Shown here: piece after piece, positions 1 through 39,583 of the stretch
How the letters are laid out: each line of letters opens with the position of its first letter
How positions within the stretch are numbered: the first letter of the stretch is position 1
Assembly (NCBI GenBank): GCA_024762925.1
Contig: JANTGM010000051.1
Span: 1-39,583 of the forward strand
DNA: 39,583 bases
Direction of reading: 5' to 3'
Source of the DNA: Kofleriaceae bacterium
GTDB lineage: Bacteria; Myxococcota_A; Polyangia; Haliangiales; Haliangiaceae
Notes under the pieces: generated by a model
Seen by the model: the letters and a program-made list of their open reading frames with translations, nothing else
Database searches by the model: none
What the model was told of the DNA's origin: nothing
Program-made: the position numbers and the translations under genes

Positions 1-13
1 CGCCCGCTGGACA

Positions 14-30
14 GACTGGCTCTGCCAGTC
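14..30 (+). terminator. Possible intrinsic terminator or hairpin at left edge
   Basis: A perfect 7-bp inverted repeat (GACTGGC/GCCAGTC, 3-nt loop) is followed on the plus strand by a pyrimidine-rich TTCTTCGTTGTT tract. It could end a plus-strand gene lying left of the window, or a bidirectional unit shared with the minus-strand gene ending at 136. The T-run is interrupted, so the call is weak. Nothing else is recognised in bases 1-135. Confidence 0.35.
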
Positions 31-135
31 TTCTTCGTTGTTCCTCGGTCGCTTGCCCCAGCAAACTCCCTCTTCCCGCCTCGCCAGAAAACGAGCTCAC
101 TTCGCGATCACGAACCAATGTCCATGGATCCCGCA

Positions 136-2238
136 CTAGGGCGAGACCAAGACGAGTCCCTGAGCACTGAGCGCCCATATTCGGCCATAGCGGTCACTCT
201 CGACATCAAGAATGCGGTTCTCTATAAGGCCTCTCTTGGTGTCAAGACGCCGCACCTTCGCACCGTCGTAGACTCCTAGCCCCTTGTCGGTCGCGAGCCA
301 CAGTTTGCCATCTTGGCCAATCACAAGGTCATTGATAGAGGTGCGCATGGCTTGTGGGAAGGTCCAACGCTCGCCATTCCACTCCCCAACACCACGACTT
401 GAGGCGGTGTAAACCATGCCGCCACTTGAGCAAACCACCCCCTCAAGGAGCTCCGAGCGCAGGCCATCGGCTTCGATGTACGTCTTGAGATCCTTGCCAA
501 CTACGCGAGTGGCTCCCTGCGATGAGGCGAGCCAAACCTCGTTCTCACCGATAAAGCCAATGCCTGTGATGTCGACGGGCACAGGTAGCAGCCCGCGTTT
601 TTCGGCGCCCTCTTCAAAGCTGGCACGGTGATACACAACATAGCCCAGGCTTAGATCCAGCACTGCTACCCCGTATGGAGTCTCTTCCCCACGATCATCA
701 ATCGCGCCTAGCGAAACCCATATCTGACCGTCAGGCGCTTGCCGCATCGCCTTAACGCGCACTTGTTTACCAGGCGTGCGGATGTGCATGCCGGGAACTT
801 CTTTCCAAACTCCATCCTCATGGATGCGAAGTGCCAGCGCAGCACCTGCATCCACTGGAGGCTCCTCGTCGTCGAGTCGTTCACCGTTCTGTGGTTCGAC
901 AACAAGGTCTGAGGCGTCCACTGCGGCGAGACTAAGAACTCTTCCACCTTCTAGAGCCAAGACCCCAAACACTCGGGCGCTATCATCCACTCGGGAAAAT
1001 GCTTCACCATCCCAGCGCCACAGCGCATTTGCTTCACCACGAGCTGCTGTCGAGAGATAGCAAAGGTCGCGCGATTGGCACGCCACCGAGAGAACATCGG
1101 CGCCAGCAGAAATCTCGCTGCGCCGAAACCAACGACCTGGCCTATCCCCCTGTGCAGCTGTCCACTCCATTGTGCCCAAGCGACCCGCGGCCAAGAAAAG
1201 AGAACGCTCATTGGTTGAGACGATGCGAACATCGGGCGGTATCCGAGTGCTCAATGCCTCAAGAACGGGAGAGCCAGAAAACCGCATCTTTGATGCCTTG
1301 GCCACCTGTCGAAGCCGAGTCTGCGTCTTGCTTTCCAGTGGGGCTGTCTTGGGTTCGACGCGAAGACGTAGCTGGTAGAGCTTGTCTTTTGCGAGCACAA
1401 AGGTGTTCTCAGCGTCGCTCGCAACTCCCAACCAGCGCCCCGAATCCGCGACTCCATCTCGGTCTTCAAAACTCGCGCAGCCGGCGGCACTGGCGAGTGC
1501 CAACACTTGCGTTCCTTTCTCCGATGTTGCCAAGACCACAACGTGGGTGTCATCGAAGCGCGCCACTGACGATACAGAGGAATACTCGCAGGACTGGGCA
1601 GCTTCCATCGGTCGCGCTACGCCGTCTTGATCGACACGCATAAGGCCGGTCTCGCCGGCAATCCAAAGAGCGCCAAGGCGATCTTGGTACAGGGAATTCA
1701 CACTGCTCTCGATGCCTGTCTTCGTCCAGCCACTTCCGGGCTGCAGGTAAAACAGCCCCTCTTGAGCACCAATCCACAAGCCACCATCGCGGGCGGGAGC
1801 GAGCACGGCATGGGCCAACGTGGCGATTCCGAAAACGCCTGGGGCGGGTGGCAACTCAGAAAAGGTCGAGGTACCCGCTTCGTAGCGGCTGATCCCAGCA
1901 TCTGTGGCGACCCAAAGCCAATCCCGATCTTGGTCGTAGGCCATGGCAAAGACCTCGGTCCCCGGCAGGCCGTGCTCATGGGTGAGAGGCAAACGCTCCT
2001 CCGTTTTCAAGTCCCAGCGGTCAAGACCATCGCCGCTCGTTACGAAGAGGTAGTTTGGCGTGGCAGCAATCGCCCGCACCGGTTGCGCTTCGGTAAACGC
2101 CTGGACTCGAACTCGTGCCTTTGGTTTGGGCGCGACAACCTCGGGCTTTTCGCAAGCCAAGAGGCAGAGCCCAAGGAGCGGACTCACCCACCATGCTCTT
2201 CTGTTCCAGACTCGTGCTTTGTGATGTAATGGTGCCAT
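136..2238 (-). CDS. Beta-propeller (Reg_prop-like) lipoprotein
   Basis: This is a predicted 700-residue exported lipoprotein. The start at 2238 gives a basic N-terminus, a hydrophobic stretch and the lipobox LLAC, with the lipidated Cys near residue 29; the open frame extends 43 codons further upstream but that part has no signal-peptide character. The body contains repeated blades of the two-component-regulator-propeller type, with motifs such as LWVATDAGISRY, LWIGAQEGLFYL, LWIAGETGLMRV and LWLATDKGLGVYDG, so it should fold as one or two beta-propellers. No kinase or GGDEF domain follows the propeller, so it is a stand-alone sensor, scaffold or binding protein at the membrane. Its start codon overlaps that of the divergent gene at 2237. 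The family assignment is from visible repeats; the ligand is unknown. Confidence 0.8.
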   Translation of the reverse strand: MAPLHHKARVWNRRAWWVSPLLGLCLLACEKPEVVAPKPKARVRVQAFTEAQPVRAIAATPNYLFVTSGDGLDRWDLKTEERLPLTHEHGLPGTEVFAMAYDQDRDWLWVATDAGISRYEAGTSTFSELPPAPGVFGIATLAHAVLAPARDGGLWIGAQEGLFYLQPGSGWTKTGIESSVNSLYQDRLGALWIAGETGLMRVDQDGVARPMEAAQSCEYSSVSSVARFDDTHVVVLATSEKGTQVLALASAAGCASFEDRDGVADSGRWLGVASDAENTFVLAKDKLYQLRLRVEPKTAPLESKTQTRLRQVAKASKMRFSGSPVLEALSTRIPPDVRIVSTNERSLFLAAGRLGTMEWTAAQGDRPGRWFRRSEISAGADVLSVACQSRDLCYLSTAARGEANALWRWDGEAFSRVDDSARVFGVLALEGGRVLSLAAVDASDLVVEPQNGERLDDEEPPVDAGAALALRIHEDGVWKEVPGMHIRTPGKQVRVKAMRQAPDGQIWVSLGAIDDRGEETPYGVAVLDLSLGYVVYHRASFEEGAEKRGLLPVPVDITGIGFIGENEVWLASSQGATRVVGKDLKTYIEADGLRSELLEGVVCSSGGMVYTASSRGVGEWNGERWTFPQAMRTSINDLVIGQDGKLWLATDKGLGVYDGAKVRRLDTKRGLIENRILDVESDRYGRIWALSAQGLVLVSP

Positions 2239-2899
2239 GGCAAGCGGTAGACGAGGTGGCCCACCTGACCTAAAGAGTACCCTGGGTTCGCTCCTGCGAA
2301 CCACCCTTGACCAAGCCTCGGCGGTTCGAGAGGTCGTCGAGCAGCAAACTCGATCCCGCGGTGGCATTCTCGATCAGGCGCTAACCCAACGCAAACGCAC
2401 GGCAGCATTCGCAAGACTGGGCGAGCAGGTCTACCGCATGGCGCGGCGAGGCGAATTGGGCGAACTGCTCCTCGATCCCGAGATAGGCCTGCGAATTGGC
2501 GAATTGGAGCGGCTCGATGATGACAGCTTTGGGGACGACATTCCCCCAGTGAGTTCCGGCCCCGAAGCCGTGAGCAGCGCTGAGTATGCCGCGCGCTTTC
2601 AGACCGATCGTGGCGATGAGCCCGGGGCTGGCGAGTACCGAGTGTGGCGTCCAGTGCTACCGGATGACGAGGCGATTGTCGATGTGGACGAGGAGCCCTC
2701 TGAGCCCTCTGCTCCTGTCGATGAAGACGTCTCAGCCAAGACGAGCGGCCCCGCGCGCCCATCACGGATGCCAAGGCGCTCGGCGATTCGGCAAGGAGGC
2801 GGCATTCGCTTCGCCGACAGAGGGCCAAATCCCGAGGATCCGAACTCGGATGAAGACCTCGCAAGCTATATGCATGACGATGACGTTCCTGAGGAATAG
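2237..2899 (+). CDS. Hypothetical protein, acidic C-terminal half
   Basis: A 220-residue protein I do not recognise. It has no signal peptide or membrane segment. Residues about 10-95 are helical-looking and rich in Arg, Glu and Leu (LKSTLGSLLRTTLDQ, LGEQVYRMARRGELGELLL), possibly a coiled coil. Residues about 95-220 are low-complexity, acidic and Pro/Ser-rich, ending in EDLASYMHDDDVPEE, and are probably disordered. The start ATG lies within CCATGG at 2235-2240 and overlaps the divergent start codon on the other strand by two bases. The last 26 bases overlap the following lysyl oxidase gene, which suggests translational coupling and a shared transcript. Function cannot be inferred. Confidence 0.7.
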   Translation: MASGRRGGPPDLKSTLGSLLRTTLDQASAVREVVEQQTRSRGGILDQALTQRKRTAAFARLGEQVYRMARRGELGELLLDPEIGLRIGELERLDDDSFGDDIPPVSSGPEAVSSAEYAARFQTDRGDEPGAGEYRVWRPVLPDDEAIVDVDEEPSEPSAPVDEDVSAKTSGPARPSRMPRRSAIRQGGGIRFADRGPNPEDPNSDEDLASYMHDDDVPEE

Positions 2900-3971
2900 C
2901 ATCGTCATCACAGCCCTGGCCTATGCTGCGTGCTCCGGTCCCCCCACGACAACCAGCGCGCCTCACGATGCTGCCGTCCAAGACGCTGGGCCCATCGCAG
3001 ATAGCATGCCGATCAAGCCTGATGGCAGCGCCGACTTCAGTATTGATATGGGGCGGTCGCAGATTGACCTGAGCATTGGTACTGAGATGTTTGCTGTTGA
3101 CTCATGCGAACTTGATCCGAGCGAGCAGTGCGTTGGTGCTGCTGGTGAGCGCAGTGTCTTGCGATTTTCCGTCGAGACGATCAATTTGGGAGACGCCGAC
3201 ATCTCGCTTGGCCCACCTGGCGACAACCCCAACTACGAGTTTTCCCAATGTCACGGTCACTTTCATTTCCGTGGCTACGCGAGCTATCGCCTTCTTGGAG
3301 AATCGGGAACAGAAGTCTTGGTTGGCAGGAAGCAGGCATTTTGCTTGGTTGACTCGGAACCCTACACAGATGAGGCAGCCACAGAACGAACCTACAGCTG
3401 CCAAAACCAGGGGCTCTCAGCTGGCTGGGCGGATGTCTATGCGGCAGACCTTCCCTGCCAGTTTCTGGACATCACAGACATCGCAGACGGCGAGTACACG
3501 CTTGAAGTCGCTGTCAATCCAGATGGCTTGCTTGGCGAGCACGACCCCACGAACAATCTGGGCAGCATTGCAATTCGCATCGGCGATCCTCATCTCGAGA
3601 CTCCCACCGAAGCATGCCCAAGCGTTGCGCCTCGCTATCTCGATCGCATTCAGCGGGAATGCGACTGGGACTTTGTAGGCAACTTCGATTGCATCCCAGG
3701 AACGCAGACTGGTGCTGGCTGCTCGCAATCCTGTGGCGTTGGCAGCTGTGAAGGCAACGCCATGATTCGCGTTTGTGACGCGGCCTCGGTCAATTGCACA
3801 AGTGGCAACGCCCTGGGTTCCAACGACAATCGATGCGGCAGTGCCTGTCCTCTAGCAAGCGGCTTTCTATGCCCTGAGTCTGGGCAGTTGGCCGTCTACG
3901 CGGCAGCCTCGGAACATGGACACCCCTACGAGTGCAACGTGGCGATTCGTGCAGGCCCGATTTCGCCATAG
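2874..3971 (+). CDS. Bacterial lysyl oxidase-family copper lipoprotein
   Basis: A 365-residue predicted lipoprotein (signal sequence with AYAAC lipobox, Cys20) carrying a lysyl oxidase domain at about residues 65-235. Known features of animal LOX are preserved: the copper motif C-H-x-H-x-H (CHGHFHF, His127/129/131), the Lys of the lysine-tyrosylquinone cofactor in GRKQAFCLVD (Lys153) and the partner Tyr in DVYAADLPCQFLDIT (Tyr189), 36 residues apart, close to the animal spacing. LOX enzymes oxidatively deaminate primary amines using copper and LTQ, so an active extracytoplasmic amine oxidase is likely. The region from about 235 to the end is a Cys-rich extension with about a dozen cysteines and unknown role. 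The start at 2874 (alternative ATG 2880) lies inside the preceding gene, and the upstream open frame lacks signal-peptide character. Confidence 0.85.
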   Translation: MTMTFLRNSIVITALAYAACSGPPTTTSAPHDAAVQDAGPIADSMPIKPDGSADFSIDMGRSQIDLSIGTEMFAVDSCELDPSEQCVGAAGERSVLRFSVETINLGDADISLGPPGDNPNYEFSQCHGHFHFRGYASYRLLGESGTEVLVGRKQAFCLVDSEPYTDEAATERTYSCQNQGLSAGWADVYAADLPCQFLDITDIADGEYTLEVAVNPDGLLGEHDPTNNLGSIAIRIGDPHLETPTEACPSVAPRYLDRIQRECDWDFVGNFDCIPGTQTGAGCSQSCGVGSCEGNAMIRVCDAASVNCTSGNALGSNDNRCGSACPLASGFLCPESGQLAVYAAASEHGHPYECNVAIRAGPISP

Positions 3972-4003
3972 ATGCTTTGAGGCTCTCACTCCGCCTCGAA
4001 CTC

Positions 4004-4582
4004 TCACGAGGACGAGGCTAAGAACATTTCCAATCCGAGCGTCCTAGCAACCTCGCCGACCCTCGTGGCATCAACGACATGAACTCCATTTGGGTCAAAC
4101 GAAACATCGGTGATGCCAGGGTGTTCTGCTTCCAGGCTCTCGTAGAGTTGCCTTCGACGGCGGGCCCGAGCGCTTGCCTCGGAGACAATTTCGAGTTCTT
4201 CTTTGCGCTCGAGGGCCTCGCGAACCATGTTGCGCAAGTTGTTTGCGTCGAAGGGCTTTCGCACAAAGCGATGAACTTCGCCCTCGTTAATGGCTCGGAC
4301 CGCTGCATCCATGTTGCCCGCGCCAGTGACAAATACGCGAATCATTGCCGGCTGAAGCTCGTGGGCTTTTGCCATGACCTCGTGCCCATTGAGCACGGGC
4401 ATGTCAATGTCGCAGAGCATGAGGTCGTACTTCTCACGCTCCAACGCTTCGACGGCGAGTTCAGGTTGATCAATGCAGGTTACGTCAAAGGCGCAACGGC
4501 GCAACGTTCGACGCAGGCTTGCTAAGACATCTCGGTTGTCATCGACAATGAGGATCTTTGGTGTCTGGGAAGCCTTGCTCAT
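4004..4582 (-). CDS. Response regulator, receiver domain with short C-terminal region
   Basis: A 192-residue protein with a CheY-like receiver domain at residues about 8-125. The acidic pair Asp14/Asp15, phospho-acceptor Asp58 in LMLCDIDMP, Thr in FVTGAGN and Lys109 in RKPF are all present, so it should be phosphorylatable. After the receiver comes a helical Arg/Glu-rich linker and about 45 residues with no recognised output domain. The start is taken at 4582 because its ATG overlaps the TGA stop of the kinase gene as ATGA, a typical coupled arrangement; an alternative ATG lies at 4603. The coupling implies it works with the Ser/Thr kinase encoded just upstream, although Hanks kinases do not normally phosphorylate receivers on Asp, so the link is inferred. 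Confidence 0.85.
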   Translation of the reverse strand: MSKASQTPKILIVDDNRDVLASLRRTLRRCAFDVTCIDQPELAVEALEREKYDLMLCDIDMPVLNGHEVMAKAHELQPAMIRVFVTGAGNMDAAVRAINEGEVHRFVRKPFDANNLRNMVREALERKEELEIVSEASARARRRRQLYESLEAEHPGITDVSFDPNGVHVVDATRVGEVARTLGLEMFLASSS

Positions 4583-5922
4583 GCTGGCAACCACCTGCGC
4601 CATCCCTTGCGCTGCAGGAGTGCAAGCACTCGGTCAAGCTCCGCAATGACGGCGTCTGTGGTTGGATACCGGTCTTCTGGTTTCTTTGCCAGCAGCCGCT
4701 CGAGAACCAGCCACAGTTCTTCTGGGATCTCTTCGCTCGAAGCTGTGAAGAGTGGTGGGGGGGGCTCAAGAATGTGTTTCATCACGATGTCACGTGCGGT
4801 TTCGCCCTCAAAGGGCACACGTCCACTGACCAATTCGTAGAGTACAACTCCAAACGAATACATATCCGAGCGCGAATCGGTTGGCAGTGCTTGGGCTTGC
4901 TCTGGCGCCATGTAATACGGCGTGCCTACAACCATGCCAGGGGGACCATCGGGAACGTCACTCTGATCAATATCGGGAACGGATGCTGCACCAAAGTCCA
5001 CAACCTTGATTCGCTCTCCTTTGGGTGATTTCTCGACGAATACATTCGAAGGAGAAACGTCTCGATGCACAATGCCAGCAGAGTGAGCGGCTCCCAACGC
5101 GGCCGCTACATCGCGCATGAGAACGAGTGCTCTAGTGGGTTCGATTGCGCCCTGCATGTCCATGATGTCGTCGAGGCTGCGGCCGCCGAGAAGCTCCATG
5201 ACAAGATAGTGACGCCCATCAGAAAAACTCCCAAAGTCGCTAACGTCGACAATGCCATCATGCTGGACCCGAGCGGCTGCGCGCGCTTCTCGAACAAAAC
5301 GCTTAGCGGCATCGGGATCTTCGCGGAGTACGCCTCCCAATAGCACTTTCATAGCAAACTTCTTGCGGAGTAAGGTGTGTTCGACTAGGTAGACCATGCC
5401 CATGCCGCCACGTCCCAAGGTTCGCTCAACACAGTACGGGCCCACGCTGGTTCCCGGCGCGAGAATCTCCGGGTAGTCTTGCCCGCCTGGCTGCTGGGCA
5501 ACGCTGCTGTCGAGGTCTTCTCCGACATCGTCGAGTACTCGCAACTCGCCAGCCAGACCGCTATCCGTGAGTCGAATGGTGACAAGCAGTTCGAGGTCCG
5601 TGTCCCCGACTCGTGCATTGAGCCTGCCGTTTTGCGTTCCTGGCGCCAGCAAATCGAGCCGGGCCAAGAGGGCAAAGCGGGCAAGCACTGCATCGCCAAG
5701 CCCCTCTTCAAACTGGGTCGCAACGATTGCCTTGCGGTTCTTCTCCATGGTCACGGTGTGAGAGCCGAGCTCCAGCTCCTCTCCAGACGGCTCAAACCAG
5801 ACCGTGGTGGCACGTTGCGTTGCCAACGAATACACAATGATATCAACTACGTCGACAGCATTTGGGGACCTTTCCAGGGCCCCCTCAGGCCCGCGGCTCG
5901 ACGCTTCCATTGCACCACTCAC
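4579..5922 (-). CDS. Hanks-type Ser/Thr protein kinase with GspE/PilB-N-like domain
   Basis: A 447-residue soluble kinase with no predicted membrane segment. The catalytic domain spans about 162-430: glycine loop GRGGMGMVYLVEH (170-182), Lys192 in FAMKVL, Glu212, catalytic loop HRDVSPSNV with Asp288 and Asn293, DFG at 309-311 and APE at 339-341. The usual Lys of HRDxKxxN is Ser, a variant frequent in myxobacterial kinases. Residues about 22-132 read like the N-terminal substrate-recognition domain of type II secretion/type IV pilus ATPases: DIIVYSLATQRATTVWFEP aligns with the familiar (S)DIHIEP segment and LLARLDLLAPGTQNGRL with the RLPQDGR segment. No ATPase domain follows. The gene overlaps the downstream response regulator by 4 bp. 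The kinase call is firm; the N-domain relation was judged by eye. Confidence 0.9.
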   Translation of the reverse strand: MSGAMEASSRGPEGALERSPNAVDVVDIIVYSLATQRATTVWFEPSGEELELGSHTVTMEKNRKAIVATQFEEGLGDAVLARFALLARLDLLAPGTQNGRLNARVGDTDLELLVTIRLTDSGLAGELRVLDDVGEDLDSSVAQQPGGQDYPEILAPGTSVGPYCVERTLGRGGMGMVYLVEHTLLRKKFAMKVLLGGVLREDPDAAKRFVREARAAARVQHDGIVDVSDFGSFSDGRHYLVMELLGGRSLDDIMDMQGAIEPTRALVLMRDVAAALGAAHSAGIVHRDVSPSNVFVEKSPKGERIKVVDFGAASVPDIDQSDVPDGPPGMVVGTPYYMAPEQAQALPTDSRSDMYSFGVVLYELVSGRVPFEGETARDIVMKHILEPPPPLFTASSEEIPEELWLVLERLLAKKPEDRYPTTDAVIAELDRVLALLQRKGWRRWLPA

Positions 5923-6010
5923 AGGGACACCATCGGCGAATTGCCAAGAAGCTTTACGAGAATGCCTCTCTTACCTACAGACGGGATCGAATGGTGGCTG
6001 CGGCAGCGAC

Positions 6011-7687
6011 CTAGAAGCGGTAGCCAAGCCTGGCAAAGGCGGTGAGCATGAGAACCGAGGGCTGGGGAAGCTGAGTGCCCGCAGCATCCGCCGTCACGAG
6101 CTTCTGACTTGCGACATTCAACATGCCCATTGCGAACCAGTTGCGCTTTGGCCGATAGAAGATGACGCCCCCTGCGCTAATGCTTGTGGCTTCCGAGGTG
6201 CCAAAGCACTCCAAGAAATTGGCTTGCCCGGGACCGCAATTGAGTTGTTGCCTTTGGTCGTTGGATTTTAGGTAGCTCAGGTTTACTTCGAACTCGCCTT
6301 TGTTGTCAGCCAAGTCGCGGCTCAGTTCCAGACTCCCAAGCGTGGACTTTGAGCGATCGAGATTCTTGGAGTCCTCTCCCATGACGAGCTCATCGCCAAA
6401 GCCTGCACTGCGCGTGACAGAAGCACCAATGCGAAAGTCTTTGTACGATTCGCGATCAACGAGCTGGAGCTGAATGTCCAGCGCTTGTGCCAGTGGCAAA
6501 AGAAGGATCGTCTCGTCGGTTTGCACCAGGGCAATCTCTGGTCGACGACGCAGCGTTCCCGAAGCACTTAGCGCAAATCGATTTTGCTTGAAGCTGGCTG
6601 TGCCGCCAAGTTCGCCGCTTTCCTGAGCAACCCTAGATACGTACCAGTTGTTTTGCACCAGGGCGGAAGCCATTGGGTCGAGAGGGTCCAAGCGTTGTTG
6701 TGCGTGCACATTCAGCGTCTCGGTGTCGACTCGATTGATTCTCGCAAAGAGGCGCGTCGCTGTGGTTGGTCGGTGGCTTGCGCCGATGGAAAGATTGGAA
6801 ACAGCAGCGTCCTGATTGCCGGCTACATCAAAGACGATGAAGTGATAAATATCGGTCTTGTCGGATTGCTGCCAATAGCCGTTGCTCGTGAGAAAGATTC
6901 GATTGCGCTCCGCCAGCCCAGTAGCGATTTCATCACCGCGAGGCAAGATGCCGGCTACACCAATCGAACCGTAGATTCGCTCCCTTCGATAGCTACCGCT
7001 GGCACCGGCGACCACAGGCAACAGCCGCTTCGGAGCGGTGGGGTCCATGACCTTATTCTGCACGTTGTAATCTGTGCGAAGGTCGCGCGACCCGCGTCTT
7101 GGGTAGAGGCCCGCGAAGCCCATGTACTTCCAGGTCTTGCCCTTGTGTTGCTCGACTTGGACACCGTCAAAACGCACGGAAGCCACTTGGGGCACCACCT
7201 GTCGCCCCACCTTCACGTCGTAGTCGCGCATGCGATAGCGAAGATGAGCCTCTCGTAGGTGCAGCTCGTCCCCGCCAAAGGTGCCAGACTGAGCAGCTTC
7301 GCACGTGCCGATCGGCAGCGCATCACTGCGAATCCGGCCCTTGCAGCGCTCGATTTGCTTGCGCCCTCGGAAGTCGAGTTTGAAATCGAACTTGCCACCG
7401 CTGATGTGCTTCGCGGCGAGTTGCAAACGCAAGTCGGTGAACACTCGATCGGTGGGGCTAGCACTCTCAATCGGTATGGCCGCACCATCGTTGCTACCAG
7501 ATTCGCTGAAGAAGAAACTCGATGACGTGAGGCTTCCCGACAAGCCAGTCTTTTTCTTATCGGCTTTGCTCTCCCGATCTGCCTCGTAGAATGGTGGCTT
7601 AGAGCTGTCGTCTTGCGCTTCTGCGATCGATGGGCAGACGAGCAGGCCTAGGGCGCAAACGGCCAGTGTGCCCCGCATTAGCGACAT
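6011..7687 (-). CDS. Outer-membrane beta-barrel protein of redox cluster
   Basis: A 558-residue exported protein: signal peptide MSLMRGTLAVCALGLLVC ending SIAEA, a charged spacer, then many alternating amphipathic segments and a C-terminal aromatic residue (ARLGYRF), the classic mark of an outer-membrane barrel. Central motifs include LHLREAHLRYRMRDYDVKVG and RQVVPQVASVRFDGVQVEQ, as in porin-like barrels. The start at 7687 is preferred because GGGAG lies 5 bases upstream; the ATG at 7678 (TAATG overlap) would be too far from it. The 10-bp overlap with the 30-heme cytochrome gene argues that the barrel and the cytochrome act together, as in porin-cytochrome conduits of metal-reducing bacteria. 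It shows no obvious similarity to MtrB by eye, so the conduit role is inferred from context. Confidence 0.75.
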   Translation of the reverse strand: MSLMRGTLAVCALGLLVCPSIAEAQDDSSKPPFYEADRESKADKKKTGLSGSLTSSSFFFSESGSNDGAAIPIESASPTDRVFTDLRLQLAAKHISGGKFDFKLDFRGRKQIERCKGRIRSDALPIGTCEAAQSGTFGGDELHLREAHLRYRMRDYDVKVGRQVVPQVASVRFDGVQVEQHKGKTWKYMGFAGLYPRRGSRDLRTDYNVQNKVMDPTAPKRLLPVVAGASGSYRRERIYGSIGVAGILPRGDEIATGLAERNRIFLTSNGYWQQSDKTDIYHFIVFDVAGNQDAAVSNLSIGASHRPTTATRLFARINRVDTETLNVHAQQRLDPLDPMASALVQNNWYVSRVAQESGELGGTASFKQNRFALSASGTLRRRPEIALVQTDETILLLPLAQALDIQLQLVDRESYKDFRIGASVTRSAGFGDELVMGEDSKNLDRSKSTLGSLELSRDLADNKGEFEVNLSYLKSNDQRQQLNCGPGQANFLECFGTSEATSISAGGVIFYRPKRNWFAMGMLNVASQKLVTADAAGTQLPQPSVLMLTAFARLGYRF

Positions 7688-10098
7688 ATCGACTCCCGAT
7701 TGGTTCCCACTGCATTCGGCGCCCAAGAGTTGGGATTGTGGCACTGAGAGCAACTTGAGTACGCTTGGTGGGCAGCATCTTTCCCTGCAGCCTCGGCCTT
7801 GTGACACCCGTAGCAGGTCGCCGAGAGGCCGCCGTAGTTGCCCTCTTGGTGGCAGTCGGCGCATGGCAAGGTGCGATGCAGTCCGGTGAGATTGCAACCA
7901 ACCTTGGAGTGATTGAAACGAGCTGGAGCAAACGACCACTGGTTGTGGCAAGTGCCGCACCGAGGTGAGAGCGAGTTTCCGTGGATATCGTCTTGTCGGT
8001 GGCAGTTGATGCACAAGTTGCCAGAGCCCGCAAGCCGTTGGTTGTTCACGTGGCAGCGATCGCAACTCTGCTGATCGTGCGCCCCTTTCAGATTGAAATC
8101 GCCAACATCATGCAGCGCGATGATGTCCGAGAAACTCTGAGTGGTGTGACAGGTCGCGCAGTTTGTTCCAAACTGGCCTTTGTGCACACGGGGTTCGGGG
8201 TGACACGCGCCACCTCCAAAGCAGTCCTTTGGCCTAGGCTTGAACGTGACGCTTGGATGACAGTCCGCACAGCGAACTGTTAGGTGTTTGCCGGTGAGCT
8301 TGTAGTCACTTTGCGAGTTGTGATCGAAGATGTTCTCGCCGGTCTCGAGGTGACAGTTCTCGCACTTAGTGCCCAGGCGTTTCTTGTGCACATCGTCCTT
8401 TGCGTGACAGCCAACGGCAGAGCAGTTGGTCGGCGTCTTCGCAAACTTGCGATTGGGGTGACACTGCACGCATTCCGGAACTCGGTTGTGCAGGCCGAGT
8501 AGTGGCCAGTCGGTGTCGTCGGTATGGTCAAAGCGTACGGCCTGCCAGATGCCCGGTTGGTGGCATTTATCGCACTCATCGCCGAGTCTGCCGAGGTGAA
8601 GCGAGTCGTCATGGCAGCGCACGCCACACTGCTTTGGCGTGCCATCGTATTCGTCGTTTACGTGGCACTTGACACAATCCACTTTGAGGTGGCCCTTGTC
8701 CAGCGGCCATGTTCCGCGAAAGCCATGGATGCCTTTGACGCCCTCCGCTCCCACGCGCTTGGAACCCTCGGTCTTGTGGCATTCCAAACAGGTCTGTACC
8801 CGCTTGCCATCTCGCATGACCTTCACGCTCTTCGGCTTGTCGGTGAAGTCGTTGTTGTGAACGTTCTTGTGTTCATGACAGCCCATGCACAGCTTGCCAT
8901 TGTTCGTCGACTTACTAACGTCTAAGAACTTATCTGGGCGCTTGCCAAGGTGGCACTTGCGGCAAGTTGCACTGGCGTGTTTTCCTCGAAGCGCAAACTT
9001 GGTGCGCTTGTCGTGCTTGAAGCGGTTGGGCTTCCAAGAAGATTCAGGGTGGCAGTACTGGCAAGCGGGTGGGCGCCCAAACTCCTTGAATCGTTCTTTG
9101 TGGGGGTTGTCGCTGGCATGGCAGGTGGCACATGCACGATCGGGCGCTTTCGAACCAAGCTTCTTGGTGTGGCATTTGTAGCAATTGACTTTGCTATGGG
9201 CCCCGCTCAGATCGAACTTGGTTCGAGCCTTGTGGTCGAACTTGTACTTCTTAAGAGAGCGGTCTTTGGGTGAGTGACACCAATCACAACTCTTGCGATC
9301 AAAGAGCATGTCTTTGTGGGGCGAGGCGTGACATCCCGAGTTGCCACAGTTACCCGGCTTTGCGCGCTTGAGGTTAAAGCGGGCCTTGGGGTGACACTTT
9401 GCGCAGGCCACATCAATGTGGGCGCCCTCTTGGGGAAACTCCGCGTGGCTCTTCTTGTTGTGGTCGAAGTCGAGTCGCGACTTAGGAGGCTTCCAGGAAA
9501 CCTCCGTATGGCAGCGCTCGCACTGCATAAGCGTCTTGCGATCAAAGCCGTGGGGCTGATCGCGCTTGTGGCAGCTTCCACAGAGCTTGTCTTCGCCAAG
9601 GTAGAGGCGACGACCTGCCTTGTTCTTCTTCTTGTGGCAATCCTTGCACTCAAGGACCTTGTGTTTGTCGCGAAGAGGCCAGCCTGCCAGTTTGTGATCG
9701 AAGCCCTTTTCCTGGCCCTTGACCGTTCGCCAACCCATCATGTCGAAGCTTCGGCCCTTGTGATCGAGGTGGCAGTCCTCGCAGTTCTTCCCCCTCACTT
9801 TGGAGGAGGCGTGGTAGCCCTTGCCGGATCGAATTCGCTTTTTCAGATCGTTGTGGTCGTGACAGTCGAGGCACTTGTTGCTGTCGATGCTCTTGCTGTC
9901 GTTGACGTGGCAATCGTTGCAGCTATCTTGGTTATCGAGAGCAGCGTGCTCTTTGGCCAGCGCGCCGGGGCTGGAAGAAAAGAAGTTACTCTGGGCCTGT
10001 GCCGAACGCTCTCCGACAAAGCACAGAAGCAAGGCAAGCAACCAAGCTTGGGCAACCGCGAAACGAGCAACGGTAAATCGAGTGCCAAAACGAGTCAT
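7678..10098 (-). CDS. 30-heme c-type cytochrome of ten triheme modules
   Basis: An 806-residue secreted protein with a Sec signal (basic N-region, hydrophobic core, RSAQA cleavage site). I count 30 heme-attachment motifs: 26 canonical CXXCH and four expanded ones, CX4CH (CGNSGCH, CSAVGCH), CX3CH (CGVRCH) and CX5CH (CFGGGACH). The motifs fall into ten tandem units of about 65-85 residues with three hemes each; the third heme is followed by F-x-H and by L-x-G-x-H segments that can supply distal histidines. It should be a fully bis-His, periplasmic or cell-surface electron carrier. The ATG at 10098 is chosen over an upstream TTG at 10110; it lies 15 bases after the stop of the FeS/cytochrome b gene, so the three genes form one operon. 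Whether it stays periplasmic or is exported is not visible. Confidence 0.93.
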   Translation of the reverse strand: MTRFGTRFTVARFAVAQAWLLALLLCFVGERSAQAQSNFFSSSPGALAKEHAALDNQDSCNDCHVNDSKSIDSNKCLDCHDHNDLKKRIRSGKGYHASSKVRGKNCEDCHLDHKGRSFDMMGWRTVKGQEKGFDHKLAGWPLRDKHKVLECKDCHKKKNKAGRRLYLGEDKLCGSCHKRDQPHGFDRKTLMQCERCHTEVSWKPPKSRLDFDHNKKSHAEFPQEGAHIDVACAKCHPKARFNLKRAKPGNCGNSGCHASPHKDMLFDRKSCDWCHSPKDRSLKKYKFDHKARTKFDLSGAHSKVNCYKCHTKKLGSKAPDRACATCHASDNPHKERFKEFGRPPACQYCHPESSWKPNRFKHDKRTKFALRGKHASATCRKCHLGKRPDKFLDVSKSTNNGKLCMGCHEHKNVHNNDFTDKPKSVKVMRDGKRVQTCLECHKTEGSKRVGAEGVKGIHGFRGTWPLDKGHLKVDCVKCHVNDEYDGTPKQCGVRCHDDSLHLGRLGDECDKCHQPGIWQAVRFDHTDDTDWPLLGLHNRVPECVQCHPNRKFAKTPTNCSAVGCHAKDDVHKKRLGTKCENCHLETGENIFDHNSQSDYKLTGKHLTVRCADCHPSVTFKPRPKDCFGGGACHPEPRVHKGQFGTNCATCHTTQSFSDIIALHDVGDFNLKGAHDQQSCDRCHVNNQRLAGSGNLCINCHRQDDIHGNSLSPRCGTCHNQWSFAPARFNHSKVGCNLTGLHRTLPCADCHQEGNYGGLSATCYGCHKAEAAGKDAAHQAYSSCSQCHNPNSWAPNAVGTNRESICR

Positions 10099-10113
10099 AA
10101 CAACAAGCAAATT

Positions 10114-12285
10114 TTACAACGACTTTGCAAAGGCCAGGTAAATATGAACCGCAGAGATTGCCGCCATAATGACGCTGAAGGGCACATGCACCTTTTTCCA
10201 CGAGTGCAATAGCAGCTGGGCGCGCGACGCAAGCACTTTGCGGCGATTAATAAGCATCATTCGCCCTGTGCGCCGTGCAAGCTCAGAGCAGGCCTCTTTA
10301 GAGATGCCACCGCCTGAGAACACCCGTTTGCGGTGCATCCACCGCCCTGGTCGTCGGAGGTCTTCGAGAATCACCCAAACAAATGAGCGAAGCATTCCCG
10401 CATTGGCAGCAATGTGCTCGGCAAGCTCTCTGTGCGGATTCAAGATGGCATCGCTCTCGGCGACCGCGTGGGGAAACTGTGCTCGCAGGCTTCGCATTGC
10501 GCGCTGGTGATCGAGTTCTTCGAGTTCGCGTCCATTGAGAAGATCGGGAACCTGCGTGTAGAGATAGCGGCCAATCACACCAGAGATGAAGACGATGATC
10601 ATGCTCCAAAAGGCCGCAGAGACCCAGTTGTCGAGCTTAAAGCCAGTGTGCAAGACAATGAAGGCAGGCCCCATCGTTCCCGACATCAAGTGAAAGTCGA
10701 ACCACATGGTATTGCTGGCGATCTTGCGGAAACTCTTCATGCGCCGAAGCGGCACGTAGAGGATGGCCAAGAGCATGAGCCCGGTTCCGACATAGCCACA
10801 ATTGACCGCGAGGTCTGTGCCTGCGCGGAAGCCCACCTTCATCTCGGCGATGACTGGTTCAAGACCTTCTGCGCGCAGCAGCACGTATTGAAGCGAGCTT
10901 GTTGGCCTGTACATGCGAAGCATGATTTCGGCCATGGCAAGGAAGAAGGCTGTGAGGGATATGCCCCACATGAGCACAGGAGCAAGCCGGTTGCGCTTGG
11001 TCTTTGCCATGCCTGCATCGCGCACCCCAATCCCCTCGGTAAAGGGCTCGATGGGAAGAATCTCGCGATGATCGAAATTCGAATCCATGTCCTGAACCAT
11101 CCCAGCAGCGGCCTGAGCCGCAGGCGAGCGCTCTTGGAATAATTCGTAGGCACTCACCTCGATGAGCGAGCCTGTAGGACACGCCGAGACGCAAGCTTGC
11201 GTGGAGTAGCTGTAGCAGTGATCGCACTTGTTCGCGATGCGACGAGCCCGTGCCACCCTGCCCTTGCCGGGACCAAAATTCAGTGAGCCATCCTCGTCGA
11301 GGCGGAGTTTGAAATCCTCACGATAGGTTGGGTTGCTCGAATCCGAGACGTCGACCATCTCAATCGATTCAAATGGGCAACTCTGTGCACAAAGCGTGCA
11401 GCCTACGCATGTCGATTCGTTGATGACGACTTCGCGAATCTCGGGATCAAATCGAATGGAGTCGTAATCACAAGGTGTGATGCAACGCTGATCGGTGCAG
11501 GTTCGGCACGAGAAGACGAAGTCAAGCATGCCCAGCTGATAGCCACCAAGGGTGAGCCGGCGTGCCCCGTAACGCTCTTCGCAGGCCTGCTCACACTGCT
11601 TGCAGTCGATGCAGGTATCGAGCTGCCGGACCCGAACCATTTCACCAGAGACGCTAATGCCATGGCGAATGAAGAAATCCAGAATCTCCTGCTTGACGCC
11701 CAGGATGTTGTGTAGGCGTTCACGCCCCACCTCAATGGCAAGCCGCAAGCGATCTTCAAAGAACGGAAACTGCACTGCCAACTCTGCAGACATTTCATGA
11801 GACATGGAAATGACCACGGTCGGCTCGACGGCGAAAAAGGCAACATCCCCCTGAGTCCCTTGAGCGAGAGAGGCAGAGTTGAAGAGGTCACCACGCATGA
11901 AGGTTGCGAGGTTCTTGCGGGCAACGCGAGAGAGTGGCGGCGGCTGCAAGGCAGAGAGGTCATTGCGCTCCTTCTCCGTCATCTGCTCAAACTCGATTTG
12001 CGCCTGCTTGCGCTCGGCAATCTTGTTCGGATCGAACACAGCGACCGCGACCTGTCCCGAGGCAACCATCATGATTCGCGGACCGATTTGCGGCGTGGCA
12101 ACGTCCTGGGGGTCGGCGACAAAGACATCGCGATCAAAGACTTGCCGAGTCACGCCCCCAAGAACCACCGCCCGCCAAAGGGACTCGTTCGGAATTCCGT
12201 CGAAGACGGGCATCTGCCGCAGATCACGATAGGCCTGCTGTGTCTCTGGCGAGTTCTCGCCTGGATTGCCCTGGGGTTGATTCAT
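10114..12285 (-). CDS. Fusion of CNB-like, 4x[4Fe-4S] ferredoxin and di-heme b membrane domains
   Basis: A 723-residue inner-membrane protein. Residues about 20-200 resemble a cyclic-nucleotide-binding fold (PVFDGIPNESLWRAVV, MMVASGQVAVAVF). Next come four ferredoxin-type cysteine sets: 225/228/231/235, 260/263/268/272, 293/296/299/303 and 354/357/365/369, the pattern of DmsB/HybA-like electron-transfer subunits. The C-terminus has about five membrane helices (435-456, 490-513, 530-548, 554-575, 690-720). His532/His546 and His700/His714 are each 14 residues apart, as expected for two stacked b hemes held between two helices in ferric-reductase/NOX-like domains. Electrons could pass from a cytoplasmic donor via the FeS chain and b hemes to the 30-heme cytochrome encoded next, or in reverse. 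The start is uncertain (12285 chosen; in-frame 12345 and 12366 upstream). Confidence 0.85.
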   Translation of the reverse strand: MNQPQGNPGENSPETQQAYRDLRQMPVFDGIPNESLWRAVVLGGVTRQVFDRDVFVADPQDVATPQIGPRIMMVASGQVAVAVFDPNKIAERKQAQIEFEQMTEKERNDLSALQPPPLSRVARKNLATFMRGDLFNSASLAQGTQGDVAFFAVEPTVVISMSHEMSAELAVQFPFFEDRLRLAIEVGRERLHNILGVKQEILDFFIRHGISVSGEMVRVRQLDTCIDCKQCEQACEERYGARRLTLGGYQLGMLDFVFSCRTCTDQRCITPCDYDSIRFDPEIREVVINESTCVGCTLCAQSCPFESIEMVDVSDSSNPTYREDFKLRLDEDGSLNFGPGKGRVARARRIANKCDHCYSYSTQACVSACPTGSLIEVSAYELFQERSPAAQAAAGMVQDMDSNFDHREILPIEPFTEGIGVRDAGMAKTKRNRLAPVLMWGISLTAFFLAMAEIMLRMYRPTSSLQYVLLRAEGLEPVIAEMKVGFRAGTDLAVNCGYVGTGLMLLAILYVPLRRMKSFRKIASNTMWFDFHLMSGTMGPAFIVLHTGFKLDNWVSAAFWSMIIVFISGVIGRYLYTQVPDLLNGRELEELDHQRAMRSLRAQFPHAVAESDAILNPHRELAEHIAANAGMLRSFVWVILEDLRRPGRWMHRKRVFSGGGISKEACSELARRTGRMMLINRRKVLASRAQLLLHSWKKVHVPFSVIMAAISAVHIYLAFAKSL

Positions 12286-12333
12286 CAAGTTTTGAGACCG
12301 CTGAGAGTATCTGCTGACGGCTTGCGCCTGGCT

Positions 12334-12350
12334 GCACCAACGCATGGTGC
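12334..12350. promoter_or_regulatory. Inverted repeat in divergent intergenic region
   Basis: A perfect 6-bp inverted repeat, GCACCA-ACGCA-TGGTGC, lies between the divergent redox operon (start 12285) and the plus-strand gene starting at 12464. Its position would suit an operator or regulator site. No convincing -35/-10 pair could be placed on either strand, so function is a guess. Confidence 0.25.
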
Positions 12351-12463
12351 GGTATGCTGCGAGCACGTCGTACGCTCGGCGACAGTTTCGGCCGAATTAC
12401 TCTTGCTTTCAAGATGTTAAGCCGGTTTCTAGGCGCAATCAACGAATCCGTTCTGAGACCATC

Positions 12464-12988
12464 GTGAAGCGAATTTGGCCCCACCTCCTCTTGCCCACCC
12501 TTGTTCCGCTGTTGGGATTTGGAAATATGGCAAATGCCAAAGAAACAAACTCTTTCGTGGCGCCACCCCAAAGTGAGGTTCATTTGGCGATTGGCCCTGT
12601 GATGGCCGGAATTGCGCGCAGTGAAGGCTGGGATACCCAGGTAGGTGGCGAATTGCATCTCGTTCGTCTCAACCCCTCAGATCGACTTGCTGCGATCGGC
12701 GAGGCATTTGGAGCACTCACGTTTGCTAGCGATGAGACAATTCGCCTCTACCTCGACTCATACGTTGGGCTCAAAGTCACCGCAGATCTCACGGTTGGGG
12801 TGGCATTGGCTCCCGTGATCGATCTCCATCCAAATCGGCGATCGATCTTTGGGGCACAAGCAACAGCCTGGTTGCACGCGGGCATTGCCCCCTATGTCTC
12901 GGCCTCGCGCATGTGGGGCTTGGGTGCTTCCAACAAGGCCGAGTTCTCGATTGGCCTGCGTATCCCCTTCTCAGTTGCCAACTTCTAG
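12464..12988 (+). CDS. Small exported barrel-like hypothetical protein
   Basis: A 174-residue protein beginning at a GTG codon that places a good signal peptide at the N-terminus (VKRIWPHLLLPTLVPLLGFG, cleavage after ANA). The open frame extends about 40 codons further upstream but that part is Arg-rich and not signal-like. The mature part alternates polar and hydrophobic residues (SEVHLAIGPVMAGIA, YLDSYVGLKVTADLTVGVAL, AEFSIGLRIPFSVANF) and ends in Phe, as small outer-membrane beta-barrels do. It is divergent from the redox operon and precedes the receiver-XRE regulator by 124 bases. A link to the redox cluster is possible but not demonstrated. I do not recognise the family. Confidence 0.65.
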   Translation: MKRIWPHLLLPTLVPLLGFGNMANAKETNSFVAPPQSEVHLAIGPVMAGIARSEGWDTQVGGELHLVRLNPSDRLAAIGEAFGALTFASDETIRLYLDSYVGLKVTADLTVGVALAPVIDLHPNRRSIFGAQATAWLHAGIAPYVSASRMWGLGASNKAEFSIGLRIPFSVANF

Positions 12989-13036
12989 TGCCCAAGAGCC
13001 GGCATGTTGCAAAAAATAGCACCGAGTCATCGCCAG

Positions 13037-13054
13037 CTGCACCCCCTTGTGCAG
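13037..13054. promoter_or_regulatory. Inverted repeat upstream of the receiver-XRE gene
   Basis: A perfect 6-bp inverted repeat, CTGCAC-CCCCTT-GTGCAG, sits about 60 bases before the start of the regulator gene. XRE-type regulators often bind such dyads near their own promoter, so autoregulation is a reasonable but untested guess. There is no T-run after it, so it is unlikely to be a terminator for the preceding gene. Confidence 0.3.
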
Positions 13055-13112
13055 AGTGCTAGTATTTGCCTTTCGCATTTGCCGGTGAGAGGCGGACCAT
13101 GAAGGGGGAGCA

Positions 13113-13709
13113 ATGCCACAACTAAGTATTCTCGTCGTCGACGATGACCAAGAAGTTCGTGAATTCCTTAAGGACTTTCTTGAGGGAGAAGGGTATGCCG
13201 TCTCGCTTTTGAGCGACCCAACGGAAGCTGTCACATCGTTGAAAGCGAACCAGTATCACCTTGTCATCCTTGATCTCATGATGCCCAAGCTCTCTGGGAT
13301 CGATCTCTTGGCGCAGATCCGACAGATAGACGATGACGTCGCAATCATCATTCTCACGGGGCATCCAAGTCTCGAGACCGCGACCACTTCGATTGAGTTG
13401 GAGGTTTCCGCCTACATTCGCAAGCCATTCGCGCCTCAGGAGTTCCGCGAAGCAATTGAGCGGATTGCAAAGAAGAAAGGGCTGCATCTCTCACGAGAGG
13501 AAGAGCTGCACTCCACGATTGGTCGCACGATTCGCGAACTGCGAAAAGAGCGTAGCCTCACGCTCAAACAAATGTCGCGCCGCACGGATCTCAGTGTATC
13601 GCTACTCTCGCAGATCGAGCGAGCTGAATCGTCTGCGTCGGTTTCATCGCTGTTCAAGGTATCGACCGCCCTAGATGTGAGCATCACAGAACTATTCGGA
13701 AGCTACTAG
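13113..13709 (+). CDS. Response regulator with C-terminal XRE-family HTH output
   Basis: A 198-residue DNA-binding response regulator. The receiver domain (about 3-122) has the acidic pair Asp10/Asp11, phospho-acceptor Asp54 in VILDLMMP, Thr in IILTGHPS and Lys in YIRKPF. Residues about 136-198 form an XRE/Cro-CI helix-turn-helix (IGRTIRELRKERSLTLKQMS, RTDLSVSLLSQIERAESSAS), ending with the typical LDVSITELF segment. Receiver-XRE fusions are uncommon compared with OmpR, NarL or NtrC outputs. A strong ribosome site, GGGGGAG, lies just before the ATG. No partner histidine kinase is next to it, so it is an orphan. Its TAG stop overlaps the stop of rpe on the other strand within a CTAG palindrome, so the two genes converge with no spacer. 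Confidence 0.9.
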   Translation: MPQLSILVVDDDQEVREFLKDFLEGEGYAVSLLSDPTEAVTSLKANQYHLVILDLMMPKLSGIDLLAQIRQIDDDVAIIILTGHPSLETATTSIELEVSAYIRKPFAPQEFREAIERIAKKKGLHLSREEELHSTIGRTIRELRKERSLTLKQMSRRTDLSVSLLSQIERAESSASVSSLFKVSTALDVSITELFGSY

Positions 13710-14383
13710 GGACGCGCAGCCTGTTCGGCTCGTTCACGCATGGTTGCAATGGTCTTGGACCAGTCATCGCTCTTGAAGATTCCACTGCCAGAGACAATGA
13801 CGTTGGCGCCTGCGCTCGCAACACGATGAACGTTGTCGACTTTGATACCGCCATCCACCTCGATATCTAGCTCCAAGCCCCTCGATACTGCTCGCTCTCG
13901 CAGTCGCTCGATCTTTGGCAGGCACAACTCGATGAAGCTCTGGCCGCCGAACCCTGGATTCACGGTCATGATGAGCACCATGTCCAAGTCTTCAAGGACA
14001 CAGTCCACTGCATCAATGCTAGTGGCAGGGTTGAGTGCCACGGAAGCACGTGCACCCTGCGTTTTTATCTTCTGGATTGTGCCGTGGAGGTGAGTCACAG
14101 CTTCGGCATGCACGCTCACGATGTCGGCGCCCGCCACAATGTAGTCCTCTAGGTAAAGTTCTGCATTGCGAATCATGAGATGCACATCGAGGGGAATCCT
14201 GCTCGCGGCCTTGGCGGCTTTCACAATCATCGGCCCGATGGTGAGATTGGGAACAAAGTGTCCATCCATCACATCGACATGCAAGAGGTCCGCGCCAGCA
14301 TTGGACATGGCTTCAATGTCCGCGGCCAGTCGGCCAAAGTCGGCAGATAGAATCGAAGGAGCAATCTGAATCGAAGACGTCAC
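13706..14383 (-). CDS. rpe: Ribulose-phosphate 3-epimerase
   Basis: A 225-residue TIM-barrel enzyme interconverting ribulose 5-phosphate and xylulose 5-phosphate in the pentose phosphate pathway. The family signature runs through the protein: IAPSILSADF at the start, LHVDVMDGHFVPN with metal/catalytic Asp and His, LDVHLMI, MTVNPGFGGQSF and the second catalytic Asp in DIEVDGGI, then NVIVSGSGIF for phosphate binding. The GTG at 14383 gives the usual family length; an upstream extension to 14479 has no family similarity. It is the last gene of the priA-fmt-rsmB-rpe cluster, 38 bases after rsmB. It converges with the receiver-XRE gene and shares stop-codon bases with it. Confidence 0.95.
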   Translation of the reverse strand: MTSSIQIAPSILSADFGRLAADIEAMSNAGADLLHVDVMDGHFVPNLTIGPMIVKAAKAASRIPLDVHLMIRNAELYLEDYIVAGADIVSVHAEAVTHLHGTIQKIKTQGARASVALNPATSIDAVDCVLEDLDMVLIMTVNPGFGGQSFIELCLPKIERLRERAVSRGLELDIEVDGGIKVDNVHRVASAGANVIVSGSGIFKSDDWSKTIATMRERAEQAARP

Positions 14384-14421
14384 GGAGCCGACGCTAGCAT
14401 GGCCACATGGCTCCGAGGTTC

Positions 14422-15774
14422 CTAGCGTCGGCGCATTCGAGCAGCGTAAAAGGCGTCCTGAGAGCTCTTGTGGGGCCATGAGGAGAAGGTCCCATCCTCG
14501 GATAGAAGCGAAGACCAGTCAGGATCGCTTTCGGACTTGGACGTTGGTGGCGCCATCTCAAACTCGGGGTGGCGAGCGAGAAAGTCGGCAATCTGCTCTG
14601 GACCTTCGGCACTCGTAAAGGTGCAAACGCTGTAGAGCAAGATGCCTCCGGGTTTTAGGCAGCGAGCCACAGCGTCGAGGAGACGCGATTGCAGCGCCAC
14701 GATCTCAACAATCTGTGGGCGCTTGTCGGGCCCCCACTTGGCTTCAGGATGTCGCCGCAACACACCCAATCCGCTGCATGGAGCGTCGAGCATGACCAAA
14801 TCGTAATCCGGGGCGAGCTTGGCATCTTCGCGCGTGGCGTCGGCAACCAGTGGCGAAACGCCTTCGAGCCCGAGGCGCTTCACCGAGTCGTGCAACAGGC
14901 CAATCTTTCTCTTGCTCAAGTCCACAGCATCGATATGTAGCGAGAGGGGCAACTCGGCGAGGTGCGTGGTCTTGCCGCCAACGCCTGCACAAGCGTCGAG
15001 AACGCGCCAACCTTGCTCAGCTTCTGCCATAGCACCAATGAGCTGCGCTGCCTGATCTTGTACAGTCCAAAGGCCTTCAGAAAAACTCTGAGAGTGCTCT
15101 GGAGAACCGAGACCGGCAACGTCGATTGCCCAGGGGTATACGCTAGACAAGGAACAGCGGGCGCCCTCGCCTTGCTCAAGACGTTCGATCAAATCCTCTA
15201 CCGTGGTGCGCCGGCGGTTCACGCGCAAGCTCAGCGGCGCAACCTCCTGCATGCCGGCAGCAACGTCTGGGAACTGGTCCTCGCCAACCCGATCGAGCAG
15301 CAAATCCGCGAGCCACTCGGGAAGGGAGTTTCGCTCCATGACACTCGCCTTGTCTGAGCCTTGGGAAAGCTCCGGTTCGCCTTCTCGGCCAAGCTTGCGC
15401 AACAGTCCGTTGGCGAAACCTCCAAGCTTCGGCCCTCCGACTCGCCGCACCTCGGTAACGGCATCATCCACAGCGGCGTGGTCTGGAATTCGCTCGAGGA
15501 AGAGCAGCTGATAGGCGGCAACACGCAATGCCAGCAGCGCGGCAGGTGGCAGCTTGCTGAGCCCTTTGTGAGCGTATGAAGCGAGCGCCCGATCGAGCCG
15601 ACTCCGATGTCGGAGAACTCCATAGGTAATTTCCGTAGCCAGGCGACGGTCCTTTTCCCCCAGACGGGAGCGCTGCATCTCCGCGGAGAGTGCGAGCGTT
15701 GCGTACGACCCGGCCTCAACGCGGGCAAGTACTCTCCGTGCAACCACTCGCGCCGAAGGTCCTTGCGCGCTCAT
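14422..15774 (-). CDS. rsmB: 16S rRNA m5C967 methyltransferase RsmB
   Basis: A 450-residue RNA cytosine-5 methyltransferase (Sun/Fmu family). Residues about 5-130 form the NusB-like RNA-binding domain (ARVVARRVLARVEAGSYA, EITYGVLRHRSRLDRAL). The Rossmann SAM-binding domain follows, with VLDACAGVGGKTTHLA, the catalytic-loop Cys in MLDAPCSGLGVLRRHPE and the nucleophile region LLYSVCTFTSAEG. It methylates 16S rRNA at the position equivalent to C967. Its ATG overlaps the fmt stop as ATGA, showing translational coupling with fmt, an arrangement common in bacteria. Length and motifs are ordinary. Confidence 0.95.
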   Translation of the reverse strand: MSAQGPSARVVARRVLARVEAGSYATLALSAEMQRSRLGEKDRRLATEITYGVLRHRSRLDRALASYAHKGLSKLPPAALLALRVAAYQLLFLERIPDHAAVDDAVTEVRRVGGPKLGGFANGLLRKLGREGEPELSQGSDKASVMERNSLPEWLADLLLDRVGEDQFPDVAAGMQEVAPLSLRVNRRRTTVEDLIERLEQGEGARCSLSSVYPWAIDVAGLGSPEHSQSFSEGLWTVQDQAAQLIGAMAEAEQGWRVLDACAGVGGKTTHLAELPLSLHIDAVDLSKRKIGLLHDSVKRLGLEGVSPLVADATREDAKLAPDYDLVMLDAPCSGLGVLRRHPEAKWGPDKRPQIVEIVALQSRLLDAVARCLKPGGILLYSVCTFTSAEGPEQIADFLARHPEFEMAPPTSKSESDPDWSSLLSEDGTFSSWPHKSSQDAFYAARMRRR

Positions 15775-16706
15775 GCGGGGTCTTTCGGCGACAACGAGCT
15801 ACCGGGCTCAAGACGCCTACCTCGAGCAAATGCCGCGGCGGCCATTCGAGTTTTCCCCGGGGCTTGCACCTCGGCAACCAAGATCGCGCCGGTCTTGCAC
15901 GCGATGACCATGCCCTTGTCATCGTAGGAGAGAACGGTGCCAGGCGCGCCCTCACCATCACAGGCTTTCGCACCGAAGAGCTTCAGGTTGCCTCCTGCGA
16001 TGGGAGTGAAGGCTCCAGGCCATGGATCGAGCCCACGCATGCGGCAGGCCAACGACTCGGCATCAAGGGTCCAGTCGACGAGGCCATCCTGCTTCTTGAG
16101 CATGGGGGCGTGGCTGGCACCATGCTCCGATTGCGCCTTTGGGACGAGTGCGCCCGCTTCTATTCCTTGCAACGCTTCGAGAATTGCGCTGGCTCCAAGT
16201 GGAGCGAGACGCGCAAAGAGACTCCCCGCCGTATCGTCTTCCAGGATCGGCTCTGTGCGACGCAAAAGCACGGGCCCAGTGTCCATGCCCTCATCAAGCT
16301 GCATAATGGAGATACCGGTTTGGGTTTCTCCGTCGATGACAGCCCATTGAATCGGAGCAGCACCGCGGTACTTGGGCAGTAGAGACCCGTGGATATTGAT
16401 GCATCCGTGAGGAAACGCTTCGAGCACAGAGAGTGGCAGAATTTTTCCGTAGGCAACAACCACCGCCACATCGGCTCTTGCTGCTTGAATCTTTGCCAGA
16501 AACTCTGGGGTGCGCGCCGACTTGGATTGCAACACCTCAATCCCTGCCGCATCGGCCATCACCTTAACGGGCGGAGGACGGAGTTTCTTCTTTCGCCCCG
16601 ATGGTTTGTCTGGTTGCGTGACGACAAGGCAAACGTCGTGGGAAGCAATCAGTGCCTCAAGTGCCGGCAGGGCAAAATCCGGTGTCCCCATGAAAACGAT
16701 GCGCAT
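15771..16706 (-). CDS. fmt: Methionyl-tRNA formyltransferase
   Basis: A 311-residue enzyme that formylates initiator Met-tRNA with 10-formyltetrahydrofolate. The N-terminal formyltransferase domain shows MRIVFMGTPDFALPALEAL, CINIHGSLLPKYRGAAPIQW with the catalytic Asn-x-His, and MQLDEGMDTGPVL with the conserved Asp. The C-terminal OB-like tRNA-binding domain follows (about 205-305). It starts 6 bases after the DUF4388-like gene and overlaps rsmB by 4 bp. def, which often sits next to fmt, is not in this window. Confidence 0.96.
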   Translation of the reverse strand: MRIVFMGTPDFALPALEALIASHDVCLVVTQPDKPSGRKKKLRPPPVKVMADAAGIEVLQSKSARTPEFLAKIQAARADVAVVVAYGKILPLSVLEAFPHGCINIHGSLLPKYRGAAPIQWAVIDGETQTGISIMQLDEGMDTGPVLLRRTEPILEDDTAGSLFARLAPLGASAILEALQGIEAGALVPKAQSEHGASHAPMLKKQDGLVDWTLDAESLACRMRGLDPWPGAFTPIAGGNLKLFGAKACDGEGAPGTVLSYDDKGMVIACKTGAILVAEVQAPGKTRMAAAAFARGRRLEPGSSLSPKDPA

Positions 16707-16712
16707 GAATCC

Positions 16713-18926
16713 CTATCGAAGGTTGGCCCTGTACTTACTTCGAATCTGATCATCACTCAAGACAAGGTATGCCTCTTCGATGACTGCACCGATTTCTTCG
16801 AGCTGCGCCCGAAGCTCGTCTTGCAGCGCTGCAGGAAAACTCTCAAAGCTAAAGTGTCGCAAGGCCGACTCGTAGGCGCGCCGAATCTCGAACCCACTGG
16901 CATCGGGACGTACTCCCAGCAGCTGAAAGTAGTCCGCATCCTGAACCAGAAGATGCTTGGCGCGAACGCGCTGCCTATCGATGGCAAGGTCGGTTTCTCC
17001 GACCAGGTAGCCGGCAGCCGAAGAGCGCTCGTCGCGCAACTCACTAGAGCGATCCACCAGCTCGGCGACTCCAAGACACACCCATGCATAAGCCAACTGC
17101 GCAACCCGCAGCCCTTGAAGCTCGCTCTCTGCACGCACATCGTGCAGGGTGTGCTCGCCATCAAAAAGCCGCTGCGCTTCGGACTCGGGGCCCGAGAGGT
17201 CAGCCGCCGCAATGGTACTGAGCTGCTCGTCGACTTTTGTATTGATCAGAACTTGCCCCATCCCACCGAGACACGCCTCAAGGCGCTGTCGATCGTACTT
17301 GCGGCGAATGCCCTCGACGATCAGCGCTGCAGGGTGGCTTGAGAGGCGGATTCGCTCGTTGATGGTGTGCTCTGGTAGTGCGTCGTAGTTCCCATCGGTC
17401 CAAGCAAAAACCGAGTAGACGATGTCCTCAAGGTGTTGCCGTACGGCGGGCAAGAGTTCGCGCGGCTTTAGGTGCCCCTGATCCACCAGCACTTCACCGA
17501 GTCTTCGCCCGGACGCTTTTACGTGTTCACGACAGTCCGCGAGTTGCTGGCTGTTGATCTTGCCTTGCCGAAGCAGGAGTTCCCCCATGCGATCCGCCTC
17601 TTCGGTCGACGATGCAAAGACAATGCGCCCAACGTCAAACTGCAGCCGTTTCTCTTCTTGATCGCGAACAAGTACGAGTGCTCCGGAAAACCCCCGTCGC
17701 CACAGGCGTGCGAGCAAAGCAGCAATGTCATCTGCGCCTGTGCCGAGATTGCCAACGAGAGCCTGCCCCCCAGCACGGTTGCCCGGGTGGGGCTTGGTGT
17801 ACGAAGAGCCCGACCCCGGCTCACGGGCCATGGTGATGTCCGAATCGCTCGTCCCGGTTCCCGTACCGGGATGGCTACCGTCGTCAATGGGCTCAGGAGT
17901 CCCCGCTGCTGCGATTTCCCCCAAGTCGATTTCGGTGTGCATTGCATTGACGGGTGAGATGGAGGCAGTGCGCTCCTCATCGCCTTGCCCAGGAAAAAGC
18001 CGCTCCGCCATTGCCGACATTTTCATACGCAACTGCCGAGCAAAGTCACCACCGCCTGGCGGCTCCGGCTCACCCGCGTCTTCAGAAGAAGTCTTATCTA
18101 CAGAATCGAGCTCATCTAGGTCCACATCGAGTGTTTCGCCGGGAAGCACTTCATCAAGCAGCGCCTTCGATGCCGCGCTGAGTGGCCCAGGCCCATCGTG
18201 TTCCTCTCCCAAAACTGCCGTGGGCTCCCGCATTGGGCGAAGAATGGCCGTCTGGTCGGCTGCGTGAGCATTTTGGGCCTCGTCCCGCAGCCCAGATGCT
18301 TGAGTCTCTCCAGACGATACTCGAGATGCATCTTGGGGTTGGGGCCCATCCAGACCTGCTCGAGCGTCTTCGGAAGCGGTTTCTCCAGTCCCATTCTCTA
18401 CAGGCTTTGTCACCCTGGCCATGTCGGCGGCTGATGCAACGGAGGTTGGTGCGGTTGCGAATTCGTCACTCCCCAGGCTGTCCATCGCATCGAGAACAAA
18501 GCTCTCGATGGCTTGGTCCATCGCTGCGCTCATCCGCGCACCAGTGGCTTTCGCTCCACAGTGGCGCACAGCGGCCGCCAAATCCGATGACAAGAAGGGC
18601 TTGCGCAAGACACGCTCGAAGTGGGGGTTCTTGGCAGCTTCGGTAGCAGCGATACTCTCAGCCTCGCCAAGTATTAGGACGACAGGAGCTGGCCTGCCGT
18701 AGTGCCCTGAACGAATGGCGGCAGCCAGCGAGGGAACATCGCCCTCAGCCAAGCCAGCAACCATGATTACGACATCTGGCGCGGCCTCTTCGAAGACATC
18801 CAGAGTGTCATCACCGCCGGCTCCCACGAGCGGCTTGGGAAGTCCGTGCTCCTCAAGTGCCCGAACGACTTCATCGGCGTTGTCGGCGTGACTAACCAGC
18901 AGCAGTCTTGGTGTTCCACTCCCCAA
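16713..18926 (-). CDS. Degenerate receiver / DUF4388-like / DnaJ-like regulatory protein
   Basis: About 737 residues in several parts. Residues about 5-120 look like a receiver domain (PRLLLVSHADNADEVVRAL, VLRKPFLSSDLAAAVRHC) but the phospho-acceptor region reads VVIMVAGLAEGD without the expected Asp, so it is a pseudo-receiver. A long acidic, probably disordered linker follows (about 125-400). Then come DUF4388/PATAN-like sequences (LLARLWRRGFSGALVLVRD, LQFDVGRIVFASS) with GELLLRQGKINSQQLADCRE and GEVLVDQGHLKPRELL, a pair of short units like those at the N-terminus of type II secretion ATPases. The last 75 residues resemble a J-domain-like fold (DADYFQLLGVRPDASGFEIR) without the HPD motif. 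The start is uncertain: a TTG at 18926 follows GGGAAGG closely; ATG at 19001 would overlap priA by 59 bases. Confidence 0.75.
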   Translation of the reverse strand: MGSGTPRLLLVSHADNADEVVRALEEHGLPKPLVGAGGDDTLDVFEEAAPDVVIMVAGLAEGDVPSLAAAIRSGHYGRPAPVVLILGEAESIAATEAAKNPHFERVLRKPFLSSDLAAAVRHCGAKATGARMSAAMDQAIESFVLDAMDSLGSDEFATAPTSVASAADMARVTKPVENGTGETASEDARAGLDGPQPQDASRVSSGETQASGLRDEAQNAHAADQTAILRPMREPTAVLGEEHDGPGPLSAASKALLDEVLPGETLDVDLDELDSVDKTSSEDAGEPEPPGGGDFARQLRMKMSAMAERLFPGQGDEERTASISPVNAMHTEIDLGEIAAAGTPEPIDDGSHPGTGTGTSDSDITMAREPGSGSSYTKPHPGNRAGGQALVGNLGTGADDIAALLARLWRRGFSGALVLVRDQEEKRLQFDVGRIVFASSTEEADRMGELLLRQGKINSQQLADCREHVKASGRRLGEVLVDQGHLKPRELLPAVRQHLEDIVYSVFAWTDGNYDALPEHTINERIRLSSHPAALIVEGIRRKYDRQRLEACLGGMGQVLINTKVDEQLSTIAAADLSGPESEAQRLFDGEHTLHDVRAESELQGLRVAQLAYAWVCLGVAELVDRSSELRDERSSAAGYLVGETDLAIDRQRVRAKHLLVQDADYFQLLGVRPDASGFEIRRAYESALRHFSFESFPAALQDELRAQLEEIGAVIEEAYLVLSDDQIRSKYRANLR

Positions 18927-18942
18927 TACCTTCCCAAAATTA

Positions 18943-21393
18943 CTACAGCGCGGAGACTGGATCCACGTCGATGGCAACGCGCACACCGACGGGTGGGTCA
19001 TTGCTCGCCAAGAGTGCTCGTACCGTGGCCCGCAGGGTGTTGCGCTCCGGCGCTTGCAGCCAAAGATGCCAGCGCGTCTTCCCCTTGAGTTTTGCCAGCG
19101 GCGCCTCAGCAGGACCAAGCACCGAGACCCCATGCGCAATCCCGGCTTTGCGTGCCGCGTCGGAGAGCCGCCGAGCCTGGCGAATCACCGCGCTGGCATT
19201 GGCCCCATCGAGTCGGATGGCCACCAGGTAGCCATGGGGGGGGTAGCCAAGATCGGCGCGGTCTCGAACCTCACCTGCATAAAAGGCATCAAAGTCGTGC
19301 TGGGCGGCGGTTCGAATCGCCAAGGCATCACAGCGATAGCTCTGAATCAGAACGCGGCCATTCTTCTCGCCTCGCCCTGCCCGGCCCGCAACCTGTGTGA
19401 GAAGCTGAAACGTCTTTTCGCTGGCGCGGAAATCGGGGAGAGAGAGACCTGTGTCTGCGCAGAGCACACCGACAAGCGTGACTCCGGGAAAATCGTGCCC
19501 CTTGGTAACCATCTGCGTGCCCACCAAGATGTCCACCTCCCGCCGAGCGACTCGCCCAAGTACGGTTTGAATGGCGGCCCCACTGGCCACATCGCGATCG
19601 AGGCGGTCCACCGTGGCATTCGGAAAGCGCGATGCCACTGCCTCAGTAATTTTCTCAGTTCCAAACCCCCGGCGAGATATGGCATCTGGAGCTTCGCACT
19701 CGGGACAAGTATGAGGCAGCGCTTCTTCGTGTGCACAGTAGTGACACATGAGTCGTTCGCGAAACCGATGATAGGTGAGCGAGACGGAGCAGCTTCGACA
19801 GCGAAATGCGTGGCCACAGGCAGTGCACATCACGAAGGTGTCAAAGCCGCGTCGATTGAGAAAGAGAATGACCTGGTCGCCCTCGTGGAGCGCCTCTTCG
19901 ATTGCAGTCGCCAACGGTGCCGTCAACATCGAGTCTTTGTCGGGCTTGTTGCGACGCAGGTCCACGAGCTCAACGGCCGGCAAGGGCCGACCTGTGGCTC
20001 GCTTGGGAAGAGCGAGCAGCTCAAGCCGCCCCACTTCGGTGCCACGGAACGACTCGAGCGAGGGAGTCGCCGAACCCAACACACAAACGGCGCCGGCTTT
20101 CTTGGCACGCACCAGGGCAACGTCTCTCGCGTGGTAGCGCACGCCTTCTTCCTGCTTGAAGGAAGAGTCGTGCTCCTCGTCAACCACAATCATGCCGACA
20201 TTCTCAATCGGAGCAAAGATGGCGGAGCGGGCTCCAAGCGCAATTCGAGCCTTGCCCTCCCGCAAACGATGCCATTCATCGTAGCGCTCGCGAATGGTAA
20301 GAGCGCTGTGCAACACCGCCACCTCGGGCCCAAATCGCGCCCGAAATCGCGCCGCGAGTTGTGGCGTTAGGGAAATTTCTGGCACCAGAACAATCGCGTT
20401 CTTGCCTGCGCGCAAACACTCGGCAATGCTCTGCAGGTACACTTCGGTCTTGCCACTGCCCGTGATGCCGTAGAGCAGAAAGCCCGCATACGTCCCAGTC
20501 CGCATCTGCTCGGTGATATCTGATACGGCGGTTTCCTGTGACGCGTTGAGTTCAAGCGCGGTGACTGGGGCGACCATGCCCTCAGTACGACTCTCAGACT
20601 TTTCCCAAGCATCGCTTCGCACAACCCGGTCACCGAGTTCGACGAGTCCAGCGTTTTTGAGTGCGCGCAAGTGCGTGGAGGCGCGAGCATTGACAGCCTT
20701 GAGAGCTTCGACATCGGCCGTTCCTCCGCTCGCCACAAGCGCATTGAGCACCGCAAGCCGCGCTTTTGAGCGGGCGAGCCCAGCCAGGTCTTCGCTCGTG
20801 ATGTCCCGCACAAGCGTCGCGACTCGCACTCGCTTATCCTTGATGCGTGCCTTGCCAGAGACGAGTGAGTAGGTGGCAAGGCCTGCTTCCACCAGCTGGG
20901 CGATGTCAGTGGCCCGTGTGCGGCCCTTCATGAGCGTGCGTTGGGCAACCGGTCCTTCCGAGGAGGCCAAGGCGCTAAGAAGCGCCAACTGTGGCCGCGG
21001 GAGGGCGCCTCCCTGGCCCGCAAATGCCGCCCTCCCCGCTTCGGTTAGCTCAACCTGCTGGTCGGCGGTGATCGAGGTTCCTGGCGGTAGAGCGGCTCGA
21101 AGCGCCTCTCCTGGCGGTGATTCGTAGTAGGCCGCAATCCACTGACACAACTCCAAAACCGCAGGCACGATCATCGGCTGAGGATCGAGCAGTGCATAGA
21201 GCTCCTTTATGCGCGTCACCCCTGATGGCGGCGCATCCATCTCCCCCACAACCACGCCTGTGACGCCTCGATTGCCAAAGGGAACCAGCACTCGTGCTCC
21301 AATCAGCTTCCTGTCGGCCAGCCGCTCTGGCACCGCATAGCTGTAAGTCCCCGGCACCGGAAGCTGGACCGCAACATCGGCAAATCGAGGCAT
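18943..21393 (-). CDS. priA: Primosomal replication-restart helicase PriA
   Basis: An 816-residue 3'-5' helicase that recognises stalled forks and reloads the replicative helicase. The N-terminal fork-binding domain starts FADVAVQLPVPGTYSYAVP; helicase motifs are Walker A YGITGSGKTEVYL, Walker B VDEEHDSSFKQ, GSATPSLES and the late motifs IQTVLGRVARREVDILVGTQ and VAGRAGR. The zinc module has four CXXC pairs (CTAC, CRSC, CHYC, CPEC), the usual eight ligands. The ATG at 21393 is chosen because family similarity begins right there; the frame stays open to 21435. It lies 86 bases after galU and 16 bases before the next gene, at the head of the fmt-rsmB-rpe cluster. Confidence 0.96.
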   Translation of the reverse strand: MPRFADVAVQLPVPGTYSYAVPERLADRKLIGARVLVPFGNRGVTGVVVGEMDAPPSGVTRIKELYALLDPQPMIVPAVLELCQWIAAYYESPPGEALRAALPPGTSITADQQVELTEAGRAAFAGQGGALPRPQLALLSALASSEGPVAQRTLMKGRTRATDIAQLVEAGLATYSLVSGKARIKDKRVRVATLVRDITSEDLAGLARSKARLAVLNALVASGGTADVEALKAVNARASTHLRALKNAGLVELGDRVVRSDAWEKSESRTEGMVAPVTALELNASQETAVSDITEQMRTGTYAGFLLYGITGSGKTEVYLQSIAECLRAGKNAIVLVPEISLTPQLAARFRARFGPEVAVLHSALTIRERYDEWHRLREGKARIALGARSAIFAPIENVGMIVVDEEHDSSFKQEEGVRYHARDVALVRAKKAGAVCVLGSATPSLESFRGTEVGRLELLALPKRATGRPLPAVELVDLRRNKPDKDSMLTAPLATAIEEALHEGDQVILFLNRRGFDTFVMCTACGHAFRCRSCSVSLTYHRFRERLMCHYCAHEEALPHTCPECEAPDAISRRGFGTEKITEAVASRFPNATVDRLDRDVASGAAIQTVLGRVARREVDILVGTQMVTKGHDFPGVTLVGVLCADTGLSLPDFRASEKTFQLLTQVAGRAGRGEKNGRVLIQSYRCDALAIRTAAQHDFDAFYAGEVRDRADLGYPPHGYLVAIRLDGANASAVIRQARRLSDAARKAGIAHGVSVLGPAEAPLAKLKGKTRWHLWLQAPERNTLRATVRALLASNDPPVGVRVAIDVDPVSAL

Positions 21394-21479
21394 TCGCGGG
21401 CCAGTGTACCGAAAGGCCCTGACGAAAAGCGCCAACAGGACTCAGCACTGGCATTTGCCCGTGATCATGTGATCAAAAA

Positions 21480-22382
21480 TCAGACCTGCGACTCTTCGAG
21501 ATTCGCATCAATAAGTGCCTGCATGAGTGCAAGGAGCGGTTTGCGAAGCTCGTTGCGTTTGAGGGCAAAAGCCAAGTTTGCATGCAAAAAGCCAAGCTTG
21601 TCACCGGCGTCATAGCGCTGGCCCTCGATCGGAATTGCGAAGAGTCCTGGCCCATCGGTTACAAGCGCCCGCATTGCATCAGTGAGCTGAATCTCTCCAC
21701 CGTGACCACGCTCGGTTGACTCAAGGGCCGGCCAGATTTCTGGTGGCAATACATAGCGGCCGATAATCGCCATACGTGATGGAGCGGTTCCAGGTGGCGG
21801 CTTCTCAACCATCTCGGTGACGCGTATGAAGCCCCGCTCATCGAGCTCCCCCGCAACAATGCCGTACTTGTGCTCTTGGCCCTCTTCTACTTCCATGACC
21901 GCGACAACACCAGCACCTCCACAATCGGCGTATGCCTTTGTGAGTTGCGCGATGCCGGGATTCTCTCCGCCATCAAAGAGGTCATCGGCGAGAAGCACCG
22001 CGACTGGCTCCTCGCCAACCGCATCTTTCGCACAGAGGACAGCATGGCCAAGGCCCAAGGGTTGCTTCTGTCGCACGGAGAGGATCTGAGCCAGCTCTGC
22101 CACCTTGCTGAGCACCACCAGCTCGTCGGTCTTGCCCCGCTCTGCAAGTGTGTGCTCAAGCTCGTAAGCATGGTCAAAGTGCTCCTCAATGGCGCTCTTG
22201 TGGCGTCCATTGACGAGCACAACCTGCTCGATTCCCCCGCGTACTGCCTCCTCAATGACCAACTGAATTGTTGGTACATCGACGATGGGCAGCATCTCTT
22301 TGGGGACAGCCTTGCTCGCGGGCAGGAATCGAGTTCCCAGACCCGCAGCCGGAATCACCGCTTTTTTTACCGCCTTCGTCAC
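21480..22382 (-). CDS. galU: UTP-glucose-1-phosphate uridylyltransferase
   Basis: A 300-residue nucleotidyltransferase that makes UDP-glucose from UTP and glucose 1-phosphate for surface polysaccharide synthesis. The signature KKAVIPAAGLGTRFLPASKA is at the N-terminus, followed by VPKEMLPIVDVPTIQLVIEE, the nucleotide-binding ALLADD-type segment (VAVLLADDLFDG), and VEKPPPGTAPSRMAIIGRYV. It starts with GTG at 22382, only 3 bases after the stop of the upstream lipoprotein gene, so both are probably on one transcript. Length and motifs are normal for bacterial GalU. Confidence 0.95.
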   Translation of the reverse strand: MTKAVKKAVIPAAGLGTRFLPASKAVPKEMLPIVDVPTIQLVIEEAVRGGIEQVVLVNGRHKSAIEEHFDHAYELEHTLAERGKTDELVVLSKVAELAQILSVRQKQPLGLGHAVLCAKDAVGEEPVAVLLADDLFDGGENPGIAQLTKAYADCGGAGVVAVMEVEEGQEHKYGIVAGELDERGFIRVTEMVEKPPPGTAPSRMAIIGRYVLPPEIWPALESTERGHGGEIQLTDAMRALVTDGPGLFAIPIEGQRYDAGDKLGFLHANLAFALKRNELRKPLLALMQALIDANLEESQV

Positions 22383-22385
22383 AAG

Positions 22386-23933
22386 CTATGGGCAGGCACC
22401 ACCACCCAGAGTCAGTCCACCATCGGTTGGTAGAACAACGATTCCAGGAGGGTTGTCCACGCCATCATCAGTTGCGTCGAAGAAGTCGTAGTGCATGACA
22501 CCCGTAAAGGTTCCGTAGCACTGTCCAGCCGTCACCGTGTGACATGCAATGTCTTCGTTGGCCTGAAGTGGAGTTGCTCCATTGACCAGAGTGAACGCGC
22601 TGAAGGCCTCGGCACACGCTGGCGTGTTGCCCGCAGCCACCGTGGCCGCAGCGATACTCACAAGAACTCCCTCGTACTGTGCGTCCGAAGCCAAGTCGGC
22701 GATTGCAATACCATCAAGTATTGTTGGCGTGACCACAGCCCCTGTGTCGTCTTCGATCTCGACGTTGGTGAGCTCGGTGAGAGTGCCATTGAACTCATCG
22801 AGGTTGCCAACGACAGTGACCGTCCGTCCAACAACGATGCTGGCCGGAAGTGCATCTCCCGAGCCTGGGCGGAAGACATAGAGCCCATTGAGCGCTGCCG
22901 CGCCGCCTGCGTCCTGAATCCAGAACTTGCGGTTGTCTTGAGAAACAGCGGTTACGACGACATCCGTGAGACGAATACGAGTGTTCTCCTCGATGGTGCC
23001 GTTCTGCGCCTCAACCACCGTTGTGTCGATGGTGCATGCCGGGACTGCTTCTTGGCAGCTGAAGTCTGCGCAATCGGTGAAGCCGTTTTGATCGTTGTCC
23101 AAATCGTCCATGCACAACTCTGCGGTGTCCTCTGGCGGCAGACAGGAGTCTCCCGATGCATCAAGCACAATATCCGATGCCTGCCGTGGCAGAACTTTGT
23201 AGTTGAAGAAGTAGTCGTTGATACCGGTGATGCTCGCGTAGCAATCGCCTTCAACACCTGTGAGGTCGGTAAGAGAACCACCGACGCGGTATGGCCCAGT
23301 GATGTTCATCTCCTTGAGCGTGTCATCGCTGGTGCTAACCCCAAACGCGTCACCAAGAGCGCGAACTCCCTCAAGGGTAATGAGAACCCCCTCCCACTTC
23401 TCAGCCTCTGCGTCGTCTGCGGCAAGATCAAATGCACTGACAACCTCAGGTGCGGGTACGGTGCCATCACCAACCTTGGTGATGCTGATCGTTCCCCCAT
23501 CGGCTGGAGCGACTTCGGTGAGCGTCCGGCCTGAGGTATCGGAATTGAGTGCGAATTCATCCTTCACGCCACCATCAACATTCACGATGTCGCCCACTGA
23601 GAGTGAAGACGACGTGGCTGCTGGTACAAAGACAAGCACGCCAGAGAATGGCCCACCCGCTTCTTCTTGAACGTAGACACTTCCCGTGCGGCCACCAAAG
23701 GTATCAATCCCCGTCACAATGACGTTGCGAAGAGATACTGAGCTACCCACTGGGGTGTCATCGTTTTGCACGTCGTAGATGGAGGTTGACGCACCAGGCG
23801 CGGCATCAAAAACCGGTCCTGGACCACTGTCAGCAGCTCCGTTTCCATCATCGCCGCCATCGTCGCGGCAAGCGGTTGAAAGGCTCGTAAGAGAAAGACC
23901 AAGAACAGCGGTGAGTACAAATCGGTTAAGCAT
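22386..23933 (-). CDS. Duplicated OB-fold-like surface lipoprotein
   Basis: A 515-residue lipoprotein (signal MLNRFVLTAVLGLSLTSLST, lipidated Cys22 followed by RDDGGDDGNG). It has two related halves. The first (about 50-265) contains VSLRNVIVTGIDTFGGRTGS, VYVQEEAGGPFSGVLVFVP and LSVGDIVNVDG. The second (about 320-510) has the matching IRLTDVVVTAVSQDNRKFWI, QDAGGAAALNGLYVFRPG and IVVGRTVTVVGNLDEFNGTL. This layout recalls OB-fold domains found beside secreted nucleases, but no nuclease domain is present. Between the halves is a short Ca-binding-like linker, CMDDLDNDQNGFTDCADFSC, common in myxobacterial surface proteins. A purine-rich AAAAGG lies upstream of the ATG. Function is unknown. Confidence 0.75.
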   Translation of the reverse strand: MLNRFVLTAVLGLSLTSLSTACRDDGGDDGNGAADSGPGPVFDAAPGASTSIYDVQNDDTPVGSSVSLRNVIVTGIDTFGGRTGSVYVQEEAGGPFSGVLVFVPAATSSSLSVGDIVNVDGGVKDEFALNSDTSGRTLTEVAPADGGTISITKVGDGTVPAPEVVSAFDLAADDAEAEKWEGVLITLEGVRALGDAFGVSTSDDTLKEMNITGPYRVGGSLTDLTGVEGDCYASITGINDYFFNYKVLPRQASDIVLDASGDSCLPPEDTAELCMDDLDNDQNGFTDCADFSCQEAVPACTIDTTVVEAQNGTIEENTRIRLTDVVVTAVSQDNRKFWIQDAGGAAALNGLYVFRPGSGDALPASIVVGRTVTVVGNLDEFNGTLTELTNVEIEDDTGAVVTPTILDGIAIADLASDAQYEGVLVSIAAATVAAGNTPACAEAFSAFTLVNGATPLQANEDIACHTVTAGQCYGTFTGVMHYDFFDATDDGVDNPPGIVVLPTDGGLTLGGGACP

Positions 23934-24040
23934 GCAGATAAGACCTTTTGGGGGTTAGTAGGAATTGTGGGCGCACCTTACTTAGGAACGCGCGGAATGA
24001 CAGTAGAAAAGCGAGACATCTCAGAACTCGTGCAAACGAC

Positions 24041-24066
24041 AAAAGCCCGCCAATTGGCGGGCCTTG
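24041..24066 (-). terminator. Intrinsic terminator of the ribosomal protein super-operon
   Basis: Stem GCCCGCC / GGCGGGC with loop AATT (24045-24062) is followed on the minus strand by TTTT (24044-24041). It lies about 125 bases after the rplQ stop and ends the S10-spc-alpha transcript. The rest of the 256-base gap 23934-24189 must hold the promoter of the downstream lipoprotein gene, but I could not place one with confidence. Confidence 0.88.
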
Positions 24067-24189
24067 ATGCCTGGACTAGATTTCGAGTGCTTACAAGCGT
24101 CGAAAAACGAGTTCAGGAAAGATCGCTACCACCTGTGCTCATCGTCACGACACTTGGGTCACGACAAGCACTCGTGAAAACAACGAACC

Positions 24190-24606
24190 TTACGCTGATG
24201 GACCAACAAGCTCGATCATAGCCATCGGCGCAGCGTCACCCTTGCGGGTTCGCGTCTTGATGACGCGTGTGTAGCCGCCAGGTCGACCGGCCATAGTCGG
24301 AGCAACCTCGTGGAACAGGTGGCGAAGCGCGTCATGATCCTTGAGGACACGACCCGCCATGCGCTTTGCATGCATGACTTCAAGGCGCTCGTCCCGGCTA
24401 AGGCTCTCTGCGTCCTTGGCACAGAGCTCGTTTACTTTGACGCTCCAGTTGATGGTCTTTTCGGCGATGCCGCGAAGCTCCTTAGCCTTGGCTTCGGTAG
24501 TTTCGATTCGACCGTGTGTGACGAGAGAGGAAACCATGTTCGAAAACATCGCTTTGCGATGTGACGAGTTACGGTTGAGCTTCCGTCCTGATTTGCGATG
24601 GCGCAT
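24190..24606 (-). CDS. rplQ: 50S ribosomal protein L17
   Basis: A 138-residue ribosomal protein with the family N-terminus MRHRKSGRKLNRNSSHRKAM and the conserved segments MVSSLVTHGRIETTEAKAKE and GGYTRVIKTRTRKGDAAPMA. L17 binds 23S rRNA near the peptide exit tunnel. It is the last gene of the super-operon, 39 bases after rpoA, and is followed by a strong terminator. Confidence 0.98.
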   Translation of the reverse strand: MRHRKSGRKLNRNSSHRKAMFSNMVSSLVTHGRIETTEAKAKELRGIAEKTINWSVKVNELCAKDAESLSRDERLEVMHAKRMAGRVLKDHDALRHLFHEVAPTMAGRPGGYTRVIKTRTRKGDAAPMAMIELVGPSA

Positions 24607-24645
24607 ATTCTTTAATCCTAATTGTCGTTAGCGGTGGCGGCGAGA

Positions 24646-25743
24646 CTACTTCTTGAGAGGAGTCGTGCCGGGCCAGTTGTCGAGCTTCATGCCGAGGCTA
24701 AGCCCCATCTCTGCGAGAATCTCTTTGATCTCTTTGAGCGACTTACGGCCGAAGTTCTTGGTCTTGAGCATCTCTTGCTCGGTCTTGAGAACCAACTCAC
24801 CAATGTACTTGATGTTGGCGTTCTGAAGGCAGTTTGCAGATCGAACGGAAAGCTCGAGCTCGTCGACTGTGCGCCAAAGGTTCTCGTTGAGCTTCTCTTG
24901 CTCTTCGTTGACTTGAGGTTCGGCAGGCTCTGCAGTCTCCTCAAAGTTGATGAAGATATTGAGCTGCTCTTTGAGGATCTTCGCTGAGAATGCGACTGCG
25001 TCCTCAGGTGTCACCGAACCGTTGGTCCAGACTTCGAGTGCAAGCTTGTCGTAGTCGGTCTGCTGGCCAACGCGAGCATCCGTTACCGCGAAGTTCACTT
25101 TGGTGATTGGAGAGAAGAGCGAATCGATGGGAATCATCGAAACGTCTAGGTTGGAGCGTGGGTGCGCCTCAGAAGGTACGTAGCCACGACCTGTGCCAAT
25201 GAGAAGCTCACAGTCGAGCTTGCCACCAGAGAGCATTGCGATGTGCTGCTCGGGGTTGAGAACTTCAACGCCAGCAACGGTTTGAATGTCGGCAGCTGTC
25301 ACAGGGCCGTTGCCCTCTTTGACGATGCGGACCGTGTACTCTTTGGCCTCGTCAACGCGAAGCAGCACCTCTTTGAGGTTCAAGATGATGTCGGTGACAT
25401 CCTCAGAAACATCGGGAAGAGACGTGAACTCGTGAAGAGCGCCATTGAGCTTGACGTGTGTGATGGCTGCGCCCTGAAGGGACGAGAGCAAGATGCGACG
25501 AAGGCAGTTGCCAAGTGTCGTTCCGTAGCCACGCTCAAGCGGTTCGCAGCTGAATTTACCGTAGGTCTCAGCCCGCTCGACAATGTCGAGGGTGCGTGGG
25601 CGAATGAGCCCCCGCCAGTTGCGAGCCATAAACTCGCTAGCCATGTTGATGTCTTCCGTGCCCGCCGCTGGATCGACTGGTGGCTGTGCAGGGGCTGCAG
25701 ACTCTGGATTGACAGGCGGCTGTGGTGGAATGGTGGTTTCCAT
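24646..25743 (-). CDS. rpoA: RNA polymerase alpha subunit with N-terminal extension
   Basis: A 365-residue alpha subunit. The N-terminal dimerisation domain begins at [17 protein letters not shown] and includes [20 protein letters not shown]; the C-terminal domain (about 280-350) has [20 protein letters not shown] and [20 protein letters not shown], which bind UP elements and activators. Unusually, about 38 residues precede the normal start, rich in Pro and Ala with a near repeat QPPVNP/QPPVDP. The ATG at 25743 has GGAG 5 bases upstream, so the extension is probably translated; internal ATGs at codons 34 and 39 are alternatives. It sits in the usual rpsD-rpoA-rplQ order. Confidence 0.97.
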
Positions 25744-25797
25744 AGTTTCTCCGATGACTTCGCGAGCGTGTAAATTGAGTTAAGAAGAAGTAGTAGA

Positions 25798-26427
25798 CTA
25801 CTTCGAGTAGAGTTCGATGATGAGATGCTCTCGAATCGGCATCGTCACGTCATCGCGAGCAGGAAGAGCCTTGACGGTTGCTTTGAAAGCATCTGCCTCG
25901 AGGCTAATCCAACCAGGGACACCACGTCGCTCGACGACACCAAGTGCCTCGATGATGCGAGTGATCTTGCGAGACTTCTCACGAACCTCAACCACGTCAT
26001 TGGCGCGAATCAGGTAGGAAGGGATGTTGACCTTGCGGCCATTGACGGTGAAGTGACCGTGACGAACGAGCTGACGTGCTTCTGCGTGGTCGCTCACAAA
26101 GCCCATCCGGTACACAACGTTGTCGAGGCGGCGCTCGAGAAGCTGAATGAGGTTGTCACCAGTGACACCCTTCATGCGGGATGCTTTGTAGTAGTAGCCA
26201 CGGAATTGCTTCTCAGCTACGCCATAGATTCGCTTTACCTTTTGCTTCTCGCGAAGCTGCTCACCATAGTCGGAGCGACGTCGGCGGCGAGCCTGGCCGT
26301 GTTGTCCGGGTGGGTAAGAGCGGCGCTCATAGCCGCATTTATCAGTGTAGCAACGCTCACCTTTGAGGAACAATTTCATGTCCTCACGGCGGCAAAGGCG
26401 ACAGACGGGTCCGATGTATCTAGCCAT
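25798..26427 (-). CDS. rpsD: 30S ribosomal protein S4, zinc-binding form
   Basis: A 209-residue primary 16S rRNA-binding protein. The N-terminus has four cysteines (Cys9, Cys12, Cys26, Cys31; [10 protein letters not shown] and [16 protein letters not shown]), the zinc-binding form. The S4 RNA-binding domain is visible at [20 protein letters not shown] followed by [20 protein letters not shown]. It follows rpsK by 14 bases. In other bacteria S4 can repress the alpha operon, but no such site was recognised here. Confidence 0.98.
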
Positions 26428-26441
26428 AAGTCTCTCTCGAA

Positions 26442-26831
26442 TCAGACGCGACGGCGCTTAGGAGGCCGACATCCATTGTGGGGGATTGGGGTTACGTCGC
26501 GGATCAAGCTCACCTTGAAACCAGCGCTTTGCAGAGCACGAATCGCGGACTCTCGTCCCGAACCTGGCCCCTTGATGTACACCTGAACGGTACGCATGCC
26601 GTGCTCTTGCGCCTTGCGGGCAGCAGTCTCAGCCGCGAGCTGTGCGGCAAAAGGCGTCGACTTGCGTGAGCCCTTGAAACCGCAGCCACCAGCAGAGCCC
26701 CAGGAGATAACGTTTCCCGAGACATCGGTGATGGTGACGATGGTGTTGTTGAAGGTTGCTGCAATGTGAGCAATCCCCGTTTGAATGTTCTTTTTGACCT
26801 TTTTCTTGGTCTGCTTCTTTGGATTCGCCAT
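26442..26831 (-). CDS. rpsK: 30S ribosomal protein S11
   Basis: A 129-residue platform protein of the small subunit. Family segments are [38 protein letters not shown] and [17 protein letters not shown], ending [18 protein letters not shown]. It lies between rpsM and rpsD as in most bacteria. Length is normal. Confidence 0.98.
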
Positions 26832-26859
26832 GCGCTTTTCCTCGCAATTAGCCTAAAGG

Positions 26860-27231
26860 CTATTTGCCGCCCTTCTTGACTGCCATGCGCTTTGGACCCT
26901 TGCGAGTACGAGCGTTGGTGTGAGTTCGTTGCCCTCGGACAGGAAGGCCTTTGCGATGCCGAAGGCCTCGGTAGCAACCAAGGTCCATAAGACGCTTCTT
27001 GTTCATGTTGACTTCGCGGCGAAGGTCACCCTCAACCGTGTACTCATTTTCAAGTACATCTCGAATGCGACGAACTTCGTTCTCGTCGATGTCATCAGAC
27101 TTCTTGTCACCAGAGACATCAGCCTTGGTGAGGATGTCGTTCGATGTCTTGCGACCGATTCCGTAAATGTAAGTTAGTGCGATTTCCATCCGCTTATTGC
27201 GGGGAAGGTCGATTCCTGCGATTCGTGCCAT
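26860..27231 (-). CDS. rpsM: 30S ribosomal protein S13
   Basis: A 123-residue head protein of the small subunit, contacting tRNA and forming inter-subunit bridges. It begins [20 protein letters not shown] and contains [20 protein letters not shown] near the end, both family hallmarks. It follows rpmJ by 23 bases, at the start of the alpha-type gene block. Confidence 0.98.
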
Positions 27232-27254
27232 AAATGTTCTCCGTAGTCCGAGGA

Positions 27255-27368
27255 CTATCCTTGACGCTGCTTGTGACGAGCGACCTCGCAGATCACGCGA
27301 ATAACTCCACTGCGCTTAATCACTTTGCACTTGGGGCAAATCTTTTTGACTGAGGCTCTAACTTTCAT
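27255..27368 (-). CDS. rpmJ: 50S ribosomal protein L36, zinc-binding form
   Basis: A 37-residue protein, [20 protein letters not shown] followed by [17 protein letters not shown]. Cys11, Cys14, Cys27 and His32 are the zinc ligands of the C-plus form. It sits between map and rpsM; infA, often found between them, is absent. Confidence 0.97.
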
Positions 27369-27447
27369 AACGATCTCTTGAGGTGGTCTGTGGCTTTGTC
27401 TTCTTTGAAGACGGGTTGGTGACAACGAAATACTAGGGGACTAGTTG

Positions 27448-28224
27448 CTAAGGAGAGCCTGGCGAAGGTGCTGCTTGCGTTAGGACCCAGGGCCCGTTGT
27501 CGGTAATTGCTATGGTGTGTTCGAAATGCGCAGACATACTGCGGTCTTTGGTAAGTGCCGTCCACTCATCGTCTAGCACTTCGACGTGTTGGGCTCCGGC
27601 GTTTACCATAGGTTCTATCGCGATCACAAGGCCGCTTTTTATGCGTTTTCCATGCCCCGATCGCCCGTAGTTTGGGACCGGTGGATCCTCGTGCATCTGG
27701 CGTCCAACCCCATGCCCGACAAAGTCCTTAACCACCGAGTATCCCTGCGCTTCTGCCCAGTTTTGGACCGCCGCACCAATGTCTCCAAGGCGGTTGCCCG
27801 GATAGCACATTTCGATGGCCTTCTCGAGAGACTCACGCGTGGTGTCCACGAGTTTCTGCTTTTCCGGGGTGGTCTTGCCACCAACCACAATGGTCCTGGC
27901 CGAGTCCCCACAATAGCCATCGAGATACGAGCCAAAGTCGATACCAATAATGTCACCTTCTGCAAGCACCTCATCTTCGCGAGGAATCCCGTGAACGATG
28001 ACCTCATTTACCGAGGTGCAGAGAACTGCCGGATACCCCTGGTAGCCAAGGAAGGCACTCTTGACCTTGAGGCGGCCAATGCCATCGGCGGCCACGCGGT
28101 CAAGGTCCGCGGTTGTTGCGCCTGGCACTGCAGCAGCACAGACATCATCGAGGATCTCGGACACGGCAAGCCCCGCCGCACGGAGTTTGAGAATCTCGTC
28201 CCGCGACTTGTACTTGATGCGCAT
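27448..28224 (-). CDS. map: Methionine aminopeptidase, type I
   Basis: A 258-residue enzyme removing N-terminal Met from new proteins. Family metal ligands are visible in [20 protein letters not shown] (two Asp), [19 protein letters not shown] (His), [10 protein letters not shown] (Glu) and [12 protein letters not shown] region (Glu). The ATG at 28224 is used; a GTG at 28242 is in frame upstream but adds residues with no family match. It follows secY without the adk gene that commonly separates them. The C-terminus, APSPGSP, is ordinary. Confidence 0.96.
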
Positions 28225-28298
28225 GGTTCGTCCGAGCACCACTAGTTCAGCTCAGCAGAGCTCAAGACGATTGCAGCACAGGATAACATCGGACTCGG

Positions 28299-29654
28299 TT
28301 AGCCCTTACGAGAGGTGCTGCGACCGCGGATGCGAGGCCCTTTGGGACCCGTGAAGCCATCGTAGTTTCGTGTGATCAGATGGGATTCAACTTGTTGCAC
28401 GGTGTCAAGAGCAACACCCACGATGATGAGAAGCGCGGTTCCACCAAAGATGCCGGTGAACGAAACTGGCACTCCGAAGCCCTTCTGAAGAAGAACAGGC
28501 ATAATGCACACAGCGGACAAATAGGCAGCGCCACCACAAGTTATGCGGCTGAGGACGCGGTCGATGTACTCAGCAGTTTTCTTACCTGGTCTGATGCCTG
28601 GAACAAAGCCTCCACCCTTCTTGAGGTTCTCTGCAACATCAACGGGGTTGAACGTCACGGCCGTGTAGAAAAAGGTGAAGAAAACGATCATACCGACATA
28701 GACAACGTTGTACCGCCAGTCGGTTGGTTGCATTGCCGCGGAGAACTGCTGCATCCAAGGAGTGTCGATCATGTTCGCCATTTGCGCAGGGAACATGAGA
28801 ATCGAAGAAGCAAAGATGGGTGGGATAACGCCAGAGACGTTGATCTTGAGAGGCAAGTGACTCTGGGTGCCGCCATACATCTTTCGCCCCACCATCCGCT
28901 TTGTGTACTGCACAGGGATTCGCCTGTGTGCGCGTTCAAAGAAGCATACAGCGGCAATGGTGCCGCCCACAGAGAGCAGCATGAGGATGAGGCTGAGAAG
29001 GTCAAACTCGCCCATGGAGCTGAGCGTGACGACCTGGGAAATTGCGTCGGGAAGACCAGCAACAATGCCGGCAAAGATGATCAGAGAAATTCCGTTGCCA
29101 ATGCCGCGCTCGGTGATTTGCTCGCCAAGCCACATGATGAATGCGGTGCCCGTTGTGAGCGTGAGCATGGTGAGCAAGCGGAAGGACCAACCTGGGTCAG
29201 CCACAACTTCAGCACCGGAGAATCCCCCGCCACCACCGCGTCCAAGACCCTCGAGCCATGATGCAATAAAGAACGACTGAACAAGCGAGAGACCAATCGT
29301 TCCGTAGCGGGTGTATTGGTTGATTTTGCGGCGACCAGATTCGCCTTCTTTGTTGAGTTGATCGAGCTTAGGCACAACCACCGTCATCAACTGAATAATG
29401 ATGGATGCACTAATGTAGGGCATGATGCCCAACGCGAAAATCGACAACTGCTCGAGCGCGCCACCTGAGAACATGTTGAACATGCCTAGGAAGGAGCCTG
29501 AGCCACCTGTCGAGATGAGGTTTTGCATCTCGACCCGGTTGACACCGGGAACAGAGATGAAAATACCCACGCGATATACCGCGAGCAACGAGAGCGTAAA
29601 GAAGATGCGCTTTCGGAGTTCGGGGACTTTTCCGATGTTGGATATACCTGCCAC
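28299..29654 (-). CDS. secY: Protein translocase subunit SecY
   Basis: A 451-residue integral membrane channel subunit of the Sec translocase, with about ten transmembrane segments. Family landmarks: [20 protein letters not shown] (TM1), plug-like region with [37 protein letters not shown], the cytoplasmic loop [19 protein letters not shown], and [20 protein letters not shown]. It is separated from rplO by 177 bases that contain a long imperfect hairpin (see that entry). It transports unfolded precursors such as the cytochrome and lipoproteins encoded elsewhere in this window. Confidence 0.98.
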
Positions 29655-29740
29655 GTAGAACCTTGAGAAGGTAAGAGAAGTACTAGCTCACAGCTTCAAA
29701 GGAGTTGAAGATCGGGCTAGCGAGGGGGACTTAGCATAAA

Positions 29741-29806
29741 GAAGCGGGGTTGGCACCCCAGGAGTCCCTCATAAAGAGGATCCCGGCATACTCAACCCCG
29801 TCTTTT
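29741..29806 (-). promoter_or_regulatory. Structured spacer between rplO and secY
   Basis: The 177-base gap between rplO and secY holds a perfect 8-bp inverted repeat, CGGGGTTG (29745-29752) and CAACCCCG (29793-29800). Inside it lies a smaller hairpin with stem CCTC/GAGG and loop ATAAA (29767-29779, plus-strand reading). On the minus strand the outer stem is not followed by a clean T-run, so it looks more like a regulatory or processing structure than a plain terminator. It is the longest internal gap in the super-operon. Function is inferred only from position. Confidence 0.4.
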
Positions 29807-29831
29807 GGACGCGTCTGTCGAAGAGCCGAAG

Positions 29832-30314
29832 CTATTCGGCAGCAGCTTCGGCCTTGCCAGGTTTCCACGGCACAACTGTGACGCTTCCACCAGCCGCCTC
29901 AATCTTGGCAACAGCGCTCTTCGAGAAGCGATGTGCTGTTACGTTGAGAGCCTTGGTGACATCACCGTGACCGAGAACCTTGACGATCTTTGCGTTCTTG
30001 GGGACCAGGCCAGCTTGGCGAAGCATGTCCACGTCAACGTTGCCTTCAAAGCGCTCAGAGAGCAGGTTCACGTTGATTGGATGAGCTTCCGTGCGAAACG
30101 GGTTTTTGAAGCCACGCTTTGGAAGACGCTTGATGAGTGGCATCTGACCACCCTCGAATCCGGGGGCAGCCATGTGGTGACCGGAACGAGCCTTCTGGCC
30201 CTTCATTCCGCGACCGGAGGTCTTGCCAGTTCCGCTACCGCGACCGCGACCAACGCGCTTGGGTTTCTTGGTGGCTCCGGGATTCGGAGACAGACTGTGT
30301 AGAGTAGTGCCCAT
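29832..30314 (-). CDS. rplO: 50S ribosomal protein L15
   Basis: A 160-residue protein with the Gly/Arg-rich N-terminus of the family ([38 protein letters not shown]) and [20 protein letters not shown]. It is a late assembly protein of the large subunit. Spacing from rpmD is 11 bases. Length is slightly above the usual 145-150. Confidence 0.98.
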
Positions 30315-30325
30315 TACGATTCTCT

Positions 30326-30511
30326 TTACTCGACCGCTTCTGCGGTAACGAGGTGGCTAACTTTGCGAATCATTCCACGAATCGCAGGAGTGTCTTGCAG
30401 CGTAGAGGACTTGTTGATGCCGCGCAGACCGAGCCCCTTCAGAAGAAGGCGCTGGGGCTTTGGGCGACCAATGCCGCTGCGTACTTGAGTTACTTTGATT
30501 TTGAGAGCCAT
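30326..30511 (-). CDS. rpmD: 50S ribosomal protein L30
   Basis: A 61-residue protein with the family pattern [20 protein letters not shown] and [20 protein letters not shown], ending [11 protein letters not shown]. It is placed between rpsE and rplO as is typical. Confidence 0.97.
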
Positions 30512-30519
30512 GATTTGTC

Positions 30520-31026
30520 CTAGCCTTGGAGGCCGAGCTCCTCGATGGAACGGCCGCGCTTCTTTGCGACCTCAGCAGCCGACGTCAGCATGCGAAGTGC
30601 CGCGATGGTGCCATGGATGACATTGTGCTGGTTGGAGGTACCAAGCGACTTAGTAAGGATGTCTGTAACACCAGCAACCTCAAGCACGGGACGAACAGCC
30701 CCACCCGCAATCACACCAGTACCAGGAGCTGCTGGACGGAGAAGAACGCGTGCTGCACCAAAGACACCGATTACCTCGTGAGGAATCGTTCCGTTGACAA
30801 GAGGAACCTTGAACAGGTTGTTCTTGGCGCGCTCGTTGCCTTTGCGGATTGCCTCTGGAACTTCTTTGGCTTTGCCGAGAGCAGCGCCAACGTGTCCGTT
30901 TAGGTCGCCAACAACAACAAGTGCTGAGAAGGAAAAGCGACGGCCGCCCTTAACAACTTTTGCAACGCGGTTGATGTAGACAACGCGGTCGACGAGCTCG
31001 CCAACTTCTTTTGAATCAATAGCCAT
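30520..31026 (-). CDS. rpsE: 30S ribosomal protein S5
   Basis: A 168-residue protein that helps decoding fidelity. The dsRNA-binding-like N-domain contains [20 protein letters not shown] and [20 protein letters not shown]; the C-domain has [20 protein letters not shown] and [20 protein letters not shown]. Its ATG directly follows the rplR stop (TAAATG), so it is coupled to L18. Confidence 0.98.
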
Positions 31027-31404
31027 TTAGAACTCCAGCCCGCCTTCGCGAGCGCCTTCGGCGACCGCTTTGACGCGACCGTGGTAGATAAACCCGTTGC
31101 GGTCGAACACGACTGCTTTGACCTGCTTCTCCTGAAGCTTCTTAGCGACAATCTCGCCAACCATCTTGGCGACTTCAGACTTGTCCTTGCCCTCAGTGCC
31201 GCCCCTGAGGCCAGCGTCGAGGTCTGAGGCAGCTGCCAGAGTTACTTGGTTCACATCATCAATCGCCTGTGCGTAGATGTGTGCGTTCGAGCGGTAGACA
31301 GAGAGGCGAGGCCGCTCTGGTGTACCGCTGATGCGCTTGCGCTGTGTGTACTTACGACGTTGGCGAGTGCGCGCCTTAGGATTACGAATCTTGGTGTGTG
31401 CCAT
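31027..31404 (-). CDS. rplR: 50S ribosomal protein L18
   Basis: A 125-residue 5S rRNA-binding protein. It shows [39 protein letters not shown] and the C-terminal [20 protein letters not shown] followed by EGGLEF. The ATG at 31404 gives the expected length; an open extension up to 31452 overlaps rplF and is not family-like. Confidence 0.98.
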
Positions 31405-31408
31405 GGGT

Positions 31409-31939
31409 CTAACCTGCCGCCTTGCCAGCCTTGCGGATAATGCGTTCCTCAAGGTATTTGACGCCTTTGCCCTTGTAGGGTTCTGGCGGCCTGAAACTGC
31501 GGATTTTGGCAGCGGAAGCCCCTAGAAGCTGCTTGTCGATGCCAGTGAGAATGATGATGTTCTTGTCGACCTTCGCTGAGATACCAGCTGGAAGGTCGTA
31601 AACGACTGGATGCGAGTAGCCGAGTTGCAGGGTCATTTTCTGACCAGACACCTCAGCACGGTAACCAACACCATTGATTTCGAGACGACGCTCAAAGCCT
31701 TGGCTGACACCGTGCACCATGTTGGCAACGAGAGCCCGCATAAGGCCGTGAGCCGCACGTGCGGGACGGCTGTTGTGAGCTCGCTCAAAGACGATTTTTC
31801 CTTCGTCATCCTTGATGTTCACAAACGGATTGCTTTTGAGTTCAAGGGAACCTTTGGGCCCCTTAACAGTGATTACGTGCCCAAGCGTTACATCAACGCC
31901 CTTAGGGACGTTGACTGGGGCATTTCCAATACGAGACAT
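31409..31939 (-). CDS. rplF: 50S ribosomal protein L6
   Basis: A 176-residue protein located near the factor-binding region of the ribosome. Landmarks are [55 protein letters not shown] and the C-terminal [20 protein letters not shown]. It lies 9 bases after rpsH and 4 bases before rplR. Confidence 0.98.
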
Positions 31940-31948
31940 AGTGTTGGC

Positions 31949-32347
31949 CTACCAGACTTCGCAGAGGACCTCACCACCGACGCCGAGCTCGCGAGCTTTG
32001 CGGTCAGTCATGAGACCTTTGGAGGTTGAGAGAATCGCTACACCAAGACCATTGCGGACCTTGGGCAACTCGGCTGCCCCAACGTAGCGACGTTGTCCTG
32101 GCTTCGAGATACGCTTGATGCCAGTGATCGCGTTGTTGTGACGATTGTCGTAGCGCAGGGTGACAGAAATGCTGCCCTGCACAGAATCATTGCTATTCGA
32201 AACAGCGTCGAGGAAGCCCTCGTCCTTGAGAATCTCAGCGAGGCGAAGTTTGACGTTGGAGCGCGGACACTCCACAGCAACCTTGCGGGCCATGATGCCG
32301 TTGCGAATGCGAGTAAGGAAATCAGCAATAGGATCGGTCATTGACAT
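31949..32347 (-). CDS. rpsH: 30S ribosomal protein S8
   Basis: A 132-residue 16S rRNA-binding protein. It has TDPIADFLTRIRNGIMARK at the N-terminus and ISKPGQRRYVGAAELPKV with LGVAILSTSKGLMTDRKARE at the C-terminus. The first ATG (32347) is preferred because GGAG lies 8 bases upstream; a second in-frame ATG is at 32341. S8 represses the spc operon in enterobacteria; no S8 site was recognised. Confidence 0.98.
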   Translation of the reverse strand: MSMTDPIADFLTRIRNGIMARKVAVECPRSNVKLRLAEILKDEGFLDAVSNSNDSVQGSISVTLRYDNRHNNAITGIKRISKPGQRRYVGAAELPKVRNGLGVAILSTSKGLMTDRKARELGVGGEVLCEVW

Positions 32348-32358
32348 AATATTCGCTC

Positions 32359-32538
32359 CTACCAGCTCGACTTAATGACGCCTGGAAGGTCTCCCTTGAG
32401 AGCCAGGCTACGGAAACAAAGGCGGCACATGTGAAACTTGCGCATGTAAGCGCGAGGTCGGCCACAGAGAGGACAGCGATTCTTCTCGCGGACCTTGAAC
32501 TTGTGCTTCTTTGGAAGCATTTTGACTAAGCGACTCAT
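32359..32538 (-). CDS. rpsN: 30S ribosomal protein S14, zinc-binding type
   Basis: A 59-residue S14 of the short zinc-binding form, found by direct translation. Cys22/Cys25 ([15 protein letters not shown]) and Cys38/Cys41 ([17 protein letters not shown]) are the ligands, and the C-terminus VIKSSW is typical. Its ATG overlaps the rplE TGA as ATGA. This is the Zn-type paralogue, not the roughly 100-residue Zn-free type. Confidence 0.97.
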
Positions 32539-33134
32539 GCTTGCTCTCCTTGAGCGGCTACTGGTCCCATGTTGCGGAATGGCATGCCCAGGTGCTTGAG
32601 AAGTGACCGAGCTTCTGCGTCTGTGTTGGCGCTGGTCACCATGGCGATGTTGAGGCCCTTGATACTATCGACCTTGTCGTAGTCAACCTCTGGGAAAATA
32701 ATCTGCTCTTTAACACCAACGGAGTAGTTTCCACGACCATCAAAAGCCTTGTCAGAAACACCACGAAAGTCTCGAACGCGCGGAAGAGCAACGCTCACGA
32801 AGCGCTCCAAGAATTCCCACATGGCATCTCGGCGAAGAGTAACCATGCAGCCAATCTTTTGGCCCTTGCGAAGTTTGAAGGTTGCGATGTCCTTCTTGGC
32901 GCGAGTAACGACAGGCGCGCGGCCTGTGATGGCGCGAAGCTCGTCGACAGCGCTAACCATGAGCTTGGGCTCACCGGCGGCGCGGCCAAGCCCCATGTTC
33001 AGTGTGATTTTTACGAGCTTGGGCACCTCCATGACGTTTCCATACTTGAATTCGTCTTGGAGCTTGGCCTTCACAGACTCGTTGTACATGCGCTTGAGCC
33101 GCGGGGCTGGGCGCGTTTCTGTAGTTTCAGACAT
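32535..33134 (-). CDS. rplE: 50S ribosomal protein L5
   Basis: A 199-residue 5S rRNA-binding protein forming part of the central protuberance. It shows [73 protein letters not shown] and [15 protein letters not shown]. Slightly long at both ends: about ten residues precede the usual start and the tail ends [11 protein letters not shown]. It overlaps rpsN by 4 bp. Confidence 0.98.
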
Positions 33135-33155
33135 TGGGCTTCTCTTTCAGCGTGA

Positions 33156-33482
33156 TCACATTCCCGGGTTGGGGAACGTGGTGTCACACTTGACGCATAC
33201 TCGTTGTTTGTTGCCGGCGTCGTCGACATTTACTTTGCTGCGAACAGCGCGGGAGCAGGACTCACACCATAGTGAGACATTGGACATGGCGATGGTTCCT
33301 TCGATGTCTTTGATGCCACCTTGAGGGTCCTTTTGGGACGCCTTGACGTGCTTCTTGATCATCATGACCTTCTCGATCTCCACGCGATTCTTCTTGAGAA
33401 GAACGCGCTTGACCTTGCCTTGCTTGCCCTTTTCGCGCCCCTTGGTCACGACGACATTGTCGCCTCGTTTGATGTGAGCCAT
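33156..33482 (-). CDS. rplX: 50S ribosomal protein L24, with zinc-ribbon-like cysteines
   Basis: A 108-residue assembly-initiator protein. The KOW motif is at the N-terminus (KRGDNVVVTKGREKGKQGKV), followed by VMMIKKHVKASQKDPQGGIK. The C-terminal part carries two CXXC pairs (LWCESC and VCVKC), consistent with a zinc ribbon. Its ATG shares a base with the rplN TAA stop (TAATG). Confidence 0.97.
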   Translation of the reverse strand: MAHIKRGDNVVVTKGREKGKQGKVKRVLLKKNRVEIEKVMMIKKHVKASQKDPQGGIKDIEGTIAMSNVSLWCESCSRAVRSKVNVDDAGNKQRVCVKCDTTFPNPGM

Positions 33483-33850
33483 TAGAGGACCTCCGGAGCC
33501 AATGACACGATTTTCATGAAACGCTTAGCGCGAAGTTCACGAGCAACCGGTCCAAAGATACGAGTGCCAACAGGCTCACGCTCTTTATTGATGAGAACAG
33601 CAGAGTTGCCGTCAAATCGGATGTAGCTGCCATCGATGCGCGAAATCTCTTTCTTGGTGCGCACGATAACAGCCTGGGCAATATCGCCCTTCTTGACTTT
33701 GCCGCCCGGCATAGCCTCGCGAACTGAGCAGACGATAATGTCGCCTACAGACGCGTAGCGGCGCTTAGAACCACCGAGAACCTTGATGCAAAAGAGCTTC
33801 TTAGCGCCCGAGTTGTCGGCTACGTCGAGTACTGAACAGGTCTGGATCAT
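33482..33850 (-). CDS. rplN: 50S ribosomal protein L14
   Basis: A 122-residue protein starting [20 protein letters not shown] and containing the family signature [20 protein letters not shown] and [20 protein letters not shown]. The ATG at 33850 overlaps the rpsQ TGA stop (ATGA). The open frame upstream to 33892 is inside rpsQ and not used. Confidence 0.98.
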
Positions 33851-34149
33851 AGCTGTTCCCTCGCCTTCTCGATGGTGCGAACTACGCGCCAACGCTTGGT
33901 CTTCGAGTATGGCCGAGAGGCGATAAGCTCGACAACGTCACCGTTGTTGCAGTTGTTGTTCTCGTCGTGTGCGCGGTACTTGACCTTGCGGTTCACGAAC
34001 TTGTGGAAGTGCTTGTCACGGATACGGCGAATCACCGTAACCACCACCGTCTTGTCCATTGCAGCGGATGTCACCACCCCCTGAATGACGCGGCGGTTGC
34101 CGCGAGAGTCTTCGGCCCCTTTGGCCTGATTTTCTTCTGTCGTCGTCAC
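33847..34149 (-). CDS. rpsQ: 30S ribosomal protein S17
   Basis: A 100-residue protein with the OB-fold core [40 protein letters not shown] and [20 protein letters not shown]. About 15-18 residues at the N-terminus ([19 protein letters not shown]) are extra compared with the usual 82-88-residue protein and look disordered. It lies 4 bases after rpmC and overlaps rplN by 4. Confidence 0.97.
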
Positions 34150-34153
34150 GTTC

Positions 34154-34387
34154 CTATGCTTCCTGGCTGGCGGTACCAGCCGTATCTAGCTTGCGTGCAT
34201 GCATCACCGTCATGATGCGGGCAACCTCGCGGCGCTTAGCACGCAAGACTAGTGGGTTCTCAAGTTGGTTGGTGTAGTTGCCAAGACGCATCCGGAAGTA
34301 CTCATCTCGAGCACGACCAAGAGCCTCGTTTAGTTCGTCGTCTGGCAGGTCGCGGAGGGCAGCGATAGCTTCTGATTTTTTAGACAT
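34154..34387 (-). CDS. rpmC: 50S ribosomal protein L29
   Basis: A 77-residue helical protein near the exit tunnel. The conserved core is DDELNEALGRARDEYFRMRL followed by QLENPLVLRAKRREVARIMT. Its ATG overlaps the rplP TAA stop by one base (TAATG). Confidence 0.96.
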   Translation of the reverse strand: MSKKSEAIAALRDLPDDELNEALGRARDEYFRMRLGNYTNQLENPLVLRAKRREVARIMTVMHARKLDTAGTASQEA

Positions 34388-34803
34388 TAGAGTGCTGACT
34401 CCCGAGAAATGACCTGAGTGTTCAGGGGCAGTTTGTGGTGAGCGTTGGTGAACGCTTTGCGAGCCAGGGCCTCATCGACACCCTCGAGCTCGAACATCAC
34501 GCGGCCTGGCTTGACGACGGCCACGTAGCCCTCGTTGCCACCCTTACCTTTACCCATGCGAGTCTCGGCAGGCTTCTTCGTAATCGGTTTGTCTGGAAAG
34601 ACTCGGATGTAGAGTTTTCCCATACGACGAACCGTACGAGTGATGGCAATACGAGCTGCCTCGATTTGCCGAGAGGTTAGGTACCCAGGTTGGGTTGCTT
34701 GAAGACCGAAGTCGCCGAAGGAAACATCACTGCCCCCCTTGGCTTCGCCGCGCATGCGGCCCTTCTGCATCTTGCGAAATTTCGTACGCTTAGGCTGTAA
34801 CAT
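34387..34803 (-). CDS. rplP: 50S ribosomal protein L16
   Basis: A 138-residue protein at the peptidyl transferase centre periphery. It starts [20 protein letters not shown] and includes [60 protein letters not shown] and [20 protein letters not shown]. Length and position after rpsC are normal. Confidence 0.98.
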
Positions 34804-34826
34804 CGTCTTTTAGTCCTTAGCGGGCC

Positions 34827-35483
<657 letters not shown>

Positions 35484-35486
35484 TAC

Positions 35487-35828
35487 TTATTCTCCGTCGC
35501 TAACGACCACAGTGAGGTGGCTTGAGCGGTGGTTGATTCGGTTGGCGCGACCCATTGCTCGAGGCATGAATCGTTTCGTCATGCGTCCGCCATCAACCAT
35601 GATGGTCTTGATGACAAGAGTGTCGAGGTCTGCGGTGCCACCAGATTTGTCCTCTGCGTTGGCTGCTGCCGAGGTCACGGCCTTGGCGATGATGCCGGCT
35701 GCTTTCTTCGGCATGAATCCGAGCTGAGTAAGGGCCTCCCCTACTTGCTGACCACGCACCTGATTGGCAACCACACGCATTTTGCGTGGGGACATGCTGA
35801 TTTGGCGAATTATTGCTTTGGCTTCCAT
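35487..35828 (-). CDS. rplV: 50S ribosomal protein L22
   Basis: A 113-residue protein lining the exit tunnel. It has [40 protein letters not shown] and the tunnel-loop/C-terminal [20 protein letters not shown]. The ATG at 35828 is preferred: GAGA lies 8 bases upstream and similarity starts there; the frame stays open to 35861. Confidence 0.97.
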
Positions 35829-35926
35829 GCTGTCTATCTCGCGTATGAATGACTGCGCCAACCAACCGACCCAATTGGACCGATTTAGTTTGGGAGGCGC
35901 TGTCTATCAGAAATTGCGGCGGGCGA

Positions 35927-36208
35927 CTACCTCTTCTTCTTTTTATCGCCGCCCGGCGCTCGGTAGGTACGTGTTGGGGAGAACTCGCCCATCTTGTGAC
36001 CAACCATGTTTTCAGTAATGTAGACAGGAATGAACTTCTTGCCGTTGTGGATTGCGAAGGTGAGGCCGATCATGTCAGGCGTCACCGTAGATCGCCTGGA
36101 CCAGGTCTTGATGACCTTCTTGGATGGACCATCACCAGCTTGAGCAGCGGTGACCTTCTTTTCGAGGTGCGAGTCCACGAATGGACCTTTTTTAATTGAA
36201 CGAGGCAT
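35927..36208 (-). CDS. rpsS: 30S ribosomal protein S19
   Basis: A 93-residue head protein. It begins [20 protein letters not shown] and contains [40 protein letters not shown] and [12 protein letters not shown]. The C-terminus is Lys-rich (GGDKKKKR). It is separated from rplV by 98 bases with no recognised feature. Confidence 0.98.
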
Positions 36209-36232
36209 TCTCTATTCCTTAAGTCCCAGCCG

Positions 36233-37060
36233 CTATTTCTTGCCGCGACGGCGAACGATGTACTTGTCAGTGCGCTTGTTTTGACGGGTTCGGTAACCCT
36301 TGGTTGGCTTGCCCCAAGGAGTACAAGGATGACGACCACCGGCCGAACGACCCTCGCCACCACCCATTGGGTGATCCACGGGGTTCATGGTCACACCGCG
36401 GTTGTGAGGACGGCGTCCCTTCCAACGGGTGCGGCCAGCTTTGCCCCAAACGATGTTCTTGTGCTCAGAGTTGCCAACGACACCAACCGTCGCGCGACAG
36501 TCGAGTTGGACTTTGCGCATCTCGCCGGAAGGCATGCGGAGCGTCGCCCACTTACCCTCTTTTGCCATCAGGGTGATGGAGATGCCTGCGGAGCGGCCAA
36601 TTTTGGCGCCGCCACCGACCTGGAGCTCCACAGCGTGGATTTGCGTACCAGTCGGGATGAAACGCAGTGGAAGAGCGTTTCCGGGCTTGAGGTCGGCGGA
36701 TTTTGCCGAGATGACCTCTGCACCAACCTCTAGGTTGGCTGGAGCCAGGATGTACGACTTTTCGCCGTCTGCGTAGTGAAGAAGAGCAATACGAGCGGAG
36801 CGGTTCGGATCGTATTCGATGGCAACGACCTTGGCGGGAACGCCGGTCTTGTTGCGCTTGAAATCGATCTTGCGGTAACGCTGCTTGTGTCCACCACCGC
36901 GGAAACGCGAGGTGATACGCCCGTTGTTGTTTCGGCCGCCAGTAGAGGTCTTCTTCTCTAGAAGTGACTTCTCGGGCTTGCCCTTGGTCACGGTGGAGAA
37001 GTCTTGGCTGGTCATGCCACGACGACCATTGGAGGTCGGCTTGTATCGTTTAATAGCCAT
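36233..37060 (-). CDS. rplB: 50S ribosomal protein L2
   Basis: A 275-residue primary 23S rRNA-binding protein needed for subunit association and peptidyl transfer. Segments include [40 protein letters not shown] and the C-terminal [20 protein letters not shown] with the functionally important His, followed by [17 protein letters not shown]. The ATG at 37060 gives the normal length; an upstream open extension lies in rplW. Confidence 0.98.
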
Positions 37061-37065
37061 CGGTT

Positions 37066-37395
37066 CTAGACTCCCTCGTAGAATTCGATGTTGTCGCCAG
37101 CCTTGAGCGTGACGATGGCTTTTTTGAAGCCTGGGCGCCAACCGGTGCTACGACCGACTCGCTTGGTTCTGCCGCGAACGATCATGGTGTGAACGTCGGT
37201 GACCTTCACTTTCCACAACTCCTGAACGGCGTTGCGAATCTGGATCTTGTTGGCGTCTTTTGCGACTTCGAAAACCACCTTCTGGCCGAAGTTTGACTCT
37301 TCGCCGAAGGCAATACCGGTGCCTCCAGTCTCGCGGAGAGTTGTGCTCTTCTCGGTGAGCAACGGTCGCTTGATAATAGTCTGTGCGGGGATCAT
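37066..37395 (-). CDS. rplW: 50S ribosomal protein L23
   Basis: A 109-residue exit-tunnel protein and docking site for trigger factor and SRP. It shows [37 protein letters not shown] and [21 protein letters not shown] short insertion after residue 20 ([16 protein letters not shown]) makes it a little longer than the usual 95-100. It lies between rplD and rplB. Confidence 0.97.
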
Positions 37396-37404
37396 CGTCT
37401 TTCC

Positions 37405-38037
37405 TTAAGAGCGCAGGGCCTCGGTGACTTTAGCCACGCTCTCCTTGGTCATGACCAAGGTTGGGTGATTGAGAACGTCGTACACATTCAAGCCCTCGGG
37501 TGCGAGCCACTTGGAACGAGCCAAGTTGCGTGCGCCGCGGATGAGCAGCTCATTGTCAACGACGTCGACGATGAGGGCCTTGTTGTCCGGCTGGGCACAT
37601 CCCAGAGCGGCAAGGGTGTTCGCTACATTCTTGGTTTTTCCGTCTGCGGTGAACTGGTCGAGAACGACCAATTTGTCCTCTGCTAGACGCAAACTGAGTG
37701 CCGAACGCAGAGCTTTGCGCCGTGCCTTACGAGGCATCGAGTACGCATAGCTGCGAGGCTTGGGACCAAAGGTGGTTCCGCCACCGCGCCAGATGGGAGA
37801 CTTGGCATCGCCAGAACGAGCACGGCCTGTGCCCTTCTGCTTCCAAGGCTTCTGGTTGGTTGCGCGGATTTCACCACGGGTCTTGGTTGAGGCATTTCCG
37901 CTGCGCTTCTTGGCGCGCTGCCACTTCACAACCTCCCACAGGAGGTGCTCATTCATCTTCTCGGCAAAGATGCTGTCGTCAAGCTCGAGAGAGCCGACAG
38001 CCTTACCTGAGACGTCTTTCATTTCGACACTAGCCAT
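37405..38037 (-). CDS. rplD: 50S ribosomal protein L4
   Basis: A 210-residue protein lining the exit tunnel. Landmarks are [60 protein letters not shown] and the C-terminal [20 protein letters not shown]. It starts only 10 bases after the rpsJ stop, where rplC (L3) would normally lie; rplC is missing. L4 regulates the S10 operon in enterobacteria, but the leader is outside the window. Confidence 0.98.
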
Positions 38038-38047
38038 CAGTCGATCC

Positions 38048-38359
38048 TTAGTTGGTGCGGATTTCGACGTTGACGCCGGCCGAAAGGTCCAGCTTCATGA
38101 GAGCGTCGAGAGTCTGCTGAGTTGGCTCAACAATGTCGAGCAAACGCTTGTGGGTACGAATCTCGAACTGCTCACGAGACTTTTTGTCACCGTGAGGAGA
38201 GCGAAGCACGCAGTACTTGTTGATTTTGGTTGGAAGCGGAATTGGGCCAACAACACGTGCACCCGTGCGCTTGCAGGTCTCGACGATTTCGCTGGTCGAC
38301 TGATCGAGCAGCTTGTGGTCGTAGGCCTTGAGCCGGATGCGAATTTTGGGAGCATTCAT
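38048..38359 (-). CDS. rpsJ: 30S ribosomal protein S10
   Basis: A 103-residue protein of the 30S head that also acts with NusB in antitermination. It has [40 protein letters not shown] and [20 protein letters not shown]. It follows tuf by 27 bases and precedes rplD by 10. Confidence 0.98.
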
Positions 38360-38386
38360 AGTCTTAAGATTTCCTGGTACTCAGAA

Positions 38387-39583
<1,197 letters not shown>

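Follow-up and report, generated by a model that had tools for sequence, protein, structure and literature searches.

A conserved three-gene locus in a Kofleriaceae genome encodes a putative trans-envelope electron conduit with a 30-heme cytochrome

The window, that is, the whole stretch of DNA analysed here (39,583 nucleotides), comes from a Kofleriaceae (Myxococcota) genome; the initial annotation had ascribed it to a 'non-classical deltaproteobacterium', which can now be refined to a Kofleriaceae-type myxobacterium. Three open reading frames, all on the minus strand and here called P0003, P0002 and P0001, occupy positions 6011-12285 (Table 1). Their tight spacing, first described as a 15-base gap followed by a 10-base overlap, is exact on both counts. 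P0002 is 810 aa long if the TTG of Table 1 is the start, and 806 aa from an ATG (7678-10098); P0001 counts 558 aa from its tabulated start, and if its next ATG is used (6011-7678), the two genes overlap by a single base, in TAATG. The gene at 12464..12988 may encode a small barrel, and the product of 13113..13709 is a candidate regulator of the locus. In many relatives, rpe, rsmB and fmt adjoin the locus, which suggests vertical inheritance as part of the core genome. A plasmid-borne origin was rejected, a plasmid match being absent.

Table 1. Features of the locus and the basis for their description
Feature	Position	Strand	Basis or conservation
P0003, inner-membrane electron-transfer protein, 723 aa	10114..12285	-	Cofactor motifs, transmembrane segments (TM), conservation
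P0002, exported 30-heme c-type cytochrome	7678..10110	-	CXnCH motifs, signal peptide
P0001, outer-membrane beta-barrel	6011..7687	-	Strand prediction, C-terminal Phe
Small secreted protein, 174 aa, divergently transcribed	12464..12988	+	Syntenic in most type-1 loci
Response regulator receiver with XRE-type HTH	13113..13709	+	64-93% identity, 15 syntenic loci

P0003 is the inner-membrane redox protein that had been proposed, with FeS sites and a cytochrome b part. A putative CRP/cNMP-type N-domain (residues ~24-208) is followed by a ferredoxin domain and a diheme cytochrome b with five TM. Sixteen invariant Cys (225-369) make up four [4Fe-4S] sites, and four invariant His in TM3 and TM5 (532, 546, 700 and 714) correspond to two predicted b hemes; the positive-inside charges predict a cytoplasmic FeS domain. 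As for the N-domain, PF00027 was matched in one of 18 members, and the best PDB profile match is Crp/Fnr (E 0.023); CRP/FixK matches were obtained with a related protein of the same genome. No CXXCH or other c-type heme motif was found in P0003. Its identity with CymA/NapC was rejected on this ground and for want of any PF03264 match in the genome, and identity with CbcL or ImcH on the absence of c-type heme motifs only, the genome not having been searched with the CbcL and ImcH family models. Judged by its motifs, the inner-membrane component falls outside the multiheme c-type quinol oxidases.

The count of 30 hemes initially given for P0002 is correct: there are 26 CXXCH, one CX3CH, two CX4CH and one CX5CH motifs, each of them kept in 90% or more of the 29 homologues compared, and 32 further His are conserved in the same set, so far as sequence can tell likely making all hemes bis-His. 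The protein consists of ten triheme modules, most of which follow the pattern H(-17) H(-5) CXnCH CXnCH H CXnCH, and the distal His match across the repeated modules, with three candidates in each. PF14522 scores above its cut-off, as expected of repeated triheme c7-type modules, whereas TIGR04257 (nanowire_3heme) gives 16.8 bits for a cut-off of 40, and TIGR03508, the MtrA/DmsE decaheme family, 28 bits for a cut-off of 192, P0002 having 30 hemes and not ten. None of the full-length family models attained its cut-off with P0002. Membership of a known soluble respiratory complex, which would have told against a conduit, is thus not indicated at this level. A signal peptide is present and a lipobox absent, localisation being predicted only, and two non-heme Cys (739 and 809) are invariant. 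The AlphaFold model is poor (mean pLDDT 53.7), and unfit for inferring shape or heme geometry.

P0001 is predicted to form a 22-strand barrel, with pLDDT above 90 in most strands, short turns on one side and long loops on the other. It ends in YRF, so that the barrel with a terminal Phe first noted is borne out, and a conserved Cys pair (484, 494) lies in a predicted extracellular loop. Searches of P0001 and 30 homologues against Pfam and NCBIfam gave nothing above noise; PF11854 (MtrB/PioB) matched neither these proteins nor anything else in the genome, and a PDB profile search with P0001 returned no matches. Fold searches listed only generic porins, ushers and TonB receptors, and the shape of P0001 therefore does not show that it houses a cytochrome; MtrB was absent among the matches listed, which does not exclude kinship.

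A survey of genome neighbourhoods, proposed as a check from the start, found the trio conserved and the cytochrome-barrel pairing strict. Order and strand are fixed in at least five families of the class, and since this order is kept at 23-60% identity, chance can be ruled out. A copy of P0002 (27-30 hemes) lies immediately upstream of the barrel in all 30 named loci; overall, the pairing holds in 55 of 55 fetched loci, some contigs being counted twice. One family (f6) keeps the pair without an adjacent P0003, which is found elsewhere in the same genomes. Presence of P0003 and of the barrel coincides in 54 of 56 genomes (35 with both, 19 with neither; Fisher p ~ 1e-12), and the two discordant genomes each have their match at the end of a contig. 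The initial annotation would have been refuted by a barrel of a plain substrate-porin family lacking co-conservation; given the missing family match and the strict pairing with P0002, P0001 does not appear to be one. No description of multiheme conduits in Myxococcota, Kofleriaceae or Haliangium was found in the open-access literature.

The same genome contains a paralogous locus, in which a P0003-like membrane protein adjoins an NAD(P)H-type flavoprotein-ferredoxin with two [4Fe-4S] clusters, together with a 30-heme cytochrome, a barrel and a 32-heme lipobox cytochrome matching TIGR01904. A lipobox cytochrome also stands beside the barrel in four further genomes, at their type-2 loci. More divergent loci combine a barrel with a 5-heme lipoprotein-like cytochrome, a 27- or 36-heme cytochrome and a cytochrome b; homology of the type-3 barrels to P0001 could not be shown, and the type-4 barrel aligns with it weakly, around a GRQ...DG motif. 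Type-1 loci have no adjacent electron-donor gene. The paralogous locus encodes a full chain from the inside to the surface, and argues strongly for a trans-envelope conduit. The proposal of one component per envelope layer stands as to the three-layer composition, with the reservation that a surface cytochrome gene is found in the paralog and not in the window's own locus.

The sequence itself shows the three-layer make-up of the trio, its cofactor sites, its organisation as an operon and its co-conservation. On this strong comparative evidence, without experiment, we consider it likely that the trio is a trans-envelope electron conduit, its mechanism being inferred. Sequence comparison supports the conduit; extracellular electron transfer itself and its direction remain inference, as do complex formation, the electron donor, the extracellular partner and the insertion of P0002 in P0001. 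P0003 would be an inner-membrane protein whose four [4Fe-4S] clusters lie in the cytoplasm and whose two b hemes are placed across the membrane; it would receive low-potential electrons from a cytoplasmic carrier, likeliest an NAD(P)H-linked flavoprotein-ferredoxin like that of the paralogous locus. Electrons would then pass to P0002, whose ten-module chain is in principle long enough for much of the periplasm. One end of P0002 may dock in P0001, so that hemes cross the outer membrane, and an external acceptor could be reached either without an intermediary or by way of a surface cytochrome whose gene lies elsewhere. The partner outside may be a mineral, humics, an electrode or another cell.

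The direction of flow can be debated, and outward flow is inferred with only a modest preference over inward. With the same parts, the source of electrons could be Fe(II), a cathode or a cell acting as partner, and these electrons would run through the barrel, the 30 hemes and the cytochrome b/FeS protein to reduce a cytoplasmic carrier. Multiheme wires carry electrons in either direction, Mto and Pio are known examples of inward conduits (PMC6148476, PMC6295460), and the cytoplasmic FeS clusters in which P0003 terminates could supply reductant. The genome encodes three heme-copper oxidases, so it need not respire externally, a point against the conduit as a whole, and these would allow O2-coupled oxidation. 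However, reduction of NAD(P) by electrons at the level of Fe(II) is energetically unfavourable, with no coupling site apparent; we regard an inward conduit as unlikely. Less likely still is that no electrons cross the outer membrane at all, P0002 being a periplasmic capacitor or reductase and P0001 only admitting a soluble substrate such as a metalloid oxyanion. There are precedents: ExtI of Geobacter, a porin in a cytochrome operon, affects selenite and tellurite reduction (PMC5877670), and a role as electron capacitor is ascribed to GSU1996, which has 12 hemes (PMC10138318); P0001, moreover, resembles substrate porins in fold searches. Yet its sequence matches no substrate-porin family, and both the strict pairing of barrel with cytochrome and the occurrence of a multiheme surface lipoprotein next to the barrel of the paralog fit a conduit better.

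P0001 and P0002 might also form a conduit fed otherwise, P0003 acting as a quinol oxidase or quinone reductase with its FeS domain as a side branch or a regulatory element. Diheme cytochrome b proteins often carry quinone sites, and known inner-membrane entry points for extracellular electron transfer are quinol oxidases (PMC6295460); no quinone site was recognised in P0003, although sequence alone cannot exclude one. We keep this as a real, if improbable, possibility, for the 16 invariant Cys, their cytoplasmic position and the flavoprotein gene beside the paralog favour a soluble donor. Returning to the conduit with such a donor, its fullest form would be a single hard-wired chain, running from cytoplasmic NAD(P)H or ferredoxin by way of the FeS clusters and the pair of b hemes to a 30-heme molecule that bridges the periplasm into the barrel, bypassing the quinone pool and diffusible periplasmic shuttles, with CRP-like gating, and belonging to the core traits shared by an order of uncultured myxobacteria. 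This we put forward only tentatively, as possible but doubtful in its entirety.

In the known conduits, electrons set out from quinol oxidases that belong to three multiheme families, and the periplasmic cytochromes are short. If correct, the present proposal would add an independent design for electron transfer between cytoplasm and exterior, one in which an FeS/cytochrome b protein is the entry and a 30-heme chain of ten modules the wire, and its genes would allow one to ask whether such a wire bypasses the quinone pool. Extracellular electron exchange would then likely be a core trait of Kofleriaceae and relatives, otherwise regarded as aerobic predators or heterotrophs. Sludge, lakes and groundwater are among the environments from which assemblies of this group were obtained.

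A porin-cytochrome conduit comprises a multiheme periplasmic c-type cytochrome, an outer-membrane barrel and one or more outer-membrane redox lipoproteins (PMC6148476). The window's locus has the first two and lacks the third, which is present in the paralogous locus and in the type-2 loci mentioned above. In Geobacter, OmbB-OmaB-OmcB, ExtABCD and ExtEFG likewise join a periplasmic multiheme cytochrome to a barrel, and their TIGR01904-type surface lipoprotein cytochrome is shared by the paralog only; their periplasmic cytochromes, however, have 5-15 hemes (PMC6148476) against 30 in P0002, their inner-membrane step is not a fixed third gene, and, judged by family models, their components are unrelated to the trio. 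MtrCAB, MtoAB and PioAB have the barrel and the periplasmic multiheme cytochrome in common with the trio, and P0002 shows weak, partial similarity to the DmsE-type decaheme model. In contrast, P0001 has no MtrB_PioB match, 10 hemes stand against 30, and the operon has neither an MtrC nor a CymA as inner-membrane partner. A construction unlike MtrCAB or CymA, suggested at the outset, is thus upheld, the proteins falling outside all Mtr/CymA families tested.

Within P0002, the chain of triheme c7-like modules recalls the 12-heme GSU1996 of Geobacter, and the very high heme number recalls GSU2210 (27 hemes). GSU1996 has one His-Met heme per domain (PMC10138318), whereas each P0002 module offers three candidate distal His; P0002 further differs from both in its ten modules and its constant pairing with a barrel. 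The selenite/tellurite cluster extHIJKLMNOPQS of Geobacter brings together a porin, multiheme cytochromes, an inner-membrane cytochrome b and an Fe-S protein (PMC5877670), as does the trio, but with Rieske/bc-type inner-membrane parts, shorter cytochromes, a rhodanese lipoprotein and no P0003-like fusion. Finally, CymA, CbcL and ImcH share with P0003 the proposed role of admitting electrons, at the inner membrane, to a route of extracellular electron transfer; they are multiheme c-type cytochromes (PMC6295460), whereas P0003, devoid of CXXCH, is predicted to carry two b hemes beside its four FeS sites.

The three consecutive minus-strand genes were confirmed to follow one another with a 15-base gap and then a 10-base overlap, which may alternatively be read as an overlap of one base; their order, strand and spacing point to a single operon with putative translational coupling. 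They encode an inner-membrane FeS/cytochrome b protein (P0003), a 30-heme cytochrome (P0002) and an outer-membrane barrel (P0001), and make up a real, conserved locus of the porin-cytochrome conduit type, so far unnamed. That they form a trans-envelope conduit as described here is, in our judgment, probable; its direction and donor are less certain. The source genome (6.8 Mb, 98% complete) carries this locus on contig 51, and the relatives that have names are uncultured Kofleriaceae/Myxococcales assemblies.

Features of the conduit locus and of related loci (G000, genome of the window; C, contig; L, fetched locus)
Feature	Location	Position	Content
Trio	Window, minus strand	12285-6011	P0003, P0002, P0001
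P0002 C-terminal region with Cys 739	Window	7678-7890	RESxCR motif
Divergent pair beside the trio	Window	12464-13709	Small secreted protein; response regulator-XRE fusion
Genes downstream of P0001	Window	4004-5922	Ser/Thr kinase with extra N-terminal domain; response regulator
L003, paralogous locus	G000:C43:1-16000	393-15297	Second set of trio-like genes
L068	G000:C4:45000-64000		Double-CRP/4x[4Fe-4S]/cytochrome b protein
L069	G000:C26:21000-40000		Double-CRP/4x[4Fe-4S]/cytochrome b protein
L154	G000:C129	7122-8345	~11-heme TIGR01904 cytochrome
L155	G000:C88	1504-2559	~11-heme TIGR01904 cytochrome
L065, L066, L132	Another family		Divergent cluster of barrel, 5-heme lipoprotein-like cytochrome, TPR-like protein, 27-heme cytochrome and P0003-like protein
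L066, L132	Another family		Barrel, 5-heme lipoprotein-like cytochrome, 27-heme cytochrome, P0003-like protein
L075			Short cytochrome b, 36-heme cytochrome, 5-heme lipoprotein, barrel, divergent flavoprotein-ferredoxin
L076			Another 36-heme cytochrome cluster

The trio is found with unchanged gene order in four families of the order (f1-f4) and in one of the class (f22). The neighbourhood survey bore out its conservation: every fetched locus with the barrel has a 27-30-heme cytochrome gene immediately upstream of it in the same orientation (30 named loci, or 55 if contigs fetched twice are counted). Of 56 relatives, 35 have both P0003 and the barrel and 19 have neither; two are discordant, and there the matches fall at contig ends (Fisher p ~ 1e-12, a value inflated by the relatedness of the genomes). 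In family f6, P0003 is separated from the cytochrome-barrel pair, both being still present in these genomes, and the persistence of the pairing after this apparent relocation is independent of that p value. Identity to the window is 23-38% for the barrel and 43-60% for the cytochrome, from which we infer that a divergent scaffold may surround a constrained wire.

In P0003, 16 invariant Cys with ferredoxin spacing provide four [4Fe-4S] sites; 11 Fer4-type models match all 18 homologues, and DUF4405 matches 16 of the 18. C-terminal to these lie five hydrophobic segments, of which TM3 and TM5 each contain two invariant His (532 and 546; 700 and 714), in what would be a diheme cytochrome b layout. 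No signal peptide is visible in the sequence. Positive charge is concentrated ahead of TM1 as well as in loops 2-3 and 4-5 (mean K+R of 4.5, 4.3 and 26, respectively), which predicts a cytoplasmic location for the FeS domain. Residues 1 to ~200 look like a degenerate CRP/cNMP domain; direct evidence is weak, and this reading is aided by a P0003-related protein, encoded on contig C4 of this genome, that clearly matches CRP and FixK.

The count of 30 hemes in P0002 was upheld (26 CXXCH, one CX3CH, two CX4CH and one CX5CH), each motif being conserved in 90-100% of 29 homologues, together with 32 additional conserved His. The motifs group as ten triheme modules that recur every 67-96 residues, most of which have His at 16-19 and 5-6 residues ahead of the first motif and a further one just ahead of the third. 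Each module thus offers three or more candidate distal ligands, so that all 30 hemes are likely bis-His. A signal peptide is visible, without lipobox. Two invariant non-heme Cys (739 and 809) are unexplained, as is the ...ESxC(R/Q) motif conserved at the C-terminus (residues 800-810).

The barrel does end in Phe. Its model, built from 30 homologues (mean pLDDT 78, most strands >90), has 22 long strands, the connections being short turns at one side of the barrel and long loops at the other; Cys 484 (conserved in 87% of the aligned sequences) and Cys 494 (in 100%) are predicted to lie in an extracellular loop. P0001 matches no Pfam or NCBIfam family, and the matches listed in fold searches with the model are all generic porins, ushers or TonB receptors.

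The divergent pair is kept beside the trio and adjoins rpe/rsmB/fmt; its response regulator-XRE fusion, 64-93% identical among loci, is likely a regulator. A kinase/response regulator pair comparable to that downstream of P0001 follows the barrel in another family (L165).

The best supported scheme is an outward chain, in which an inferred low-potential cytoplasmic donor would reduce the FeS clusters of P0003, its two b hemes would move electrons over the inner membrane, the P0002 chain would carry them through the periplasm, and P0001 would give them passage through the outer membrane. Cofactor sites and layer assignment are established at the level of sequence, as are operon and co-conservation; complex formation and acceptor, like donor and outward direction, are inferred. 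In MtrA, ten hemes cover a distance of about 80 A; a chain of 30 could thus come close to the periplasm's width, and spanning by P0002 is plausible, by this analogy alone. Because the genome holds three heme-copper oxidase genes, use of the conduit would be facultative, or directed at something else, for example redox balancing.

The C43 locus, which carries counterparts of P0003 (44%), of the cytochrome (49%, likewise with 30 hemes) and of the barrel (30%), may explain that of the window, from which two of its parts are absent: a flavoprotein-ferredoxin and a surface-type cytochrome, both recognizable from sequence. The former, adjoining the P0003 paralog, is a 599-aa protein with a hydrophobic segment at its N-terminus, a pyridine-nucleotide flavoprotein domain and two [4Fe-4S] sites; the latter, past the barrel, has 1145 aa and 32 heme motifs, carries a lipobox (VLAGC) and contains six domains of TIGR01904, the 'GSu' type of Geobacter. 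Flavoproteins adjoin P0003-like genes in several loci, and a lipobox cytochrome adjoins the barrel in G002, G006, G009 and G011. The C43 locus also contains an SH3-domain/possible barrel protein. The surface partner that the window's locus lacks could be one of the cytochromes at L154 and L155, one of them with a lipobox. More distant loci (L066, L132 and L075) contain the same kind of kit in rearranged form, the homology of their barrels to P0001 being unproven. In L068 and L069, which also contain divergent 9- and 15-heme cytochromes, the neighbour of the double-CRP protein is a ~1240-aa protein (FHA domains, TM, c-type hemes, TM, ferredoxin, pyridine-nucleotide flavoprotein), apparently an undescribed NAD(P)H-to-cytochrome c fusion.

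A conduit is defined by a periplasmic multiheme cytochrome, an outer-membrane barrel and a surface redox lipoprotein (PMC6148476). Of these three elements the window's locus has two, the surface lipoprotein being absent, and the paralogous locus has all. Geobacter conduit components have no kinship to one another or to Mtr (PMC6148476), so missing sequence kinship is no argument against function. No report of a comparable system in Kofleriaceae or Haliangium was found in the open-access literature searched. P0003 is not a multiheme c-type quinol oxidase, unlike the known inner-membrane entry points (PMC6295460). Triheme-module wires are on record in the 12-heme GSU1996, with which the 27-heme GSU2210 is grouped, but GSU1996 has one His-Met heme in every domain (PMC10138318), in contrast to the likely all bis-His P0002. 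In the Geobacter selenite/tellurite ext cluster, a porin likewise occurs together with multiheme cytochromes and with cytochrome b/FeS proteins of the inner membrane, the latter of the Rieske-bc type (PMC5877670).

Follow-up and report, generated by a model that had tools for sequence, protein, structure and literature searches.

A probable PCC3-like porin-cytochrome conduit built around a 30-heme periplasmic cytochrome in Kofleriaceae-type Myxococcota

Introduction

The porin-cytochrome conduits of the PCC3 type were described in Sideroxydans, Leptothrix and Gallionellaceae (He et al. 2017, PMC5566968). Their periplasmic cytochromes are reported to carry 21, 24 or 27 hemes (PMC10734462), with a median of 26 residues per heme (PMC5566968). 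The PCC3 clusters come mostly from Fe(II) oxidisers (PMC5566968, PMC10734462), the function of PCC3 itself being experimentally untested (PMC12442390).

The locus considered here lies in a window of 39,583 nucleotides, which is the whole contig JANTGM010000051.1 of a Kofleriaceae bacterium (assembly GCA_024762925.1). It encodes a 30-heme cytochrome (Table 1) that is probably the periplasmic heme wire of a PCC3-like trans-envelope conduit of Kofleriaceae-type Myxococcota. PCC3-like conduits, known from iron-oxidising and other Proteobacteria, would thereby be extended to Myxococcota, one family of which would carry them almost universally. Literature searches returned no report of such a conduit in Kofleriaceae or Myxococcota, which is not proof of absence.

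Table 1. Features of the conduit locus, with positions in the window
Feature	Position	Strand	Evidence or remark
Outer-membrane beta-barrel, 558 aa	6011..7687	-	About 22 predicted strands, structure model
30-heme c-type cytochrome	7678..10110	-	Ten triheme modules, motif count and self-alignment
CX5CH, heme 23 (CFGGGACH)	8200..8223	-	Beyond the window protein, in closest relatives only
CX4CH, heme 20 (CSAVGCH)	8404..8424	-	Expanded in 33/44 relatives
CX3CH, heme 17 (CGVRCH)	8611..8628	-	X3, X4 or X5 in 29/44 relatives
CX4CH, heme 8 (CGNSGCH)	9328..9348	-	Expanded in 15/44 relatives
Putative inner-membrane electron-entry protein	10114..12366	-	Provisional start codon; weakly assigned cNMP-binding-like N-terminus, 4Fe-4S region, C-terminal membrane domain
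Membrane domain, PCC3/PCC4 inner-membrane signature	10129..10986	-	Motif match
4Fe-4S ferredoxin region, HycB/formate-hydrogenlyase-subunit-like	11167..11619	-	16 invariant Cys
Small secreted/outer-membrane-type protein, divergent	12344..12988	+	Conserved beside the operon
Response regulator with HTH_3 domain	13113..13709	+	Conserved beside the operon

The 30-heme cytochrome and its triheme modules

The initial annotation had described a cytochrome with 30 heme motifs, a start at 10098 and four expanded motifs, and the same reading frame and motif count were recovered. The frame encodes 810 aa, the likeliest start being the ATG at 10098, and contains 26 CX2CH motifs in addition to CX4CH (motif 8), CX3CH (17), CX4CH (20) and CX5CH (23). 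A Sec-type signal peptide lies within the first 40 or so residues, and inspection of this N-terminus revealed no lipobox. The mature chain of 770 residues thus has 25.7 residues per heme. A frameshift or assembly artefact is ruled out by the open 30-motif frame in dozens of genomes.

Outside the motifs, 31 His are conserved at 80 % or more, as compared with 30 hemes: two lie between modules, one between motifs 2 and 3 of each module and one before heme 1. Each module has the ligand order H H C C H C. Judging from the alignment, each of the 30 hemes has a conserved candidate second His, and a His-Met heme is not expected.

The spacing between hemes depends on the register (16-25, 18-33 and 31-45 residues) and its autocorrelation reaches 0.79 at lag 3 while falling below zero at lags 1 and 2. 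Self-alignment, the check named in advance for the proposed ten tandem triheme modules, also gave a period of three hemes: with the motifs removed, alignment of the linkers gives z = 6.1 at lag 3, a value equalled by none of 300 shuffles, and the signal recurs at lags 6, 9 and 12 and at no other lag. Spacing and linkers thus both support the ten modules. The F-x-H and L-x-G-x-H motifs noticed after the third heme are present after most third hemes.

The modules measure 67-91 aa (mean about 75 aa) and are 25-47 % identical to one another. In relatives down to 43-45 % identity, the best matches of all ten modules (10/10) fall on the diagonal, and this colinearity extends over family, order and class. 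Growth by duplication of a roughly 75-residue triheme unit, as first proposed, is therefore supported by the modules, but the event is ancient, since the ten modules are colinear in relatives; a recent duplication is excluded by this colinearity together with the low identity between modules. Heme number is near-fixed at 30, with colinear modules, in Kofleriaceae-type Myxococcota. Related clusters encode cytochromes with 27, 21, 18 or 15 hemes.

Register of the expanded motifs

In the window protein, all four expanded motifs belong to the second heme of a module, an arrangement whose probability by chance in this protein alone is 0.023. Among 44 relatives, at least 20 changes of motif length were counted, distributed as 15, 5 and 0 over registers 2, 3 and 1 (p ~5e-4), and hemes 15 and 30, each third in its module, are expanded in some relatives. 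The claim that all non-canonical motifs share one register thus stands for the window protein but fails for the family. By contrast, the proposed tolerance of extra loop length at the second heme agrees with the register-2 statistics, hemes 15 and 30 being tolerant as well in relatives. The bias of motif expansion towards register 2 across these sequences is genuine, although it has exceptions. Within each module, the second heme would be the site where the motif loop varies in length while the heme is retained, which would provide a concrete rule on which heme of a triheme repeat accepts a loop insertion.

CX4CH is a standard motif of class III cytochromes. Rarer are CX3CH and CX5CH, and a literature search found no paper naming CX5CH as a heme motif. 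This could suggest that the expanded motifs are degenerate and heme-free, leaving a 26-heme chain with four gaps. However, both Cys, the His and the neighbouring His show little or no variation at these positions, which argues that the expanded motifs carry heme. Furthermore, many relatives have a canonical CX2CH there, and PCC3 studies count CX3CH and CX4CH as heme sites. A heme-free state of these motifs is therefore very improbable.

The operon and its neighbours

The cytochrome gene is the middle one of an operon ordered FeS/b-type membrane protein, cytochrome, barrel, with a 10-nt overlap between the end of the cytochrome gene and the start of the barrel gene. This order is kept in related loci (L004-L006, L066-L071, L097 and L098) and the three-gene operon is conserved across family and order. 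A match is present in 28 of 29 other genomes of the same family, and a relative of the barrel adjoins the cytochrome in more than 30 distinct loci. The response regulator encoded nearby is a candidate regulator of the conduit operon. Promoter and terminator scans gave scores no better than those of shuffled sequence.

The genome holds a second cluster, a paralog on contig C43, with additional genes for an NAD(P)H/FAD/4Fe-4S protein and for a lipoprotein with 33 hemes. Several distant clusters also encode an FAD/pyridine-nucleotide-type oxidoreductase. No extracellular cytochrome gene was found beside the window operon. Cytochrome c assembly genes are present in the genome.

The N-terminal domain of the inner-membrane protein can be weakly assigned as cNMP-binding-like, and its 4Fe-4S region has room for four clusters. 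Its membrane domain contains WFDFH-X13-H (residue 555), SGVIG (595) and WKKVH-X13-H (723), and the four His are invariant among 15 homologs; we infer that it binds two b-type hemes. The PCC3/PCC4 inner-membrane signature, as defined in PMC5566968, consists of WX3HX13H twice and SGXXG and is matched exactly here; each locus has this combination once, in the gene that adjoins the cytochrome. As in the five-helix protein of PCC3, WX3HX13H lies on TM3 and TM5 and SGXXG on TM4; the hydropathy of TM3 in the window protein is under the threshold, and this helix is visible in the paralog and in loci L010 and L012.

The barrel model (pLDDT 77, about 22 strands) aligns to 22-strand receptor barrels (Z 16.8); it also aligns to MtrB (6r2q_B) with Z 14.7, other large barrels scoring equal or higher. 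A contact between barrel and cytochrome is predicted from gene order alone.

Proposed electron path and alternative functions

An electron wire across the envelope is the most likely function, because the triheme chain lies between the genes of an inner-membrane donor and of a barrel. The idea of a molecular wire, put forward from the heme chain, is thus favoured by two flanking genes that the initial annotation did not use. The two b-type hemes would be reduced either by the quinone pool or, via the Fe-S domain, by a cytoplasmic donor (NAD(P)H or ferredoxin), and would hand electrons to one end of the chain. Electrons would then run module by module over the periplasm, along a chain ending in or at the barrel, and would exit to, or enter from, an extracellular partner.

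At about 7.3 A per heme, 30 hemes would extend over about 220 A, compared with a periplasm of about 200 A, and a published correlation indicates that about 27 hemes cross about 200 A (PMC7096707). The chain could therefore bridge both membranes. Since it is long enough by this scaling, bridging of both membranes by a single cytochrome can be tested with the three-gene operon. A more tentative proposal, to which we give clearly less than even chances, is that this one polypeptide joins the b-type cytochrome to the barrel lumen with no shuttle, entry being gated by the fused cNMP-type sensor. If true, a complete three-gene, signal-controlled trans-envelope wire would be a core trait of a Myxococcota family.

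Alternatively, the 30 hemes could store charge as a periplasmic capacitor, the barrel being an ordinary porin co-transcribed by chance. Such a role was proposed for triheme-repeat cytochromes of the GSU1996 type (PMC10138318), and the genome has three COX1 genes, so oxygen respiration would be possible without a conduit. However, a pure store would need neither a barrel nor a multiheme lipoprotein, whereas the barrel gene begins before the cytochrome gene ends and follows it in more than 30 loci, and the C43 cluster adds such a lipoprotein. Storage as the main function is thus unlikely.

Within the preferred reading of a trans-envelope wire, the direction of electron flow is ambiguous. Heme wires work in both directions, and Fe(II) oxidisers are the main source of the PCC3 clusters described so far (PMC5566968, PMC10734462). 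The same conduit could run inwards, oxidising an extracellular donor, for instance Fe(II), or taking up electrons from another cell, a role suggested for the PCC3 of iron-oxidising bacteria. However, RuBisCO was not found in this 98 % complete genome, which argues against Calvin-cycle autotrophy, and the FAD/pyridine-nucleotide-type oxidoreductases of the paralog and of several distant clusters fit export at least equally well. Import is thus possible but doubtful, and export is weakly preferred.

Comparison with known systems

A sequence-profile search of the PDB with the cytochrome gave distant matches only (HmcA, GSU1996, MtrF and 6r2q chain A). Its heme-free model of 770 residues is of moderate confidence (pLDDT 71, pTM 0.33) and had no match in a PDB fold search, a result that is uninformative on the fold.

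Like GSU1996 (12 hemes, in four domains of three hemes each) and GSU2210 (27 hemes) from Geobacter, the cytochrome has triheme repeats in one periplasmic chain. The comparison with nanowire cytochromes suggested initially thus holds for the repeats but not for the ligand order, GSU1996 having H H C M/H C C. The difference in ligand order and a score of 16.8 bits with the NCBIfam model nanowire_3heme (TIGR04257; cut-off 40) rule out membership of the c7-type nanowires.

The pairing of a heme chain with an outer-membrane barrel recalls MtrA and MtrB of MtrCAB (PDB 6r2q). However, MtrA has 10 hemes, and Shewanella additionally uses a distinct quinol dehydrogenase and shuttles in the periplasm, whereas 30 hemes are held here in one chain. 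Membership of the MtrA/DmsE decaheme family is ruled out by this heme number and by the weak score with TIGR03508 (28.2 bits, cut-off 192).

The locus resembles PCC4 (PMC5566968) in having a porin, in lacking an extracellular cytochrome and in its Fe-S protein, which in PCC4 lies beside the inner-membrane protein and is once annotated as fused to it. In contrast, the hemes of PCC4 are spread over three small periplasmic cytochromes (4, 5 and 10 hemes) rather than held in a single one with 30.

The differences from PCC3 concern the heme number (30 instead of the 21, 24 or 27 of Gallionellaceae), the 4Fe-4S region and cNMP-like domain fused to the inner-membrane protein, the barrel (about 22 strands, versus up to 42 in PCC3 porins) and the Myxococcota host. 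The window operon also lacks an extracellular cytochrome, whereas the C43 cluster encodes one, a lipoprotein with 33 motifs. A proteobacterial relative (L012), with 27 hemes and a separate inner-membrane protein of 299 aa, aligns to the cytochrome at 31-34 %. As in PCC3, a porin gene adjoins that of a very large periplasmic cytochrome, whose hemes are numerous and come in multiples of three, with a low number of residues per heme (25.7 versus about 26), and the five-helix inner-membrane protein has WX3HX13H twice together with SGXXG.

The thirty-heme cytochrome and its modules

The cytochrome frame carries 30 heme motifs, of which 26 are CX2CH and four, at hemes 8, 17, 20 and 23 counted from the N-terminus, are expanded. 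An in-frame ATG at 10098, the limit given by the initial annotation, is the likelier start. The ten tandem triheme modules proposed there are borne out by self-alignment, since the motif-free linkers align when offset by 3, 6, 9 or 12 hemes (z 6.1, 4.6, 4.0 and 3.7, values never attained by shuffles) and at no other lag, and the autocorrelation of motif spacing at lag 3 is 0.79. Register-matched segments score about 70 vs about 40 for mismatched ones, and modules measure 67-91 residues. The best Pfam matches are Cytochrome_C7, class III cytochrome and the MtrC/MtrF II/IV domain.

Features of the window and of one compared locus
Feature	Location	Strand	Product
FeS/b-type membrane protein	10114-12366	minus	750 aa
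30-heme cytochrome frame	7678-10110	minus	810 residues
Barrel	6011-7687	minus	558 aa
Ser/Thr kinase and response regulator	4004-5922	minus	
Secreted-type protein with lysyl-oxidase domain	2586-3971	plus	
33-heme lipoprotein-like protein, adjoining the paralog cluster	L003 11860-15297	minus	1145 aa

Module 5 (hemes 13-15) shows the lowest model confidence and the weakest conservation of the cytochrome, and its motifs are those most frequently absent among relatives; it may be a hinge joining the two halves. Two non-heme cysteines, at residue 739 (mature 699, within VGCNLTG) and residue 809 (mature 769, within the C-terminal tail -ESVCR/-ESICR), are kept in 33 and 39 of 44 relatives, respectively, possibly as a disulfide or docking tail.

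Placement of the expanded motifs in a single register, the second heme of a module, holds for the window cytochrome (p 0.023 by itself) but not for its relatives. Among 44 aligned relatives, such motifs occur in register 2 at hemes 5, 8, 11, 17, 20 and 23, in register 3 at hemes 15 and 30, and at no first heme of a module. At least 20 motif-length changes are required on a FastTree tree, 15 in register 2, five in register 3 and none in register 1 (binomial p ~5e-4, corrected for three registers). The rule is a strong tendency, not a law. Heme loss at the expanded sites is unlikely, as their Cys and His are retained and a plain CX2CH stands there in many relatives.

Non-motif histidines conserved at 80% or more number 31: one before heme 1, one after every second heme, two after every third heme in modules 1-9 and a further two in module 1. 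They would be enough for each of the 30 hemes to be bis-His coordinated. Ligands within a module run H H C C H C rather than H H C M/H C C as in GSU1996, which rules out a c7-type nanowire unit.

Relatives and history of the repeats

A match to the cytochrome was found in 28 of 29 other genomes of the family, the closest named relatives being Kofleriaceae assemblies (73-77% identity), from which the host is assumed to be a Kofleriaceae-type myxobacterium. A paralog on C43 of the same genome has 30 motifs and 50% identity. A count of exactly 30 motifs is shared by almost all full-length relatives; a few have 29, and remoter ones have 30, 27, 21, 18 or 15. Every window module has the same-numbered module as its best match in relatives down to 43-45% identity. 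From this colinearity and the near-constant 30 motifs, growth by duplication of the triheme unit, as initially suggested, is supported but old, with a module number nearly fixed today.

In Bacteroidota/Ignavibacteria, the first gene of two-gene versions has 20 motifs. In some genomes (L035/L083 and L007/L065) the cytochrome lies in two frames, broken near heme 15-17, which could reflect genuine two-gene versions or assembly errors.

Operon neighbours

The FeS/b-type gene ends 15 bases before the cytochrome ATG. Its product combines a 4Fe-4S region resembling HycB-like subunits, with 16 invariant Cys, and a membrane domain. It contains in order WFDFH-X13-H, SGVIG and WKKVH-X13-H, the inner-membrane protein (IMP) signature, whose four His are invariant in 15 homologs; in most relatives the signature is found once per locus, in the gene adjoining the cytochrome. 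An N-terminal cNMP-binding domain is a weak assignment, because the family match is confined to 3 of 15 homologs (best 7.5e-5).

The barrel gene overlaps the cytochrome stop by 10 bases and follows the cytochrome in more than 30 distinct loci. Its model (pLDDT 77, about 22 strands) aligns best with 22-strand receptor barrels (Z 16.8; MtrB, Z 14.7). Remoter class members (L073-L075) retain the cytochrome-barrel pair with a non-adjacent inner-membrane gene. On the opposite side of the operon, two genes are conserved, one for an HTH-containing response regulator and one for a small divergent outer-membrane-type protein. The kinase and response regulator directly downstream recur in the near relative L007; beyond them lies the lysyl-oxidase domain protein (PF01186, 5.6e-31).

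The paralog cluster and remote clusters

The C43 arrangement differs from the window operon and recurs in family members L090, L091, L093, L094 and L096, some of these loci ending at contig ends. One strand encodes the FeS/IMP protein together with a membrane-anchored oxidoreductase of the 4Fe-4S plus pyridine-nucleotide type; the other encodes an SH3-domain protein, the 30-heme cytochrome and the barrel, with a long multiheme lipoprotein beyond. In the L003 protein, 9 of 33 heme motifs are other than CX2CH, mostly CX4CH (Pfam GSu_C4xC__C2xCH), and it is a candidate extracellular terminal cytochrome. The C43 cluster holds every part of a PCC3 porin-cytochrome cluster, a candidate extracellular cytochrome among them, plus a plausible NAD(P)H entry. 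In remote clusters L010, L012, L013, L081 and L084, the IMP is paired with a membrane-anchored 4Fe-4S/FAD oxidoreductase; the cytochrome there is spread over two or three genes.

Proposed electron path

Electrons would enter at the Fe-S/b-type protein, pass through the 30 hemes and exit at the barrel, or would run the reverse path, inward from the barrel. Heme number scales with length, about 27 hemes crossing a 200 Å periplasm (PMC7096707), and this scaling would give about 220 Å for the 30-heme chain. A linear wire shape is proposed, the model quality being too low to establish linearity. The genome encodes cytochrome c assembly proteins and three heme-copper oxidase genes, and RuBisCO, which was looked for in it, is absent, making Calvin-cycle iron autotrophy unlikely and mildly favouring export over import.

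Comparison with PCC3

No prior account of such a system in Kofleriaceae or Myxococcota was found in the literature searched. For a PCC3 periplasmic subunit carrying 21-27 hemes, a span across the whole periplasm has been proposed (PMC10734462). The window operon shares with PCC3 the barrel, the IMP signature (WX3HX13H twice and SGXXG; PMC5566968) and the giant periplasmic cytochrome, whereas the extracellular cytochrome has its candidate in the paralog cluster. Since the latter component is missing from the window operon, and membership was judged by parts and IMP signature, the system is described as a PCC3-like variant, not a strict member, that would work like PCC3.
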